From Bacteroidota bacterium (lineage in GTDB: Bacteria; Bacteroidota; Bacteroidia; Flavobacteriales_D; Sanyastnellaceae): a stretch of 64,000 nt of DNA. A program made the position numbers and the translations under genes. The notes under the pieces are model-generated. The model had not been told where the DNA came from and did no database searches. It saw only the letters and a program-made list of their open reading frames with translations. The stretch is from the NCBI GenBank assembly GCA_002746975.1, contig NVXE01000012.1, forward strand, positions 3,202-67,201, in the 5' to 3' direction. Positions within the stretch are counted from its first letter, which is position 1; each line of letters begins with the position of its first letter. Below, piece by piece: positions 1-64,000 of the stretch.

Positions 1-848
1 TCGAATTGATCACAAACTCCATCTCCATCAGTATCTATTATACAAGAACCATCACAGTTGTATCCACTATCAGCATAAATACAAGTTGCTGGAAAGAGCG
101 CGCTTGGATCATAGTTACAAGCATTAGGATTAATACATCCTGCACAAGAGGTAAATTCACATGACGCGTCGTCAGTGTTTGCGAGAGGATTATAATTACA
201 AGCAGTAACATCAGTACACCCAAAGATTATGAAAAAACAAGATCCATCATCATCAGTTGCTAAGGGGTCAAAGTTGTCGGCTGAACTATCAGTACATCCA
301 GCAATTTCAAAAGGGTCACATACACCATCTCCATCTGCATCAGCAAGACAGGTTCCGGAGCAATCATAACCTGGGTCAGGGAAGGTGCAATCTCCAGAAA
401 ACACAGCGGTAGGGTCGTAGTTACATCCCAATGGATTGATACAACCAGCACAAGAAGTGTATTCGCAAGATCCGTCGTCAGCATTCGCAGTCGGGTCATA
501 GTTACATGCAACTGCTATGGTACAACCATTGAAAATACAGTTCCCTGTATCTTGAGTTGCATTAGGGTCATAGTTGTCAGCACTAGCATCCATACATCCA
601 TAGCATGAACTGAAATCATTACAACTTGCAGCAATTGTTGCATTAGGATCGTAATCACAAGCTGTTGCATTCATACAACCTGAGCAACTAAGGTATTCAC
701 AAGACCCATCACCGTAATCAGCAGTAGCATCATAGTTACAAGCGCCAGAATCTATACATCCAAATGAAATACATGATATGAAGTCACAAGATCCGTTGTC
801 AACAGTTGCTAATGGATTATAGTTACAAGCAAATGGATTTAAACATCC
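1..848 (-). repeat. Higher-order repeat block 3 of the giant protein, cut by the window edge
   Basis: This is the third copy of the multi-module block. It contains the module missing from block 2 (GCTDVTACNY, around 130-220) and reaches the second DGDG tail at the window edge. More copies may lie outside. Confidence 0.7.
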
Positions 849-2804
849 TGTACAAGAAGTTAAATCACAAGTTCCGTCATCATTTGTTGCTGTACTATCA
901 TAGTTACAAGCGGTTGAGTCAGTACACCCGTCTATTTCGAATTGGTCACATATTCCGTCTCCATCAGTATCGACAATACATGAGCCATCACAATTATACC
1001 CATTAATAGCATAAGTACATGTAGCAGCATATGTAGCACTTGCATCGTAGTTACAAGCAGAGATGTCCATACATCCGAAAATTATGAAAAAACAAGATCC
1101 ATCATCATCAGTTGCTAATGGGTCATAGTTATTTGCTGCAACATCGGTACATCCAGCAATTTCAAACTGATCACAAACTCCATCTCCATCTGAGTCAATA
1201 AGACAGTTTCCTGAACAGTCATAACCCGAATCAGCAAAGGTGCAAGTTCCTGATAAAACAGCTGATGGATCGTAGTTACATCCTAATGGATTAATACAAC
1301 CAGCACAAGAGGTGTATTCACAAGAGCCATCGTTAGAGTTTGCATTAGGGTCATAATTACAAGCTATAGATATAGTACAACCATTGAAGAAACAGTTGCC
1401 AGTATCCTGAGTTGCATTTGGGTCGTAGTTATCAGCAGTTGGATCCATACATCCATAGCACGAACTGAAATCATTACAACTAGCAGCAATAGTAGCGCTA
1501 GGGTCATAATCACAGGCTGTTGAGTTCATACACCCAGCACAGCTGACATATTCACAAGATCCGTCAGAGTAATCAGCAGTAGCATCATAGTTACATGCTA
1601 GTGAGTTAAGACAACCAAACACAATACAAGAAAGGTATTCACAAGATCCGTCGTCAATAGTTGCTAAAGGATCATAGTTACAAGCAAATGGGCTTAAACA
1701 CCCTGTACAAGAGATGAATTCGCAAGTCCCATCATCATTTGTTGCTGTGTCGTCATAGTTACATGCGGTTGAGTTTGTACAACCATCAATTTCAAATTGG
1801 TCACAAATACCATCACCATCTATATCAAACTCACAAGTCCCATCACAATTATAACCAGGAATAGGGTAAACACAGTCGGCATAATAAATTGCATTTGCGT
1901 CATAATTACATGCAGAAGCATTTAGACACCCAGCACAAGATGTAAACTCACATGATCCATCGTCTGAATTTGCAGAAGAGTTGAAATTACACGCAGTAGC
2001 ATCAGTACATCCTGGAATAATTGCGATACAAGATCCATCGTTATCTGTAGCTAATGAGTCATAGTTTATAGCATTAATATCTGTACACCCAGCAATTTCA
2101 AATTGATCGCACACGCCATCACCGTCAGTGTCAATTAAACACACACCGTTACAGTCATAACCTGTTGCAGGAAAGACACAAGTTCCTACACTACCTTGAA
2201 TAGTAGCAGCAGGATCATAGTTACAGGCCAAAATATTCATACATCCAGAACAAGATGTAAACTCACAAGACCCATCGTTTGCGGTAGCAGTTACATCATA
2301 ATTACAAGCCCCATTAAAAGTGCAACCGTAATAAATACAGTTTCCGCTAGAAATAGTTGCAGCAGGATCGTAGTTGTCAGCCCCCACCTCCAAACATCCC
2401 ACGCACGAAGAGAAGTCCAAACAAACACCTGCTATTGTTGCAGAAGGATCATAATCACATGCATTTGGATTCATGCACCCTGCACAACTGGAGAATTCAC
2501 AAGACCCATTCTCATAATCAGCTGAAGCATCATAGTTACAAGCTGTAGAATTTGTACAACCAAATGAGATACAACTTAAGTACTCACAAGACCCATCATC
2601 CACAGTGGCGGTAGGATCGTAATTACAAGCGTTGGAATTTGTACACCCTGGAACTGTTTCGGCTTCAGGAATGTAGTTTTTTGCGTCAGAAAAGTCGTTT
2701 TCTGTAGCGAAAATATCAAAAGGTGTAAAAAACAAGAACGCCCCGATAATAATCGAGGCTAGAGTTTTACTAGTGGGTACTATGGATGGGAACAAACAGC
2801 GCAT
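1..2804 (-). CDS. Giant secreted Cys/Asp-repeat protein, N-terminal 934 codons (C-terminus outside window)
   Basis: The reading frame opens at an ATG at 2804 and stays open to the left edge, so the C-terminus is missing. The first ~33 residues form a signal peptide with a hydrophobic core (ASIIIGAFLFF). From about residue 53 the protein is only modules of about 25-30 residues of the pattern GCT..ACNYDP.AT.DDGSC, at least 28 of them. Five complete modules carry an extra tail with DxDGDGxCDxFE, resembling calcium-binding thrombospondin type-3 loops, and a sixth lies at the window edge. Such modules are common in large T9SS-exported Bacteroidota surface proteins, so a sorting domain is expected beyond the edge; that is inference. 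The paired Cys and Asp residues suggest a disulphide- and calcium-stabilised extracellular rod. No enzymatic domain is visible. The same module occurs singly in the genes at 21033 and 24659. Confidence 0.85.
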   Translation of the reverse strand, partial: MRCLFPSIVPTSKTLASIIIGAFLFFTPFDIFATENDFSDAKNYIPEAETVPGCTNSNACNYDPTATVDDGSCEYLSCISFGCTNSTACNYDASADYENGSCEFSSCAGCMNPNACDYDPSATIAGVCLDFSSCVGCLEVGADNYDPAATISSGNCIYYGCTFNGACNYDVTATANDGSCEFTSCSGCMNILACNYDPAATIQGSVGTCVFPATGYDCNGVCLIDTDGDGVCDQFEIAGCTDINAINYDSLATDNDGSCIAIIPGCTDATACNFNSSANSDDGSCEFTSCAGCLNASACNYDANAIYYADCVYPIPGYNCDGTCEFDIDGDGICDQFEIDGCTNSTACNYDDTATNDDGTCEFISCTGCLSPFACNYDPLATIDDGSCEYLSCIVFGCLNSLACNYDATADYSDGSCEYVSCAGCMNSTACDYDPSATIAASCNDFSSCYGCMDPTADNYDPNATQDTGNCFFNGCTISIACNYDPNANSNDGSCEYTSCAGCINPLGCNYDPSAVLSGTCTFADSGYDCSGNCLIDSDGDGVCDQFEIAGCTDVAANNYDPLATDDDGSCFFIIFGCMDISACNYDASATYAATCTYAINGYNCDGSCIVDTDGDGICDQFEIDGCTDSTACNYDSTATNDDGTCDLTSCTGCLNPFACNYNPLATVDNGSCDFISCISFGCIDSGACNYDATADYGDGSCEYLSCSGCMNATACDYDPNATIAASCNDFSSCYGCMDASADNYDPNATQDTGNCIFNGCTIAVACNYDPTANADDGSCEYTSCAGCINPLGCNYDPTAVFSGDCTFPDPGYDCSGTCLADADGDGVCDPFEIAGCTDSSADNFDPLATDDDGSCFFIIFGCTDVTACNYNPLANTDDASCEFTSCAGCINPNACNYDPSALFPATCIYADSGYNCDGSCIIDTDGDGVCDQF
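849..1703 (-). repeat. Higher-order repeat block 2 of the giant protein (855 bp)
   Basis: This block repeats the module order of block 1 but has nine modules. The module between the two DGDG-bearing ones (GCTDATACNF in block 1) is absent, which explains most of the 90-bp length difference. Several modules are closer to block 3 than to block 1, for example the ADNYDPNATQDTGNC variant. Confidence 0.75.
1704..2648 (-). repeat. Higher-order repeat block 1 of the giant protein (945 bp)
   Basis: This block contains ten Cys/Asp modules in a fixed order. The sixth and ninth carry the DxDGDG tail. The same order of recognisable module variants recurs in the next two blocks, so the unit of duplication was the ten-module block and not the single module. 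Block boundaries are set at the Gly codon that opens equivalent modules. Confidence 0.75.
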
Positions 2805-2940
2805 GTCAAAATGTTTGATAGTCGAAAGTCGATTTTACTTCGACAAAATACGACAAAATACTGCTAAAGTTGCATTTTTCTTCGATTAATATAATTTAAC
2901 ATTTTCTTATAAGTCGATAAACAGAAGTCTTGATAACAAG

Positions 2941-2972
2941 AAAACAGCCAACCCGCTAAGGTTGGCTGTTTT
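2941..2972 (-). terminator. Terminator after secDF
   Basis: A 13-bp perfect stem (2941-2953 with 2960-2972) has a 6-base loop. Runs of A on one side and T on the other let it work in both directions. It lies just past the secDF stop codon. Confidence 0.85.
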
Positions 2973-3027
2973 TGTAAGCTATGAATTTGCTGGTTATACA
3001 GCGATTTAAATACTTTTTTGAAAGTTC

Positions 3028-6018
3028 TTAATTAATCAATTTTTTTGAGAAATCTAAAACACTAGGAGTAGCGATAAAAATAGAGCTGTATGTTCCTACA
3101 ACCACACCTACCATAAGAGCGAATACAAACCCTTTAATATTATCTCCTCCAAAAGCAAAAATTGTGAAGAGTACTACAAAAGTAGATAATGATGTGTTTA
3201 TTGTACGGCTTAACGTGCTGTTAAGTGCATTATTAACTAGTTCTTTATCATTTGTCTTTCCACTATAAAGACCAACATATTCACGAATACGGTCGAAGAC
3301 TACCACAGTATCATTAATGGAATATCCAATAACTGTTAGAATAGCAGCAATGAACGCTTGATCTATCTCCATAGTGAAAGGTAGAATGCCCCAGAATATG
3401 CTAAACACAGATAATACAATAAGTACATCATGTGTAGTAGCGATAAGAGCACCTAGACCATATTGCCATTTGCGGAAACGGAATACAATGTATAGGAAGA
3501 TAATAATTAAGGAGAATAAAGTTGCATTCTTAGCTCCAGCTCTGAAATCATCAGAGATAGTAGAGTCAACTTTATTATACATATCAATAGAATATCCTGT
3601 ACCTTCCTTTAATCCTATGGCTCCTAAACCTGCATGAAGAGCATCATTTATTTCTGTATCGACATTTTCGCTAGAAGAATCGATCATATAGTTAGTCATG
3701 ACGCGAAGCTTTTGGTCAGTCTCTTTAGTTTGGACTAAAGGGTTACCAGGAGTTCCATCCTCAGTAAATGAAGTAGCTAATGCTGTCCTTACATCATCGG
3801 CATTAATAGGCTCATTGAAAGAGATGTCGAAAGTAGTACCTCCTGTAAACTCAACACCATAGTTAAGTCCACGAGAATTCAAAGAGAACAAACCTCCAAG
3901 AATAACGAGACCACTAATAACGTACATCATGCGACGCTTACCGATGAAGTCAATTTTCGACTTGGTGAACCAGTTCTCAGTGATTTTCGACGAGAAGGTG
4001 ATATTTTTCTTTTTATCAAGACGAGAGAAGATAATTAACCTAGTAATTACAATCGCACTGAAAAGGGAAGTGAATATACCTACAATTAATGTCGTAGCGA
4101 ATCCTCTAATAGCTCCACTACCGAAACTATATAGAACAAATGCAGTAAGAAGTGTAGTGATGTTTGCATCGATAATCGCGCTGTAGGCTTTTGAGTAACC
4201 ATCCTTAACAGCTAATGATAGGCCTTTTCCATTTCGCATTTCCTCTCGAATGCGTTCGTAGATAAGTACGTTTGCATCAACCGCCATTCCGATAGTCAAG
4301 ACAATACCGGCAATTCCAGGAAGAGTTAGCGCAGCTCCTAACGAAGCAAGGGCTCCTATCAAAAAGAATAAGTTGGCGATTAGTGCTATGTTAGATACCA
4401 CACCTGCACCATTGTAATAGAAGATCATATATGCAAATACCACTAGTAAAGCGATGATGAAAGATGATAGACCAGCTTTTATGTTTTCTTCTCCGAGTTG
4501 TGGCCCGATGCTTACCTCATCAACTATGCGAGCAGGTGCAGGAAGCGATCCGGCTTTTAGTAAACCGGAAAGGTCTTGCGCTTCAATAAGTTTCTGTTCA
4601 GCAGATTGTTGAGAACCAAAGCTAATTTGAGAACGTCCGTTAGTAATAGCAGATTGAACATTAGGTGCGCTAAAAACTAGGTTATCGAGAACCACAGCAA
4701 CTGCTCTATTATTTTCAGATGAACACTTTTCAGTCATTGCACCCCAAATAGCAGACCCTTCAGAATCCATCGTCATACTTACAACAACATCTCCAATTTC
4801 GTCGTATGAAACGCGAGCGTCAACAATACTTTTTCCAGAAAGGACAGCCTTTCCTTTTCCCGATTCATCTTTAATTGCATAAAGAGAGGCGATGTTTGAA
4901 GTTGTTTTTGCATCCCAAAGAAGACGTAGGTCCTTTCCTAGGGCTAATTTTGCTTCAGCTCTATTCAATAGGTCGTTAACTCTATTAGTATCGCTTACTT
5001 GAGCATATCCTACTATTGCTGAACGACGTCCAAGTTCCATTTGGAATGTTGCGAAAAGCGGATTCTTAGCCTGAAGTTGTTCTTGAGATAAAGTAGAATC
5101 TGCAGGGGCATCTTCTCCAAATAACTCAGGATTTAAAGACTGACCTATAGCAGTGTTAGCTTCTGAAATTCGTCCTATTACTTCGTCATTAAAGTACGTT
5201 TCCCAGAACTCTAGATTGGCAGTCGATTTAAGTTGCTTTCGAGCACGTTCACGGTCGTCAACTCCAGGAAGCTCTACTAAGATACGTCCGTTTTGAAGTT
5301 TCTGTACGTTAGGTTGAGCAACACCGAGCTGATCGATACGCTTCCGGATGATGTTTTCAGTGTTGTCGATAGCAGTCTCAGCCTCGTTGTAGAGAATTGC
5401 CATGATTTCATCGTCCGTACTTTTAGCTGGGAACAAATCTTTCTGCTCCATATTGTGAAATATTCTCCACAGCTGAGTAGGGTTTTCAGAACCGGAAACT
5501 TGAGAGTTCCAAGCTTCTTCGAAAAGTGTCATAAAACCATCTGATGAATTCTTTTGAGCTTTACGAGCTGCAGAAATAGCAGATCTGAAATCTGAGTTGT
5601 CAGAATAGTCAGAAAGCGAAATCACGAGGTCTGGAATACTTACCTCTAGAGTAACACTCATACCTCCTTTAAGGTCGAGTCCAAGCTTAAGTTCTTGTTC
5701 CTTGACCTCGCGGTAGGTTTGGCCAAAAGGGTGAGCAACTACATTAATACTATCTCTCAAGTATTCTCTAGTAGCTTTCTTAGTAGCTTCATCTATGGTT
5801 AAACTTCCAAGAAGGTTATTTTGAGCGAGGCTATCAGCAACAAATTCACCATGAATCGCTGCTTTTGCTTCGAACTTCTTCGATGCCCAGTTGAATGATA
5901 AAGTGTATAGAGTCGCGAGAGCGAGTAACACAGTGAAAATCTGGACGGCATTTTTATTTTCCATTGTCGAAAAGGGTTCTTTTACAGGGGCGTAAATATA
6001 ATGAAAAAACTCATTCAT
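3028..6018 (-). CDS. secDF: Fused protein translocase subunit SecDF
   Basis: A single 996-residue polypeptide joins SecD and SecF, the proton-driven partners of the SecYEG translocon that pull proteins across the inner membrane. The SecD half has an N-terminal membrane segment (about 23-45), the GLDLKGG motif near residue 113, a large periplasmic domain and a membrane block around 500-660. The SecF half follows, with its GVEFTGGT motif near residue 725 and a second six-helix block (about 820-990). The fused form is usual in Bacteroidota. The gene stands alone, divergent from the DUF4159 gene. A TACATCTG box lies four bases upstream of the ATG, suggesting a leaderless mRNA, and a strong hairpin follows the stop. 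Confidence 0.97.
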   Translation of the reverse strand: MNEFFHYIYAPVKEPFSTMENKNAVQIFTVLLALATLYTLSFNWASKKFEAKAAIHGEFVADSLAQNNLLGSLTIDEATKKATREYLRDSINVVAHPFGQTYREVKEQELKLGLDLKGGMSVTLEVSIPDLVISLSDYSDNSDFRSAISAARKAQKNSSDGFMTLFEEAWNSQVSGSENPTQLWRIFHNMEQKDLFPAKSTDDEIMAILYNEAETAIDNTENIIRKRIDQLGVAQPNVQKLQNGRILVELPGVDDRERARKQLKSTANLEFWETYFNDEVIGRISEANTAIGQSLNPELFGEDAPADSTLSQEQLQAKNPLFATFQMELGRRSAIVGYAQVSDTNRVNDLLNRAEAKLALGKDLRLLWDAKTTSNIASLYAIKDESGKGKAVLSGKSIVDARVSYDEIGDVVVSMTMDSEGSAIWGAMTEKCSSENNRAVAVVLDNLVFSAPNVQSAITNGRSQISFGSQQSAEQKLIEAQDLSGLLKAGSLPAPARIVDEVSIGPQLGEENIKAGLSSFIIALLVVFAYMIFYYNGAGVVSNIALIANLFFLIGALASLGAALTLPGIAGIVLTIGMAVDANVLIYERIREEMRNGKGLSLAVKDGYSKAYSAIIDANITTLLTAFVLYSFGSGAIRGFATTLIVGIFTSLFSAIVITRLIIFSRLDKKKNITFSSKITENWFTKSKIDFIGKRRMMYVISGLVILGGLFSLNSRGLNYGVEFTGGTTFDISFNEPINADDVRTALATSFTEDGTPGNPLVQTKETDQKLRVMTNYMIDSSSENVDTEINDALHAGLGAIGLKEGTGYSIDMYNKVDSTISDDFRAGAKNATLFSLIIIFLYIVFRFRKWQYGLGALIATTHDVLIVLSVFSIFWGILPFTMEIDQAFIAAILTVIGYSINDTVVVFDRIREYVGLYSGKTNDKELVNNALNSTLSRTINTSLSTFVVLFTIFAFGGDNIKGFVFALMVGVVVGTYSSIFIATPSVLDFSKKLIN

Positions 6019-6022
6019 TTAA

Positions 6023-6030
6023 CAGATGTA
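6023..6030 (-). promoter_or_regulatory. secDF -7 box, four bases before ATG
   Basis: TACATCTG matches the Bacteroidota -7 consensus TAnnTTTG at five of six fixed positions. It is separated from the secDF start codon by exactly four bases (TTAA). No clear -33 element was seen. Confidence 0.45.
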
Positions 6031-6086
6031 CTAAGTCGTAACTTGTCGCGTTAATGAAAGTAGAGATATCTAATACAGAAAGGAAT

Positions 6087-6770
6087 ATGAAAAATGTATT
6101 TTTATTCAGTGTTATAGCTGTTTTCTCGAGTGTTTATACAGCTTTAGGGCAGTCATATGCTAATGAAGCAACGTACGAAATTGCGGTACTTCAATATAGA
6201 GGGGGAGGTGATTGGTATTCAAACCCTACAAGTTTACCCAATTTAGTGGAGTTCTGTAATAGTGAGTTAGGCATGAATATCTCTCCTGAAGTGCCTTATG
6301 TGGAGGTTAGTTCATCAGATTTATCATTATATCCATTCGTGCACATGACTGGTCATGGAAATGTTGTGTTTTCAACCGCAGAGGCAAAAAATATTAGAAG
6401 ATACCTAATTGCTGGAGGGTTTTTACACATTAGCGATAACTACGGTTTGGATGCTTATGTCAGGAAGGAATTTGTGAAAGTTTTCCCCGAATTAGATTGG
6501 ATTGAAATACCTTTTAATCATGCTGTTTATCACCAAACCTTTGACTTTGATAGTGGATTGCCTAAAATTCACGAGCACGATAATCTGCCTCCCAGAGGTT
6601 TAGGGCTTTTCCATAATGGGCGTCTAGTGTGTTTTTACGACACAGAATGTGACTTGGGAGATGGGTGGGAAGATTTTCAAGTACACAGAGATCCTGAATC
6701 AGTTAGACTTGCGGCATTACAGATGGGCGCTAATCTGATTCAGTTTGCCATGGGCGGAGAGGTAGAATAG
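6087..6770 (+). CDS. DUF4159 secreted protein
   Basis: This is a DUF4159 protein, a family with a glutamine-amidotransferase-like fold and no proven activity, often associated with MoxR/BatA-type gene sets in Bacteroidota. It has a signal peptide ending near ALGQ and the family features IAVLQYRGGGDW, FVHMTGHG and a glycine-rich GGFLHISDNYG stretch. I choose the ATG at 6087 because it is preceded by AGAAAGGA and starts the signal peptide directly; the in-frame ATG at 6054 would add 11 residues before it. It is divergent from secDF and convergent with the M61 gene, so probably monocistronic. None of its usual MoxR partners is seen nearby. Confidence 0.85.
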   Translation: MKNVFLFSVIAVFSSVYTALGQSYANEATYEIAVLQYRGGGDWYSNPTSLPNLVEFCNSELGMNISPEVPYVEVSSSDLSLYPFVHMTGHGNVVFSTAEAKNIRRYLIAGGFLHISDNYGLDAYVRKEFVKVFPELDWIEIPFNHAVYHQTFDFDSGLPKIHEHDNLPPRGLGLFHNGRLVCFYDTECDLGDGWEDFQVHRDPESVRLAALQMGANLIQFAMGGEVE

Positions 6771-6785
6771 TGTATTAAACATCTG

Positions 6786-8228
6786 TCAACTTTGCACTGT
6801 CAGCTTTACTTTCACAATACCCTTCTCATCTTTAATCTGTGAAAGTTTAAGTCCATTTATTTCCATAGCAGAGACCAAATCATCCCATGTGTCTTCAGTA
6901 CCATCTGCATATTTTAATCGGAGATCGTCAAGACGTTCTCCAGCAACTTCAGCTAGAATATCCCAATACGCGTCAGCTGTAAGCCCTATCCTAGGCATTC
7001 CAAACCTCTCCCATAGTATTTTCATTGCCGACGAAAGTGACTTCTTATTATCGGTAACTTTCATAATTCGCGTGTCGCATAAGAATGCTAGAACAGAACC
7101 TTCAACATATATGGATCCTTTACGTCCATGAACTCCAGGACGGTATCCATCTAACCAAGTATCGTAACTAGAATCCGCAACACTTAAATTAAGCCGACCT
7201 GGGTTATTTAAATGCCTAAAAAAAAGTTCTTCCATCTTATCGCACCAACCTTTTAAATCTATACATCCAGCTTCGAGTAAAAAGAGATCTCCCATATATG
7301 TTGTAACTCCTTCAGCGATATATCCCAAGCGACTTGGTGAACTTTTCGCAAAATTATAGGGTGTCCATTCAGAAGGCCTAATCCTTTTAACGTTCCAAGA
7401 GTGATATAACTCGTGTGAAGCAATACCTATCAATTCGTCATAACCTTTATCAGATTGAATTCTTTCAGAAGGACCCAGGGCGATAACAGTGCTTTCTTCA
7501 TGCTCTACACCGTGCCTTGCGTCCATTTCTGATGGAAGTAGATATAGAAAATGGTATTCGTCACAAGGGAAAGACCCGAAATAAGAGATTTGGCTTTTAG
7601 AAAAAGCGATGTGATCATCCATAAATCGTTTAGGCTGAGGTGGAGCATCACCGTAAGTCCATACATGGAATTTAACATTCTGCTCACCTTCATTTACTGT
7701 GTATTCTTGATGCCAAAGTTTAGGAGCAGCCATCCATGGGCTGTCCATTGCGTGCTGCATATCTCGAGCTATGAGATGTCCATCGACGATAGGTAATGCA
7801 GTAGCGATGTCCCAACTAGAATCGATATCGGATAGGTCGATCTTATATCTTAAATCGTGATTATTACTGTCGTAGATGAAACAGTTTACGGGGTTTACGT
7901 ACTGTAAATCGTCAGATACATATGTAGATCCAGCATTGAGGATGTCAGCTTGAAATATCCATCTTAACCGATAAATTCCCGAAGGGACGATCCAACGATG
8001 TAAGTCCGATTTTTCGAGCTTAACCTCTTCTCCTCTATCGTCTATTCCGACCATTTTTAAAATATACTGAGCGAAATTTCCTCGTTCATACCTTCCTGGT
8101 CGCCAAACAGGAAGCTGAGCTTCCCATGAACCTTCATTTTTAGGAAAAACAGCTTCAAACTTTAAGGCAGATTTACATTTAACACGTTCGACCTTTAATT
8201 TAATGGTATTGGAGATGTTGTTTGGCAT
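6786..8228 (-). CDS. M61-family metallopeptidase, short form without PDZ domain
   Basis: A 480-residue protein of peptidase family M61 (glycyl aminopeptidase type). The zinc site is visible as HELYH at about 272-276, with the downstream Glu ligand in AEGVTTY near 306. The N-terminal half matches the family's beta domain (PVWRPGRYERGNF near 40-52). Family members usually have 550-620 residues with a C-terminal PDZ domain; here the chain ends soon after the catalytic region, so the PDZ part seems absent. No signal peptide is seen, so it is probably cytoplasmic. It is the last gene of a five-gene minus-strand operon, seven bases after the phosphatase gene. Confidence 0.88.
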   Translation of the reverse strand: MPNNISNTIKLKVERVKCKSALKFEAVFPKNEGSWEAQLPVWRPGRYERGNFAQYILKMVGIDDRGEEVKLEKSDLHRWIVPSGIYRLRWIFQADILNAGSTYVSDDLQYVNPVNCFIYDSNNHDLRYKIDLSDIDSSWDIATALPIVDGHLIARDMQHAMDSPWMAAPKLWHQEYTVNEGEQNVKFHVWTYGDAPPQPKRFMDDHIAFSKSQISYFGSFPCDEYHFLYLLPSEMDARHGVEHEESTVIALGPSERIQSDKGYDELIGIASHELYHSWNVKRIRPSEWTPYNFAKSSPSRLGYIAEGVTTYMGDLFLLEAGCIDLKGWCDKMEELFFRHLNNPGRLNLSVADSSYDTWLDGYRPGVHGRKGSIYVEGSVLAFLCDTRIMKVTDNKKSLSSAMKILWERFGMPRIGLTADAYWDILAEVAGERLDDLRLKYADGTEDTWDDLVSAMEINGLKLSQIKDEKGIVKVKLTVQS

Positions 8229-8235
8229 AAAATAA

Positions 8236-10023
8236 CTAATCTAGAATCTGAGAAATAGGATGACCGGTAGTGCCATTAGGGTAGGGGATTCCAAGAATCG
8301 ATGAAATTGTAGGAGCGATATCACGAATGTGAGTTCGGGAGTGTGTTGCTCCTTTCTTAATGCCGGCACCATAAAATAAGCAAGGAACGTGAGTGTCGTA
8401 TGTAAAGGGACTTCCGTGAGTTGTTCCAGTTCGGCCATAAGTAAGCCATCCAGGTTTCATTACAAGAAGTACGTCTCCACTGACGCCCGGTCTATGTCCC
8501 GCAAAAATTCGTTCTGCAATAGGATCAACTGCAGCGCGAGAAGCGAGATCCGTCTCTGCAATGCTCTGAATTATTCCTTCTTCTTCTAAAGCAAGTTTAC
8601 TTATGTATCTCTGTAGTTCACCAGCGGTAATTCTCTCGCCAGAATTATCAGAATAAACCCATTTATAAGCTTCGTCAGAAATGAAAATCGAATTGTTACT
8701 TACGTTTTCAATCCATAAGCGTTCGCCAAATCTTTTATCTAAATCTTCCTCAATACGATTCTGCATATTACCATGGCTCCAGTATCCAGTAGGCAAACCT
8801 ATTGACTGGCCATAAGATGGGACAGTAGCAGCTCCGTGATCTGCCGTTAGAAACACCGTCCATCTTCCTTCTCCGACCAAATCGTCTAATCCTTCAAAAA
8901 AACGTTTTAATTCAAGGTCTAGTCTTAGGTACATATCCATCGTTTCCACTGCATGAGGACCGCATCTATGACCCACATAATCTGTAGCTGAAAAACTCAC
9001 AGTAAGCATATCACAGATATCGTCTTGGCCTAGGTTTTCGCCCTTAATTGCAGCAAGAGCAAAATCAACTAAAATTGTATTTCCTCCAGGTGTTCCTTTG
9101 AGTATGTCGAAGCCGCCATTAGCCTCTTTTAAAGTCTTCAAATCGTAGGGGAAAGTAGGTCTTATTTCTCCTACGAAAGACCCCTCAAATGGATTGTTGT
9201 CAGGCGTGCAACTGAAGTAGACATCTTCGTCGCGCAATAAATCCCATCCTTTATTTACTAGTTGATTCGCTTCGCCGTTTATGTTGAATTTTTTAGCCCA
9301 AACAGGTAATTCCTCCCCGTAATAAGTACTTGAAATAAAATGCCCGAGTTCCTTTCCATAAAACCAAAAAGCGTTATCTGCTGCGTGTCCCGCTGGTAGA
9401 ATTGCCCCTCGATCTTTTAAGCTAATTCCTATTACTTTAGCGTGGAGTCCAGTTGCGAGCTTAAGCTCATCACCAATGGTTGTCGAGAGAAGTCGCGAAG
9501 GAGACATTTCGCCCGCATATCCAAAAACAGAACCATCTAAATCTACTCCATTATTCCCCACACCTCTAACTGATGAATCTTCAGTACAATAGACGGTTAC
9601 AGTATCCTTTTTTAGGAACCAATTATTAGCGACTATTCCATTAATTGCTGGGGTAGTACCGGTGTAAATTGAGGCATGTCCAGGGCCGGTATAAGTAGGT
9701 GCATATCCAAAATTATGATCATAGCAAACAAACCCTCCGTCTATGAGTCTAGAAAAACCACCATTTGAAAATTCAGCACCGAAACGGTTAAGATAATTAG
9801 CCCTCATTTGGTCTATAGTAATACCTATTACAAGTCTGGGTACTTGATTATCACCTTGCTCGATATCTAGATCTAATTCAATCTCGGTTTCATTAAGTAA
9901 AATATTATCAGAGCTTACGACATTATGCCGATTGTTGCAACCTGCTGTAATATAGGTGGTTGCTAGAATAGCTAGTGCGAATTTTATAATCTTATTCACC
10001 CCTCTCATATTTATGTTTTTCAT
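8236..10023 (-). CDS. PafA-like alkaline phosphatase lipoprotein
   Basis: An alkaline-phosphatase-superfamily enzyme resembling PafA, the calcium/zinc phosphomonoesterase of Bacteroidota that frees phosphate from organic compounds outside the inner membrane. Features are IGITIDQMRANY (first metal-binding Asp), the nucleophile Thr in TGPGHAS near residue 112, SATDYVGHRCGPH and FLTADHGAA metal motifs. The chosen ATG at 10023 overlaps the crcB stop as ATGA, and the resulting N-terminus is a lipoprotein signal ending ITAGC (Cys near 29). A longer frame from 10065 would bury the signal. Operon position between crcB and the M61 peptidase suggests co-transcription with the PAP2 phosphatase. Confidence 0.9.
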   Translation of the reverse strand: MKNINMRGVNKIIKFALAILATTYITAGCNNRHNVVSSDNILLNETEIELDLDIEQGDNQVPRLVIGITIDQMRANYLNRFGAEFSNGGFSRLIDGGFVCYDHNFGYAPTYTGPGHASIYTGTTPAINGIVANNWFLKKDTVTVYCTEDSSVRGVGNNGVDLDGSVFGYAGEMSPSRLLSTTIGDELKLATGLHAKVIGISLKDRGAILPAGHAADNAFWFYGKELGHFISSTYYGEELPVWAKKFNINGEANQLVNKGWDLLRDEDVYFSCTPDNNPFEGSFVGEIRPTFPYDLKTLKEANGGFDILKGTPGGNTILVDFALAAIKGENLGQDDICDMLTVSFSATDYVGHRCGPHAVETMDMYLRLDLELKRFFEGLDDLVGEGRWTVFLTADHGAATVPSYGQSIGLPTGYWSHGNMQNRIEEDLDKRFGERLWIENVSNNSIFISDEAYKWVYSDNSGERITAGELQRYISKLALEEEGIIQSIAETDLASRAAVDPIAERIFAGHRPGVSGDVLLVMKPGWLTYGRTGTTHGSPFTYDTHVPCLFYGAGIKKGATHSRTHIRDIAPTISSILGIPYPNGTTGHPISQILD

Positions 10024-10439
10024 TTGGCCCAAATCTTGAACATTATCCATCCTATTCCCAAACATGCGATTAAACTAATTATAATATTTGCGAATGCCCA
10101 GCTAGAATTTCCTTGCTCAAAAAGTCTTAGGGTATCTAATGAAAATGTTGAGAATGTTGAGAACCCGCCGCAAAATCCAACAGTAAGTAAGGGTATCCAG
10201 ATTGAATCTCTCCCAAGTTTTTCTCCTCCGTACACAAAAACAATTACCAGTAAAGCAGTAGAAATTATGTTTGCAACCAAGATTCCTAGGGGAGCTAATG
10301 ATGAATCAATGCTACTCCCAAAGACTAAAAACCCTTCGTCTGCCCATTTATTTATGCTTGCTCCTAAAGTCACTCTAGCAACACTACCCATGCCACCCCC
10401 CACAAAGATTGCAGCCAAAGTCATAAAATTCAAATTCAT
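10020..10439 (-). CDS. crcB: Fluoride ion channel CrcB (Fluc)
   Basis: A 139-residue, four-helix membrane protein of the CrcB/Fluc family, which forms dual-topology dimers that let fluoride out of the cell. The family motifs GGGMGSVARVTLG at the N-terminus and GFCGGFSTFSTFS (phenylalanine box, sodium site) are both present. Start and stop each overlap the neighbouring gene by the four bases ATGA, indicating translational coupling to the PAP2 gene upstream and the PafA-like gene downstream. No fluoride riboswitch could stand directly before it because there is no intergenic space. Confidence 0.95.
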   Translation of the reverse strand: MNLNFMTLAAIFVGGGMGSVARVTLGASINKWADEGFLVFGSSIDSSLAPLGILVANIISTALLVIVFVYGGEKLGRDSIWIPLLTVGFCGGFSTFSTFSLDTLRLFEQGNSSWAFANIIISLIACLGIGWIMFKIWAK

Positions 10440-11107
10440 TGCGATTTAGAATTTGTGGTTAATTCATCAAGTGTATCATTCTTTTTCTTAAGCAAATTAT
10501 TTGTCGAATTGTATGGAATATTTCCTATTCGATGTCGTACTATTTTAAGTACTACCGCTCCTATAATACCTCCAAGTAACCAGCCGAATACAACATCTCC
10601 AGGGAAATGAACTCCTAAATGTACACGGCTATATCCTATAACTAAAGCCCAAATCACGAGCCCCCAAAACCAAAAAACCCCCGCACTACCAGTAGTCCCG
10701 ATAAAAAGTCCGCCCACAAAAACTGCGACCGCCATATGGTTCGCAGCATGTGAAGAGACGAAACCAAATTCTCCACCTCGATACTTCGTACCATCAGACT
10801 GACTATATAAAGACACCTCATCAACTAAATCAACTCTATGGGAAGGTCTAATTCTTGCGGCTGTGGGTTTCAAAACCCTAGCTGAAATAACATCTGCGAG
10901 GCCTACAGTAATTACAAGTCCAGAAAAGATAAGGATACGTGATCTTGAGCTCTTGAATACCTTCCAAATAGAAGCAATAATTAGTACGTAAAGAGGAATC
11001 CAAGTAAGAGGATTACTCACCCACCACATGAGTGTGTCGCCACTTGGCCACGCTCCATTTATAGCGAGAAATATCGCTTCATCAATTTTCGAAAGCCAAT
11101 CAATCAC
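10436..11107 (-). CDS. PAP2-family membrane phosphatase
   Basis: A 223-residue type-2 phosphatidic-acid-phosphatase-like membrane enzyme. All three family motifs are seen: K..AARIRP, SSHAANH (catalytic His) and YSRVHLGVHFPGDV. There are about six membrane helices. Likely substrates are phosphatidic acid, phosphatidylglycerol phosphate or undecaprenyl pyrophosphate; the sequence alone cannot decide. The gene lies 2 bases after the acyl-CoA ligase and overlaps crcB by ATGA. The lipid-activating neighbour favours a lipid phosphate as substrate. A basic, polar tail (about 195-223) ends the protein. Confidence 0.92.
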   Translation of the reverse strand: MIDWLSKIDEAIFLAINGAWPSGDTLMWWVSNPLTWIPLYVLIIASIWKVFKSSRSRILIFSGLVITVGLADVISARVLKPTAARIRPSHRVDLVDEVSLYSQSDGTKYRGGEFGFVSSHAANHMAVAVFVGGLFIGTTGSAGVFWFWGLVIWALVIGYSRVHLGVHFPGDVVFGWLLGGIIGAVVLKIVRHRIGNIPYNSTNNLLKKKNDTLDELTTNSKSQ

Positions 11108-11109
11108 GA

Positions 11110-12903
11110 TTACTCGTAAATACTATCGATTAGAGCTGAGTACTTTTTCTTAATAGGCTTACGCTTCAATTTCAATGTTGGTGTAAGTTCACCACCCTCT
11201 ATTGAAAATGGTGCTGGTAAAACTCTAATCACTTTCACCTTTTCCCATTGGCTGAATGGCTCCATGAGCCTATCAACTTCTCTCATAATACGCTTTGTTA
11301 TCTTAGCGTCTGCATTGATGTTTTCGTGACCGGGGTAAGTGTGGTCGTGCCTTCTACACCATTCAGCTATCACACTTGTATCAGGTGAAATTAAAGCTGA
11401 TGGGTGCTTTTGGTTTTCTCCTACAACCATGACTTGTTCTATGAAAATAGATGCTTTAAGAGCATTTTCAAGTAGGGTAGGAGCGACATATTTACCACCT
11501 GAAGTTTTGAAAATTTCTTTCTTCCGGTCAGTTATTCGTAAGAAACCCTCACTATCGACCTCTCCGATATCTCCAGTATGGAACCATCCGTCCTTAAGCA
11601 CTTCAGCGGTCTTTTCTTCATCCTTATAATAACCTATCATTACGTTTGGACCCTTTATAAGTATTTCCTTATCAGGTCCAAACCCTATTTCTACATCCTG
11701 TATTACTTTACCTACTGAACCCACCCTTATCATACCAGGCTGGTTAATAGTATTGACAGTAACTACGGGTGATGTTTCAGTAAGTCCATAACCTTCGAGT
11801 ACGGGGATTCCGGCTCCGTTGAAAAAACGAGCTAGTCGAGTTTGCAACGCCGCGGAGCCGGAAGCTACCGCTTTAATTCCGGTAAGTCCGAGTGCCTCCT
11901 TTACTTTCGAGAATACAAGTTTTCGTGCGATCTTGAGTTTAAACGCGTAAAGACCTTCCTTCTCTTTTTCGGGACTCCACTCGAGAACTACTCCTAAAGC
12001 CCAGTTAAAGATGGCGGTCTTTACACCTCCTGCCGCTCGTCCTTTGGCTACTATTCCATCATAGAATTTTTCGAGAAGTCTCGGGACAGCAGTAAACATT
12101 ACTGGCTTAGTAGAGTTCAAGTCATCCTTAATAGTTTCGAGGCTTTCTCCGAAATAAATACTCGCTCCCATGTACATGTACAAATAGTGAAGCATTCTCT
12201 CGAAAATATGACAAACGGGTAAAAAACTAAGCACCCTCATTTCTCCCTCCATTTCCTCAACTCCGTCCAATGGCACCCTATCCACAGAAACTAGTGCATT
12301 ACTTGCCACGTTCAAATGCGAAAGCATAACCCCTTTAGGAAGTCCAGTTGTTCCAGAAGTGTAGATAATAGTTGCAAGTTCTTCTGGCTTTACGGCTGAA
12401 GATCTCTCTGCCAATTTTTGCTTAAAATCATCACTTCCTGCGTCAAGAACCTTTCTCCAAGAATCAGCTCCTGTCACATCTTCGAATGTGAAAACACCCT
12501 CAAGAGTAGGGCACTCACTCTTAATTGCCATTACTTTTTTAAAGAGATCTTCGTTAGAAACGAAAACGAAACGACTCTCACTGTGATTGAGAATATACTT
12601 ATAATCAGCTTTAGTCATGGTAGGATAGATGGGAACATCAATTCCTCCCGCTTGCATAATTCCGTGATCCATTACATTCCACTCGCAACGGTTATTGTGA
12701 GAAATCAATGCCACTTTATCCCCCACATTCATACCCATTGCTATAAGGCCTAGAGAAGCTCTATCCATCTCCTCTACAAACTCCACAGTTGAGTAACTCA
12801 AACGTTTACCACTCCCATCATTTGGCATACTCATCATCACCTCTAGCGGCCCATGCTCAAGTTGATACTTAGGGAAATCAAAAAGTCTAGTGGGATTTTT
12901 CAT
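11110..12903 (-). CDS. Long-chain acyl-CoA synthetase (AMP-binding)
   Basis: A 597-residue AMP-forming long-chain fatty acid-CoA ligase of the FadD15/ACSL type. The P-loop-like motif IIYTSGTTGLPKGVMLSH lies near residue 180-198, the adenylate-binding GYGLTETSP near 370, and the hinge motif with ITDRKKEIFKTSGGKYVAP near 455-475. It activates free fatty acids for membrane lipid synthesis or beta-oxidation. It is the first gene of the five-gene operon reaching to 6786. A possible -7 box (TAATTTGG) lies about 17 bases before the ATG. Confidence 0.95.
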   Translation of the reverse strand: MKNPTRLFDFPKYQLEHGPLEVMMSMPNDGSGKRLSYSTVEFVEEMDRASLGLIAMGMNVGDKVALISHNNRCEWNVMDHGIMQAGGIDVPIYPTMTKADYKYILNHSESRFVFVSNEDLFKKVMAIKSECPTLEGVFTFEDVTGADSWRKVLDAGSDDFKQKLAERSSAVKPEELATIIYTSGTTGLPKGVMLSHLNVASNALVSVDRVPLDGVEEMEGEMRVLSFLPVCHIFERMLHYLYMYMGASIYFGESLETIKDDLNSTKPVMFTAVPRLLEKFYDGIVAKGRAAGGVKTAIFNWALGVVLEWSPEKEKEGLYAFKLKIARKLVFSKVKEALGLTGIKAVASGSAALQTRLARFFNGAGIPVLEGYGLTETSPVVTVNTINQPGMIRVGSVGKVIQDVEIGFGPDKEILIKGPNVMIGYYKDEEKTAEVLKDGWFHTGDIGEVDSEGFLRITDRKKEIFKTSGGKYVAPTLLENALKASIFIEQVMVVGENQKHPSALISPDTSVIAEWCRRHDHTYPGHENINADAKITKRIMREVDRLMEPFSQWEKVKVIRVLPAPFSIEGGELTPTLKLKRKPIKKKYSALIDSIYE

Positions 12904-12946
12904 GAGTCATTTAATTAAGCCCAAATTACAATATACCTATCATCAA

Positions 12947-13735
12947 TCATAACACTTCACCACATTGATTGCAGTACTTCGCTATATCTGTGTGTTCATT
13001 AGCATTACAGCTCGAACAAGATTGAGTATTCGTGTTAGAAGACGTTATGATTTCCGCACCGATAATCCCCGTAGGAACAGCAATTATTGCGTAACCTATG
13101 AGCATTATTATAGAAGCTATGGTTTGGCCTGTGACAGTGACAGGAGCTATATCCCCATACCCCACAGTAGTGACTGTAACTATAGCCCAATAAATACTTC
13201 TGGGAATACTAGTAAAACCCGCAGCAGCATCTTCTACTAAATAGACCATAGTTCCAAGAATCGTTACTAAAACTAATACAGCTGCCAAGAATACCATCAA
13301 CTTTCTCCTAGCTGCCCAAAGAGCCGTTCTTAAAGCTGTGGCTTCCTTAAGGAAACCTACCAATTTTAAAACTCTAAATACTCTTAATAATCGAAATATC
13401 CGAACCACTCTAATACTACCCACACCAGGTAACAATATCTCAACAAATGTTGGGAGTATACTCAGTAAATCTACAATTCCGTAAAATGAAAAAACGTACT
13501 TACTTTTAATCTTAACCGCTATCAATCTCAAGACGTACTCTACAGTAAACAACGCTGTAAAACCATACTCCAAATACCTTAGCGTTTCTCCATGTTTTTC
13601 ATTGATTTCAGGCACACTCTCGAGCATAACAACTCCGACACTCAGCATTATTGCCCACAGAAGTATTACATCGAACAGCTTTCCCAATGGCGTATCCGCC
13701 TCAAAAATCACTTCGTGTAATCTGTTCTTGTTCAT
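12947..13735 (-). CDS. Voltage-gated potassium channel with C-terminal zinc-ribbon-like tail
   Basis: A 262-residue six-helix channel. The voltage sensor S4 (about 108-124) carries five Arg and one Lys at every third position, and the selectivity filter TTVGYGD is at 189-195, so potassium selectivity is well supported. After S6 the chain continues to a short tail with C240xxC243 and C255xxC258, the spacing of a treble-clef or zinc-ribbon knuckle; this is not part of the usual KvLQT-type bacterial channel core. A TACATTTA box lies exactly four bases before the ATG. It is probably monocistronic, 43 bases upstream of the acyl-CoA ligase operon and in the same direction. Confidence 0.92.
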   Translation of the reverse strand: MNKNRLHEVIFEADTPLGKLFDVILLWAIMLSVGVVMLESVPEINEKHGETLRYLEYGFTALFTVEYVLRLIAVKIKSKYVFSFYGIVDLLSILPTFVEILLPGVGSIRVVRIFRLLRVFRVLKLVGFLKEATALRTALWAARRKLMVFLAAVLVLVTILGTMVYLVEDAAAGFTSIPRSIYWAIVTVTTVGYGDIAPVTVTGQTIASIIMLIGYAIIAVPTGIIGAEIITSSNTNTQSCSSCNANEHTDIAKYCNQCGEVL

Positions 13736-13739
13736 TTGA

Positions 13740-13747
13740 TAAATGTA
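13740..13747 (-). promoter_or_regulatory. -7 box of the potassium channel gene
   Basis: TACATTTA matches TAnnTTTG except for the last base and ends four bases before the start codon, so the transcript would be leaderless or nearly so. The -33 element is not clear. Confidence 0.45.
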
Positions 13748-13836
13748 GTGAACTCTTTTTAAAACGGTACGATTACATACTTCTACCTATAAAAAGTAAA
13801 AGACACTAAATACAAACTTAGTTTTATAGTTGGGGT

Positions 13837-14724
13837 CTAAGCAAATGAAGGAGCGACTACAAGCTCCTTGCTTCCACGCGTGTGTATGTAAAAACCTTCT
13901 CCAGATTTAGATCCGAGTTTGCCAGCCATAACCATATTAACTAAAAGGGGGCAAGGAGCATATTTCGAAGTTCCGAGTCCTTCTTGTAGAACTCTCATTA
14001 TTGAAAGGCAAACATCAAGACCTATAAAGTCAGCTAGTTGAAGTGGTCCCATCGGATGAGCCATGCCGAGTTTCATAACGGTATCAATCTCATAAACTCC
14101 GGCAACACCTTCGTTTAAGGTTATGATAGCCTCGTTTATCATAGGCATTAGGATTCGATTTGCTACGAAGCCAGGATAGTCATTTACTTCTACGGGAGAT
14201 TTTCCAAGGGCTGAACTTGCTTTCATAACCTTCTCGCAAGTTTCATCTGAAGTAGCATAACCACGGATAATCTCGACAAGCTTCATAATCGGAACTGGAT
14301 TCATGAAGTGCATTCCTATTACTTTATCGGGACGATTTGTAACCGAAGCGATTTTTGTAATTGATATTGAGGATGTATTTGTTGCGAGTATGCAATGCGT
14401 AGGAGCGCATTTGTCTAAATCACGAAATATTTTTAACTTCAAATCAATATTCTCAGTTGCTGCTTCAACAACTAGATCGGCAGCAGAGACAGCAGATTCA
14501 AGATCAGTCGATGTAGTTAATCGAGCTAAAGTGTCTGATTTTTCGATTTCAGAAATTCTTTCCTTCGAAACGAGACGACTTAGGTTTTTATCGATTGTTT
14601 TAAGAGCACGCTCTAGAGCTTCAGTAGACATATCCACTATAACTACACTATGTCCTTTTTGAGCGAAAACATGAGCAATACCGTTCCCCATTGTTCCAGC
14701 TCCAATTACTGTAATTGCATTCAT
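13837..14724 (-). CDS. hbd: 3-hydroxybutyryl-CoA dehydrogenase
   Basis: A 295-residue NAD-dependent 3-hydroxyacyl-CoA dehydrogenase of the Hbd/PaaH type. The Rossmann motif GAGTMGNGIAHVFAQKG is at 8-24. The catalytic region HFMNPVPIMKLVEII (His near 140) and the C-terminal helical domain with PGFVANRILMPMINEA follow. It interconverts acetoacetyl-CoA and 3-hydroxybutyryl-CoA in fatty acid or butanoate metabolism. It lies 18 bases after the DUF5606 gene on the same strand, so the two are probably co-transcribed. Confidence 0.95.
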   Translation of the reverse strand: MNAITVIGAGTMGNGIAHVFAQKGHSVVIVDMSTEALERALKTIDKNLSRLVSKERISEIEKSDTLARLTTSTDLESAVSAADLVVEAATENIDLKLKIFRDLDKCAPTHCILATNTSSISITKIASVTNRPDKVIGMHFMNPVPIMKLVEIIRGYATSDETCEKVMKASSALGKSPVEVNDYPGFVANRILMPMINEAIITLNEGVAGVYEIDTVMKLGMAHPMGPLQLADFIGLDVCLSIMRVLQEGLGTSKYAPCPLLVNMVMAGKLGSKSGEGFYIHTRGSKELVVAPSFA

Positions 14725-14742
14725 GATCGAAGAAAGTATAAG

Positions 14743-15333
14743 TTATCCTTTTTTAGGAGCGTGAGTACCAGATGTTTTGCCTTTAGGAGTCTTTTTTGCA
14801 GTCTTCTTTACAGCAGACTTGCCTACGCCTTTAGGTTTAGGGATATTTGCTTTAGTTGACTTAGTTGCATTTTTTGTAGAAGATTTTTTTGAGTCCTTTG
14901 AGTTCTTTGAGTCGTCAGATTCTTTTCCGTCTTTTTCCTTGTCTTCAGGTTCGAAGGGGAGAGCTTTTTGGGCAACAAGAAGGTTATACCACTGTACTAA
15001 CTTGCGTAGGTCAGAAGCGTAAACACGGTCGTGGTCAAGGTCAGAGATAACACTATCACAAAAGTCCTTTACTTCTTGGGGTGAAGAGTTGTGAGATATT
15101 GCCGCTTTGCCCTTAGTCTTCTCGTGCATAGAGTGAATAATATCCTTTAGTGGTACATCTTCTTTTAAGGTGTACATAGTAATATCGCTAAGTGAGCTCA
15201 CTCGGATAGATCCAGGAATGCTAGAACGTTTCCCGTCAATCATGCTTTCTACTACTAGGTTCTTAGTTGATGATGCTAGTATCTTAAATAAGCCTGGCTT
15301 ACCCGAAATTGCTAAAACGTCTGAAATCTTCAT
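14743..15333 (-). CDS. DUF5606 family protein with basic C-terminal tail
   Basis: A 196-residue member of DUF5606, a conserved Bacteroidota family of unknown function. The conserved domain covers residues 1-130 (start MKISDVLAISGKPGLFKIL). Residues 130-196 are a low-complexity Lys/Ser/Thr/Pro tail of the kind seen in nucleic-acid-binding or ribosome-associated proteins of this phylum. A TACTTTCG -7 box stands about 34 bases before the ATG, giving a normal leader. It probably heads a two-gene unit with hbd. Confidence 0.88.
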   Translation of the reverse strand: MKISDVLAISGKPGLFKILASSTKNLVVESMIDGKRSSIPGSIRVSSLSDITMYTLKEDVPLKDIIHSMHEKTKGKAAISHNSSPQEVKDFCDSVISDLDHDRVYASDLRKLVQWYNLLVAQKALPFEPEDKEKDGKESDDSKNSKDSKKSSTKNATKSTKANIPKPKGVGKSAVKKTAKKTPKGKTSGTHAPKKG

Positions 15334-15367
15334 GCTTTAAATCTTAATTCTTGTGAATTGACTGACG

Positions 15368-15375
15368 CGAAAGTA
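15368..15375 (-). promoter_or_regulatory. -7 box for the DUF5606-hbd unit
   Basis: TACTTTCG on the minus strand matches TAnnTTTG with C at the seventh position. It predicts a leader of about 30 bases. Confidence 0.45.
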
Positions 15376-15398
15376 CAAAAAGTTTTAAGAACGGACCC

Positions 15399-15866
15399 TT
15401 ATTTAAGCTTATCATAGTGAGGTATGTCTCCTAAGATTTTTATTGGATGATTGGGGTCAGTTGCAACTACGTAGTGTTTTACACCGTTTGTGAGCATTAG
15501 AAGTGGAACTTTAAGTACCAAATTATACCTTGCAGCTTGATCTAGGACAGTTTGGGATAAGGGGATTTTAGGAGCTTTGCATTCTGCCAGAAGAATAGGC
15601 ATTCTATCCCTATTAAAGCATACCAAATCGGCTCTTTTCGTCACATCATTAAAGATCAAGTAATGCTCTACGGCCATTAATCCCATTGGGTATCCTAAGT
15701 TTTCTGACAGGTGGTATATTAGGTGTTGCCTCACCCATTCCTCGGGTTCGAGTGCTACCCATTTACGTCTTACTAAACAAAGTATTTCGTCGTGTTTCTC
15801 TCCATAACGAGCTACTAAAGTAGGTTTGGAAAGATTGAGCTCGGGAAGGTCTTTGATTCTAGACAT
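15399..15866 (-). CDS. HsdR N-terminal-like (HSDR_N_2) nuclease-fold protein
   Basis: A 155-residue stand-alone protein with the PD-(D/E)xK nuclease-like fold found at the N-terminus of type I restriction subunit R. Visible landmarks are VEHYLIF, a Lys-Arg-Ala-Asp-Leu segment (RADLVCF) and LLAECKAPK, which fits the D...ExK active site. In Bacteroidota this small gene is regularly found divergent from holA, as here; no restriction-modification partner is present, so a housekeeping role is more likely than restriction. Its TAACTTCG box is four bases before the ATG and mirrors the one of holA. Confidence 0.88.
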   Translation of the reverse strand: MSRIKDLPELNLSKPTLVARYGEKHDEILCLVRRKWVALEPEEWVRQHLIYHLSENLGYPMGLMAVEHYLIFNDVTKRADLVCFNRDRMPILLAECKAPKIPLSQTVLDQAARYNLVLKVPLLMLTNGVKHYVVATDPNHPIKILGDIPHYDKLK

Positions 15867-15916
15867 GGTGCGAAGTTAAACTCTGTAGTTCTTATGTAAG
15901 TTGTTAACTTCGCCCT
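15867..15916. promoter_or_regulatory. 50-bp mirrored bidirectional promoter of the HsdR_N-like gene and holA
   Basis: The whole gap between the two start codons is 50 bases. The octamer TAACTTCG occurs on each strand (minus at 15871-15878, plus at 15905-15912), and each copy is exactly four bases from its start codon (CACC and CCCT spacers). Both mRNAs should therefore begin at or next to the start codon. TCTG at 15882-15885 could be the -33 element for holA (19-base spacer). Confidence 0.6.
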
Positions 15917-16933
15917 ATGGCTCATCGTCAAATTATAAGAGATATACGTGCTGGAAAGTTTGCACCATTGTATGTTTTGCACGGAGAGGAGGCGTATTTT
16001 ATAGAGGAGATATCGAAGGCGTTAACGGAATCTGTTGTGGAAGAATCGTTTAAGGATTTCAATGAGACTATTCTGTACGGTAGGGATGCCGATATTGTAG
16101 ATGTTCTTGCTTCTGCTAGACGTTTCCCTATGATGGCCGATAAACAACTTGTTTTAGTAAAAGAGGCCCAAGACTTAAAGTGCTGGAAGCGAAAAGATGA
16201 ACTTGAGAAGTTAGCAGCTTATGCAGAGAGCCCGGTTCCGAGTACTGTTTTGGTCTTTGCTTATATGAATAAAAAAATTGATGGGAGATCGAAGGCTGTT
16301 AAGACTCTGTCAAAAAATGGAATTTTATTTCTTAGTGAGAAAGTACGCGACTATAAGCTTGCTCAATGGATAGAATCTTATGTTGACGCTCAGAAATTAA
16401 AGATTGATGGCAGAACGTCTCAACTTCTTTCTGAATATCTGGGAAACGATCTAAGGAAGATAGTGAATGAAATTTCGAAACTTAAAATCTCATTGCCTGA
16501 AGGAAGTTCTGTAACATCAGACGTAATAGAAAAGCATATAGGGATAAGTAAGGACTATAATGTGTTCGAACTACAGAAAGCTCTATCTACAAAAGATTCC
16601 GAAAAGGCATTCCGTATAGTGAACCACTTCGAGGCAAATCCTAAGAGTAATCCTCTAGCGATGATTATTCCTGTATTATCTGCTTATTTCGGCAGAATTT
16701 TCGTTTATCAAGGCCTTAAAGATAGATCTCAGCAATCTGCTTCTAAAGCAATGTCGTGCAGTCCTTACGCAGTTCGAGACTACGCATCTGCGGCTAGTAA
16801 ATATCCAATTTCGAAAATAGGTCGCATTTTCGGCTACCTCCGCGAAGCTGACAGGAAATCGAAAGGCCAGGGAAATGCTACTATTTCCGACGGCATGATT
16901 TTACGAGAAACTATTTTTAAAATTCTTAATTAA
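15917..16933 (+). CDS. holA: DNA polymerase III delta subunit
   Basis: A 338-residue HolA protein, the clamp-loader subunit that opens the sliding clamp at the replication fork. The N-terminus APLYVLHGEEAYFIEEI matches the family's AAA+-like start, with later landmarks SEYLGNDLRKIVNEISKL and KDYNVFELQKAL. The C-terminal helical collar domain is complete. The start is fixed by the adjacent promoter: ATG follows TAACTTCG after four bases. It is probably monocistronic; the next gene begins 99 bases later. Confidence 0.95.
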   Translation: MAHRQIIRDIRAGKFAPLYVLHGEEAYFIEEISKALTESVVEESFKDFNETILYGRDADIVDVLASARRFPMMADKQLVLVKEAQDLKCWKRKDELEKLAAYAESPVPSTVLVFAYMNKKIDGRSKAVKTLSKNGILFLSEKVRDYKLAQWIESYVDAQKLKIDGRTSQLLSEYLGNDLRKIVNEISKLKISLPEGSSVTSDVIEKHIGISKDYNVFELQKALSTKDSEKAFRIVNHFEANPKSNPLAMIIPVLSAYFGRIFVYQGLKDRSQQSASKAMSCSPYAVRDYASAASKYPISKIGRIFGYLREADRKSKGQGNATISDGMILRETIFKILN

Positions 16934-17032
16934 TTATCGAGTAAGGCAAGGAATTAACCGAGTATAAAGTTTGGCATAATCTATGTTATCTTGCAAACCT
17001 CTAAGAATTATTGAACACTGTAAGAAATTCAT

Positions 17033-18202
17033 ATGAAACTTCAGAATAATCTATACGTATTTACCGCAACTATGTCGGTTTTGTTACTGACAGTAAGCTC
17101 TTTAGCTCAGAATGTTAACTTGGTGCCGAATAGTGGCTTTGAGGACACTAACATAAATAAATTGAGGACTTATGGCCAAATGGAAGAGTTTAGCATGGAT
17201 TGGTTTTCTGCTACTCAAGTTCCTGCTGACATTTATGGCGAAGGAGCTAAAGGAGATAAAGTTGCTGTCCCTGTAAATAAATATGGTAAGCAAGAACCTT
17301 CTTCAGGTCTATGTTATGCTGGTTTCAGAGCTTATTCTAAGGACCCTAGATTGAGCAGAAGCTATATTGAGGTGAAACTTCCTCAAATGCTTGATAGAGA
17401 TGTTATGTACTGTGTCTCGTTCGATATTTCTTTAGCAGACTTAAGTAGATACGCTGTTAATGATATCGGTGTTCTTATTAGCGATAGAAAAATAGAACAA
17501 CCTAATACGGGGGATATGATCACGAAAGCTGACGTTAACCAAAAGACGAATAAAGTATTTCAATATTACGAAGGGTGGGATAAATTCTGTGGAACTTTCG
17601 TGGGTACTGGTCAAGAAGAATATATTGTAATAGGATGTTTCGGAGGTCGTAATGATATGACTATAGAAAAGGTGAAGCGACCTATGGGACTTACTGGAGC
17701 ACAAATAAACCATGCTTACTATTACATAGATAATGTAGAAGTTTATGAAATTAAAGCTAAGTCACAGTGTGCATGCTCAGCTTTGGATGAACGAGATATG
17801 GATCTAGTTTACGGTTCTTCATCTGGTATGTCAGATGATAAAACTGATGCTGAAAAAATTAAATCTAGTGCTGTATATTATGCTTTTCTCAAGCGTACGC
17901 CTACTGGTACTGGAAAACAAACAGTAGCTGAAATTGCCACTATTTTAAAAGCGAACCCAAGTATGCACCTTAATATTATAGGTCATTGCGATGATGATGA
18001 GCGTAGTGAGGGCATGGTTAATGCTCGTTACAAGATGATAGGTAAAAATCGTGGAGACCAAATACGTCGCATTCTCGAAGCGGATGGAATCCCTGCATCT
18101 CGCATGACTGTTTCTGATTTGGGTAATTTAGATCCCGCGAGTACTCGGGATACTGAAATAAGTCGCGCCCAAAATCGCAGAGTTACTTTCGAGCTGAAAT
18201 AG
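17033..18202 (+). CDS. OmpA-family peptidoglycan-associated outer membrane protein
   Basis: A 389-residue protein with a signal peptide (cleavage after SSLAQ). Residues about 27-235 form a carbohydrate-binding-module-like beta-sandwich (NLVPNSGFED start, as in CBM/galactose-binding folds of Bacteroidota proteins). The C-terminal 110 residues are an OmpA domain, shown by LNIIGHCDDDE and the closing AQNRRVTFEL. OmpA domains bind peptidoglycan and anchor the outer membrane. A TATCTTGC box near 16988-16995 could drive it, giving a leader of about 40 bases. The 30S context is not informative; it is flanked by an oppositely oriented MFS gene. Confidence 0.88.
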   Translation: MKLQNNLYVFTATMSVLLLTVSSLAQNVNLVPNSGFEDTNINKLRTYGQMEEFSMDWFSATQVPADIYGEGAKGDKVAVPVNKYGKQEPSSGLCYAGFRAYSKDPRLSRSYIEVKLPQMLDRDVMYCVSFDISLADLSRYAVNDIGVLISDRKIEQPNTGDMITKADVNQKTNKVFQYYEGWDKFCGTFVGTGQEEYIVIGCFGGRNDMTIEKVKRPMGLTGAQINHAYYYIDNVEVYEIKAKSQCACSALDERDMDLVYGSSSGMSDDKTDAEKIKSSAVYYAFLKRTPTGTGKQTVAEIATILKANPSMHLNIIGHCDDDERSEGMVNARYKMIGKNRGDQIRRILEADGIPASRMTVSDLGNLDPASTRDTEISRAQNRRVTFELK

Positions 18203-18238
18203 ACACTAGCTCTAATGTCTAGTTTTCTCGTCTAGTTC

Positions 18239-19567
18239 TTAAGTAGAACTCACGTAGTGAACTTTGTTTCGATATTCGCTGGGGACCATTCTCATTGCAA
18301 TAAATGCAGTAATAAACAGTAGGGTCATCACTAGGATGGACTCTCTCATCGATCCCGTAAATCCTTCGATGTATCCCCATCCAAACATTCCTATTATTAA
18401 ACCTCCTTTTTCTAGGACTTCGTAGAAGCTAAAATATGATGCGTGGTCATTTGTTTTAGGAAGTATCTTAGAATAAGTTGCTCTATTAAGGCTTTGAGTC
18501 CCACCCATCAGGAACCCTATAGCCCCTGCCGCTACATAAAATCCCATTTTCGTAGTGGCGAAAAAATAGGCATATAAGCAAAGAATTGCCCATCCAGCAA
18601 TACACGTCATAAGAGCTTTAATATTGCCTATACGCTTACTCAGAGAACTCACTAGGAAAGCACCAGGAATAGCAAGTAGGTTTACTACAAAAATTGTAAT
18701 AATCAATTCTGATTCGTTGAGCCCAACTTCTTTAATTCCGAACGATGAAGCCATGATAATAATGGTCTGGATAGCCATACTCATAATAAAAAAGGCACCC
18801 AAATACCTCTTCAGGTGTAAGTACCCTTTGAGTTCACGTGCGACTCCCCTAAGCTCCCTAAATCCCTGTAGAAGCAAATTCCCCGGCGGTAAATCTTTAA
18901 CTTTACTATCGGGCAGTGCATTGAATGTTATATGTGCAAATCCAAACCACCACAACCCTACTAATACGAATGAAAATGTCGTCATATGAGTTCCTAATCC
19001 CATTATCATTCCAGCACATATAACCAATATAATCAACGAACTCCAATATCCCATTGCGTATCCTTTAGCACTCAAGCTATCGTGCTCTGCTCTTGGAGCT
19101 ATTTCGGGTAAAAATGCATTATAAAAGCCTACACTACCCCAAAATCCTAGGCTAGCCATAAAAAAAGGTATCATACTTAATTCCAAATGTTCCGCATCAA
19201 ACCAATACAACCCTACACACCCTGCTGCTCCGACATAACAGAATATTCTCATGAAAAGCTTCTTTTTTCCAGCAAAATCAGCCATTCCACTTAGTAGTGG
19301 GCTTAAGATGATGACTGTTAGAAAGCTAGTCGCTAGAACATAGCTATATAGCTGAGTATTAACGAACTCCATGCCTAGAAACAGCACGCGATCACTTCCC
19401 TCTATGATCATGCCATCAGCGTCTTTCTTTGCAGTTACATTATTATAAAATACGGGGAAAATAGCTGTAGTTATTACCAGTGAATAAACGTTATTCGCCC
19501 AGTCGTACATAGCCCAACCCCACTTAACTTTCTCTTGCCCCTCTTTTCTCTTAAAAATCTTCATCAT
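18239..19567 (-). CDS. UMF1-family (Atg22-like) MFS transporter
   Basis: A twelve-helix major facilitator protein of the UMF1 family, related to the vacuolar amino-acid exporter Atg22. The family start KWGWAMYDWANNVYSLVITT is present just after the N-terminus. Substrate unknown. I choose the ATG at 19567 over a TTG at 19576 that would add three residues. The plus-strand OmpA gene ends 36 bases away, convergent. A TATCTTGT sequence lies five bases upstream of the ATG and may be a weak -7 box. Confidence 0.9.
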   Translation of the reverse strand: MMKIFKRKEGQEKVKWGWAMYDWANNVYSLVITTAIFPVFYNNVTAKKDADGMIIEGSDRVLFLGMEFVNTQLYSYVLATSFLTVIILSPLLSGMADFAGKKKLFMRIFCYVGAAGCVGLYWFDAEHLELSMIPFFMASLGFWGSVGFYNAFLPEIAPRAEHDSLSAKGYAMGYWSSLIILVICAGMIMGLGTHMTTFSFVLVGLWWFGFAHITFNALPDSKVKDLPPGNLLLQGFRELRGVARELKGYLHLKRYLGAFFIMSMAIQTIIIMASSFGIKEVGLNESELIITIFVVNLLAIPGAFLVSSLSKRIGNIKALMTCIAGWAILCLYAYFFATTKMGFYVAAGAIGFLMGGTQSLNRATYSKILPKTNDHASYFSFYEVLEKGGLIIGMFGWGYIEGFTGSMRESILVMTLLFITAFIAMRMVPSEYRNKVHYVSST

Positions 19568-19732
19568 GTGTGACAAGATAGTAACTTACATATTATCCGC
19601 TATAGGATTTGGATTAGTACTATGTTAGAGGATGTGACAAGTCACCTCATCTACAAGTTTGCCTATTTCCTTTTGATTACCTTTCCCAAATCCCAATACC
19701 TCTGACTACCTTTACGACTGAAAAAGAACCGG

Positions 19733-20941
19733 ATGAATAATTACGATGTAATAATTGTGGGTGGGGGGATAGTAGGAGCCGCCACGTTTTACAAGATGCA
19801 GAAACGTTTTCCCGACAAGAAACTGCTTCTAATTGAAAAAATGCCCTCTTTGGCTTCACATCAAACAGGTCATAATTCTGGTGTTATACACTCTGGACTT
19901 TATTATAAGCCAGGGTCTCTAAAAGCTGAAAATTGCGTTAAAGGAAGACACGAACTGGTTGCCTTTGCAAAAGAGTATAACGTACCACACGACGTTTGTG
20001 GAAAGGTTGTGGTGGCAGCAACTCATCAAGAACTTCCTTCTCTGCATAAAATACACAGCCTCGGAATAGAGAATAAAATCGAGGGAATAGAGCTAATAAA
20101 TGGAGATAAGCTTCGTGAAATAGAGCCCGAGTGTAGGGGAGAGGCTGCCCTTTGGGTTCCGTGCACTGGAATAATTGATTTCGTAGATGCGACTAAGAAA
20201 ATGGTGGAGGTTGCACTAAGCATTCAACCTCTCTCTTCAGTCCACCTATCTGAAGAAGTTATAGACTTCATCCAAAAGGGAGAAGGCACATCAGTCATGA
20301 CTTCAAAATCAACATATTTCGCAAAACATTTAATAGTTTGTGGGGGTCTTCAAGCTGACCGCCTTGCTCGAAAAGATGGCGTTAAACTTAAGGAGAAAGT
20401 AGTAGGGTTTCGAGGTGATTATTACGAACTAAATGACGATGCGAAGCATAAAGTTCGCAACTTAATCTATCCCGTCCCTAACCCAGACTTCCCATTTCTA
20501 GGAGTTCACTTCACTAGAATGACGAATGGCGAAATTGAGTGCGGTCCTAATGCGGTCTTCACCTTCAAGCGCGAAGGCTATGGAAAAACCGACTTCGACC
20601 TAGCCGATACCATCGACGCACTTAGTTACGCCGGTACGTGGAAGCTCTTCTTCAATAATATGAAGTTTGGCATAAACGAATACAGAAGAGCTTTTTCGAA
20701 ACGCCTGTTTTTAAAAACACTCCAGCATCTCGTTCCGTCATTAACTATGGACGACCTCCGTTCAGGACGCTCAGGAGTTAGAGCCATGCTCCTTAATACC
20801 GATGGCGACACCCGAGACGATTTCCGAATAGAAACTACCGATCGCAGTATCCACGTACTAAATGCGCCCTCTCCAGCAGCGACGGCTTCGCTCGCAATAG
20901 GCGATTACGTAGCGGAAGAGTACACGAGGAAGTTTGGATAG
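19733..20941 (+). CDS. lhgO: L-2-hydroxyglutarate oxidase/dehydrogenase
   Basis: A 402-residue FAD-dependent enzyme of the LhgO family, which oxidises L-2-hydroxyglutarate to 2-oxoglutarate and passes electrons to the respiratory chain. The FAD motif DVIIVGGGIVGAATFYKM is at 4-21, followed by the family stretches HQTGHNSGVIHSGLYY (about 44-59) and GVRAMLLNTDGD near the C-terminus. It is isolated: divergent from the MFS gene and 91 bases before the cupredoxin gene. A TACCTTTA box around 19705-19712 is a candidate promoter with a leader of about 20 bases. Confidence 0.94.
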   Translation: MNNYDVIIVGGGIVGAATFYKMQKRFPDKKLLLIEKMPSLASHQTGHNSGVIHSGLYYKPGSLKAENCVKGRHELVAFAKEYNVPHDVCGKVVVAATHQELPSLHKIHSLGIENKIEGIELINGDKLREIEPECRGEAALWVPCTGIIDFVDATKKMVEVALSIQPLSSVHLSEEVIDFIQKGEGTSVMTSKSTYFAKHLIVCGGLQADRLARKDGVKLKEKVVGFRGDYYELNDDAKHKVRNLIYPVPNPDFPFLGVHFTRMTNGEIECGPNAVFTFKREGYGKTDFDLADTIDALSYAGTWKLFFNNMKFGINEYRRAFSKRLFLKTLQHLVPSLTMDDLRSGRSGVRAMLLNTDGDTRDDFRIETTDRSIHVLNAPSPAATASLAIGDYVAEEYTRKFG

Positions 20942-21032
20942 ATATCTCGGCCTAACAGCCACATACCTAGATATTAGGGCTATGTAAATTAAAAAAGTGT
21001 TAGATTTGGTTTTAATAATACAATAGATTAAT

Positions 21033-21830
21033 ATGAAAAATATTCTACTTAGTTTTCTGACTATAGCAGCTACTACTGCATTTACTAATACTTCTCAAGC
21101 CCAAACAGAAATCTGTCCAGGAGCAACTGTGATCATTGAAACAGGAGATCTGTACTTCGCACCATCAGCAATTGAAATTCCAGTAGGGACTACAGTCGGT
21201 TGGGTTAATGTCGGAGGTACTCACAATGCAAATGGTGATATTAGTGTATTGACTAATGCGTCATTCGGAAATCCAGAACCATTTTTCTTTCCTCTAATCA
21301 GTGGTTCGAAAGGAGGAGTTTGTATTGGCACTTTTACATTTACTCTAGAAGGTGTTTACAATTATGATTGTACAGGCTACGGTCACGCTGCTGGTGGAAT
21401 GGTTGCCTCTTTGACAGTTGTAGGGGGAGGAGAGGTGGCAGGGTGCACGGATACTTTGGCATGCAATTACAATGTAGACGCGACTACAGACGATGGTTCT
21501 TGTGCACTTCCTGGGGATGCTTGCGATGATGGAGATAGCGTGACAATTAACGATATCTATGACGATGAGTGTAATTGCGCGGGCATTATTGACAATGTTG
21601 GTGATGTTTCACAGGAAAATTCATTTAAAATATTTCCTAACCCTGCATCTTCCTTCGTTAGAATACAAAACCCTTCAAACGAGGTAGTTTCTATTTTTAA
21701 TGTTGTGGGAAGCAAAGTTTACTCATCGACAACATCGAAAGTAGATTTTACTATAGATGTAAGTGCGTATTCGAAAGGAATCTACACTGTTTTTGTAGGG
21801 GGGCAATCTTCAAAGTTGATCATAGAGTAA
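21033..21830 (+). CDS. Secreted cupredoxin with one Cys/Asp module and a T9SS sorting domain
   Basis: A 265-residue exported protein in three parts. After a signal peptide (to about 24) comes a plastocyanin/azurin-like domain (about 25-132) with a complete type-1 copper ligand set: H64, C113, H118 and M123. Residues 136-187 are one Cys/Asp module of the type forming the giant protein at the left edge, followed by CDDGDSVTINDIY..CNCAGI. A type A T9SS sorting domain (about 198-265, FPNPASS.. SKLIIE) ends it, so the protein should be on the cell surface. A small blue copper electron carrier at the surface is unusual; redox partner unknown. Confidence 0.88.
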   Translation: MKNILLSFLTIAATTAFTNTSQAQTEICPGATVIIETGDLYFAPSAIEIPVGTTVGWVNVGGTHNANGDISVLTNASFGNPEPFFFPLISGSKGGVCIGTFTFTLEGVYNYDCTGYGHAAGGMVASLTVVGGGEVAGCTDTLACNYNVDATTDDGSCALPGDACDDGDSVTINDIYDDECNCAGIIDNVGDVSQENSFKIFPNPASSFVRIQNPSNEVVSIFNVVGSKVYSSTTSKVDFTIDVSAYSKGIYTVFVGGQSSKLIIE

Positions 21831-21860
21831 GAATTGTATTCAGGCATAAATGCATTTTTC

Positions 21861-23327
21861 ATGAGGAATCTTTCTATCTTAATTCTTGCTTTTCTGACGA
21901 TTAATCTATCAGCCCAAACCATAAATCCTAACCCCAACCCTAGCTCTGATTTGGATCAATTTATCCTATCGGAAATGGAATATGAAAATATACCGGGGAT
22001 GTCTACTGTGGTGGTGAAAGATGGAGAAATAGTTTGGATTGAATCATACGGATTCGCAGATATAGAGAACAATATCGCAACCGAGGACAGCACGATTTTC
22101 TTACTCGCTTCAATGTCTAAATTATTTACGGGAACTGCGCTTATGCAGCTCTACGAAACAGGGCAGATTGATTTATATGAGGACATTAATAACTACTTGC
22201 CTTTCCCTGTAAATAACCCAAACTACCCATCTGAAATTATTACTTTCATGATGCTTATGACGCATACGTCATCTATTTCAGACGGGCCTGCGATGGATAA
22301 TTATTACAGTACGGGAGATCCGACCATCGAACTTGCCGATTGTATGGAGAGGTATTTTTCTACGAACGGTATAGATTACGATCCGGACAACAACTTTAAC
22401 AATAGCTTTCCAGGTTTGGAATTCGAATACTCTAATATGGCGACAGCTCTAGCAGGATATTTAGTCGAGGTTATCTCTAACGAGCCTTTCGACGATTATT
22501 GCGATGTAAACCTTCTCGGTCCTATGTGTATGCACAATTCGGCTTGGCACCTAGCCGATCTCGACTCGGCGAACATCGCTCGCCCATACTCATATTCAGG
22601 CGGCGCAAATGGCGCAAAGGGTGAATTTACTCCAATACCGCATTACGGATTCGCCGACTACCCTAATGGCCTCCTCCGATCTAACGTACAAGACCTCGCA
22701 AAATACGCTATCACTTTCCTACAAAACGGATCGTTCAATGGCAACGAAATCCTTTCCCCCTCGTCAGTATTCGATATGCTCGTCCCGCAAATCCCTTTCA
22801 TAGACGTAACTCAAGGCCTGAATTGGTATATGGAAGAGATTTACCTTTCGGACGGAAATTCCGTTTTTCTATGGGGCCACAATGGTGGAGAGAGTGGCGT
22901 TTCCACCGATCTATATATAAACCCATTGAATAATATAGGTGTAATAGTTCTGAGTAACGGTGAGGGCGAGAACCTCTACGTGGTGGACGAGCTTTACAAC
23001 TATGCACTCACACTCAGCACCTCTGGTGTGGGCAATCCGTCTTGCAATCCGCTCTCTTTAGACCAAACCCTTTCGATTTCTCCTCAGCCTCTAATCTTCC
23101 CTAACCCTACGACAGATTCGTTTACGATTTCATTAGGTAAAACAGAAGGAAGTACAACTTGCAAATTATTTGACACTTTAGGAAATTTAATCCTAACCGA
23201 GTTAATACCACCCGGAGTAAATGAATTCGAAATCGACACCTCTAATTTAACTCCCGGTTTTTATCTCTTCTCTACCTCTAACGACAACACACCTCTCCAT
23301 ATCGAAAAAATCACTATTTTAAGGTAG
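21861..23327 (+). CDS. Surface serine hydrolase of the beta-lactamase/class C family with T9SS domain
   Basis: A 488-residue protein with a signal peptide (cleavage near NLSAQ). The serine hydrolase domain (about 30-400) has the three class C motifs: S84xxK87 (SMSK), Y190SN and H340NG. Such enzymes are often esterases or D-aminopeptidases rather than antibiotic hydrolases. A T9SS type A sorting domain occupies the last ~70 residues (FPNPTTDSF..). I start at 21861 because an earlier ATG at 21834 puts nine odd residues before the signal peptide. It begins 30 bases after the cupredoxin gene, so co-transcription is possible. Confidence 0.9.
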   Translation: MRNLSILILAFLTINLSAQTINPNPNPSSDLDQFILSEMEYENIPGMSTVVVKDGEIVWIESYGFADIENNIATEDSTIFLLASMSKLFTGTALMQLYETGQIDLYEDINNYLPFPVNNPNYPSEIITFMMLMTHTSSISDGPAMDNYYSTGDPTIELADCMERYFSTNGIDYDPDNNFNNSFPGLEFEYSNMATALAGYLVEVISNEPFDDYCDVNLLGPMCMHNSAWHLADLDSANIARPYSYSGGANGAKGEFTPIPHYGFADYPNGLLRSNVQDLAKYAITFLQNGSFNGNEILSPSSVFDMLVPQIPFIDVTQGLNWYMEEIYLSDGNSVFLWGHNGGESGVSTDLYINPLNNIGVIVLSNGEGENLYVVDELYNYALTLSTSGVGNPSCNPLSLDQTLSISPQPLIFPNPTTDSFTISLGKTEGSTTCKLFDTLGNLILTELIPPGVNEFEIDTSNLTPGFYLFSTSNDNTPLHIEKITILR

Positions 23328-23378
23328 GAATTCTTTTTTTGCTAAAAAGTTAACTAACCATCATCACTATTTAAGTTT

Positions 23379-23410
23379 TTTGCGTATTTCTTAAATAAGA
23401 GGTATCTTTG
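23379..23410 (+). promoter_or_regulatory. Promoter of the Fic gene
   Basis: TTTG at 23379-23382 and TATCTTTG at 23403-23410 match both Bacteroidota core elements, with a 20-base spacer. This places the transcription start near 23415 and rules out an upstream TTG start at 23408, deciding the ATG at 23435. Confidence 0.7.
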
Positions 23411-23434
23411 ATAAAGTTTAGATATATCGATATA

Positions 23435-24559
23435 ATGAAAACGTTCAAAGCAGGGAATCGCATAAATCAAGGAACTTATAAGAGCTTTAAACCGATCAAG
23501 ATAAATAAAGAATGGATGCTTGAAGACATGGAAGTGTTGAAGCTTTTAAGTCAGGCAGATAGGCAACTAGGAAGACTCGATATGTATTCGGAGTATGTAC
23601 CAAATATTGATTTATTTATAAGTATGCACGTCTTAAAAGAAGCAACTCAATCAAGTAAAATTGAAGGAACTAAAACAAATATTGAAGATGCTCTATTAGA
23701 CCAAAAAGATGTAAATGATGAAAAAAGAGATGATTGGGAGGAGGTGCAAAATTATATAGAAGCTTTAAATTATGCTATAACTAATCTAGGAAAATTACCA
23801 TTTTCGTCTCGATTGATTAGAGAAACCCATAAAATATTATTGAAAGGAGTTCGAGGAAAGCATAAGCGTCCAGGAGAGTTTAGAATTAGCCAAAATTGGA
23901 TAGGTGGAGCAAGTATAAATGATGCAACTTTTATCCCTCCTATTCATTCAGATGTAAATGAGTATATGGGGGATTTAGAGAATTTCGCACACAATTCTGA
24001 ATCATTTTTCCCTGACTTACTTAAAATAGCTCTAATACATTATCAGTTTGAAACGATACATCCATTTTTAGATGGAAATGGAAGAGTCGGTCGTTTAATG
24101 ATTACTTTATATTTAGTGGAAAAAGGGATTCTAAAAAAACCTACTCTATACCTATCAGACTTCTTTGAAAAACACAGAACTCTGTATTATGATAATCTGA
24201 CTAGGGTTAGAGAAAAAGGTGACATAGTTCAATGGTTTAAGTTCTTCCTAGTAGGAGTAATAGAAACGGCTAAGAGTAGTATAGATACATTTGACAGTAT
24301 CTTGAAGTTGCAAAAAGAGGTTGAAGCTAAAATTCAATCATTAGGGAGTAGATCAAATAATGCTCAGCTTATTTTAAATCATTTATTTCAACGGCCAATT
24401 ATAGATGCACAGAAAGTGAAAGAACTAACAAATCTTTCTTCTCCATCAGTTTATAAACTCATAGATGAGTTAGAAAAACTTGAAATCCTAAACGAAATCA
24501 CTGGGGCCAAAAGAGGGAAGATCTATTTGTTTAGAGAGTACACAAAACTATTTAAGTAA
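23435..24559 (+). CDS. Fic-family adenylyltransferase-like protein with intramolecular inhibitory motif
   Basis: A 374-residue Fic protein. The inhibitory helix motif SSKIEG (Ser73, Glu77) lies in the N-terminal Fic_N region, and the catalytic loop HPFLDGNGRVGR is at 209-220 with His209. Because the inhibitory motif precedes the Fic core this is a class II Fic protein, a type that moves AMP onto target hydroxyls and is self-inhibited by the Glu. The C-terminal ~80 residues look like a winged helix (LSSPSVYKLIDELEKLEILNE), suggesting DNA binding or self-regulation. No antitoxin gene is adjacent, as expected for class II. The start is set by the promoter at 23379-23410. Confidence 0.92.
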   Translation: MKTFKAGNRINQGTYKSFKPIKINKEWMLEDMEVLKLLSQADRQLGRLDMYSEYVPNIDLFISMHVLKEATQSSKIEGTKTNIEDALLDQKDVNDEKRDDWEEVQNYIEALNYAITNLGKLPFSSRLIRETHKILLKGVRGKHKRPGEFRISQNWIGGASINDATFIPPIHSDVNEYMGDLENFAHNSESFFPDLLKIALIHYQFETIHPFLDGNGRVGRLMITLYLVEKGILKKPTLYLSDFFEKHRTLYYDNLTRVREKGDIVQWFKFFLVGVIETAKSSIDTFDSILKLQKEVEAKIQSLGSRSNNAQLILNHLFQRPIIDAQKVKELTNLSSPSVYKLIDELEKLEILNEITGAKRGKIYLFREYTKLFK

Positions 24560-24658
24560 ATGGTGGACATGCTACACAATATCTTAACTCAGTGTCCATT
24601 TTTTTATTGCAAGTCCATTGTTTTCTATACAATTAAGGAGATGAAAAGTTATTTAAAT

Positions 24659-26164
24659 CTATTGATTTACTATAATAACCTTACTTGTTTTAACACCTAA
24701 TGCAGCAAGATAATATGTACCTGGATTAAGCTGAGTTAAATTCAAATTAGTTGATCTTGTAGTAATAATCTTCTCAAAGACTAATTGACCATTTATATTA
24801 TATAGTGAAACTTTAAGTGGCAATGAAGTTCCTTCTTGAATGTTTAATTGAAATTCCCCTTCAGATGGATTTGGTATTATATCAAACTCAATTTTTTGTT
24901 CTATTTCTTGAATATTGACAATTCCGCTACACGAACAATCTTCTTGTATAATGTCGTCGAAAGTGGTTACATCCCCATCATCGCAAGAATCACCGATTAA
25001 CACACAACTCATATCCTCTTCTGTTGCCAATGGGTCATAATTACACCCATTTTCATTTGTACAGCCTGAAACAACTAAGTTGAAGTTGTCAATTGCAAAT
25101 TGAGTGTTGTCTGCTCGAATTCCATATAGCCAATAAGGATGATCTATAGTTGAAATTATTTCTCCAGTAACAGCATTTATCGATACTAGTTTTGATCCAA
25201 ACATTGAGTTTGCTTTTTGATAAAGTAATGTGGCAATCAAGTTGGTTTGGTCTAACACGGTTGCTTCAACTAATGTCCAATTTTCAGGCATAGGTGGTAA
25301 AGGAGCTAAATCGGTAACTTCTCCATTTTGACCGATATGAATCCAATATTCATTTATGGATGTTTCACCTAATTCCCATCTTACACCCCAGAAGTCTCCA
25401 GTAGTCATCGAATTTACTAATGAGTTTGGAGCAAGTTTGACAGCACCAACTTCAATGCTGTCAACAACCTCTAAACTATTTACATTATAAAATTGAATGG
25501 TGTAATGATCAACGTCATCAATTTCAAATTCTCTGAGCAGATATAAATCTCCAGTAATGGAATTATAGCTATCAGGCCCTATTGGCTTAACTATTCCTAT
25601 AGAGTCTAATTCATCTAAATCATTTAGGTTGCTGTCAAGTACATATAGAACTCCTTTTGGAATATAATCAAAACAATTTTGTTTAATCCCATAAAAATTA
25701 CCAGATTCTAAATCTTGAGTTATGTGATTATCCCAAAGAAAAGAAGTATAGTTAGATTTAAAAATTATTGTGTCTACCTGGTTGTTGTTTATATCCCATA
25801 AGTAATTGAAGGTTCCAGACGATGATGGAATTACCTCAACAGTCATAAATGTATTCCATAAATAAATTGTGCCAACAGTATTACGAGTAATGTTGTTGAA
25901 TGTACCTGTACCAGGTAAAACTTGTCCTGTTTGGAAATAAAAAGACTCAAAACCGAAAACTTCATATAGATCATAATAATCACTGTTAGCATTTTCAGAA
26001 TCTTCTGGGTTGAAAATATCAAATTCTGCAAATGAGATCTTCTCATTTCCGTATGTTTGATATGATGCATAAATTTTAGAATATTCTTGAGAGTAAAGTG
26101 TTACAGTTGCTAATGAAAAAATCATTAAAACTGATAATATGGATTTATTGATATTCGTTTTCAT
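24659..26164 (-). CDS. T9SS-exported protein with Cys/Asp module
   Basis: A 501-residue exported protein of unknown function. It has a signal peptide (cleavage near TLYSQ), a long middle of beta-rich repeats that reads like a propeller (strings such as GDLYLLREF, GDFWGVRWE, VTGEIISTI), one Cys/Asp module followed by GDSCDDGDVTTFDDI..DCSCSGI, and a T9SS sorting domain (IPNPSEGEF.. TSKVIIVNQ). I choose the ATG at 26164; an upstream in-frame ATG at 26215 would overlap the previous gene and hide the signal peptide. It is the third gene of a three-gene operon of secreted proteins. Confidence 0.8.
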   Translation of the reverse strand: MKTNINKSILSVLMIFSLATVTLYSQEYSKIYASYQTYGNEKISFAEFDIFNPEDSENANSDYYDLYEVFGFESFYFQTGQVLPGTGTFNNITRNTVGTIYLWNTFMTVEVIPSSSGTFNYLWDINNNQVDTIIFKSNYTSFLWDNHITQDLESGNFYGIKQNCFDYIPKGVLYVLDSNLNDLDELDSIGIVKPIGPDSYNSITGDLYLLREFEIDDVDHYTIQFYNVNSLEVVDSIEVGAVKLAPNSLVNSMTTGDFWGVRWELGETSINEYWIHIGQNGEVTDLAPLPPMPENWTLVEATVLDQTNLIATLLYQKANSMFGSKLVSINAVTGEIISTIDHPYWLYGIRADNTQFAIDNFNLVVSGCTNENGCNYDPLATEEDMSCVLIGDSCDDGDVTTFDDIIQEDCSCSGIVNIQEIEQKIEFDIIPNPSEGEFQLNIQEGTSLPLKVSLYNINGQLVFEKIITTRSTNLNLTQLNPGTYYLAALGVKTSKVIIVNQ

Positions 26165-26174
26165 AATCTGAGAT

Positions 26175-27410
26175 TTAATGATTTTCATCTTGATCAAGAA
26201 ATTCATCTCCTTCATCTTCGGTAATCAGCTCGGGTCCACTATAAAGGCGGCAAATATTCATTACTCTCAAGCCATTAGCATCAGCTATTTCTCCCGATAT
26301 TATTAATTCATTCTGAAACACGATTAGGTCATCTACCTCCGATCCATGATATATCAGATCAAATGACCTAATTCCAACATCACTTACACATTCCCAATTT
26401 GTACCATCCCATCGAGAGACGGTACAATCAACACCGTTAATATGCCCTATACGTCCCGTGACATATAGAAAATTATCTGTAGACATCATTGCTTCGATTT
26501 TCCCAAATAGATCATCAATTACACTAACCCAATTTCCATCGACTAGCTTAAATAAGTGTCTTGGAGTTGAATCTATAAATCTTGCTGTAGAAATGTAAAG
26601 ATTATTGTTGAACCATTCAACAGCTAAAATGCTCATATTTTCATTGCTAACCTCACTACTTGTTGGAAAGTCGTTTGATAATCCAACAGGCTCGCCATTT
26701 TCTCCCCAATAAAATACTGGAGAAATAGGACTTGTGCCTATTTTACCTACAAACAATGGGAAACCATTATATTCATCAATCTGATGAACACGTCCTCCTG
26801 TACTAAATTGTCCTGCAAATGATCCAGATAAAATTAAACTATCTAATTCACTTCCGTCCCAACTGTAAGCGATTGGATTTCCAGCTTCTATAGGCTTTAC
26901 TCCTATTATTAATTGGCCGTTCACTTCTCCAAGAGTTTGGGCTTCTAGTGGTAAGGATAATATTGAAAATAAATTTCCGTTGTAGCAAACAACGGTGGGT
27001 TTTTCAAAATACAGCTCTTGACCTTCTAAAGTAAAAGTTGGTGGAGTGTAAATTTCGCTTGCCTCACCAGGGACAGTTACATATGATCCGAATAAATGAT
27101 TGTCATAGACAAAACAAATACTATCATTAATCAAAACGGGTTCATAAGCATACAATTTTACATTTTCTGTTGTCAGAGCTTGTGAGCCTGAAAGAGTGTT
27201 GAATGCGGAACCATCCCAAACAGCAATGCCATTAAGAATTTTACCATCTCCATCAGCACTAAAATCTCCAGTTATAAATAAGTTATCGTTATCTAATAAT
27301 AGCAGATCAGCTACTTTATTGTTGAGACCGTCATCCAATGGTAACCAGACCTGTGCATGAGTTATTTGGCTGTTGAGTAGTATAAGTGCCATCGTTATAA
27401 CCTTATTCAT
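26175..27410 (-). CDS. Exported repeat protein, no sorting domain
   Basis: A 411-residue protein of unknown function with a signal peptide (cleavage near ITHAQ). The body repeats short units of the form 'D.LF.TG.F...G....I..WDGS.W', for example ITGDFSADGDGKILNGIAVW and VTGRIGHINGVDCTVSRWDG, typical of beta-propellers in Bacteroidota surface proteins. It ends in an acidic tail (EDEGDEFLDQDENH) and has no T9SS sorting domain, unlike both neighbours. It overlaps the upstream gene by ATGA and is followed after 10 bases by the next gene. A frameshift that removed the sorting domain was considered; the downstream gene has its own signal peptide, so no simple break is seen. Confidence 0.75.
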   Translation of the reverse strand: MNKVITMALILLNSQITHAQVWLPLDDGLNNKVADLLLLDNDNLFITGDFSADGDGKILNGIAVWDGSAFNTLSGSQALTTENVKLYAYEPVLINDSICFVYDNHLFGSYVTVPGEASEIYTPPTFTLEGQELYFEKPTVVCYNGNLFSILSLPLEAQTLGEVNGQLIIGVKPIEAGNPIAYSWDGSELDSLILSGSFAGQFSTGGRVHQIDEYNGFPLFVGKIGTSPISPVFYWGENGEPVGLSNDFPTSSEVSNENMSILAVEWFNNNLYISTARFIDSTPRHLFKLVDGNWVSVIDDLFGKIEAMMSTDNFLYVTGRIGHINGVDCTVSRWDGTNWECVSDVGIRSFDLIYHGSEVDDLIVFQNELIISGEIADANGLRVMNICRLYSGPELITEDEGDEFLDQDENH

Positions 27411-28228
27411 TGTACTATTAATTTAGAGGATTTTGTATGCGGTCTGGAATATAAGATAGAATAAATACCAGGCGAAACACCCTTGAGGTCAACAATAACA
27501 CCAGAAGCATAGATAGGACAATTAATAGTTGTAATTAGTCTTCCTAAACCATCAACCAAATTGCAGTTTTGTTGTTCAGCGCTAGGGATAAAAGGAACCC
27601 AAACGGACTCTGTAGCTGGATTTGGAAAAGGATTTAACTCTTCCCGTAGGTATTCAACTTCATCAAAACCTGAAGGCAATGGGATCTCAAAAGCAGCTAG
27701 AAAAGCGTCATAATCTGCACCACTTACGAATAAGTTTTGATTTTCATCTAACGCTATATCAGTCGCAACCCTATGTCCACCATTTGGGTTAGATAACTCA
27801 ATAGTCCAATCGATTTCTCCTGTTGCGGAGTATTTCCTTAACCAGAAATCATATGATCCAGATGGAGTATTTTCAATAGCTCCGCATACATATGTATTGC
27901 CCAGTGCATCGTGAGCTACTGAAGCGGCAAAATCATCCCCATTACCTGTTCCAGACACTTGAGAAGTCCATAACTCATTTCCATACTTATTCTGTTTCGT
28001 CACTATAATATCGTAATCACCGTCAGAGTTAATGGTTGACCCTGCGATTACTGAATTTCCCATAAAATCTACTGTAGTTGATAATTCAGTGTATGCAATC
28101 TGAGAGCCTTTATTACTACGCCAATCTAGAAAAGGCATTTCATTCTGACATATTACAGAACTGCTTATGGAAGCAAGTGTCAGAATTAGTAATGAAGAAA
28201 ATAGGAATTTGATGGAAAATTTTAACAT
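27407..28228 (-). CDS. Short SBBP-repeat protein with T9SS sorting domain
   Basis: A 273-residue exported protein, first of the three-gene secreted operon. After the signal peptide come about three seven-bladed-propeller-type units of the SBBP class (GNSVIAGSTINSDGDYDIIV, GNTYVCGAIENTPSGSYDFW, QNLFVSGADYDAFLAAF), then a T9SS type A domain (NPFPNPATESVWVPF..SSKLIVQ). Full propellers need more blades, so it may multimerise or be a shortened relative of larger proteins. Its stop overlaps the next start as ATGA. Confidence 0.8.
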   Translation of the reverse strand: MLKFSIKFLFSSLLILTLASISSSVICQNEMPFLDWRSNKGSQIAYTELSTTVDFMGNSVIAGSTINSDGDYDIIVTKQNKYGNELWTSQVSGTGNGDDFAASVAHDALGNTYVCGAIENTPSGSYDFWLRKYSATGEIDWTIELSNPNGGHRVATDIALDENQNLFVSGADYDAFLAAFEIPLPSGFDEVEYLREELNPFPNPATESVWVPFIPSAEQQNCNLVDGLGRLITTINCPIYASGVIVDLKGVSPGIYSILYSRPHTKSSKLIVQ

Positions 28229-28310
28229 GATAATTGGTTAAGATTACATATAAAACACAATTAATACTTGTGCAATGTACGGTATTTGCATGACATATGT
28301 TAGTGACTGA

Positions 28311-29176
28311 CAAGGTATTTTCAGATTATTCATCTTTCCTGAGAACATGGGGAAGCGTTTATCGATTGATGAAGTTACTTTATCTCAAGGAGAGCTATAT
28401 ACAGTTGTGACAAATAAAAAAGCTAAAGGTCGAGCTGGCTCTATCGTAGCAATCATCGAGGGAACTAAGTCAGACGATGTCATAAAGTACTTGCAGAAGA
28501 TTCCTGAGGGTAAACGTAGAAGGGTTGAAGAAATAACTCTAGATATGGCAGGCAGCATGAAGCTTATTGCAAAAACAGCCTTCCCTAAAGCCGTGAGGGT
28601 TATAGATCGTTTTCATGTTCAACAGCTGGCTTCGCAAGCTGTACAGGATATCAGAATAAAACATAGGTGGGAAGCCATTGATCAAGAGAACCAGCAAATT
28701 CAAAGTGATAAAATAGATGGCGTTATATATAAGCTCATGCTCTTTGAGAATGGTGACTCTAGAAAGCAATTACTCACAAGAAGCAGGTTACTTCTATATA
28801 AAGCTTATGACAACTTAACGGAGTCACAAAAAACGAGAGCTGAGATATTATTTAATGAATATCCTGAAATAAAACAAGCGTATGATTTATCCAACAAACT
28901 AAGAGCTATCTACAATAATTGTAAGGATAAAACTCTTGCTATGACAAGACTTATGCACTGGTATAATGATGTAGAAAAATCCGGGTTTAAGAGTTTTAGA
29001 ATCATCACCAATACCATCACTCATAATTACAGAGAAATCTTAAACTACTTTGATAACAGAAGCACAAACGCTTCTGCAGAATCATTTAACGCAAAAATTA
29101 AAGCCTTCAGAATGCAACTTAGGGGTGTGAGAAGTAAAATTTTTTTCTTTTCAGATTAACTCAAATATATGCCTAG
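28311..29176 (+). pseudogene. Truncated, frameshifted ISL3/ISAon1-like transposase remnant
   Basis: The frame from ATG 28347 (open back to a stop at 28308) encodes the DDE core of a Bacteroidota ISL3-family transposase of ISAon1 type: LSIDEVTLSQGELYT, EEITLDMAGSMKLIAKTAFP, VIDRFHVQQL and LNYFDNRSTNASAESFNAKI. Roughly the first 40 residues of the usual protein and the small first frame of such elements are missing. The frame stops at 29157. Reading one base back after the run of seven T at 29140-29146 restores the family's C-terminus FFLFRLTQIYA, ending in TAG at 29174. The sequence at the shift, T TTT TTC, is a slippery heptamer. With the 5' truncation, a decaying copy is the simplest reading. 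No terminal inverted repeats were identified. Confidence 0.85.
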
Positions 29177-29255
29177 TCCCCAACAATTGGTCTTGATCCG
29201 TTTTTTCATTCATCACTCCGCCCTCAAGCAAGCTTGGGCTCGCTCTAAACGAAAA

Positions 29256-29284
29256 AACCGCCGCTGACTTTCGTCAGGGCGGTT
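29256..29284 (-). terminator. Terminator of the tRNA-Pro gene
   Basis: Stem AACCGCC/GGCGGTT encloses an inner stem CTGAC/GTCAG with a four-base loop, followed on the minus strand by six T. It lies just downstream of tRNA-Pro. Confidence 0.8.
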
Positions 29285-29293
29285 ATTCTTTCG

Positions 29294-29368
29294 TCGGGGC
29301 GGCAGGATTCGAACCTGCGATCTCCTGGTCCCAAACCAGGCGCCTTAACCGGGCTGGGCCACGCCCCG
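29294..29368 (-). tRNA. tRNA-Pro (anticodon TGG)
   Basis: The cloverleaf is complete: acceptor stem CGGGGCG/CGCCCCG, anticodon stem-loop CCTGG TTTGGGA CCAGG, T arm GCAGGTTCGAATCCTGC, discriminator A. CCA is not encoded. A TTTG/TATCTTTG promoter lies just upstream. Confidence 0.95.
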
Positions 29369-29384
29369 ATCGTTAATGCGGTCG

Positions 29385-29414
29385 CAAAGATACACAACAA
29401 TTTCCTTTGACAAA
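29385..29414 (-). promoter_or_regulatory. Promoter of tRNA-Pro
   Basis: On the minus strand TTTG (29414-29411) and TATCTTTG (29392-29385) match both consensus elements with an 18-base spacer; the tRNA begins 16 bases further on. Confidence 0.75.
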
Positions 29415-29521
29415 CTGATTATACAATTTATTTTGGACTATTAATAATGATTCAGAAAAGTGATACTGAATACTAGTCACAACAAAATATTTCAATTGTA
29501 GGATTCTCTTGAGCATAAAAA

Positions 29522-29543
29522 AACGCCCGCTGATGCGGGCGTT
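29522..29543 (-). terminator. Terminator of the tRNA-Ser gene
   Basis: A 9-bp perfect stem AACGCCCGC/GCGGGCGTT with a four-base loop is followed by seven T on the minus strand. Confidence 0.85.
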
Positions 29544-29557
29544 AGTGCTTGATAGTG

Positions 29558-29639
29558 CGGAGGAACTGAGATTCGAACTCAGGAGCCGAAACCGGCCACA
29601 AATTAGCAATCTGCTGCATTACCACTCTGCCATTCCTCC
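29558..29639 (-). tRNA. tRNA-Ser (anticodon GCT)
   Basis: Acceptor stem GGAGGAA/TTCCTCC with discriminator G. The anticodon loop TTGCTAA gives GCT; the anticodon stem has two G-T pairs. A long variable arm (GGCCGGTTTCGGCTCC region) confirms the serine class. The T arm is CTGAGTTCGAATCTCAG. Confidence 0.93.
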
Positions 29640-29681
29640 AATAAATCCAAATCAAGTGAAGCACTCCACGAAATTGGACTG

Positions 29682-29689
29682 CAAATCTA
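29682..29689 (-). promoter_or_regulatory. -7 box of tRNA-Ser
   Basis: TAGATTTG on the minus strand matches TAnnTTTG perfectly, about 42 bases upstream of the tRNA. Confidence 0.5.
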
Positions 29690-29831
29690 CACAATTCTGA
29701 TAGATAAAGACGAATACGAAGGGGCAAATTGTTAAATGAATGAAAAAAAGAACTATTAAGATGGTGTTTGGTCTAAAATCAAAATCGAAGTTGTATATTT
29801 ATGCAAGTAAAACGAAACAACTATTTTTAAA

Positions 29832-30227
29832 ATGAAGAATATTTTATTACTCGGAGCGCTCGTGTTATTCGCGTTCACAACCTCAGCTCAAACTGATGCA
29901 CCTGCACCAGATGCTAAAGCAAAAACTGAAAAGTCTTGCTGTTCTAAGTCTGGCAATAAGAAATCTTCTTGCTCTGGTGAGAAAAAATCTTCTTGCACAG
30001 CTGAACAAAAAGCAGCTTGTGAAAAATCAGGAAAATCTTGTTGTTCTAAAACAGCTACAGGTAATGAAAAGTCTTGTACTGCTGAACAAAAAGCTGCTGC
30101 TCAGAAATCTGGAACTTCTTGCTGTTCTCAGTCTGGTGCTAAATCATCTTGCTCTAGCAAAGATTCTGACACTAAAAAGAAGAAGAAAAAGAAGGCAAAG
30201 ACAACTGACACTGGTCTGTCTAACTAA
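29832..30227 (+). CDS. Small exported Cys/Lys/Ser-rich repeat protein
   Basis: A 131-residue protein with a signal peptide (cleavage after TTSAQ). The mature part is built almost only of Lys, Ser, Ala and Cys: short repeats such as KSCCSKSG, KSSCTAEQKAACEKSG, KSCCSKTATG and TSCCSQSG, then an acidic-basic tail with a run of seven Lys. The many CC and C..C pairs fit metal binding or a cross-linked periplasmic protein; no family assignment is possible. Candidate promoter elements are TTTG at 29767 and TATATTTA at 29794. A hairpin with a T run follows at 30249. The gene sits between tRNA genes and is monocistronic. Confidence 0.8.
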   Translation: MKNILLLGALVLFAFTTSAQTDAPAPDAKAKTEKSCCSKSGNKKSSCSGEKKSSCTAEQKAACEKSGKSCCSKTATGNEKSCTAEQKAAAQKSGTSCCSQSGAKSSCSSKDSDTKKKKKKKAKTTDTGLSN

Positions 30228-30248
30228 ACCTCCTTTTCGGGAAATATT

Positions 30249-30277
30249 AAAGAGCTCCTTTTTGGGGCTCTTTTTTT
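30249..30277 (+). terminator. Terminator after the Cys-rich gene
   Basis: Stem AAAGAGC with TCC, loop TTTTT, and GGGGCTCTTT, followed by a T run. Confidence 0.8.
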
Positions 30278-30300
30278 ATACCAAATTTATTAATATTCAG

Positions 30301-30332
30301 TTGTGATAAGCACGAAAGTTTGTGCATCTTTG
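30301..30332 (+). promoter_or_regulatory. Promoter of tRNA-Arg
   Basis: TTG at 30301-30303 and CATCTTTG at 30325-30332, with a 21-base spacer, stand 16 bases before the tRNA. Confidence 0.5.
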
Positions 30333-30348
30333 CACCCTCTTAAAAATT

Positions 30349-30422
30349 GGTCTCATAGCTCAACTGGATAGAGCACCTCCCTTCTAAGGAGGCGGTTCGG
30401 GGTTCGAGTCCCTGTGGGATCA
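30349..30422 (+). tRNA. tRNA-Arg (anticodon TCT)
   Basis: The acceptor stem GGTCTCA/TGGGATC contains G-T pairs. The anticodon arm is CCTCC CTTCTAA GGAGG, giving anticodon TCT. The T arm contains GGTTCGAGTCC, and the discriminator is A. CCA is not encoded. Confidence 0.95.
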
Positions 30423-30432
30423 CAATAATAAA

Positions 30433-30466
30433 AAGCTTGGAACGAGAAATCGCTTCAGGCTTTTTT
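30433..30466 (+). terminator. GAAA-loop terminator after tRNA-Arg
   Basis: A 13-bp stem with one mismatch (30433-30445 with 30450-30462) is closed by a GAAA loop and followed by T residues. A very similar hairpin stands at 32023. Confidence 0.75.
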
Positions 30467-30525
30467 GTTCTTAAAACAATTAGACTCTAGGTTCCGTATC
30501 TCGAACAACAAATAGTGCGATTTCA

Positions 30526-30557
30526 TTTGTACCGTTCGGTCTGTTTGAGTACCTTTA
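30526..30557 (+). promoter_or_regulatory. Promoter and operator of the TetR-SRPBCC-DUF1330 cassette
   Basis: TTTG at 30526-30529 and TACCTTTA at 30550-30557 form a core promoter with a 20-base spacer. The palindrome ACCGTTCGGT at 30531-30540 lies inside the spacer and is a probable binding site for the TetR protein it drives. The start codon follows the -7 box after four bases. Confidence 0.65.
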
Positions 30558-30561
30558 CAAT

Positions 30562-31143
30562 ATGAATATCAAACATGATAAAGAAAAGGTCATAAAAAAG
30601 GGTATAGATTTATTTTGGTGTAATGGATATTCAAATCTAGGTGTAGATAAAATATGCAAGGCTACCGGAATGACAAAGGGTGCATTCTATAATGCATTTA
30701 AAAGCAAGGAGAATTTTCTTCTTTCGTGTATTGAGGCTTATGGGAATATGAATATGAATTATCTGACTGAACAGTTGAGTGATCAGAATAAAAGAGCGAT
30801 AGACAAAATCTTGAACATGTATGTAATCATGCTAGAAAATCAACCAAGTTTAAATTTCACTGGTTGCTTAACAAATAACATGATGTCCGAAATTAGTTCT
30901 GTGAATGAACTTGTAGGGAATGCTACAGCTCGAGCTTTTGATAACCTGCTTGATGTGATAGAGCCTATGGTTATAAAAGCGCAGTTAGAGGGAGATATTT
31001 CACCTTCAGTAGATTCTAAAACAGTTACAGAATTAATCCACTCAACTTTTTTTGGTGTATTAACAAGAGCTAAGGCTACAAGGGATAATAAAAAGTCAAT
31101 TTCCGCAATGACATTGCTAATTAAATCATTAAAAACAATTTAA
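30562..31143 (+). CDS. TetR/AcrR-family repressor
   Basis: A 193-residue TetR-family regulator. The helix-turn-helix is at about 28-50 (VDKICKATGMTKGAFYNAFKSKENF); the C-terminal ligand domain is of the AcrR/TetR_C_6-like kind. It is the first gene of a three-gene unit with an SRPBCC protein (1-base gap) and a DUF1330 protein. The palindrome ACCGTTCGGT in its own promoter suggests autoregulation. The ATG is four bases after the -7 box. Confidence 0.92.
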   Translation: MNIKHDKEKVIKKGIDLFWCNGYSNLGVDKICKATGMTKGAFYNAFKSKENFLLSCIEAYGNMNMNYLTEQLSDQNKRAIDKILNMYVIMLENQPSLNFTGCLTNNMMSEISSVNELVGNATARAFDNLLDVIEPMVIKAQLEGDISPSVDSKTVTELIHSTFFGVLTRAKATRDNKKSISAMTLLIKSLKTI

Positions 31144-31144
31144 G

Positions 31145-31648
31145 ATGACCATTATATCAAGAGAGATAGAAATTAACGCTTCTAAAGAAGATGTTTGGAA
31201 GGCGATAGCTAAGTTTGGTGACATATGTCACGGTAGTCCAGGAGTTTTAAAATCTCATGTCACCTCTAAGCAACAAGAAGGTGTGGGAGCTACACGACAC
31301 TGTGATTTCGCACAAATGGGAGCAAGTGCAGAAGAGAGAATTACTGCTTGGGAAGAGGGGGAGTCCTTATCAATTGAAGTTTATGAGTTTAAGAAACTAC
31401 CTGGGATTAAAACAATGGTGGCGGATTTTTCAGTCCGAACAGATAATGAGAAAACTATTTTGCGAGCTGACCTCAGCTACAATATGAAAAACAGTCTGTT
31501 TGATATGATGAATTTTTTAATGATGAAGCAGATGAATACAAAAAACTGGAATGCCGTATTAGCAGGTCATAAGAAATATATTGAAACAGGTGAAAGAGTT
31601 GTTGAGACAACCTTACTGGAACTAGACAAAGTGATCACATTAAAATAA
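31145..31648 (+). CDS. SRPBCC-family (START-like) protein
   Basis: A 167-residue polyketide-cyclase/START-like protein with a hydrophobic ligand pocket. The N-terminus follows the family pattern (ISREIEINASKEDVWKAIAKFGD), and the C-terminal long helix (WNAVLAGHKKYIE) closes the pocket. Families of this kind bind lipids or aromatic compounds, or act as cyclases; the ligand is not known. Its place between a TetR repressor and a DUF1330 protein suggests it binds or processes the inducer. Confidence 0.85.
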   Translation: MTIISREIEINASKEDVWKAIAKFGDICHGSPGVLKSHVTSKQQEGVGATRHCDFAQMGASAEERITAWEEGESLSIEVYEFKKLPGIKTMVADFSVRTDNEKTILRADLSYNMKNSLFDMMNFLMMKQMNTKNWNAVLAGHKKYIETGERVVETTLLELDKVITLK

Positions 31649-31661
31649 AAAACTCAATAAC

Positions 31662-31967
31662 ATGTCAGAAGAGAAAGCGATACTAGTAATAAATGCTATA
31701 GTCAACAAAGAGAATATGGCCGAGGTTCCGGTGTATTTGGAAAACATCATGCCTGTCTTTGCTAAAAATGGAGGCAAACCAGTCGGTAGATATAAAACTG
31801 TTCAACAATTAGAAGGTATTGATAGTCCTGAGATGATAGCAATATTTGAGTTCGAGAGTGTTGATGTTATCAATACAATGATTAATGGAGCAGATTTTAC
31901 AAATCTATCAGACTTAAGAGCTAGAGTATTCGATAAACTAAATATGGTGATCTGTACTGAATTATAA
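31662..31967 (+). CDS. DUF1330 protein
   Basis: A 101-residue ferredoxin-like alpha/beta-barrel protein of DUF1330, distantly related to antibiotic-biosynthesis monooxygenases. Typical strands AILVINAIVNKENMAEVPVY and MIAIFEFESVDVINTMI are visible. Last gene of the TetR cassette, 13 bases after the SRPBCC gene. Enzymatic role unknown. Confidence 0.85.
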   Translation: MSEEKAILVINAIVNKENMAEVPVYLENIMPVFAKNGGKPVGRYKTVQQLEGIDSPEMIAIFEFESVDVINTMINGADFTNLSDLRARVFDKLNMVICTEL

Positions 31968-32022
31968 AAATCGTGGAATAACTCTTTCAAATTTATTAAC
32001 GTGAACATAAGTGAAAGACCAG

Positions 32023-32055
32023 GCCTGAATCGAGAAATCGGTTCATGCTTTTTTT
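32023..32055 (+). terminator. GAAA-loop terminator of the TetR cassette
   Basis: An 11-bp stem with one mismatch (32023-32033 with 32038-32048) is closed by GAAA and followed by seven T. It overlaps the stop codon of the convergent YjdM-like gene. It matches the hairpin after tRNA-Arg at most positions. Confidence 0.75.
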
Positions 32056-32384
32056 ACAAATTCTGACTTTAAGCCCATCTGTCCGAAACCTTTGATTTTA
32101 CAGTCTATATCGTGTTCCGCATCTCTTAACCTAATGTTTTTTACTTTCGTGCCTGCTTTAACAGGTTTAGGGGCTCCTTTGACTGGAAGATCTTTTATTA
32201 CGATAACAGAGTCACCGTTCTGTAGGATTTTTCCGTTAATGTCTTTAACGATAAGTCCAGATTCTTCAACTTCTTCTTTAATATCCCATTCGTGACTGCA
32301 TTCAGGACAAGCGTAAAAGTCTTCTTTGAGCTCGTAACCGTAGGGACAGTCACATTTAGGGCAACTCTTCATTTCATCTGACAT
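32043..32384 (-). CDS. yjdM: YjdM/PhnA-family zinc-ribbon protein
   Basis: A 113-residue PhnA-family protein (E. coli YjdM). The zinc ribbon has CPKC near 8-11 and CPEC near 27-30, and the second half is the small beta-barrel PhnA domain ([22 protein letters not shown]). Despite the old name it has no proven role in phosphonate use. It is convergent with the DUF1330 gene and probably monocistronic. Confidence 0.92.
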
Positions 32385-32466
32385 AGTATCTACTTTGAGT
32401 TTGTTTACTCTGCAAATTAATGAAAGTTTGGTCAGAGTTGGAACAAAAATAAAATAATACAGCTAG

Positions 32467-32501
32467 GTTAGTTAGTATTAACTAACATTGTTATATATTT
32501 G
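32467..32501 (+). promoter_or_regulatory. Operator and -7 box of the second TetR operon
   Basis: A perfect inverted repeat with 8-base arms GTTAGTTA and TAACTAAC and a 4-base spacer (32467-32486) is followed by TATATTTG at 32494-32501. The -33 region lies inside the palindrome. The ATG at 32506 is four bases after the -7 box. Confidence 0.7.
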
Positions 32502-32505
32502 CATT

Positions 32506-33090
32506 ATGGATTTTACAAAAAGACAAATTGAGATTATCGGAGCAGCTACCGAATTGATAGGTGAGAAGGGAGTTCAGAACCTAACCACAAAAAATCTTGC
32601 GTCTAAAATGAGCTTCTCTGAGCCTGCTCTTTATAGACATTTTAAGGGTAAAACAGAGATACTTAAATCAGTACTTGTTTTTTTTAAAGAATTTTTAGGC
32701 AAGAAGATAAATGAAATTTTCAATTTAAAAATTACGGGTATTGAGAAAATTGAAAAGATGATAGAATTTCAGTTTAATCATTTCTATAATAATCCTGCCA
32801 TAGTAATGGTGATTTTCTCTGAAACTAGTTTTCAATACGATACCGTTCTTTCTAAAGTGGTGTCAGAAATAATTTCTAAGAAGCGTGAAAATGTTGTTCG
32901 TATTATAGAATCAGGCCAAACAGATGGCTCTATACGTAAAGATATCCCTGCCGAGCAAATTGCAACGATTGTGATGGGAAGTATGAGACTTACTATCCTA
33001 GAATGGAGGCTTTCTAATTTCAAGTTCAATTTAATTGAACGAGGTGAAGAATTAATAGGTACAGTTCGAACTATGATAAGGAAAAAATGA
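32506..33090 (+). CDS. TetR-family repressor of the envelope export operon
   Basis: A 194-residue TetR-family regulator. The helix-turn-helix (LTTKNLASKMSFSEPALYRH) is at about 23-43. I start at 32506 rather than an upstream TTG at 32488, because the latter lies inside the promoter. Its stop overlaps the start of the DUF2141 gene as ATGA. It heads the six-gene unit to 38394, and the palindrome GTTAGTTA..TAACTAAC on its promoter predicts autoregulation. Confidence 0.92.
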   Translation: MDFTKRQIEIIGAATELIGEKGVQNLTTKNLASKMSFSEPALYRHFKGKTEILKSVLVFFKEFLGKKINEIFNLKITGIEKIEKMIEFQFNHFYNNPAIVMVIFSETSFQYDTVLSKVVSEIISKKRENVVRIIESGQTDGSIRKDIPAEQIATIVMGSMRLTILEWRLSNFKFNLIERGEELIGTVRTMIRKK

Positions 33091-33527
33091 AAGTCTTATT
33101 AATCTTGTACACATTAATTTTTTCATCTTCAGTATTAGTATATGATACTGTGAATGTTAGTTCTCTAACGATAAAAGTAAATAAATTACAGAATTCTACA
33201 GGTGTAGTTCAATTCACTATTTACAACATCGATGGATCAATCCCAGATGAACATTACAAGAATTTTTATAAGCAATTAAACGCAGAAATTCTGAATAACA
33301 CCTCGACAATAACTTTTGAAGATTTGCCGCATGGAGAATATGCAATAAATATTCTGCACGATGAGGATGAGGATGGAGTTATAAAAAAGGGTTGGTTTTT
33401 GCCTATTGAAGGTATAGGTTTCTCAAATTTCAGTTCGTTAAATCCACTGAATCGCCCAAGTTTTAAGAAGTCAAAATTTAACTTAAATGCCGATAAAGCT
33501 ATTGAAGTTAAAATAATATATATGTAA
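33087..33527 (+). CDS. DUF2141 exported protein
   Basis: A 146-residue DUF2141 protein with a short signal peptide. The family pattern of a beta-sandwich with ITFEDLPHGEYAINILHDEDEDG is clear. The acidic DEDEDG loop could bind calcium. DUF2141 proteins are frequent beside MMPL/RND pumps or TonB receptors in Bacteroidota, but no function is proven. Translationally coupled to the TetR gene. Confidence 0.85.
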   Translation: MKVLLILYTLIFSSSVLVYDTVNVSSLTIKVNKLQNSTGVVQFTIYNIDGSIPDEHYKNFYKQLNAEILNNTSTITFEDLPHGEYAINILHDEDEDGVIKKGWFLPIEGIGFSNFSSLNPLNRPSFKKSKFNLNADKAIEVKIIYM

Positions 33528-33559
33528 TAGGTTTTTAGTAAACGAACACACTCATAACT

Positions 33560-35863
33560 ATGAAAAAAATAACGAATTTGGTGCTAAATAACAGTAAGCT
33601 AATAATATCCTTACTGGTCCTTATTACCCTTGCTAGTCTTTATAGTATTAAAACTAATTTCGCCCTTGAGACGAATCTAGATACTTACATGCCTAAGTCT
33701 CATCCTGCATTTATCTACAGTGATAAAGCGGAAGAAATGTTTGATATACGAGACGCGATTATGATTGCTATTGAAGACGAAAATGGCATCTACAACGAAT
33801 CTACATTTAAGAAAATTAAAGCCCTTACTAAGGAGGTGCAGGCTCTCGAAGTAGTTGGGGATAAGGATGATGTCCTTTCTCTTTATACTGCAGACAATAT
33901 TAAAGGAGACGATGGAGGGTTAGAGATAGAGGCGTTTTTTAAAAGAATACCTAAAACTGTGGAGAGGTTTAAGGAAATTGAAGCGGGTGTGGTTTCTAAT
34001 GAGATGGTTCATAAGAGAATAGTTTCTGAAGATGGAAAGGCGACACTTATTTTCACTAAGATTAAGGAAAATAGCTTTACTGAGGAGTTATATAACCAAA
34101 TTCTGGAAATAGCTCATAAATACGAGGGTGATGGAGTGAACATATATGTAGCGGGCCAACCTATAGTTGAGGGAACTATGGCTATTCTGATGCCACAGGA
34201 TATGAAGAAGATGTTCCCTATAGTACTACTTCTCATAGTAGTCGTTCTTTTTCTAGTTCTGCGAAGTGTTCAGGCGACTATCATTTCTATGGTGGTGGTG
34301 ATATTTTCATCGATTTGGACTTTCGGGCTAATGCTCGCAATGGGAATTCCGGTTTACGCTCCGAGTTCACTTATTCCTGTAATGCTGATCGCCATAGGTG
34401 TGGCGGACGCCATTCATATGTTTAGTCATTTACAACTTCAGATTAAGAATCACAGCGATTGGTCGAAAAAGAAACTAATCGAAAATATGACGTCCGAGAT
34501 GTTCATGCCAGTTATGATCACATCGGTTACGACATCTGTAGGGTTCTTGTCTTTATTGACTTCGGATATTTACCCTATAAAATACTTCGCGGCATTCACC
34601 GCATTCGGAGTTATGGCGGCGATGTTCCTTTCACTAGTTCTGATTCCAGCAGCTGTTAACGTGCTAGGCTTGCCTAAAGCCCCTGCCGCTCGTAAAGAGG
34701 ATGAGGATCATGATATATTCACAATTCGTGCAAGTAAATTCGCTGTTGCCATGGTTCGCCATAAAAAGTGGGTGATAAGTGCTACGGTTTTGGTATTGAT
34801 ATTCTTCGGAGTGGGTATGTCTAAGGTTTGGATTAATTCAAGCTTCTTAGCAAGATTCCCTGACAAGAATCCTTTAGTTCAAACCGATGCTTTTGTAAAC
34901 GCACATTTCCTCGGAACGACTACCGTAAATGTAATCCTCGAAGCAACAGAGATAGATGCATTTAAAAATCCGGAGGTACTTAAGCTTATGGATAAGCTAG
35001 CTATCGACGTAGAAGCAGATAACGAAGCTGTAGGAGGTGGTCTTTCGGTTGTGGATTTCATAAAACGAATGAATAAAGTTCTGAACGAGGATAGACAGGA
35101 TTTCTACACAATACCCCAGGACAGAGATCTAATCGCTCAATATTTCCTTCTTTATGAAATGAGTGGTGGGTCAGATAGGCTTTGGGATGTTGTAAGTGAC
35201 GATTTCAAAACTGCAAATGTGCAATTCCAGCTAAAAGGTGATAATTCTAAGGGCTTGAACGGCACTATAGACTCGATAGAGGAATTCAAAGATGATTTTG
35301 CGGCGCTAGGAGTGGACTTGAATTTTGCGGGGAGTGGTTATAAGGTTTTGGTCTTTAATGACCTCATTTTAATAGGCCAAATAAAATCTCTACTCTACTC
35401 TTTCATCATCGTTATCCTTCTTCTTTCATTGATGTTCAAGAGTTTTAAAATCGGACTTATCGGAACGATTCCAGTGTTTATTACGACAATTATTTCATTC
35501 GGAATACTTGGATGGCTAAATATTCCACTAGAAACTACGACTGCTTTGATTTCGAGTATCGCAATAGGAATAGGAATAGATTATGCGGTCCATTTTATAG
35601 ACAGATATAAAATAAATGCACTCCTGACAAACGATAAGGAAATAACCATGAAGAAAACTATGGCTCATTCAGGTCGCGCAATTTCTTTCAATGCGATAGT
35701 TGTGATTCTTGGATTCCTCGTGTTAACGTTCTCGGCATTCAAGCCTAACGTTGCCCTCGGTGCAATCGTTTCTTTAAACATGCTTACGAGCTTCATAGGT
35801 ACTGTGACAGTGATGTTTATAGTCCTAGTTGTAGGGAATCTTTATATAAAAAGTAACAAATAA
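33560..35863 (+). CDS. MMPL/HAE3-type RND transporter
   Basis: A 767-residue RND-superfamily protein of the MMPL/HAE3 type. It has the two-fold layout: helix 1 (about 13-30), periplasmic domain, five helices (about 220-370), helix 7 (about 400-415), second periplasmic domain and five helices (about 610-765). Charged residues in helix 4 (GVADAIHMFSHL) and in helix 10 (GIGIDYAVHFIDR) fit the proton-relay pattern. HAE3 pumps move hydrophobic lipids such as hopanoids or glycolipids to the outer membrane. Together with the LolA-like protein and the barrel downstream it resembles a lipid-export route. Confidence 0.9.
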   Translation: MKKITNLVLNNSKLIISLLVLITLASLYSIKTNFALETNLDTYMPKSHPAFIYSDKAEEMFDIRDAIMIAIEDENGIYNESTFKKIKALTKEVQALEVVGDKDDVLSLYTADNIKGDDGGLEIEAFFKRIPKTVERFKEIEAGVVSNEMVHKRIVSEDGKATLIFTKIKENSFTEELYNQILEIAHKYEGDGVNIYVAGQPIVEGTMAILMPQDMKKMFPIVLLLIVVVLFLVLRSVQATIISMVVVIFSSIWTFGLMLAMGIPVYAPSSLIPVMLIAIGVADAIHMFSHLQLQIKNHSDWSKKKLIENMTSEMFMPVMITSVTTSVGFLSLLTSDIYPIKYFAAFTAFGVMAAMFLSLVLIPAAVNVLGLPKAPAARKEDEDHDIFTIRASKFAVAMVRHKKWVISATVLVLIFFGVGMSKVWINSSFLARFPDKNPLVQTDAFVNAHFLGTTTVNVILEATEIDAFKNPEVLKLMDKLAIDVEADNEAVGGGLSVVDFIKRMNKVLNEDRQDFYTIPQDRDLIAQYFLLYEMSGGSDRLWDVVSDDFKTANVQFQLKGDNSKGLNGTIDSIEEFKDDFAALGVDLNFAGSGYKVLVFNDLILIGQIKSLLYSFIIVILLLSLMFKSFKIGLIGTIPVFITTIISFGILGWLNIPLETTTALISSIAIGIGIDYAVHFIDRYKINALLTNDKEITMKKTMAHSGRAISFNAIVVILGFLVLTFSAFKPNVALGAIVSLNMLTSFIGTVTVMFIVLVVGNLYIKSNK

Positions 35864-35873
35864 ATTAAGTATT

Positions 35874-36686
35874 ATGAAAATTTCAAATATAATATTAAGG
35901 GCAAGTTTTTACATGAGTGTAGGTATTCTATTGCTAGGAGTTTCAAGCCCAAACCTTTTCGCTCAAGACTATCAAGACACATCTGATGCGCGAGAAATTG
36001 CGTACAAAGTTTATAATCGCAAAGCACCATCTAATGGTGAGAGCGATATGACGATGACGCTCATAAATAAAAAGGGAGGTGAGAGAGTTAGGTCACTCCA
36101 TCAGTTTTTTATCGACCTAGGGGAAGAAGAAAGACAAATCATGTTCTTCACAGCCCCAGCCGATGTGAAAAACACCTCATTTATGAACTTTTCTTATGAA
36201 GAAGCAGATCGTGACGATGATCAGTGGTTATATCTACCCGCCCTCAAAAAAGTGAAGCGCATCTCATCTTCAAGCAAGGATAACGAGTTTATGGGGTCTG
36301 ACTTTACATACGAGGATATGGAAAAACGGTCTCCCGAGCGAGATGTTCAAACCTTACTAAGGTCGGAGAACTTCAATGGTGAGGAGGTATGGGTTATCGA
36401 GGCTACACCTATAGAAGAAGAGCAGTACACGAAGAGGGTGGTTTGGGTTTCAAAAGAAAAAAGCTTGCCTCTAAAAATGGACTTTTACGACGAAGATGGG
36501 GAGCTTTTAAAAACCCTTACTATTGAAAAAACTGCCCAAATCAAAGGCTACTGGATTATCACGAACCAGGTGATGCGTAACGTCCAGAAAAACCACAAAA
36601 CGGTCATTTCATTAGATAATGTACAAGTTGAAAACGGTACAGATGAGAGTAAGTTCACTCAGCGTGAAATGGAGAGAGGACTTTAA
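35874..36686 (+). CDS. LolA-like outer membrane lipoprotein-sorting protein
   Basis: A 270-residue periplasmic protein with a signal peptide (cleavage after LFAQD). It belongs to the LolA/TP_0789-like family (COG2834 type): RDDDQWLYLPALKKVKRISSSSKDNEFMGSDFTYEDM is the family landmark (about 117-155, quoted here in shortened sense). Such proteins bind lipids in a half-barrel and are usually paired with RND pumps. It follows the pump after 10 bases, so it may be the periplasmic carrier of the pumped lipid. Confidence 0.9.
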   Translation: MKISNIILRASFYMSVGILLLGVSSPNLFAQDYQDTSDAREIAYKVYNRKAPSNGESDMTMTLINKKGGERVRSLHQFFIDLGEEERQIMFFTAPADVKNTSFMNFSYEEADRDDDQWLYLPALKKVKRISSSSKDNEFMGSDFTYEDMEKRSPERDVQTLLRSENFNGEEVWVIEATPIEEEQYTKRVVWVSKEKSLPLKMDFYDEDGELLKTLTIEKTAQIKGYWIITNQVMRNVQKNHKTVISLDNVQVENGTDESKFTQREMERGL

Positions 36687-36696
36687 TTTTTTTTAA

Positions 36697-37947
36697 ATGA
36701 AAAATCATAACAAAATATTATTTGCTTTAGCTGTATTGTTATCCCAAACACTCACAACGCAAATTAACGCTCAAGAAGAAGCGGTAGAGATAAACGGTTT
36801 TGCAAGAAATTATACGGGATTACTCTTCGATAATGGTGATTACAGTATTCTTCAAAATACACTAGATTTAAGTTTAAAACATAGGCGTAAAAATATCGGA
36901 TTCTTCGCAAATCCTTTTATATACAAGTATTCGTACCAAGACGATTACTTCGATTTCAGAGAGCTATATGTCGATATCTATACGGAAAAACTTGATTTAA
37001 GAATAGGAAAGCAACAAATCGTATGGGGACAAGCAGATGGAGTATTTATCACGGATATTGTGTCTCCATTAAATTTAACGGAGTTTTTACTTTGGGATTT
37101 TAACGAAATACGAATGGGGGTTAACGCCGTAAAGGCGATTTATTATCCACATCCTGACCACGATATTGAGGTTGTATGGATTCCTTCGTTTACACCTTCA
37201 CTTTTACCGGGTGAGGGATCTATTTGGCGTCCTTCAATGTCATTCCCTATTGTTCCTACATTTGATTATTCAAATGTTTTGGTTAATACAAATATTAAAA
37301 ACAGTGAGATTTTTGTAAGGTACTCATTAAGCAAATCATTTTTAGACCTTCAGCTTATAGGAGCTTCAACTTGGGACGACATTGCGAGCAATTATGTTCA
37401 AATGCAAGTCGACTCTACGATGAATCTTACGGGTATTATTGTAAGGCCAGAGCATTCTCGTCTTTTACTTGGTGGCATGAACTTTAGTGCGTCTTTAGGC
37501 GACTTCGTTCTAAGGGGAGAAGCTGCATATTATGATGGTAAGAGGTTTTCGACACTCGACCCATACGCAGATGGGGCTTTAGTAGAAAAGGGCTACTTGA
37601 ACTATGTTGTAGGTTTAGATAGGACGTTAGGAGATTGGAGGTTGAGCACTCAATTTATTCAAAAAGTCATACTCGATTACGATGACCTAATTATAAATGA
37701 TGAAGTGGATAACACTATGACGTTTATGGTAAACAAGACCTTCTTTAGAGACCAACTTCGGCTTGAAATGTTTTCATATGTAGGCCTTAATAATCAAGAC
37801 GCCCTATTAAGGCTTCGTGCATTCTACTTTCCTTATGATGGAATAGGTATCGAGCTAGGTACAAATTTATTTCTTGGAGATCATGGAACTTTTGGTCAAT
37901 ACAGTAATAATAACATGGTCTATTCAAGACTCAAATACAGTTTCTAG
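36697..37947 (+). CDS. DUF1302-like outer membrane beta-barrel
   Basis: A 416-residue exported protein with a signal peptide (cleavage near INAQE). The remainder is a run of amphipathic beta strands ending in an aromatic C-terminus (SRLKYSF), as in outer membrane barrels. The stretch LRIGKQQIVWGQADG is typical for DUF1302-like proteins that accompany RND pumps. It is 10 bases after the LolA-like gene. Role inferred: outer membrane exit or acceptor for the pumped compound. Confidence 0.85.
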   Translation: MKNHNKILFALAVLLSQTLTTQINAQEEAVEINGFARNYTGLLFDNGDYSILQNTLDLSLKHRRKNIGFFANPFIYKYSYQDDYFDFRELYVDIYTEKLDLRIGKQQIVWGQADGVFITDIVSPLNLTEFLLWDFNEIRMGVNAVKAIYYPHPDHDIEVVWIPSFTPSLLPGEGSIWRPSMSFPIVPTFDYSNVLVNTNIKNSEIFVRYSLSKSFLDLQLIGASTWDDIASNYVQMQVDSTMNLTGIIVRPEHSRLLLGGMNFSASLGDFVLRGEAAYYDGKRFSTLDPYADGALVEKGYLNYVVGLDRTLGDWRLSTQFIQKVILDYDDLIINDEVDNTMTFMVNKTFFRDQLRLEMFSYVGLNNQDALLRLRAFYFPYDGIGIELGTNLFLGDHGTFGQYSNNNMVYSRLKYSF

Positions 37948-37971
37948 TCATATTCCAAATAATTATAAATC

Positions 37972-38394
37972 ATGAAATTTTCAATTAATACAGTTTTAGT
38001 GCTACTAATGTCGTTTACAGCATTTTCTTGCAACTCTCAAACATCGTCTAAGCAAACAACTATAGAAAACCTGGTCCTTAATGGTACTGACAGGTGGAAG
38101 GCAAACGAAGCGACGATTACGGGAATACATAATATGTCTGATATGCTCGAAAATTTTACAGATACGGAAAACCTCAACTCATACAAGAAATTATCGAATA
38201 ACCTTCAGAAGGAGTTTTATTTAATATTCCAAAACTGTACTATGTCAGGAGAATCGCATAATCAGCTTCACCATTATTTACACCCATTAAAAGCCCTTAT
38301 AGAGTCAGTTGAGTCAAATGAGTTAAAAGAAGCTATGATAAATTTCGAAAAAGTAAAATATCACTTGAATGAATTTGATGAATTTTTCAAATAA
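37972..38394 (+). CDS. Small lipoprotein of unknown family
   Basis: A 140-residue lipoprotein with lipobox SFTAFSC (Cys near 20). The mature part is mostly helical and contains a conserved-looking C..S.E.H..LHHYLHPL segment (about 83-103) with Cys and five His residues, a possible metal or haem site. No family was recognised. It lies 24 bases after the barrel gene and is the last gene of the export unit. Confidence 0.75.
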   Translation: MKFSINTVLVLLMSFTAFSCNSQTSSKQTTIENLVLNGTDRWKANEATITGIHNMSDMLENFTDTENLNSYKKLSNNLQKEFYLIFQNCTMSGESHNQLHHYLHPLKALIESVESNELKEAMINFEKVKYHLNEFDEFFK

Positions 38395-38403
38395 AAGATG
38401 TTT

Positions 38404-38433
38404 AAAGACACCTGCCATTTCAAATTGTCTTTT
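38404..38433 (+). terminator. Terminator after the lipoprotein gene
   Basis: A 7-bp stem AAAGACA/TGTCTTT is followed by T residues. Confidence 0.5.
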
Positions 38434-38535
38434 ATAAAACAGTATTGTCCAGTTGTTTAGTTATCAAATGTTGAGGTAAAGAAAATTCAAGTATTACAGC
38501 AACTCAATTATTAAGTCTTTTTTAACACAAAAACA

Positions 38536-38566
38536 TTTGCCTCGAAAAATCAAGAGATTATTTTTA
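38536..38566 (+). promoter_or_regulatory. Promoter of the small gene at 38571
   Basis: TTTG at 38536-38539 and TATTTTTA at 38559-38566 have a 19-base spacer. The GTG start follows after four bases. Confidence 0.6.
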
Positions 38567-38570
38567 CGGT

Positions 38571-38957
38571 GTGAAAACAAAAAAATCATTCAATATTATA
38601 TCGAGTCTGATTTTTGTTTGGGTTCTATCTTTTTTAAGTAAAGAGACCTTATTTCTCGAGCAACAAGAAACTTTATTTGAAGAAGAAATAAGGGGCGGAG
38701 AGGAATCGGAAGGGATGATTTTATCATTCTTATTTCAAGAAAAAAATATTAGTGGAGACGGAGGGAAGAAGAGTGCATCACATAAGATGCAGTTCTCTTC
38801 AGTTGCTCACACTTTTAGGCCAAATTTCATATCCATTAGCCTTATTCACTCTATAAGAGCTAAATTTCAAGTTGACCTGTTTCTAAGTAACAGCGTCCAC
38901 GAACTTTTCCTAGTTTACTGTACACTAAAACTACCTTTTACTCAAGTTCTTAGATAG
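38571..38957 (+). CDS. Hypothetical small membrane-anchored or secreted protein
   Basis: A 128-residue product starting with GTG. It begins with a basic residue stretch and one hydrophobic helix (about 8-23), then an acidic stretch with EEEIRGGEESEG, and ends in a beta-like region. No family was recognised. Support that it is real comes from a well-formed TTTG/TATTTTTA promoter ending four bases before the GTG, the same geometry as eight other genes here, and a structured hairpin with a T run after it. It lies upstream of the SulP-DabA-DabB unit and could encode an accessory part, but that is speculation. Confidence 0.55.
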   Translation: MKTKKSFNIISSLIFVWVLSFLSKETLFLEQQETLFEEEIRGGEESEGMILSFLFQEKNISGDGGKKSASHKMQFSSVAHTFRPNFISISLIHSIRAKFQVDLFLSNSVHELFLVYCTLKLPFTQVLR

Positions 38958-38978
38958 TAAGAATTTTTCGAGTAAAAC

Positions 38979-39043
38979 ATGATCGCGAGCTTCTCAATTT
39001 GTATAAAATTAGAGAGAGTCTTTCGCTAGATCATCCTTTTTTT
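38979..39043 (+). terminator. Long imperfect hairpin with T run before the SulP gene
   Basis: ATGATC pairs with GATCAT, GCGA with TCGC, and TTCTCAATTT with AAATTAGAGAG with a bulge, and seven T follow. It either ends the 38571 transcript or serves as an attenuator for the SulP-DabA-DabB operon. Confidence 0.55.
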
Positions 39044-39087
39044 AATGTGTTTGCACCAGGCTAGTCGCGTGCTTAAAAACTAGTAAA

Positions 39088-39095
39088 TATTTCTG
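39088..39095 (+). promoter_or_regulatory. Possible -7 box of the SulP-DabAB operon
   Basis: TATTTCTG matches TAnnTTTG at five of six positions and stands three bases before the SulP ATG. No -33 element is obvious. Confidence 0.35.
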
Positions 39096-39098
39096 ATT

Positions 39099-40685
39099 AT
39101 GGATAAAATTAATATGTCTCAACCAAAAGACTGGTTAGAAGGATTGAAGGAGAATTTCTCATCTGACTTGAGTTCAGGATTTGTTGTTTTTTTATTGGCT
39201 CTTCCTTTAAGTTTAGGAATTGCACAAGCATCCGGAATACCTCCTCTTATGGGAATTATTTCGGCTATTGTAGGTGGTGTGCTAGTAACATTTATCACAG
39301 GGTGTAAGCTTGCGATTAAAGGACCTGCTGCTGGGTTGATAGTTATTGTGGCTGGAGCAGTTTCAGAGTTTGGAGGAGATGAAATAGGATGGAAATTAGC
39401 TGCTGGGGCAATGGTAGCTGCTGGAATAGTCCAAATATTATTCGGCTTAATTAAATTAGGTAAATATGTGGATTTCTTCCCCTTGTCAGCAATACATGGT
39501 ATGTTAGCTGCCATAGGATTGATAATAATTGCGAAGCAAGTTCCTGTACTACTTAATACTTCCCCAGAATTAAGTAAAGGAATGGGGCCTTTTGAGCTGT
39601 TTTCTGAAATTCCTACATTCATAGCAAACCTCGATCCAAGTGCAACATTTATAGGAATTGTAAGTTTACTTTTGATGATTTTTTGGCCTAAAATCAAGAA
39701 TGGATTTCTATCTAAGATACCTGCTCCTCTTGTAGTCTTGTTATTTGCCATACCAGCAGGTATGTTATTCGAGTTTTCTACTATTAAACCTAGTTACACG
39801 CTTGTTAAGGTAGGTAATCTCATAGATTCGATAGCAATTAATGCTGACTTTTCGGGAGTATCTCATCTTGGGATTTTCGTTAAATATGTTGTTATGTTTG
39901 CTTTAGTGGGATCCTTAGAGAGCCTTCTGACAGTAAAGGCTATAGATCTTCTAGATCCTTTTAAAAGAAAATCAGATCCAAATAAAGATTTGATTGCAGT
40001 AGGAATAGGAAATACTCTTGTTGCCTTCTTAGGGGGATACCCTATGATATCTGAGGTAGCAAGAAGTTCGGCTAACATTAAAAATGGAGCGAAAACAAGA
40101 TGGGCAAACTTTTTTCACGGTTCATTCTTGTTAATTTTCGTACTTGTAGCCTACCCAGTTCTTGAAATGATTCCTAACGCAGCTTTAGCGGCGATGCTTA
40201 TATCGGTAGGGATAAATTTGGCACATCCGAAAGAGTTTGTACATATGTATGAAATCGGCAAAGACCAGTTGGCCATATTTTTAACTACGATTGTTTTTAC
40301 GTTAGTAGAAGACCTGTTGATAGGAATAGCCGCTGGAATTTTACTTAAGATAGTAATGCATCTCATACGAGGAGTTAAAATGAAGTCCTTGTTTAAGTCT
40401 TCAGTAGTTGTAACAAATGACAACGATAGTTATGTGGTTGAAATTAATGACTCTGCGGTGTTCTCTAATTATTTGGGCTTTAAAAAATATATAGACCAAA
40501 TTCCTGAAGGAAAGAAAATCACAGTATTACTATCTGAATCTGTACTACTTATGGATCATTCATTTATTGATGATTTATACAGATTGCAATACGACTATGA
40601 ACTAGCAAATGGAGTGTTTTTAATAGAAGGGTTCCAGGAAATGAAACCCATTTCGTCTCACAAACTATCTGTACATATTCGCTAA
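39099..40685 (+). CDS. SulP-family anion transporter next to DabAB
   Basis: A 528-residue SulP permease. The N-terminal signature DLSSGFVVFLLALPLSLGIAQASG-like region (helix 1-2, about 20-48) and the transport core (to about 430) are followed by a short STAS domain (about 435-528). SulP members carry sulfate or bicarbonate. The stop is two bases before the dabA start, so it is co-transcribed with an inorganic-carbon system; bicarbonate is the most likely substrate. Its STAS domain is shorter than in the second SulP of the window (54886), and the two are diverged paralogues. Confidence 0.9.
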   Translation: MDKINMSQPKDWLEGLKENFSSDLSSGFVVFLLALPLSLGIAQASGIPPLMGIISAIVGGVLVTFITGCKLAIKGPAAGLIVIVAGAVSEFGGDEIGWKLAAGAMVAAGIVQILFGLIKLGKYVDFFPLSAIHGMLAAIGLIIIAKQVPVLLNTSPELSKGMGPFELFSEIPTFIANLDPSATFIGIVSLLLMIFWPKIKNGFLSKIPAPLVVLLFAIPAGMLFEFSTIKPSYTLVKVGNLIDSIAINADFSGVSHLGIFVKYVVMFALVGSLESLLTVKAIDLLDPFKRKSDPNKDLIAVGIGNTLVAFLGGYPMISEVARSSANIKNGAKTRWANFFHGSFLLIFVLVAYPVLEMIPNAALAAMLISVGINLAHPKEFVHMYEIGKDQLAIFLTTIVFTLVEDLLIGIAAGILLKIVMHLIRGVKMKSLFKSSVVVTNDNDSYVVEINDSAVFSNYLGFKKYIDQIPEGKKITVLLSESVLLMDHSFIDDLYRLQYDYELANGVFLIEGFQEMKPISSHKLSVHIR

Positions 40686-40687
40686 TT

Positions 40688-43228
40688 ATGAATAATATGA
40701 GTGATAAAAACTTTATTGAACAGGATGTCTTAAAGAAATTAAGGCACTACTTACCTGCACAAGCCACCTTAAAAGACTTTGTTCACCATAATTCTTTGCA
40801 TTCCTTTCAAAATAAAGAATTCTTTGATGGAATATTTAGTGCTTCTAAAATCTTCGGTTTCCACGTTACGTTTAATGTATACAACTACCGAAAGTTGCAT
40901 AAACAAGGAAGGATTAAGAAAAACATCTTAGACAGAACGATAATTAACTCTAAGGGTGCACACAATTTGGATTCTTACCTAGATAAGATGCTCCATAAAG
41001 AGTATGACCATAAGTATAACCCTCGTGTGGGGCAATTAAGAAAGCACTGGAAGAGTAGATATAAAATTGACTTAGATAATTTAGTTCAACCTATTTTATT
41101 TAGAATACTAGCTAGTTTTCTGGATCAAGGAATTGCTCTTTGGCATTTTCCTTTTGAAGAGAAAGGACTGTTAGGGGCAATTAAGATTCTAGAGGAAAAT
41201 AGCTTTAGTAGTTTCTTTAATTCTAAAAGAACGAAAGAGTTACTGCACTCCGAGGATCTTTCTATTGAAAAGCTGCTAGAGATTCTTGTTGGTGATTCTA
41301 AGTATTTTGAAAACTATCTATTCGACCAACAATATGGTCATAAAGGATGGAGTGGTTTAATGAGTGTTATTGAAGAAAATCCGGATACTATTTTCTATAA
41401 GAAAAATGTTCAATTTAAAGATTTAATAATCCTAGAATTGCTTTTAGAAATAGACTCTCTGGATAAGGTTCTAGGCAAATCATGGGACCCACTAGCAAAG
41501 GGGTTATCTATAAAACCTGTTGATTATTTATCTGAAGTTAAGCATGGAGAATTACAAGAAATCCTTCAATTGTGGCAGGAAGCTTTTGAGTGGGATTATT
41601 ACGATGATGTATTAGCTGGTGTGGGTTTTTTAGCTAAAACTCGTAAGAAAGAAAGCCCCAAAAATGTAAGCTTCCAAGCAATGTTTTGTGTCGATGATAG
41701 AGAGTGTTCGTATAGAAGGCATTTAGAAAGCATTGATAATAAATGCGTTACCCTAGGCGCTCCCGGATTTTATGGCGCTGCAATATATTTCAAGCCTTTC
41801 GGAGGAAAATTTTACGATAAAAACTGCCCTGTAGCTGTAACTCCTACTCATATAATTAAGGAGGTTGAAATTCAACAGGTAAGGAAGCATGAGATTTATC
41901 ATCATAATAAGACTCATTCACTACTGCAAGGAGCATTGTCCTCATTTTCTATAGGCTTATTAGCCGGGTTAAAAATGACAATTGACTTAGCAAGGCCAAA
42001 AATGCAAGCAGATATTTCTAATGCATTTGCCCATATGGATGTCAATGGTAAACTTTTAATTGAAAATAAGGGTAATAACGAGATAGAAAATGGGCTGCCC
42101 GTTGGATATCAAGTGCATGAAATGGTAGATGTTGTTGAGTCATTGTTAGTAGGCATTGGGCTAACAGATGATTTTGCAGATATTGTTTACGTAGTTGCTC
42201 ACGGAAGCAGTAGCGCAAACAACCCTCATCATGGAGCTCATGATTGTGGAGCTTGTAGTGGTAGGCCAGGAGCTGTTAATGCTAGGGTTTTCTCATATAT
42301 GGCAAATCATTCAACAGTACGAGAAAGATTAATCGAACGCGGAGTTATTATTCCTGAAAAAACTCAGTTCATAGGAGCTATGCATGATACAGCGAGTGAT
42401 GACATAGCATTTTATGACGAGGATATTTTATATAAAGAAAACCTTAAAGCTCATAAAATTAATGTCCAAAATTTTGAATCGGCTTTAGATATAAATGCAA
42501 AGGAAAGAGCTCGTCGCTTCGCTTCGATTAACATTAAAAAAGACTTAAAAAAGATAAGGAATGAGATTAAGAAGAGGTCTGTATCCTACTTTGAACCTAG
42601 ACCAGAGCTGGGGCACGGAACTAACGCTCTTTGTCATATTGGATCAAGGGAAAAAATTAAGGGCTTGTTTCTAGATAGAAGGGCTTTTTTACAATCTTAT
42701 AATTGGGAGAAAGATCCAGAAGGAGAGGTTTTGGCTCAAGTTTTAGGACCTCTACCTGGTGTCTGTGGTGGGATAAACTTAGAATATTATTTCTCTAGAA
42801 TGGACATGGAGAAAATGGGTGCCGGCACGAAATTACCTCATAATGTAACAGGTCTAATAGGTGTTACAAATAGTAGTGATGGAGATATCAGAACAGGTCT
42901 GCCACTTCAGATGATAGAAAATCACGATCCAGTGAGGTTGCTTATGATGATTGAACATAAACCAGAGGTTATTTTAAAAATAATAAAGGCCTCGAAGAGT
43001 ATTTATGATTGGTTCGATAAAGGTTGGATTCATCTAATATCAATCTCACCAGAAGACAATAATTTATACCTATTTGAGAAAGGAGAGTTTAAGCTTTACG
43101 TTCCCGAAAACGAGGTGTTAAAGTCAGATGATATTAACGTCATCATTGAAGAAGGGGTAGAAATGAAGACGAATCATATTTTAGACGCAACACTGGAAAA
43201 TATTCCAACTATTGTTTATCCAAATTAA
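40688..43228 (+). CDS. dabA: Inorganic carbon transporter subunit DabA (DUF2309)
   Basis: An 846-residue DabA protein (formerly DUF2309), the carbonic-anhydrase-like half of the DAB CO2-trapping complex. The predicted zinc site is intact: C334 and D336 in FCVDDRECSYRR, and H505 and C520 in VAHGSSSANNPHHGAHDCGA. The 15-residue distance between His and the second Cys is that of characterised DabA. The protein lacks membrane helices and must work with DabB. In the known system, vectorial hydration of CO2 to bicarbonate is driven by a cation gradient through DabB. It lies 2 bases after SulP and 5 before dabB. Confidence 0.95.
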   Translation: MNNMSDKNFIEQDVLKKLRHYLPAQATLKDFVHHNSLHSFQNKEFFDGIFSASKIFGFHVTFNVYNYRKLHKQGRIKKNILDRTIINSKGAHNLDSYLDKMLHKEYDHKYNPRVGQLRKHWKSRYKIDLDNLVQPILFRILASFLDQGIALWHFPFEEKGLLGAIKILEENSFSSFFNSKRTKELLHSEDLSIEKLLEILVGDSKYFENYLFDQQYGHKGWSGLMSVIEENPDTIFYKKNVQFKDLIILELLLEIDSLDKVLGKSWDPLAKGLSIKPVDYLSEVKHGELQEILQLWQEAFEWDYYDDVLAGVGFLAKTRKKESPKNVSFQAMFCVDDRECSYRRHLESIDNKCVTLGAPGFYGAAIYFKPFGGKFYDKNCPVAVTPTHIIKEVEIQQVRKHEIYHHNKTHSLLQGALSSFSIGLLAGLKMTIDLARPKMQADISNAFAHMDVNGKLLIENKGNNEIENGLPVGYQVHEMVDVVESLLVGIGLTDDFADIVYVVAHGSSSANNPHHGAHDCGACSGRPGAVNARVFSYMANHSTVRERLIERGVIIPEKTQFIGAMHDTASDDIAFYDEDILYKENLKAHKINVQNFESALDINAKERARRFASINIKKDLKKIRNEIKKRSVSYFEPRPELGHGTNALCHIGSREKIKGLFLDRRAFLQSYNWEKDPEGEVLAQVLGPLPGVCGGINLEYYFSRMDMEKMGAGTKLPHNVTGLIGVTNSSDGDIRTGLPLQMIENHDPVRLLMMIEHKPEVILKIIKASKSIYDWFDKGWIHLISISPEDNNLYLFEKGEFKLYVPENEVLKSDDINVIIEEGVEMKTNHILDATLENIPTIVYPN

Positions 43229-43233
43229 TTAAA

Positions 43234-45102
43234 ATGAGCTATTTATTATATGCGTTACTCCTTTCCCCTCTATTTGCATTAGTAGTAGGGTTCGGATTGT
43301 CTAATGAGAATGAAAAAGGAATCTTTTATGTGTCTTTTCTCAGCGCCATAGTTAACTACGGAGTATTATTAATAGTATCTTTTCTATGGTTTAAAGGAGG
43401 TTTTGAACCTATTTTTATTCAAGGTCCTGTTTTATTTCATACAGGACATGCTGATTTTGCTATAAGTTTTTTAATTGATGGTTACAGTTTATCGTATCTT
43501 TTTACGGCTACTTTTTTAACTGCCATAATAATCGTCTTTAGTAAGAATTATATTCATAGAGAAAAGGGGTATAAGAGGTTTTTTAACAACATCAAATTTT
43601 TCTACTTAGGACTAGTTTTGGTACTAATGTCAGGAAACTTAGAAACGTTATTTCTAGGATGGGAGATTTTAGGTGTGACTTCATTCTTTTTGATAGGGTT
43701 TTATAGAGATAGATATTTGCCAGTTAAAAATGCTCTTAAAGTTGTATCTCTTTATAGAGTAGCAGATATTTCAATTTTACTAGGAATATGGTTGAGTCAT
43801 CACTATTTCGGATATAGCATTAACTTCAATGATATAGAGGGTATTTATAGTGAACATCATCATCTATTAAGTGATGATATTTATTTCTACTTAATCCCTG
43901 GTTTGTTTTTACTTGCTGCTATGGTTAAGTCAGCTCAGTTTCCATTTTCCTCATGGTTACCTAGAGCTATGGAAGGACCTACAACTTCGAGTTCGATATT
44001 TTATGGGTCACTATCAGCACATATTGGAGTATTCTTATTGATTCGTATTGCTCCATTGTGGGAAGGTAATTATTGGTTTCATTTCATAATTGGCGGGGTG
44101 GGGCTTATGACTGTGATTGTATCCTCATCAATTGCAAAAGTCCAATCTTCAATTAAAACGCAGATTGCTTATTCATCTTTAGCTCAGATAGGCTTAATGT
44201 TTATTGAAGTATCGTTTGGCCTCTATGGATTAGCGATTCTACACTTTGTAGGTAATGCAATGTTGCGTACTCATCAATTATTGATTTCGCCTTCTATTTT
44301 GAGCTATAAAATTCACGATCAGTTTTTTAATTTTAAAAAGCCACAAAAGCAAGGCTATAAAACATTTTATGAAAAGTTAAAATTAACGGTATACGTGCTG
44401 AGTATTAAGGAGTTCAACCTGGATACGTTTATGTATAACTATCTATGGAACCCGCTCAAGAAGATGGGAAAGCTTATTGATAGGCTTTCGTTTCGAACAA
44501 CTATGACAACGTTTGGTACTGTATTTTTAATCGGCTTGTATGGTGTTTATTTCAAAGACTTAGTTCCGGATTTGATTAAACATTACGTTTCTGAGATGTT
44601 CGCTCTCTTTAGCTTAATATTAATTCTTAAAGCTTTTGTAAACAGAGAGTCAGCGATAATTGCTTGGTCTTATTTAATAATAAGCCAGTTGCTTCTGTCT
44701 CTTTGTTTCGGTTACAATGAAGTATTCGACTTTTCACAGGTTCATATATTTTTAAGTGGAATTCTTGTGTCGGGAATTGTGGGATTACTTATTCTTAATA
44801 ATTTAAAAAATAAAGGCCAAACCTTAGATTTAAATGACTTTCATGGATTAGTTCACGATTATCCTAAACACGCGTTCATTTTCGTGATAGCATGCTTAGG
44901 GATTTCGGGGTTTCCTATAACACCTACATTTATTGGTGAGGATTTAATGTTAGGACACGTCCACGAAAATCAATTTATTTTATTGGCGTTTTTAACAGTT
45001 AATCTAATTCTAGACGGATTGGTAGTTTATAGAATTTATGCTCGTTTGTTTCTGGGTTTACATAAGAGTGACTTACATGATTTTGCATATAGGTCATCAT
45101 AA
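43234..45102 (+). CDS. dabB: DabB, NuoL-like proton/sodium-conducting subunit
   Basis: A 622-residue membrane protein of the proton-conducting transporter (NuoL/MrpA) superfamily. The key acidic residue in LGWEILGVTSFFLIGFYRDR (about 144-163) and the Lys in AAMVKSAQFPFSSWLPRAM are present. It is the membrane subunit that couples cation flow to DabA. A polar insert of about 60 residues follows helix block one (about 355-415). It is longer than the ~550 residues of DabB from chemoautotrophs. Confidence 0.92.
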   Translation: MSYLLYALLLSPLFALVVGFGLSNENEKGIFYVSFLSAIVNYGVLLIVSFLWFKGGFEPIFIQGPVLFHTGHADFAISFLIDGYSLSYLFTATFLTAIIIVFSKNYIHREKGYKRFFNNIKFFYLGLVLVLMSGNLETLFLGWEILGVTSFFLIGFYRDRYLPVKNALKVVSLYRVADISILLGIWLSHHYFGYSINFNDIEGIYSEHHHLLSDDIYFYLIPGLFLLAAMVKSAQFPFSSWLPRAMEGPTTSSSIFYGSLSAHIGVFLLIRIAPLWEGNYWFHFIIGGVGLMTVIVSSSIAKVQSSIKTQIAYSSLAQIGLMFIEVSFGLYGLAILHFVGNAMLRTHQLLISPSILSYKIHDQFFNFKKPQKQGYKTFYEKLKLTVYVLSIKEFNLDTFMYNYLWNPLKKMGKLIDRLSFRTTMTTFGTVFLIGLYGVYFKDLVPDLIKHYVSEMFALFSLILILKAFVNRESAIIAWSYLIISQLLLSLCFGYNEVFDFSQVHIFLSGILVSGIVGLLILNNLKNKGQTLDLNDFHGLVHDYPKHAFIFVIACLGISGFPITPTFIGEDLMLGHVHENQFILLAFLTVNLILDGLVVYRIYARLFLGLHKSDLHDFAYRSS

Positions 45103-45116
45103 TAATTTTTCATAAA

Positions 45117-45842
45117 ATGAAATCACTAAAGATTCTTATCGTCGGAAGTTTGATGTTGTTTGGCTTGAATATTAATGCTCAAGAAAACAGTGTTGTAACA
45201 AATTCTAATGGTTGGTACATGTATTCTGGTACTCATCGTTTGAATGACACATGGGGACTTCATACGCTGTCTCATGTAAGAAGAAATAACATCATTACTG
45301 ATTGGCAGCAGAGTTTAAATCGAATAGGTCTAACCTACCGATTCAAAAACGGAGCTCAGGGCGCATTTGGGTATGATTACGTACTTACATATCCTTATGG
45401 TGACCTTCCTATATCTGAGAAGAAAAGAACTCATGCTATATGGGAGACGATTACTCTCAAACAAGATGTTGGCGTATTTAAAATCTCTCATAGATACAGA
45501 CTAGAGCAATTATTTACAACGACCCTGTCAGAGATAGACTATAAGTTTTCTAATAGATTTAGATATATGTTGTCAACCTCAGTAAACATTAAAGAGGACT
45601 ATTTCATTGCCTTTTTTGACGAGGTTTTTATTTCGTTTGGTGAAAATGTTACTTCAAATAATTTAAACCAAAACAGAATATATCTTGGATTTGGCAAGAA
45701 AATTAATAATGGAAATATACAGATAGGTTATATGAACCAACTTATCAAAAAGGGGCCGAGTGCACTTTTTGAAATGGATAATACACTTATGTTAGGCTTG
45801 AATTATAATTTTGATTTCTCAAAACATACAAATAGGAAGTAA
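45117..45842 (+). CDS. DUF2490 outer membrane protein
   Basis: A 241-residue DUF2490 protein with a signal peptide (cleavage near NINAQ). Strands such as GWYMYSGTHRLNDTWGLHT and TYRFKNGAQGAFGYDYV fit a 12-stranded barrel in the outer membrane. It starts 14 bases after dabB in the same direction. A pore for bicarbonate or other ions is a possible role, based only on this neighbourhood. Confidence 0.85.
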   Translation: MKSLKILIVGSLMLFGLNINAQENSVVTNSNGWYMYSGTHRLNDTWGLHTLSHVRRNNIITDWQQSLNRIGLTYRFKNGAQGAFGYDYVLTYPYGDLPISEKKRTHAIWETITLKQDVGVFKISHRYRLEQLFTTTLSEIDYKFSNRFRYMLSTSVNIKEDYFIAFFDEVFISFGENVTSNNLNQNRIYLGFGKKINNGNIQIGYMNQLIKKGPSALFEMDNTLMLGLNYNFDFSKHTNRK

Positions 45843-45867
45843 GTTAGCAAAAGATAAGATCATCAAT

Positions 45868-46632
45868 ATGAATTCAAACAAGGTAGTATTCTTAAATGCA
45901 GCAGGGCTACAGTTATCAGCTAGGTTAGAAATGCCTAGTGACAACTCGCCTCATGCATTTGCGGTTTTCGCTCACTGCTTTACGTGTAATAAAAATCTTA
46001 CAGCTGTAAGAAATATAGGTAAAGCTTTGACTGCGAATGGTATTGCCGTTTTAAGATTCGATTTCACTGGGTTAGGTGAAAGTGAGGGTGATTTCTCAAA
46101 AACTAACTTCTCGTCTAATGTTGATGATTTAGTTTACGCTGCGAAATTTTTAGAAGAAGAATATCAGGCACCTAAAATATTGATAGGTCATTCTTTAGGA
46201 GGTGCTGCTGTAGTTTTTGCCTCCTCGATGATTCCCAGCATTCAAGCCGTTGCAACTATAGGGGCGCCTTCTCATCCTGACCACGTTCAATTTCTGTTTC
46301 ACGATGAGGTAGATGAAATAAATGAACGGGGAGAAGCTGAATTGACAATTGGAGGAAGACCATTTAAGATTAAGAAACAGTTTTTGGACGATATTAATTC
46401 TAAGAATATGTCTAATAAACTGAAGGCGATGAGGCTACCTATTTTAGTTTCTCACTCACCTCAAGATACGACTGTCGGAATAGAAAATGCCGCAGAGATT
46501 TATAACTCAGCATGGCACCCTAAGAGTTTTATTTCTTTAGATGGTGCTGATCACCTCTTAACTGATAGAAAAGACTCCATTTATGTAGGAGTCATGATTG
46601 CTACTTGGGCATCTCGGTATCTAAAGCCTTAG
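45868..46632 (+). CDS. Alpha/beta hydrolase
   Basis: A 254-residue alpha/beta hydrolase of the type often fused to OsmC domains, here without OsmC. The nucleophile elbow GHSLGGAAVV holds the catalytic Ser, FDFTGLGESEG is the oxyanion-loop region and GADHLL holds the catalytic His. The ATG at 45868 (preceded by an AG-rich stretch) is preferred; a start at 45811 would overlap the DUF2490 gene. Its 3' end overlaps the convergent membrane gene by 32 bases. Confidence 0.88.
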   Translation: MNSNKVVFLNAAGLQLSARLEMPSDNSPHAFAVFAHCFTCNKNLTAVRNIGKALTANGIAVLRFDFTGLGESEGDFSKTNFSSNVDDLVYAAKFLEEEYQAPKILIGHSLGGAAVVFASSMIPSIQAVATIGAPSHPDHVQFLFHDEVDEINERGEAELTIGGRPFKIKKQFLDDINSKNMSNKLKAMRLPILVSHSPQDTTVGIENAAEIYNSAWHPKSFISLDGADHLLTDRKDSIYVGVMIATWASRYLKP

Positions 46633-47245
46633 TCTTAAGCTTTTGATATACCAAAACGTTCATTAACGAAATGACTGGCATGGCAACAAATAATCCAACA
46701 ATTAGAGCCAAGACTCCTCCGATTACAATAATTACGGAAACTATTGCAATTCCCACTAAGTTAAGGACATGACCACGTGTCATATCCCATGAAGTTTTTA
46801 TAGCGTCAGAAAAATTGGGTGTTTCTTGTTCTAAAAGAGCATAATTAAAAAACTGTAATCTAAAAGCAATATATAGGCCTGGAATAATAAGGAATATCAA
46901 ACCAACGATAATAGCAATACTCATAACAACTGACCCAATGATGGTATGAAGGACTAATGAAGAATTTGTTTGAGAGAAAAGTGTTTTCACCTCATAAGAC
47001 TGCCCGTTTATTATATTTAAAAGAATTCTATTAAATCCTAGCGCAAGGATAATCCCGATAACAGATTGAATTATTTGGAAGATAAAGGTGATAAATATGC
47101 TATCACCCATAATAGCAGCCCCTATGATGCTAATACTGGCAGTAGTCACTAAGTAAACTAACAGGATTACGATTATTGAACTAGCATGTTCTTTGAAAAG
47201 TGTCCAAGCTTCAGAAACGATATTTGATATGGAAATGTTATTCAT
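46601..47245 (-). CDS. Six-helix membrane protein of unknown function
   Basis: A 214-residue integral membrane protein with an N-terminal cytoplasmic helix (ISNIVSEAWTLFKEH) and about five or six membrane segments. It resembles the DUF975/glycerophosphoryl-diester phosphodiesterase membrane-domain group. The central ALLEQETPNFSDAIKTSWDMTRGH is characteristic. No catalytic motif is visible. Convergent overlap of 32 bases with the hydrolase gene. Confidence 0.75.
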   Translation of the reverse strand: MNNISISNIVSEAWTLFKEHASSIIVILLVYLVTTASISIIGAAIMGDSIFITFIFQIIQSVIGIILALGFNRILLNIINGQSYEVKTLFSQTNSSLVLHTIIGSVVMSIAIIVGLIFLIIPGLYIAFRLQFFNYALLEQETPNFSDAIKTSWDMTRGHVLNLVGIAIVSVIIVIGGVLALIVGLFVAMPVISLMNVLVYQKLKTKALDTEMPK

Positions 47246-47342
47246 AAAACAATATTAAGCTAATTTATTTAAATGGGACCCTAGAATTTAAGTTTGATAA
47301 TAAAAACACAATTGTAAGAAACTGTTTTGGTGTTTGAACGCA

Positions 47343-47372
47343 TTGTAGTTTGTAAATATACATATACCTTCG
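47343..47372 (+). promoter_or_regulatory. Promoter of the 47377 gene
   Basis: TTG at 47343-47345 and TACCTTCG at 47365-47372, spacer 19 bases. The ATG follows after four bases (TGGC). Confidence 0.6.
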
Positions 47373-47376
47373 TGGC

Positions 47377-47892
47377 ATGAAAAAATTAACCTTAATTGTT
47401 GTTTTGCTTGGGTTAGTGTTTGGAAATACATTCGGTCAAGGAGCTAAAGCGAGTAAGAAGTTATTGAAAACTTTGAATAAAACAGATCTAAATTTTGAGA
47501 CTACTGATGTCGGAGATTTCCGCATCACCATTGCTGTAGAGAACGGGAGAACTCACTTAGTTTTTCTAACTTCACAAATTAATGAATATCATGGTGCTTA
47601 TGTATCCGATTTATATGGTTTTGCTATTGTAAGTAATAGCGACAGTATAAAAATGTTGTCAGATACATATCAAGATTTACTAGTAGAAACTGCTCGTACT
47701 ACCGTCGGTAGTTGGGGTATTTATTACTCTGACGATAAAACACAAGCTGGGATAGCATACATAGCTAAAATCACTTCGAATATTACTTCAGAAGAATTAA
47801 AAGCTCATATTTTAGGTGTTGCATTAATTGCCGATTTAAAAGAACTAGAGTGGGAGAAAAGTGGGTTTATTTTAGAATCAGATCAGTGGTAA
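47377..47892 (+). CDS. Exported protein of unknown function
   Basis: A 171-residue protein with a signal peptide (cleavage after TFGQ). The rest has alternating strands and helices (DFRITIAVENGRTHLVFLTS and ITSEELKAHILGVALIADLKE). No family was recognised. It stands one base before the next small gene, so they form a pair, and the promoter above predicts a leaderless mRNA. Confidence 0.7.
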   Translation: MKKLTLIVVLLGLVFGNTFGQGAKASKKLLKTLNKTDLNFETTDVGDFRITIAVENGRTHLVFLTSQINEYHGAYVSDLYGFAIVSNSDSIKMLSDTYQDLLVETARTTVGSWGIYYSDDKTQAGIAYIAKITSNITSEELKAHILGVALIADLKELEWEKSGFILESDQW

Positions 47893-47893
47893 T

Positions 47894-48271
47894 ATGAATA
47901 GAAAGTCTAGAAAGGCACTTGATTGCAAGCTTATAGGTCCTAGCGAAATTAATTCAGGTTATTTTCGTTATGAGGTTACAATTCAAGAATCTGATGGGGA
48001 AATATACAAGGCGCCGGCATTCGGTAGAGATATGCAGGATGCTTTAAGTCGCCTAGTTTGGAGTGAGAGAACAGAAGCAGTTACGCGTTTTGCAAACAAA
48101 AAGTCGTGGTTACAAGTTATTCCATTGATTAGTTTACTATGCGTTCTGGGAGTATTTGCTTTTCAAGCTCAGTCCCAAAACAACCCTGCTTGGATATTAG
48201 GCGGGCTTGCTTCTATTGGAGCAATATTTGGACTTTCAATTCTCTGGAGTCAGCATATAAACAAACACTAA
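47894..48271 (+). CDS. Small two-helix membrane protein
   Basis: A 125-residue protein of unknown function. Residues 1-70 are soluble and include an ankyrin-free alpha/beta stretch (YFRYEVTIQESDGEIYKAP). Two membrane segments follow (about 75-92 and 97-117). It is coupled to the exported protein upstream, with only one base between the stop and the ATG. Confidence 0.7.
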   Translation: MNRKSRKALDCKLIGPSEINSGYFRYEVTIQESDGEIYKAPAFGRDMQDALSRLVWSERTEAVTRFANKKSWLQVIPLISLLCVLGVFAFQAQSQNNPAWILGGLASIGAIFGLSILWSQHINKH

Positions 48272-48289
48272 ACCTGACACTAAAATGAC

Positions 48290-48318
48290 TTGAAGTATCT
48301 CAAGGTGTAATAATTTTG
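48290..48318 (+). promoter_or_regulatory. Promoter of the TonB-dependent receptor gene
   Basis: TTG at 48290-48292 and a perfect TAATTTTG at 48311-48318, with an 18-base spacer. The ATG follows after four bases (CATC). Confidence 0.65.
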
Positions 48319-48322
48319 CATC

Positions 48323-50545
48323 ATGAATCTACAGTCAAGGCTTACAGTGTTTTCTTTCCTGCTGTTAGTTGTTTTTCTTCTGGCTGCCACGTTAAACCCT
48401 TCTGTAGTGTTTGCACAAACAAACGCTTATTACTTATCTGGAACTATAACGTCAGATGAGGGCACGCCAGTAAATGGTGCTAATGTGTATTCTCATACTT
48501 TAGAACTAGGTACTACTTCAAATGAGTCGGGTGAATTCAGCCTAGGTCCTATAAATTGTTTTCCCTCGGATATTATTGTATTCCAAATTAGTTCAGTCGG
48601 ATTTAGAACAAAACAAGTAAAATCTACTATTTCAGAACTGAATTTAAAGATTAGACTTAAGAGAGATGTACTCGAATTAAATGAAGTTGTAGTCGAGTCA
48701 ATAACTAATCAAGCAGAAGGAGTGTGCCTAGTGAAAGTTGCCACCATAAATGTTGAGCAGTTAGATAGATCTAGTTCTCCTTCTCGTATAGAATCGCTTG
48801 CAAGTGAACCAGGAGTAGAGATGATTTCTATGGGTTCAGGTGTGTTAAAGCCTGTTATCAGGGGCTTATCGGGATTGAGAGTTGCAACATTATTTAGAGG
48901 AGTTAGAATAGAAAGCCAAGCTTGGGGAGCTGAACACGGAATTTATTTCCCCGAACAAGGTATTGATAGAGTAGAAATAATTAGAGGGCCTGGCGCTCTG
49001 GTTTTCGGTGCTGATGCAATAGGAGGGGTTCTGAATTTCCTCCCTGAAAACCCTCTTCTTGATGTAGGTAGAGAATCAAATATCTCTATGCGAGGTTTTT
49101 CTGCCACTTCCGGACTTCAAGCGTCGTTCCAAACAAAAAAACGATCTCGTCATTCACATCATGCTTTCAGTGGTGGCTACAATAAGCACTATGACTACAT
49201 GCTTCCTAACGGATTAGCAGCGGAAAACTCTCGTTATAAGCAATTTTTTGCTCAAGGAGTATGGGGTTATATCAGAGACTGGGGTAAGATAGAAGGAGTT
49301 TATTCGTCATCGTATAATACAGCAGGATTAATGGGGGGCGGTGGTTTTCAACGTTCAGGGGATCATCTTGTGTCTACATCGGCAACTATTATTTCTAATA
49401 ATTGGCTGATTAAACCATCGATTGGGTACCAATTAAATCACAGGAAAGAATTTGACATTCCCTTAAACTTTGAGGGTGTGAATGTTAATACTGACTCTGC
49501 CTATTCTAATGCCGGAGATGTAGACCTGAGTCTTAGAATTCTTAGATTCGATACTCAAGCAAAAAGAACTCAAGGAGAATTTACTTGGCTGTTTGGTTCT
49601 CAAGGCTTCATTTCTACAAACGTAAATAACGCTGACGAAGTATTTATTCCAAACGCTTCAATTAATGAGCTGAGTGCCTTTTCTATTTCTACTTGGGAAA
49701 GGGATAAGATCAGTTTGCAGATAGGAATTCGGTATGACGATAGAAATATTTCGACATTAGACTGGTCAAATAATTATAAATATCTATCATATTCTCTAGG
49801 TTCTAATTACGACTTAAACGATTTGTCATCCTTAAGGGTGAGTTTCTCTCACGGAAATAGAGCGCCAGGTCTTTCAGAATTAGTTGCCGACGGGATTCAT
49901 GATGGGGCTTACCGATATGAAATAGGTAATGTCGAATTAAATCATGAAAGGAGCTATAGTTTGGATTTAGGTTATGAATTGAGGTTACATAACGTTGCTT
50001 TTGACTTCTCTGTTTATCGAAATACAATCGTGAATTATATCTATTTGGCCTCAACAGGAGAATACATTGAAGGATACAAAGTGTATAAATTTGCTGCTAC
50101 AGATGCTGAATTTAGTGGACTTGAGCTAGGTCTATCTTTTAGACCAAACCTAATTCCAGGTCTTTATCTATCAAATGCCATCTCTTATGTTAGAGGTGTC
50201 AGTACTGAAGGATACCTACCTCTAATCCCCCCCATGAACCTTCACTCAGAGTTAGGGTATGAGCGTAGTATATTTATGAATGTTAAAGATGTCTATGCTA
50301 ATATTAGTAGCGATTTAGTTGCATCTGCTGTTAGAGTATCAAGTGGGGAATCTATTTCGCCAGGTTATGGAATTGTAAATTTTAGCTTAGGAGCTTCTTT
50401 AGCACATAACTTGACATTGGGGTTAGCAGCTAAGAACTTATTCAATAAAGAGTACATTCCACACTTGTCACTTGTTAAGAATATGGGCATTCCTCAAGCC
50501 GGAAGAAGTATAAGTTTAAGGTTAGTTTTTAAAGTTTCTACATAA
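48323..50545 (+). CDS. TonB-dependent outer membrane receptor
   Basis: A 740-residue receptor. After the signal peptide (to about residue 33) comes a carboxypeptidase-regulatory-like domain (about 38-115), then the plug domain with VEIIRGPGALVFGADAIGGV (about 220-240) and a barrel closing with SLRLVFKVS. The plug and SusC-less architecture fit import of metal complexes such as iron chelates, haem or copper; no specific substrate can be named. No siderophore or haem-uptake genes are nearby. Confidence 0.93.
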   Translation: MNLQSRLTVFSFLLLVVFLLAATLNPSVVFAQTNAYYLSGTITSDEGTPVNGANVYSHTLELGTTSNESGEFSLGPINCFPSDIIVFQISSVGFRTKQVKSTISELNLKIRLKRDVLELNEVVVESITNQAEGVCLVKVATINVEQLDRSSSPSRIESLASEPGVEMISMGSGVLKPVIRGLSGLRVATLFRGVRIESQAWGAEHGIYFPEQGIDRVEIIRGPGALVFGADAIGGVLNFLPENPLLDVGRESNISMRGFSATSGLQASFQTKKRSRHSHHAFSGGYNKHYDYMLPNGLAAENSRYKQFFAQGVWGYIRDWGKIEGVYSSSYNTAGLMGGGGFQRSGDHLVSTSATIISNNWLIKPSIGYQLNHRKEFDIPLNFEGVNVNTDSAYSNAGDVDLSLRILRFDTQAKRTQGEFTWLFGSQGFISTNVNNADEVFIPNASINELSAFSISTWERDKISLQIGIRYDDRNISTLDWSNNYKYLSYSLGSNYDLNDLSSLRVSFSHGNRAPGLSELVADGIHDGAYRYEIGNVELNHERSYSLDLGYELRLHNVAFDFSVYRNTIVNYIYLASTGEYIEGYKVYKFAATDAEFSGLELGLSFRPNLIPGLYLSNAISYVRGVSTEGYLPLIPPMNLHSELGYERSIFMNVKDVYANISSDLVASAVRVSSGESISPGYGIVNFSLGASLAHNLTLGLAAKNLFNKEYIPHLSLVKNMGIPQAGRSISLRLVFKVST

Positions 50546-50582
50546 ATCGAAACTTTTTTATGTTAAATGCGTTAATGATGTT

Positions 50583-50699
50583 ATGGACAACATAACTTTT
50601 ATATCAGTATACTTTTTAGCCGTATTAAGTTGGGCTACTTTTTGGGGAATTCAATTGACAGCACGTGCAGTTTTAGAGCTTCTGCCTAATCGATCATAG
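50583..50699 (+). CDS. Putative 38-residue membrane peptide
   Basis: A short frame with a membrane helix (FISVYFLAVLSWATFWGIQ) and an amphipathic tail with LTARAVLELLPNRS. It lies between the TonB receptor and the small membrane protein at 51026. No Shine-Dalgarno or clear promoter is seen; it could be a real peptide or chance. No related sequence is known to me. Confidence 0.35.
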   Translation: MDNITFISVYFLAVLSWATFWGIQLTARAVLELLPNRS

Positions 50700-51025
50700 A
50701 TTGATTCGCGTAATTGATAATAAACCTTTAGTTAATAGGTATAGTATCTTCAGAAAATAACCTTATTTAAACGAGTTTTTCACAAAAAATGTGATAAAAC
50801 GACGTGTTTTAGTGTTTTTGTATCTACTCAAAACCGCTTGAAAATCAAATAATTGGCTCATTTAGGGCCTTTTTGTTACAGGTGTTATTTTATCTTAATG
50901 CTTGTGTTTTAAGGTGTTGCAGAGGATTTTAACAATTCAACGTGAATTTTAAAAAAAGGGAGTATTCAGTTGTATGCTTATTATTACAAATATTGGCCTC
51001 AGTTGTAAACAAAAACCCTTATACA
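50700..51025. other. AT-rich intergenic stretch without a recognised gene
   Basis: About 326 bases between the small peptide and the membrane protein. I see AT-rich sequence and no confident frame, hairpin or promoter. A GTG-started frame at 50942 could extend the next gene by 28 residues. Confidence 0.5.
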
Positions 51026-51253
51026 ATGGATAACGTTTTTAAATTTATGGGAGGCTTTTTCAAAGGTCTTACCCAACTGATGATCGGTTTCGCTGCTTTA
51101 GCAGTTGTGACTGAAGTAGTGTTCGGAGCAGCAATGTTCCCAGGTATGGAAGTTGTAGATAACCTCACGGGGTTAATCTCTCAGCTCGGAAATGGAGGAT
51201 TTGTAGGCTTAGTTGCCTTGTTAATTCTTTGGTCTATACTTGATCGCAAGTAA
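51026..51253 (+). CDS. Small membrane protein with two helices
   Basis: A 75-residue protein of unknown function with two hydrophobic stretches (about 15-37 and 54-72) and an N-terminal MDNVFKFMGGFFKGLTQ. A longer frame from GTG 50942 would add 28 residues with no membrane logic, so the ATG at 51026 is preferred. A strong hairpin follows it at 51280. Confidence 0.65.
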   Translation: MDNVFKFMGGFFKGLTQLMIGFAALAVVTEVVFGAAMFPGMEVVDNLTGLISQLGNGGFVGLVALLILWSILDRK

Positions 51254-51279
51254 CAGGTCTACCTAAAATAAAATAAAGG

Positions 51280-51303
51280 CGGTCCGGATTTGCCGGACCG
51301 TAC
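51280..51303 (+). terminator. Terminator after the small membrane gene
   Basis: An 8-bp perfect stem CGGTCCGG/CCGGACCG with a five-base loop; the T-run is short. Confidence 0.65.
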
Positions 51304-51346
51304 TTTATAAATCCAAGGACTTTGAATAAGCATTAACCCCTTTCCC

Positions 51347-51826
51347 ATGGAACGCTATGCAACCATAGTTTTGCTAGTTGTCAGTGTAGCTGCTCTTAGC
51401 TACCTCAAGACTGAGCAACTCGATTTTTACGCTGCTAACGCCGAAGCCTCAGAGGCAGCCGCAGTAGAAGCCGCCGCAGTAGAAGCCGCCGAGCGTATTG
51501 AAGCTGCGAAAATTAAATTTACCATCCCTCATGATCGCGATGCTAATACTACAGATATTGTTGTAGCATTAGACGGAAGTGATTCTTTCGACTTGGAAGG
51601 TGACTCACTTTTTTACGCTTGGTCACAAACATCAGGTAGCGATGTATATCTTCAATATGAAGATGATTCTAACGGAAATACAGCAACTTTTGTAGCTAAC
51701 CCAGGAGAATACACCTTTAAGTTAACAGTATCTGATGCCTACGGAAGTTCGTCTTCAAATGAAACTACTATAGCTGTTGAAGCAGAGCCTAACTCTCCTC
51801 CTGAAGCAGTGGTGAAAGTATATTAA
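51347..51826 (+). CDS. Membrane-anchored or secreted PKD-like domain protein
   Basis: A 159-residue protein. It has an N-terminal hydrophobic segment (about 5-20), a helical Ala/Glu-rich linker (ASEAAAVEAAAVEAAE, partly repeated) and an Ig-like PKD/REJ domain (about 56-150) with DGSDSFDLEGDSLFYAWSQ and YTFKLTVSD. PKD domains mediate extracellular binding. It ends without a sorting domain. The start is not certain; no promoter is clear. Confidence 0.72.
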   Translation: MERYATIVLLVVSVAALSYLKTEQLDFYAANAEASEAAAVEAAAVEAAERIEAAKIKFTIPHDRDANTTDIVVALDGSDSFDLEGDSLFYAWSQTSGSDVYLQYEDDSNGNTATFVANPGEYTFKLTVSDAYGSSSSNETTIAVEAEPNSPPEAVVKVY

Positions 51827-51870
51827 GAAAATAGACTAAGTCATAAAATACATATATGGTCTTTCTAATC

Positions 51871-51907
51871 ATGAAGCGCGTCTCTTTTACGGTGACGCGT
51901 TTTTCAT
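51871..51907 (+). terminator. Terminator after the PKD gene
   Basis: Stem CGCGTC/GACGCG with outer ATGAA/TTCAT pairing and a T run (51900-51904). Confidence 0.6.
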
Positions 51908-51947
51908 GGCGTAACTTTACATTTCAAAAGCTAGTTAAAGTTACCAT

Positions 51948-53054
51948 ATGGTTATTCCTGCTCGAACACTATCTCCTAAAGAATTCCTTGCTCAAGCAGA
52001 ACGAGGAGGAATAATTTTGGATGTTAGAAGCCCTGGGGAATTTGCTGAAGGGCATATCACTGGAGCCAAATCTTGGCCTTTATTTTCGGATGAAGAAAGA
52101 GCTGAAATTGGAACTTTATATAAACAGAAGTCTAGAGAAAAAGCTGTAGATCTAGGACTAGAAATTATAGGCCCTAAAATGGCGGAAATGGCAAGATATG
52201 GGCGTGAACTATTTGACTCTCAGTTATCCGATGAAGGTTTGCCTTCTCGTAATTCGTTGTTAATACACTGTTGGAGAGGAGGGATGCGGTCTGAATCCGT
52301 TGCTTGGTTATTAAGAACGGCAGGAGTTCCGGCTGTAGTTTTAGATGGTGGATACAAGAATTTCCGATCATATGCTCGAGGTATGTTTGATGTGAAAATA
52401 GATTTTGCTGTGCTTGGCGGATATACGGGTTCTGCAAAAACGGATACTCTGTTAGAGCTTAAAAAAATTAAGGGAGAATCAGTGATAGATCTTGAGGGAA
52501 TGGCAAAACATTTCGGTTCAGCTTTTGGTAATTTGGAAAGAATTCAACAACCGACTACTCAGCAGTTTTCTAATGACCTTTTTTTTAAATTGAGGGAATT
52601 GAATGCTTGGAACGAAAGAGATCCTGCACGAGTTAGGCCTATTTGGGTTGAGAACGAAAGTCGCACCATAGGTATGGTCGATATGCCCGAACCGATTTTC
52701 ACTCAACTAATAGCATCAAGGTGTTTCGAAATGCAGCGCACTGAAGATGATAGAGTTAAGCATCTAGTACAGATGTATGGTGAAATTGACACCAATTTAT
52801 TAGCAGTAGCTTTTAATAACATAGCTAATAAGTTAGGAGGAGACAATGTTAATAAGGCATTAGCGGCGTTGGAGCAAGGGGATTTATATACAGCAGCTAG
52901 TATTGCTTTGGTTTATTACGACAAAACCTATTCTCACGGGCTAACTAAGCGCAATGAAGATTTAAGAACAAATGTTGATTGTCGCAACCTTACTCCTTCT
53001 GATTGTGCAAAGCATTTAAGTAATTTTTTAACTGATTTTTTATGTCTGAATTGA
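51948..53054 (+). CDS. mnmH: tRNA 2-selenouridine synthase MnmH/SelU
   Basis: A 368-residue enzyme that exchanges the sulfur of 2-thiouridine at the wobble position of certain tRNAs for selenium. The rhodanese domain has its active Cys in [14 protein letters not shown] (Cys near 105), and a P-loop-like GGYTGSAKT segment follows near 160. It overlaps selD by 13 bases, so both are one unit with selD supplying selenophosphate. No selA or selB appears, and both proteins use Cys, so selenium here serves tRNA and not selenoprotein synthesis as far as the window shows. Confidence 0.93.
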
Positions 53055-54094
53055 TTCGTTTAACGCAGTATTCCCACGGTGCTGGATGCGGCTGTAAAAT
53101 CGCACCAGGTGTTCTACATTCAATGCTGTCATGCATGAATAATGATATAGTTTACCCAAACTTGGTTGTAGGAAATGACACAAAGGATGATGCAGCTGTT
53201 GTAGATCTAGGTGATGGAACTGGAATTGTTAGTACAACAGACTTTTTTATGCCTATTGTTGATGATCCGCATACTTTTGGTAGAATAGCTGCCGCAAATG
53301 CTATTTCTGATATTTATGCAATGGGAGGTACCCCGCTTATGGCAATTGCCATACTTGGTTGGCCTATAAATAAACTGAAGCCAGAGGTTGCAGGTATGGT
53401 TTTAGAAGGAGGGAGGTCTGTGTGTGCTGAGGCCGGAATACCTCTTGCGGGTGGTCATAGTATAGATTCTCCTGAGCCCATTTTTGGACTTGCTGTTACG
53501 GGAAGAGTGCCTCTTGCTAATTTGAAAGCTAATGCGTCTGCTCATGTAGGGGATGTCCTTTTTCTTACCAAACCGCTCGGTGTAGGAATGGTTACAACGG
53601 CAGAGAAAAAGGGGCTAGTTTCTAAAGAACACATAGCTTCAGCCATAGAATCAATGACTAAGCTTAATATTGTCGGAGCTAAGCTCTCAGAAGTTAAAGG
53701 CGTTAACGCAATGACAGACGTTACAGGATTTGGGTTGATGGGGCATCTACTTGAGCTCTGTCAGGGTTCAGGCACTCGAGCCGTCATAGATTTCAATTCA
53801 GTGCCCACTTTAGATCGAAAAGCACTAGAATCATATCACTCTCAGGGATGCGTCCCAGGTGGAGCACGTCGTAATTTCGAGAGTTACGGCAAGCACTTAG
53901 ATATTCCAAAGGGCTTCATTAGAGATCTTCTCTGTGATCCACAAACGAGTGGTGGTTTGCTAGTTTCGGTATCCAATGATTCAAGTGTAGAAGAAGTAAA
54001 ATCTATATTGATTTCAAGTGGGCTATCTTCAGAAATAATCGGATACCTTAAAGAGGCGGACCCGACTGCTCATACAGTCCTCATTAAGACTTAA
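53042..54094 (+). CDS. selD: Selenide, water dikinase
   Basis: A 350-residue SelD enzyme, which makes selenophosphate from selenide and ATP. The glycine-rich N-terminal motif [12 protein letters not shown] (active Cys and Lys near 17-20) is present, and there is no in-frame TGA where some bacteria use selenocysteine. The Asp/Gly-rich [11 protein letters not shown] motif near 55-65 is also typical. It overlaps mnmH by 13 bases, indicating coupled translation. Confidence 0.95.
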
Positions 54095-54169
54095 AACAGA
54101 AGTGAAATATTAGTGTTTCGCATTTTTTAGGAGTGAAATATCAAAACTAATATGAATCATTGCGATATT

Positions 54170-54194
54170 GATAGTAATGCTATTACTATCTTAG
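54170..54194 (+). promoter_or_regulatory. Operator and promoter of the TetR-SulP-CA operon
   Basis: A perfect inverted repeat with 9-base arms (54170-54178 and 54182-54190, spacer GCT) overlaps the -7-like TATCTTAG at 54187-54194. It lies ten to thirty bases before the TetR ATG, so the regulator should bind its own promoter. Confidence 0.7.
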
Positions 54195-54203
54195 CGCTTC
54201 ACA

Positions 54204-54881
54204 ATGAAAGAATTATTAAGTCAAATTACTATAAAAGTCAATGAGGGATTATTTCTAAAGAATCCAGACTCATCTGATTTGGGAAGAAGAATCATATCAA
54301 ATTCAATTGAGTTAATTGAAGAAATTGGTATTGAGGCCTTCACGTTTAAAAAGCTAGGTGATAAAATTGGGTCACCTGAATGTACTATTTATCGGTATTT
54401 CGAAAACAAACAGAAAATATTACTGTATCTAACTTCATGGTATTGGTGTTGGTTGGAATATAGAATGGTCTTTGCAACGGCGAATATTTCTAACAATGAG
54501 GATAAATTGATTAAAGCGATTGAGATTCTCACTGAACCCGTTGAACAAGACGATAACTTCACTCATGTTAATGAGTATTTACTTAATAAAATAGTCATTT
54601 CTGAATCCTCGAAATCATACTATACGAAGGAAGTAGATGCAGATAATGCAGATGGCGTTTTTACGGTATATAAACGAATAGTACAGCGTGTAAGTGATCT
54701 AGTTATGGGAGTTAATCCTGATTTCAAGTACCCTCATATGTTAGTTTCAATCGTAATAGAGGGAGCTCACCAACAAAGACATTTTGCAGAACATTTACCA
54801 GCACTTACAGACGTTGTTGATGGTGAAAGCAGCATTATGGATTTCTTTATAGATATGGTTTTAAGTACAATTAAGAAATAA
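54204..54881 (+). CDS. TetR-family regulator of the SulP-carbonic anhydrase operon
   Basis: A 225-residue TetR-family protein. The helix-turn-helix (IGIEAFTFKKLGDKIGSPEC and TIYRYFENK) is at about 45-75; the C-terminal domain is the usual ligand-binding helical bundle. It ends four bases before the SulP gene, making a three-gene unit. Control of an inorganic-carbon transporter by a TetR repressor is unusual: known systems use LysR-type CcmR/CmpR. Confidence 0.9.
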   Translation: MKELLSQITIKVNEGLFLKNPDSSDLGRRIISNSIELIEEIGIEAFTFKKLGDKIGSPECTIYRYFENKQKILLYLTSWYWCWLEYRMVFATANISNNEDKLIKAIEILTEPVEQDDNFTHVNEYLLNKIVISESSKSYYTKEVDADNADGVFTVYKRIVQRVSDLVMGVNPDFKYPHMLVSIVIEGAHQQRHFAEHLPALTDVVDGESSIMDFFIDMVLSTIKK

Positions 54882-54885
54882 TTAA

Positions 54886-56610
54886 ATGAATAAATTTTTT
54901 GACTTAAAAAACTTGAGAGGAGACATATTTGGAGGATTAACAGCTGGAATTGTGGCATTACCACTTGCGTTAGCTTTCGGTGTTCAATCTGGTATGGGTG
55001 CGATAGCAGGATTGTATGGTGCAATGGTCTTAGGGGTTTTTGCAGCGATTTTTGGAGGTACTGCAACCCAAGTTAGTGGTCCTACCGGTCCCATGACTGT
55101 GATTTCAGCTATGGTTATTGCCTCTGCTATTGAGGTGTCAGGAAGCCTTCAAGCGGGTATGGGGATTATCATCGCTTCATTTATGCTAGCCGGTGGTTTT
55201 CAAATTATGTATGGTCTATTGAAGATAGGCAAATACATAAAGTACATTCCATACCCAGTGCTTTCTGGTTTCATGACGGGTATTGGCGTCATAATTATTT
55301 TATACCAAATCTATCCATTTTTAGGTCATCCATCTGCAAGCAACACCGTTGATATATTTTTAAATATTAATGAGCCTCTTTCCCAAATTAACTTCAGTGC
55401 TTTGGGCTTAGGTGTGTTAACCATTGCAATTATTTACATTTTCCCTAAAATTACTAAGTCAATTCCTAGCGCATTAGTAGCTTTGCTAGTTGCTAGTGGA
55501 TTATCGTATTTACTAGGGGTTAATGTTCCGGTGATAGGAGATATTCCAGTGGGAATACCTGATTTGAAAATTAGCACAATATTTTCTGTAGAGCCTGCTA
55601 TGTACTGGACTGTAATAGAGTTTGCCGTTATGTTGTCAGCATTAGGAGCAATAGATTCGCTGTTAACATCAGTTATTGCTGATAATATAACAAAAACTAA
55701 GCATAACAGTAACAGAGAGTTAATAGGTCAGGGAATTGGAAATATTGCTGCGTCATTCATTGGAGGTCTTCCTGGAGCAGGTGCTACTATGAGAACTGTT
55801 GTAAATGTTAATGCTGGAGGAAAAACTAGATTGTCAGGGATAATTCATGGATTGTTTTTGGTTACCATATTATTTGGACTAGGAAAGTTTGCGGCCTTTA
55901 TACCTTTAAGTGTACTTGCAGGAATTTTAATTACAGTCGGAATAGGAATAATCGACTACAAGGGGCTGAGGCATCTTAAAAGAGTGCCTAGAGCAGATGC
56001 CGTGGTTCTACTTATAGTTTTATTGATAACGGTATTCGGAAATCTTCTTCATGCTGTAGGAGTAGGAGTAGTTTTGGCTTGTGTCTTGTTTATGAAAAAA
56101 TCTAGTGATTTGGTTGAGAGAGGAACTTCATTAAAAGCATTAAGTGGCTTTGACGGCGAGGACGCATGGGACGACGAGGGTGGAGTATATGAGCACTATA
56201 GAAATAAAATTTTCATCAAGCATTTATATGGCCCATTATTCTTCGGATTTACTTCAAGATTTCAGGAGTTAATTAAAGAGTTAAAAGGCGATATAAAAGT
56301 TTTAATTATCCGAATGGATGAAGTTCCTTATATAGATCAATCAGGAATTTATGCAATTGAGGAGGCTATTATGGATTTGCAAAGTGAGAATGTGGTCGTT
56401 GTTTTTGCAGCTCTACAACCACAGCCATTTGATATGCTAAAGAAGATAGGAGTTATACCCATTTTAGTTCCGGAAATGCATGTTTTTGACTCGTTTAAGG
56501 ACTGTGAAGTTTGGCTTAAACACAATTTACAGTCAAAAGAAAATGGGATTGAACAGATTTCTGCAGAATTGCTAAAAGTTAAAAAAGCGAAGGTTGCTTA
56601 TCGTCTGTAA
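54886..56610 (+). CDS. SulP-family bicarbonate/anion transporter next to carbonic anhydrase
   Basis: A 574-residue SulP permease of the BicA/SLC26 type with helix signature LRGDIFGGLTAGIVALPLAL at about 10-29 and a complete C-terminal STAS domain (about 430-560, with YIDQSGIYAIEEAIMDL). It is 12 bases upstream of a beta-carbonic anhydrase gene. SulP beside carbonic anhydrase is known in marine flavobacteria as a bicarbonate-uptake pair, so bicarbonate transport is likely. Only distantly similar to the SulP at 39099. Confidence 0.92.
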   Translation: MNKFFDLKNLRGDIFGGLTAGIVALPLALAFGVQSGMGAIAGLYGAMVLGVFAAIFGGTATQVSGPTGPMTVISAMVIASAIEVSGSLQAGMGIIIASFMLAGGFQIMYGLLKIGKYIKYIPYPVLSGFMTGIGVIIILYQIYPFLGHPSASNTVDIFLNINEPLSQINFSALGLGVLTIAIIYIFPKITKSIPSALVALLVASGLSYLLGVNVPVIGDIPVGIPDLKISTIFSVEPAMYWTVIEFAVMLSALGAIDSLLTSVIADNITKTKHNSNRELIGQGIGNIAASFIGGLPGAGATMRTVVNVNAGGKTRLSGIIHGLFLVTILFGLGKFAAFIPLSVLAGILITVGIGIIDYKGLRHLKRVPRADAVVLLIVLLITVFGNLLHAVGVGVVLACVLFMKKSSDLVERGTSLKALSGFDGEDAWDDEGGVYEHYRNKIFIKHLYGPLFFGFTSRFQELIKELKGDIKVLIIRMDEVPYIDQSGIYAIEEAIMDLQSENVVVVFAALQPQPFDMLKKIGVIPILVPEMHVFDSFKDCEVWLKHNLQSKENGIEQISAELLKVKKAKVAYRL

Positions 56611-56622
56611 AACGAAAAAAAA

Positions 56623-57243
56623 ATGATTACACAAACAAAAGAAACGAGATCAGCTTTAACCCCAGAAATGGCTTTAAAAATATTGAAAGCTGGTAATAAA
56701 CGCTTCGTAGATGGTGAGTCGATACCCAGAGATTTGCTCAAACAAGTTGTTGAAACTACAGGTGGGCAATTCCCTTTTGCAGTAATACTTAGTTGCATAG
56801 ATTCAAGAGTGTCTTCCGAGTTGATTTTCGATCAAGGAGTTGGAGATATTTTTAGCGTCAGGGTAGCAGGTAATGTAATAAATACAGATGTTTTAGGCAG
56901 TATAGAGTTTGCCTGTAATGTTGCTGGAGCTAAGCTGATTCTTGTTTTGGGACACACTAGATGTGGCGCAATTCAAGGTGCATGTGAAGGTGTGGAGTTT
57001 GGTAATTTGACAGAATTGTTAGCCAAAATTAAGCCTGCGATTGATGATGTTAAGGCTTCTCACGGAAATAATCACACTGTAAACATGGAGTTTATAAACA
57101 AGGTAGCTCAAACGAACGTTATGCAGATTTTAGATCAAATCAAGGACGAGAGTCCTGTTTTAAAGGGCATGATTAATAAAGGGGAGGTTCTTCTTTCGGG
57201 CGCTATGTATTCCGTAGAAACAGGAAGTGTAGAGCTGTTATAG
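56623..57243 (+). CDS. Beta-carbonic anhydrase
   Basis: A 206-residue beta-class carbonic anhydrase that interconverts CO2 and bicarbonate. The zinc ligands C58 and D60-R62 (SCIDSR) and H111/C114 (GHTRCGA) are intact. No signal peptide, so it acts in the cytoplasm. It follows the SulP transporter after 12 bases, so transported bicarbonate would be supplied to or buffered by the enzyme. Last gene of the TetR unit; convergent with maf. Confidence 0.95.
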   Translation: MITQTKETRSALTPEMALKILKAGNKRFVDGESIPRDLLKQVVETTGGQFPFAVILSCIDSRVSSELIFDQGVGDIFSVRVAGNVINTDVLGSIEFACNVAGAKLILVLGHTRCGAIQGACEGVEFGNLTELLAKIKPAIDDVKASHGNNHTVNMEFINKVAQTNVMQILDQIKDESPVLKGMINKGEVLLSGAMYSVETGSVELL

Positions 57244-57245
57244 TC

Positions 57246-57839
57246 CTAGGCTTTCACTAACATTCGGTGAAGAATATGTATAGGTAGGCCCATTACTGTA
57301 TAAAAAGAACCGTTAATAGACTTAACACCTACATATCCTATAAGGTCTTGAACGCCATAGCTTCCAGCTTTGTCTAATGGCTTGTATTTGTCTATGTAGT
57401 GGTGTATCATCTTGTCTGTAAGCTCTTCAAAGTGAACCTCACAAGTGTCTACTTCGCAAAGAGTTTGTAAATCGCCGTTTTCCAATGTAGAAATAGCTAT
57501 TCCTGAAGCTACAACATGAGTTCTTCCGCTCAGCCGCTTGAGCATTGAGATAGCCTCTTGTTTATTTGCGGGTTTTTCAAGAATCTCATCATCAATTAAT
57601 ACCACGGTATCACCTGTTATTAGAATGTCATCAACTTCTATCAGGTCGCGATACGCTTCAGCTTTCGCCCTTGTAACGTACTCTGCAACTTGAGAACCTT
57701 TAATATCAGAGGGGTAACTTTCGTCAACATCTCGAATAATAACCACAGGCTCTAATTCTAAGCCTCTAACTAACTCTAATCTTCTCGGGCTTTTAGAGGC
57801 AAGAATAATTCGTTTGGACGTCAGGTGTGGATATAGCAT
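57246..57839 (-). CDS. maf: Maf-family nucleotide pyrophosphatase
   Basis: A 197-residue Maf protein, a house-cleaning nucleoside triphosphate pyrophosphatase. The signature IILASKSPRRLELVR is at about 10-24, then the conserved DVDESYP and DTVVLIDDEILEKP motifs. I start at 57839, since upstream in-frame codons to 57935 read through the promoter of guaA and the maf -7 box. It is divergent from guaA and convergent with the carbonic anhydrase gene. Confidence 0.93.
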   Translation of the reverse strand: MLYPHLTSKRIILASKSPRRLELVRGLELEPVVIIRDVDESYPSDIKGSQVAEYVTRAKAEAYRDLIEVDDILITGDTVVLIDDEILEKPANKQEAISMLKRLSGRTHVVASGIAISTLENGDLQTLCEVDTCEVHFEELTDKMIHHYIDKYKPLDKAGSYGVQDLIGYVGVKSINGSFYTVMGLPIHILHRMLVKA

Positions 57840-57860
57840 GATAAATATGTGGGAACGGTG

Positions 57861-57868
57861 CGAAATTA
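57861..57868 (-). promoter_or_regulatory. -7 box of maf
   Basis: TAATTTCG on the minus strand, about 21 bases before the ATG. Matches TAnnTTTG at five of six fixed positions. Confidence 0.45.
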
Positions 57869-57905
57869 GTTCCTTTATAGTCGCAATCAGAAAGAGTGTA
57901 GTAGC

Positions 57906-57913
57906 TAACTTTG
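57906..57913 (+). promoter_or_regulatory. -7 box of guaA
   Basis: TAACTTTG matches TAnnTTTG perfectly and leaves a leader of about 25-30 bases. No -33 element is clear. Confidence 0.5.
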
Positions 57914-57944
57914 CGTCGGCTAATTGCACATTCAAATTTTCGAG

Positions 57945-59498
57945 ATGTCTGAACTTCGTCCTAGTACTGAAAATATCTTAATATTAGATTTCGGCTCACA
58001 ATATACTCAGCTGATAGCTAGGAGAGTAAGGGAAATTAACGTCTACTCAGAAATAATCCCTTGGAATAAATTTAACGGGGTTCCCGAAGGGTGTAAAGGT
58101 GTGATTCTTTCAGGAAGTCCCCATAGCGTTAGAGACGATGATGCTCCTAAGCCCGATTTACAATCCATTATCGGAAAAGTCCCGCTTTTAGGAGTTTGTT
58201 ATGGGGCGCAATATTTGGCCTTGAAAAATGGAGGCAGTGTAGAGGCTAGTGACACAAGGGAATATGGCCGTGCTAACCTCAGTGAAGTAGATAATAACGA
58301 TGAGTTACTTCGCGGTATTACACTCGAAAGTCAGGTGTGGATGAGTCATGGTGATACGATTTTAAATTTAGGTGATGGGTACCAAACTATTTGTAGTACG
58401 GGTGATGTGAAATTTGCAGGGTTTAAGGATTTGAATGAGCGAGTATGGGGGATTCAATTCCATCCCGAAGTGTTTCATAGCACTGAAGGACCTGTTCTCA
58501 TTGAGAATTTCATCATGAATATTTGTGGTTGTTCTGGTGAATGGACTCCAGATAATTTTGCAGATGCGACTATTTCTGAGCTGAAAGACCAAATAGCCTC
58601 AGACGAACACGTCATTCTCGGACTTTCCGGTGGAGTAGACTCTACGGTAGCTGCTGAGCTTCTAAATCGAGCAATAGGAGAGAGGCTTCATTGTATTTTC
58701 GTTGATAATGGTTTACTGAGGAAGGGAGAGTTTGAGCAAGTTCTTGTAGACTATGAAGATATGGGCTTAAATGTTAGAGGGGTGAGGGCAGGAGAAAAGT
58801 TTATGGAAGCTCTTAAAGGTTTGAGCGACCCAGAATTAAAAAGAAAAGCTATAGGTCGTGTTTTCGTTGAAGTTTTTGACGAAGCTTCAAAGGAAGTGAA
58901 GGGGGCTAAGTGGTTAGGACAAGGAACGATATATCCGGATGTAATAGAATCGGTGAGCGCTACAGGAGGGCCCTCTGCAACTATAAAGAGTCATCACAAC
59001 GTAGGTGGACTACCGGATTATATGACTCTTAAAGTAGTAGAGCCCTTGCGCTCTATTTTTAAAGACGAAGTTCGGAGGGTAGGCAAGGCATTGAATATTA
59101 ACCCTCGTATTCTCGCACGACATCCTTTTCCCGGACCCGGCCTCGGAATCAGGATTTTAGGTGATGTAACATCAGAAAAAGTGAAAGTTCTTCAAGAAGT
59201 CGACTATATCTTTATTAATGGACTACGTGAGGCCGGACTATATGATGAAGTTTGGCAAGCCGGAGCGATGTTACTCCCTGTTCAGTCCGTGGGGGTTATG
59301 GGTGATGAGCGCACTTACGAGAACGCTGTTGCTCTACGAGCTGTAACAAGTACAGACGGAATGACTGCAGATTGGTGTCATTTACCGTATGACTTTCTTG
59401 CAAAAGTGTCGAACGACATTATTAATAAAGTTAGGGGAGTTAACAGAGTTGTGTACGATATTAGCTCTAAACCACCAGCAACAATCGAATGGGAGTAA
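57945..59498 (+). CDS. guaA: GMP synthase (glutamine-hydrolysing)
   Basis: A 517-residue GuaA, converting XMP to GMP with glutamine as ammonia donor. The class I amidotransferase domain has its nucleophile Cys in [12 protein letters not shown] and His in FHPEVFHS. The ATP-pyrophosphatase motif [11 protein letters not shown] and the dimerisation domain to the C-terminus ending TIEWE are complete. The ATG at 57945 follows an in-frame earlier one at 57924 that would lie within the leader. It overlaps the next gene by 10 bases. Confidence 0.97.
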
Positions 59499-60901
59499 AA
59501 TCAAATCATAATTCGTCAATATTTAATTCGTTTTTAAAAAGCGATTTTCATTCTTATAAATTTTCTTATGGAACTTTAGTGATTTATGCTATCGTTTTGA
59601 TTCTGTCATCGTTAGTGATATCACCTGTCATAGCTCAATCACCAACTTTTAATAACACATCTGACTCTATTAAGATTGACTCAGTTGAAGATTTACGAAC
59701 CCACGAAGTTGATTTTAAAGCTGTAGCACTACTACCTTTTTTCAGTAATTATTTAGACGATGGCTTAACACCGTCATCTAAACGTCAAGAGAGAATGCGG
59801 GAAATATCTATAGAAAATATGATGGGTTTTCGTTGGGCTGCTGAACGACTAAAGCAAAGTGGATACTTAATTGATTTGACCTTTTTAGATGAGGTGCCAG
59901 ATACTTTAGGCAAATCAAATTGGGATGTTTTAGATATTTATGGTTCAGATGTAGTTTTCGGTCCACTTCAGATTAGCTCTATAGTAAAAAGCATAAGAAT
60001 TATTGAAAATTTAGGTGCTGATCATGTACTTCTTACTCCAGTAAATGAAAACCTTCTTAAAAGCTCTGATGCCATAAGATGTATTATCCCTTCAGAGAAA
60101 TTTGCCGTTGACTTAATTGCTGTGGATATTGCCAAAAATCATAGCGACAGTCATATAATTTTCGTTATGGCAGATGGTGTGGATAGCGATTTAGAATCTC
60201 GTTTTATGGATGAGCTTTCAAAACAACTTTTAGTAGCATCTCCTATTCAAGACACCACTTCTGCTTTTGACTATATCACTCCTATATCTGACACATTAAG
60301 GTTTGACACTGTACATGGTTCGAAAAATTCTGTAGGATCACTTTCAGAGAAGATTAAATTCTATGAAAGAAATGTTGTGGTTACCGTTGCTGGAAGGTCA
60401 GCAAGATCTATGCTTTCGAATCTTCAAATGGCGGTTCAAATTAATGATTCAACTGAAATCTATGTTTATTCTCATCCCGAACTACAGGGTTTGGGATTTA
60501 TTGATGTTAAATTTCTTGAAAGATCACGAACAACGATTCCAGTTAGCGAGGTTATAGATTGGAACGACTCTACTTCTATTGCTGCAGTAAAAGTATTTCG
60601 TAAGATGTATAAATCAGATCCGTCTAAGTATTCTCTTCGCGCCCACGATGCTTTTCTCGATGCATTTTTAAGAAAAAAGAAAAAAGAAATGGGAGATTTG
60701 GATTTTTCTATCTTACCTGCTCAAATCTCAACAAAATACGATTGGGGTGCTGTCGACACTTTTTCTGGCTATATTAATAAAGCTTGGAAACTCAAAACGT
60801 TTCATCTAGGTCAATGGTGCGACTCAGATACTGTACCCATGCTCCCTGATTTCTTAGTTCCAGAATTAGATGATGACGGCTTTTATATTAACAAGCCTTA
60901 G
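59489..60901 (+). CDS. Exported periplasmic-binding-protein-fold protein
   Basis: A 470-residue protein of unknown function with a hydrophobic signal (about 28-48). The body has the type-1 periplasmic binding fold ([28 protein letters not shown]), like the C-terminal part of the Bacteroidota 'PBP1 and LysM' proteins, but no LysM repeats are visible. It overlaps guaA by 10 bases, so it is translationally coupled to it, though the link in function is unclear. Confidence 0.75.
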
Positions 60902-60936
60902 ATATAAAGCTTAATTCTAGAAGCTGCGAATTAGTG

Positions 60937-61581
60937 TTAAATGCGGTTGTCTATCATCGATGCTCCAGGGAACGAAGCCTTGTCAAAACTGAAACTCGAC
61001 TTAGGAAGAGTAACCCCGGTTTTAAAGCTTTCAATGATATAGTCTGTGTCGGTTCCCTCGCGACCTTTAACGACAAGGCGTACTATTTCGAGATTAACAT
61101 CGTCGATATACATTTTTAAGGTGTGGTACGGCTTATCCTCTCCATCGATAGGGTAGAGGTTGATTTGAACGCAATCTCGGTCACCGACCATTTCACGGCC
61201 TTTCCATTCGCTTTTGAATTCGTCCTCCCATATGGTGAAGATTCGAGATGGATCCATGCCTTCTTCGATAAGCATATCTGCGTCGTCGATGTAGCAATCG
61301 TTTGTCTCGGTTTCGTAAGTCCAAACCGTTATTCCATCCGAAATAATAATGAACTCCCCTAAATTCAAGTTGAACTTATCTCCTTCGATATAGATTTTCC
61401 CTGAAATAGTTTCTTCGAAATTGTTTTTTAAATCTACAATCTTTGATGAATACGTAGCTTCTATGTTTTCAAACGTTTTTGCTCGCTCACTTAATTTGGA
61501 TAAAAGCTCCTCCGGATTTTGTGAATACCCATTAAAACCTAGTGAAATTGATAGTAAGACGAAAAATAAAGTGCGAATCAT
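60937..61581 (-). CDS. lolA: Outer membrane lipoprotein carrier LolA
   Basis: A 214-residue periplasmic LolA-like carrier with a signal peptide (cleavage after NGYSQ). The half-barrel is seen from strands IEATYSSKIVDLKNNFEE and GKIYIEGDKFNLNLGEFII. It moves lipoproteins from the LolCDE exporter to the outer membrane. It follows ftsK after 18 bases; ftsK-lolA adjacency is also common in gamma-proteobacteria. A single LolA-like gene of another type occurs at 35874. Confidence 0.93.
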   Translation of the reverse strand: MIRTLFFVLLSISLGFNGYSQNPEELLSKLSERAKTFENIEATYSSKIVDLKNNFEETISGKIYIEGDKFNLNLGEFIIISDGITVWTYETETNDCYIDDADMLIEEGMDPSRIFTIWEDEFKSEWKGREMVGDRDCVQINLYPIDGEDKPYHTLKMYIDDVNLEIVRLVVKGREGTDTDYIIESFKTGVTLPKSSFSFDKASFPGASMIDNRI

Positions 61582-61599
61582 ATTGTAATTTTGAATGAA

Positions 61600-64000
61600 T
61601 TAAACCTCCCCATCAAATGGTCTACGCAAAAGTTGTTCCAAACTTACTTCGTCTGGAATTAATACCTTTCTTGCTTTAGACCCTTCGAAAGGTCCAATAA
61701 TTCCAGCGTCCTCTAATTGATCGACAAGGCGGCCTGCTCTGTTGTATCCTAGTTTCAACTTTCGTTGAAGCAGAGAAGTCGATCCTTGTTGGTGCATTAC
61801 TATAATATGTGCCGCCTCCTCAAACAAAACGTCTCTTTCATCAACTGATGTAGCCCCTCGTTCTGCGACTCCCTCTACTGTAAATTCAGGGAGTTCAAAG
61901 ACTTCAGGAAATCCTCTTTGGCCTCCAATGTGATTGCAAATAGCTTCCACCTCAGGAGTGTCTACGAAACCACATTGCAGCCTGATTAAATCGTTACCGG
62001 TACTCATCAGCATGTCACCTCTACCTATGAGTTGGTCTGCACCTCCGGCATCCAAGATAGTGCGAGAATCTATCTTAGAAGTTACGCGAAAGGCTACTCT
62101 AGCAGGGAAATTAGCTTTAATCGTTCCTGTGATAATATTCACCGATGGGCGCTGAGTAGCTATGATTAGGTGAATTCCTATAGCACGAGCGAGCTGAGCT
62201 AGACGAGCAATAGGAGTTTCAACCTCTTTACCTGCGGTCATAATAAGGTCAGCGAACTCATCTACAACAAGAACTATATAGGGAAGGAAGTGATGTCCTC
62301 TCTCAGGATGAAGATCTTTAGATGACTCAGGGATAATCTTTCGGTTTATAAACTTCTGATTGTATTCTTTCAAATTTCGACACTGAGCATCTTTTAATAG
62401 ATCATATCGCTGATCCATTTCCTTGCAAAGAGAATTTAAGGTTGCCACGACCTTATCCGTATCTGTTATTATAGCATCCTCAGAATTGGGGAGTTGTGCT
62501 AGATAATGTCTAGAAATATGGTTATAAACAGATAACTCTACTTTCTTAGGATCTACTAGAACAAACTTTAATGCGCTAGGGTGTTTCCTATATAACAGAC
62601 TGACAAGCATGGCATTAAGCCCTACCGATTTACCCTGCCCAGTAGCACCCGCCATTAGCAAGTGGGGCATTTTTGCTAAATCGAAAATGTGAGTCTCGTT
62701 TGAGATAGTCTTTCCTAATGCGATAGGAAGCTCATAATCACAATTTTGGAATTTCTCAGATGCAATTAAAGTACGCATACTCACTATATCGGGTTTAGAG
62801 TTAGGCACCTCTATACCGATAGTCCCCCTTCCTGGGATAGGGGCGATAATTCTTATTCCTAAAGCCGCAAGACTAAGTGCAATATCGTCCTCAAGATTTT
62901 TTATCTTAGATATTCGAATTCCCGGAGCAGGAATGATTTCATAAAGAGTCACAGTAGGTCCTACTTCAGCAGATATTTTATCTACGGCAATTTTAAAGTT
63001 GGCGAGAGTTGCTAGAATTCTATCCTTGTTTATAGATAACTCTTCATCGCTAACCATATTCTTTCCATCACCGTGATTAACCAAATGCTCTAGCCCAGGC
63101 ATTTTGAAAGAACCTAACTCTAGAGATGGGTCGTAAAGGCCAAATTCACGAGTCAATTCATTTACTTCGCCTTTGCTTAGCAAATCTTCCTGTTCGGTTT
63201 CCTTTATCTCGAGTGTTATTTCTGGTTCGTCAACATTTTTCTTTACGCTTAATTCAGGTAGTTCAGTTGTATTGTTTTGAGGTTCTGAAGGCTTGTCGTC
63301 CTCTATGTTTTCTTCTTTGGAATCAGACAAAAGGTCATCAACGATATCGTCTAGCTTGCTATTAGGATTTATGAAAGTATTTCGTGGCTGAGTTTCTGGC
63401 TTTTCACGAGAAGACTCATCACTAAAAGACCCTTTGTTTTCATCTGTTCCCTCATCCTCTATTTGTTTTGAGAAAAAAGAAGTCCAATTAAATAAAGATC
63501 TAATTTTATCAGATTTGATATTTTCATACCATTTGGGAGCAAACTGGTATAGTGTGATGAATGAAATTACAGCTATAATAACTCCTGTACCGAAATTACC
63601 GAAATACATTAAAGTAAGTTTCAGTAGATAGACTGACCCTAAACCTACAATGTGATCTCCAACGAAAAGATTAATTTCAAGCGACTCATCTATTGCTTCG
63701 TGGAATAGAAAAGCAGTAATCCATGGAAGAATTATCATAGCAAGTAAAGACCAGCTTATCGACTTCCAAATAGGAAGTATAGTTCGTCCTGTAAGTGCTT
63801 TCCATCCAAGTATAGTCAGGATAAACGGAACAGCTAAGAAACCAAAGCCGAAGGTGCCTCGTACTAAGTAATGTCCTACTAATGCCCCTAGCTTCCCCCC
63901 AATATTGTGAGCTGGTAGGGTTGATGCCTCTGTTTGAACTAGAAGAATATCATAAACGCCTGTAAAAATAGCTGATACAGAACTCAGCATTAAAAAAGCT
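61600..64000 (-). CDS. ftsK: DNA translocase FtsK, N-terminus outside window
   Basis: The frame is open to the right edge, beyond the ATG at 63990, so the first membrane segment is cut. Helices occur at about residues 1-175. A low-complexity Glu/Asp/Ser linker (about 185-270) precedes the motor domain. The motor has Walker A GATGQGKS and Walker B VLVVDEFADL, and the C-terminal gamma domain with LLQRKLKLGYNRAGRLVDQLE that reads KOPS-type sequences. FtsK pumps chromosome ends through the septum and activates XerCD dimer resolution. Followed 18 bases later by lolA. Confidence 0.95.
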   Translation of the reverse strand, partial: AFLMLSSVSAIFTGVYDILLVQTEASTLPAHNIGGKLGALVGHYLVRGTFGFGFLAVPFILTILGWKALTGRTILPIWKSISWSLLAMIILPWITAFLFHEAIDESLEINLFVGDHIVGLGSVYLLKLTLMYFGNFGTGVIIAVISFITLYQFAPKWYENIKSDKIRSLFNWTSFFSKQIEDEGTDENKGSFSDESSREKPETQPRNTFINPNSKLDDIVDDLLSDSKEENIEDDKPSEPQNNTTELPELSVKKNVDEPEITLEIKETEQEDLLSKGEVNELTREFGLYDPSLELGSFKMPGLEHLVNHGDGKNMVSDEELSINKDRILATLANFKIAVDKISAEVGPTVTLYEIIPAPGIRISKIKNLEDDIALSLAALGIRIIAPIPGRGTIGIEVPNSKPDIVSMRTLIASEKFQNCDYELPIALGKTISNETHIFDLAKMPHLLMAGATGQGKSVGLNAMLVSLLYRKHPSALKFVLVDPKKVELSVYNHISRHYLAQLPNSEDAIITDTDKVVATLNSLCKEMDQRYDLLKDAQCRNLKEYNQKFINRKIIPESSKDLHPERGHHFLPYIVLVVDEFADLIMTAGKEVETPIARLAQLARAIGIHLIIATQRPSVNIITGTIKANFPARVAFRVTSKIDSRTILDAGGADQLIGRGDMLMSTGNDLIRLQCGFVDTPEVEAICNHIGGQRGFPEVFELPEFTVEGVAERGATSVDERDVLFEEAAHIIVMHQQGSTSLLQRKLKLGYNRAGRLVDQLEDAGIIGPFEGSKARKVLIPDEVSLEQLLRRPFDGEV

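Follow-up and report, generated by a model that had tools for sequence, protein, structure and literature searches.

A conserved TetR-pump-carrier-barrel gene set in a Bacteroidota genome and its possible role in inducible export of a membrane-active amphiphile

Outside Proteobacteria, little is understood about how lipids and other hydrophobic molecules get across the periplasm. One of the closest described systems is AmeABCD of Castellaniella defragrans, for which the excerpts consulted describe a DUF1302 barrel, a LolA-superfamily/DUF1329 periplasmic protein and an HAE3 pump that are encoded together, report lower monoterpene tolerance and higher Nile Red accumulation upon loss of the system, and count HpnN among the HAE3 pumps (PMC6394551). 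In P. putida, according to the part of the study used here, growth on Tween 20 requires PP_0765 (DUF1302) and PP_0766 (DUF1329), which correlate with PP_2018/PP_2019 (PMC10866462). Prevotella nigrescens carries the series TetR-ABC-ABC-MMPL-LolA-DUF1302. Operons of like description are given for P. intermedia and Porphyromonas gingivalis (PG1175-PG1181) in the sections of a further report that we drew on, where low iron induced them up to 223-fold and 136-fold, respectively (PMC10434189). Our literature search returned no paper naming MMPL, LolA and DUF1302 together and none joining RND with PF17131; because a gene set of this kind appears in the Ame paper under another name (HAE3), the first of these negatives is no evidence of absence.

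Within the window (the whole 64,000-nt stretch of DNA analysed), the ORF list and Pfam/NCBIfam scans placed six tightly packed ORFs, all on the + strand, between 32506 and 38394. A sequence-only reading had named a TetR regulator, a DUF2141 protein, an HAE3/MMPL pump, a LolA-like protein, a DUF1302-like barrel and a lipoprotein at this locus, and all six were present, preceded by two predicted control elements:

32467..32486, no strand assigned: predicted TetR operator GTTAGTTAGTATTAACTAAC, a 20-bp palindrome with perfect 8-bp arms and a 4-nt centre
32494..32501, + strand: possible -7 promoter element TATATTTG, read by eye
32506..33090, + strand: TetR-family regulator (PF00440, TetR_N, 3.9e-12)
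33087..33527, + strand: DUF2141 protein (PF09912, 1.4e-24), overlapping tetR by 4 bp
33560..35863, + strand: HAE3-like RND/MMPL pump (PF03176, 4.1e-42)
35874..36686, + strand: LolA_like periplasmic carrier (PF17131, 3.7e-64; DUF1329, 4.8e-21)
36697..37947, + strand: DUF1302-family outer-membrane beta-barrel (PF06980, 1.6e-9)
37972..38394, + strand: small lipoprotein, a predicted four-helix bundle with no Pfam family above cut-off

Like AmeABCD, the locus encodes a DUF1302 barrel and a LolA-superfamily/DUF1329 protein together with a pump, here one that resembles the HAE3 family. It differs in its reversed order (pump, carrier, barrel) and in encoding a TetR, for which an operator-like site is conserved, and since no AmeC-like (COG4447) protein was recognised among the six operon ORFs with Pfam or NCBIfam, we did not file it as an Ame-type member. 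With the P. nigrescens operon it shares a TetR in first place and the MMPL, LolA_like and DUF1302 genes in the same order, the window's carrier, barrel and pump being 42%, 30% and 23% identical to their counterparts. That operon, however, has two ABC transporters between its TetR and pump, whereas none lies in 32506-38394; the P. nigrescens TetR was not matched by BLAST at E 1 but was by profile (5.6e-11), and the closest operator-like sequence in its region had 7 mismatches.

The best NCBIfam match of the pump was TIGR00921 (HAE3), at 208 bits against a cut-off of 351.9, and its MMPL domain scored well above cut-off. In the comparison set of 81 loci, comprising the window and the best 80 of 282 relatives, Asp674-Tyr675 was present in 81/81 pumps, while Asp283 was found in 73 and replaced by Tyr in 8; we take the conserved Asp-Tyr pair to be comparable to MmpL3. 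Membership of the BstA sterol transporters was rejected (NF045600, 10.3 of 1400 bits), as was that of HpnN: although HpnN and MmpL3 are likewise MMPL-family pumps, the window pump fell far under the HpnN cut-offs (TIGR03480, 75.3 of 751.85 bits; NF052374, 38.4 of 1100). The carrier matched PF17131 at 216 bits against a curated Pfam cut-off of 30, and its solved-structure relatives are of LolA-like type. The barrel matched PF06980 at 37.8 bits against a cut-off of 23.2, ends in a C-terminal Phe and models (pLDDT 88.9) as a large OprD/MOMP/AlgE-like barrel, the Z scores being 23.2 with MOMP of C. jejuni, roughly 22-23 with OprD-family channels and 21.9 with the AlgE exporter; its profile found no convincing match among solved-structure sequences. 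Such a porin-like barrel is no specific indicator of lipid.

We counted gene order in those of the 81 loci that had enough flanking DNA. A TetR gene lay 5' of the pump in 54 of the 56 loci with enough upstream DNA; with enough downstream DNA, the carrier was 3' of the pump in 70/70 loci and a barrel was found in 46/46; and the four-gene core was retained in 34 of the 35 loci flanked sufficiently on both sides. The TetR-pump-carrier-barrel core is nearly invariant in the loci compared, and because it recurs in relatives of several phyla, its order is beyond chance. The refuting condition named by the sequence-only reading, an unconserved order with freely varying lipoprotein and DUF2141 genes, gave a divided outcome: the order of the core was conserved, whereas the lipoprotein and DUF2141 genes varied (6/81 and 5/81 loci, respectively), all 5 DUF2141 genes falling within the window's own clade of 7. 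These two are optional, though recurrent, accessories. By eye, the DUF2141 protein has a hydrophobic N-terminal segment and is probably periplasmic. The Cys/His cluster noted earlier in the lipoprotein is genuine: all 6 family members linked to the operon, that of the window among them, share C89-x-M91-x-G93-x-x-H96-x-x-L99-H100 without change. Against cytochrome b562 the lipoprotein model gave a best Foldseek E of 0.18 and a VIA-align Z of 11.8 (94 aligned, rmsd 2.2), values within the unspecific helical-bundle range.

Pairwise distances across 51 of the 81 loci correlated between pump and carrier (r 0.91) and between pump and barrel (r 0.82), correlations that a common species history can also yield, and less so between TetR and pump (r 0.51). 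The pump's nearest neighbour was also the carrier's in 26/51 loci, the barrel's in 23/51 and the TetR's in 20/51. The pump, carrier and barrel, which had been read as a complete inner-to-outer membrane route, do form a conserved unit and resemble such a route; that its cargo is a lipid is something we infer. No close orthologue was found in the 13 other same-genus genomes (61-97% complete). Mis-binning of the contig is argued against by guaA, which lies on the same contig and is 91% identical to the best same-genus copy.

Control by TetR, also proposed from the window alone, gained support from the operator-like site. In the 66 of 81 loci that entered the operator counts, an operator-like palindrome lay 5' of tetR in 54 and between tetR and the pump in 46. 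Across 976 kb of loci, 113 of the 119 sites with up to 4 mismatches sat at the tetR-upstream or tetR-pump positions, and 0/1320 shuffled-region controls reached 4 mismatches. As the palindrome co-occurs with the cassette in relatives and is rare elsewhere in the loci, TetR control has good support at the sequence level, and the cassette is probably regulated by its own TetR through the predicted operator. The Bacteroidetes -7 consensus, TAnnTTTG, is the one by which the possible promoter element was read; a scan for sigma-70-type promoters, which does not cover Bacteroidetes promoters, gave 22 against 21.5 in shuffles. The exact pattern GTTAGT-N8-ACTAAC occurs once in the 2.39-Mb genome, at the operon site 32467-32486, and with up to one mismatch at 5 places, against 11 for a reversed control pattern; since the control is commoner and the operon site alone is exact, we claim no wider TetR regulon.

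An outer-membrane phospholipase-A-like gene was present in 22 of the 81 loci (window plus best 80 of 282 relatives), 19 of them assigned by reading to a family we call c4 and 3 being clear PLA1 genes. Against Pfam PLA1, 7 of 17 c4 members matched at E up to 1 (best 7.4e-6) and 10 did not match even at E 1, and HHSNG and later Asn residues were invariant in 17/17. For the c4 representative that was scanned first, Pfam gave nothing at E 0.1, an hhalign comparison of c4 with three PLA1 relatives did not reach significance (E 0.039, probability 1.3), and a c4 profile search of solved-structure sequences returned nothing. The Pfam matches and invariant residues make c4 a weak candidate match to OmpLA. 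In the window's own clade no phospholipase-like gene turned up in any of the seven loci, of which two are short, so the acyl-lipid clue comes from the relatives alone.

We tentatively propose, as a possibility that falls somewhat short of likely, that the cassette exports a membrane-active amphiphile and is inducible. This reading draws on the conserved core, the correlated distances, the operator-like site, the carrier and barrel folds, the phospholipase-like genes and the AmeABCD phenotype. In the mechanism we infer, the HAE3-like pump would use the proton gradient to take an amphiphilic, membrane-active molecule out of the inner membrane, the LolA-like protein would shield it across the periplasm, and the DUF1302 barrel would receive it and either insert it into the outer membrane or release it through that membrane. 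The TetR would bind the 20-bp palindrome and repress its own promoter, letting go once the substrate or a related lipid accumulates. The cargo would most likely be an acyl lipid, either a lysophospholipid or something fatty-acid-like, or else a compound mimicking one. Counting against this reading are, as far as the parts consulted go, the P. putida DUF1302/DUF1329 requirement on Tween 20, which could mean uptake (PMC10866462), and the response of the Prevotella/Porphyromonas operons to iron limitation (PMC10434189).

Efflux, in the manner of AmeABCD, of hydrophobic compounds of foreign origin (terpenes, solvents, bile-like or antimicrobial amphiphiles), with the TetR as a toxin sensor, is in our judgement rather unlikely. 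It would fit the three protein families shared with AmeA, AmeB and AmeD, whose tolerance and dye-efflux phenotypes appear in the excerpts consulted (PMC6394551), the patchy distribution within the genus, and a TetR gene and an OEP-family gene (OEP assigned from one family member) that lie divergently beside the cassette in loci L096 and L118. That the core and the operator-like site are strictly conserved across phyla, however, better suits an endogenous substrate, as does the phospholipase-like cargo of the relatives, and a Pfam scan of ten window proteins showed no degradation enzyme. To our knowledge, the HAE3/MMPL pumps studied to date are exporters. This, together with the lack of a lipid catabolic enzyme in the same ten Pfam-scanned proteins, makes it very unlikely that the barrel admits a lipidic nutrient which the carrier brings inward, even though PP_0765/PP_0766 are needed on Tween 20 in the portion of the study used (PMC10866462).

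Iron- or heme-linked trafficking (of a siderophore, porphyrin or heme), a role suggested for the induced Porphyromonas/Prevotella operons and one in which the lipoprotein's Cys, Met and His would bind metal or heme, could draw on the P. nigrescens gene order, on the low-iron induction of like operons in the sections drawn on (PMC10434189) and on the modelled likeness to cytochrome b562. We regard it as quite unlikely, since the pump is just 23% identical to that of P. nigrescens, the TetR has no BLAST match there at E 1, the best operator-like site of that region is 7 mismatches away, the window is without the ABC pair and the b562 match falls within the scores of unspecific helical bundles. 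As for hopanoid or carotenoid export, a comparison that the sequence-only reading had invited, HAE3 pumps include HpnN, TIGR03480 gives 75 bits, and among eight f28 cassette-bearing genomes PF00494 matched in 8 and PF13243 above cut-off in 2. Those 75 bits stand against a cut-off of 752, however, and the window's own 95%-complete genome had no match to PF13243 (E 0.001) or PF00494, the two marker domains searched; such export is extremely improbable and for this genome already largely refuted.

Extending the amphiphile export reading to RND-powered machinery for lipid trafficking that spans lineages of Bacteroidota, Calditrichota and Neomarinimicrobiota, whose own TetR would sense damaged or excess membrane lipid, which in many lineages would bring its own outer-membrane phospholipase and which would be a functional counterpart of the proteobacterial Mla/OmpLA systems built from other parts, is unlikely. 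The proposed route is compact and strictly conserved and comes with a predicted switch, so that a ligand releasing TetR from its operator would point to the substrate class. One carrier-barrel pair links monoterpene efflux, growth on Tween and the operons that iron limitation induces in oral Bacteroidota. Several phyla share the design, and the carrier family is found with an RND pump in some loci and with LolCDE/MacB-type permeases in others. In a sample of 20 PF17131 regions, 3 were without a LolA profile match, and the other 17 comprised 12 with adjoining FtsX-like permeases, 2 with an HAE3-like pump and 3 with neither. The 12 LolA_like-FtsX-FtsX(-ABC) cassettes of Bacteroidota, which share the carrier family with the window and have LolCDE/MacB-type permeases (Pfam checked on L174 alone) in place of the RND pump, included an ABC ATPase in 9 and a TetR gene adjacent or nearly so in 6, while 3 were followed by a weak barrel match.

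Inspection of the ORFs in the window confirmed the six genes of the sequence-only reading, which are tightly packed on the same strand, and Pfam and NCBIfam bore out the identities proposed for TetR, DUF2141, the MMPL pump, LolA_like and DUF1302:

32506-33090, + strand, TetR regulator
33087-33527, + strand, DUF2141 protein
33560-35863, + strand, MMPL-family pump
35874-36686, + strand, LolA_like carrier
36697-37947, + strand, DUF1302 barrel
37972-38394, + strand, lipoprotein

HAE3 was the closest NCBIfam resemblance of the pump, the carrier also matched DUF1329 (Pfam/NCBIfam), and no family exceeded the cut-off for the lipoprotein in either database. The source assembly is 2.39 Mb and 95% complete, and mis-binning of the contig is disfavoured because its guaA shares 91% identity with the closest same-genus copy.

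To collect relatives, we screened 84,980 named species genomes using two peptide patterns, which yielded 282, and kept the best 80; together with the window these gave 81 loci, picked by the pump and not by its neighbours. Among loci with enough DNA, the proposed order of pump, carrier and barrel was kept throughout, with LolA_like following the pump in 70/70 and the barrel in 46/46, TetR preceded the pump in 54/56, and the complete four-gene core was present in 34/35. Where all four genes were full-length (51 loci), pairwise distances of the pump correlated with those of the carrier (0.91), the barrel (0.82) and, less strongly, TetR (0.51), and no permutation out of 999 was as high as any of the three; the nearest neighbour was the same as the pump's for the carrier in 26/51, the barrel in 23/51 and TetR in 20/51. 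Common species history contributes to these correlations. The anatomy of the cassette supports the inner- to outer-membrane route put forward earlier, which would be switched by its own TetR.

Genome searches with the pump revealed a patchy distribution. No close orthologue was detected in 59 relatives searched besides its own genome, 13 of them same-genus (61–97% complete), where the best match had 28% identity; among 395 genomes of the phylum, orthologues with 52–57% identity occurred in eight others, all from one family of another class. By submitters' titles, which can label wrong bins, the best 80 relatives are mostly Bacteroidota, together with Neomarinimicrobiota, Chlorobiota, Melioribacteraceae, Calditrichota, Delongbacteria, KSB1, Cloacimonadota, WOR-3 and Spirochaetia. 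A quick pump tree, whose root is unsure because the outgroups sit on very long branches, placed the window in a clade of seven (SH-aLRT 100; Crocinitomicaceae, Cyclobacteriaceae, other Flavobacteriales and Tenacibaculum piscium) nested inside a mixed-phylum group. Spread by transfer is likely, though not proven. A transposase-like ORF identified by eye lies about 3 kb from the cassette, and three tRNA genes lie 2–3 kb away; these features, within about 4 kb upstream (28347-30422), plausibly mark an integration site.

Upstream of tetR, most loci carry a palindrome close to GTTAGTGAATATTAACTAAC. At up to four mismatches it was present upstream of tetR in 54/66 loci, between tetR and the pump in 46/66 and at both places in 40, and 113 of the 119 such sites in 976 kb fell at these two places or just before a pump without a usable tetR. 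None of 1320 shuffled control regions reached four mismatches. Within these loci, 67 of 796 upstream regions belonging to genes other than tetR held a site; 50 of these were the pump's, and the remaining 17 belonged to genes lying in the tetR-pump interval, an additional tetR, neighbours sharing the space and the like. These tests are not fully independent, since the consensus was picked by eye from the regions later tested; clustering at two positions across phyla is nevertheless hard to explain otherwise, and we infer that TetR binds the palindrome. The window's one site (32467-32486) is the genome's only exact match to the half-site pattern, and at one mismatch the genome showed no excess (5 places versus 11 for a control pattern), and TetR therefore seems to act locally. 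Several loci have a right half that continues into TTTG, as if overlapping a Bacteroidetes -7 box; in the window it continues into ATTG, with TATATTTG 8 bases further on. Just upstream of the cassette, a separate small cluster (30562-31967) encodes a second TetR along with Polyketide_cyc2 and DUF1330 proteins; this TetR most resembles AcuR in NCBIfam, below the cut-off.

Pump residues Asp674-Tyr675 are present in 81/81 loci and Asp283 in 73/81, at positions consistent with the proton relay known from MMPL pumps; in the other eight Tyr replaces Asp283, with Asp674-Tyr675 unchanged. The carrier, whose solved relatives include 9tp6 (2.1e-58), 3bk5 and 4z48, differs from an ordinary-looking protein at 60937-61581 (- strand) that appears to be a second LolA of the cell; the PF17131 match of the latter is weak (5.4e-4). 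The barrel model (56 sequences, pLDDT 88.9, 20 strand segments) matched C. jejuni MOMP (Z 23.2), OprD-family channels (about 22–23) and the alginate exporter AlgE (21.9), though a fold in common does not show what the barrel does. A C-terminal Phe is kept in 55/56 barrels.

The outcome named beforehand as refuting the proposal, an unconserved order together with freely varying lipoprotein and DUF2141 genes, was seen in part: the core order is conserved but both of these genes do vary. DUF2141 occurs in 5/81 loci, every one inside the window's clade, and the lipoprotein family in 6/81, four of that clade and two Bacteroidales, in both of which it precedes the barrel gene. The lipoprotein was modelled as a four-helix bundle (residues 1–30 in effect unmodelled) whose resemblance to cytochrome b562 is not decisive (Foldseek E 0.18, Z 11.8). 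Outside the cassette, lipoprotein relatives accompany a membrane protein of neighbourhood family c9 in fetched loci L037 and L041. At L044:1480-2616 and L041:491-3279 the family lies away from the pump, near a TetR of the cassette's type and beside DUF302-like and OsmC-like genes (by eye) or cytochrome c genes; the L044 TetR promoter has an operator-like palindrome with five mismatches.

Recurrent cargo in the fetched loci comprised an outer-membrane protein family, c4 (19), DUF2147 (16), cupin (15) and clear members of PLA1, the outer-membrane phospholipase A Pfam family (3). Seven of 17 c4 proteins gave a PLA1 match with E values up to 1 (best 7.4e-6) and all 17 kept HHSNG and later Asn residues, on which grounds we read c4 as a putative outer-membrane phospholipase A that has diverged. 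An hhalign test and a solved-structure sequence search, one of each, gave this reading no support. No phospholipase-like gene was present in the seven loci of the window's own clade, two of them short. Separately, a divergent TetR and an OEP-family gene lie beside the cassette in L096, L118 and L169, with an HlyD-like gene (by eye) in the first two and another gene intervening in L169.

Because relatives carry phospholipase-like cargo and the carrier is LolA-type, we favour export of an acyl lipid or amphiphile, at somewhat short of even chances. The precedent of AmeABCD would instead favour a hydrophobic toxin. AmeABCD of Castellaniella comprises DUF1302, DUF1329, a COG4447 protein and an HAE3 pump, and its deletion lowered monoterpene tolerance and raised Nile Red accumulation (PMC6394551). 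The window likewise encodes DUF1302 and DUF1329 proteins, together with a pump that resembles HAE3 below that model's cut-off, but we do not count it as a member because no COG4447-like protein was seen among the six operon genes and the gene order is reversed. Prevotella operons point to iron: by Pfam, P. nigrescens has TetR-ABC-ABC-MMPL-LolA-DUF1302, and similarly described operons in P. intermedia and P. gingivalis are strongly induced by low iron, where the authors propose that they help obtain iron from siderophores (PMC10434189). PG1178-PG1180 are reported to increase in an hmuS mutant (PMC13227078). Kinship of the window to the P. gingivalis and P. intermedia operons, known by description, would run via P. 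nigrescens. Growth of P. putida on Tween 20 needs DUF1302 and DUF1329 genes (PMC10866462). The cassette is of a kind already known; its subfamily, found across several phyla and having an operator-like site of its own and changing cargo, is a new form of that kind.

Among 17 sampled LolA_like loci, FtsX-like permeases adjoin the carrier in 12, nine of these with an ABC ATPase, so carriers of one type work with two different engines. Those 12 (L171-L177, L179, L180, L182-L184) have one or two permeases each, TetR in six and a weak barrel match in three. In Sulfitobacter dubius (NZ_CP085145) an MMPL-LolA_like pair comes after a type I polyketide synthase, a hint that pairs of this sort can handle polyketide-like products. 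Elsewhere in the window, what we take to be a SulP-like transporter followed by DabA-like and NADH-dehydrogenase-like proteins (39099-45102), and presumably a second SulP-like and carbonic-anhydrase-like pair (54886-57243), are possibly two bicarbonate systems.
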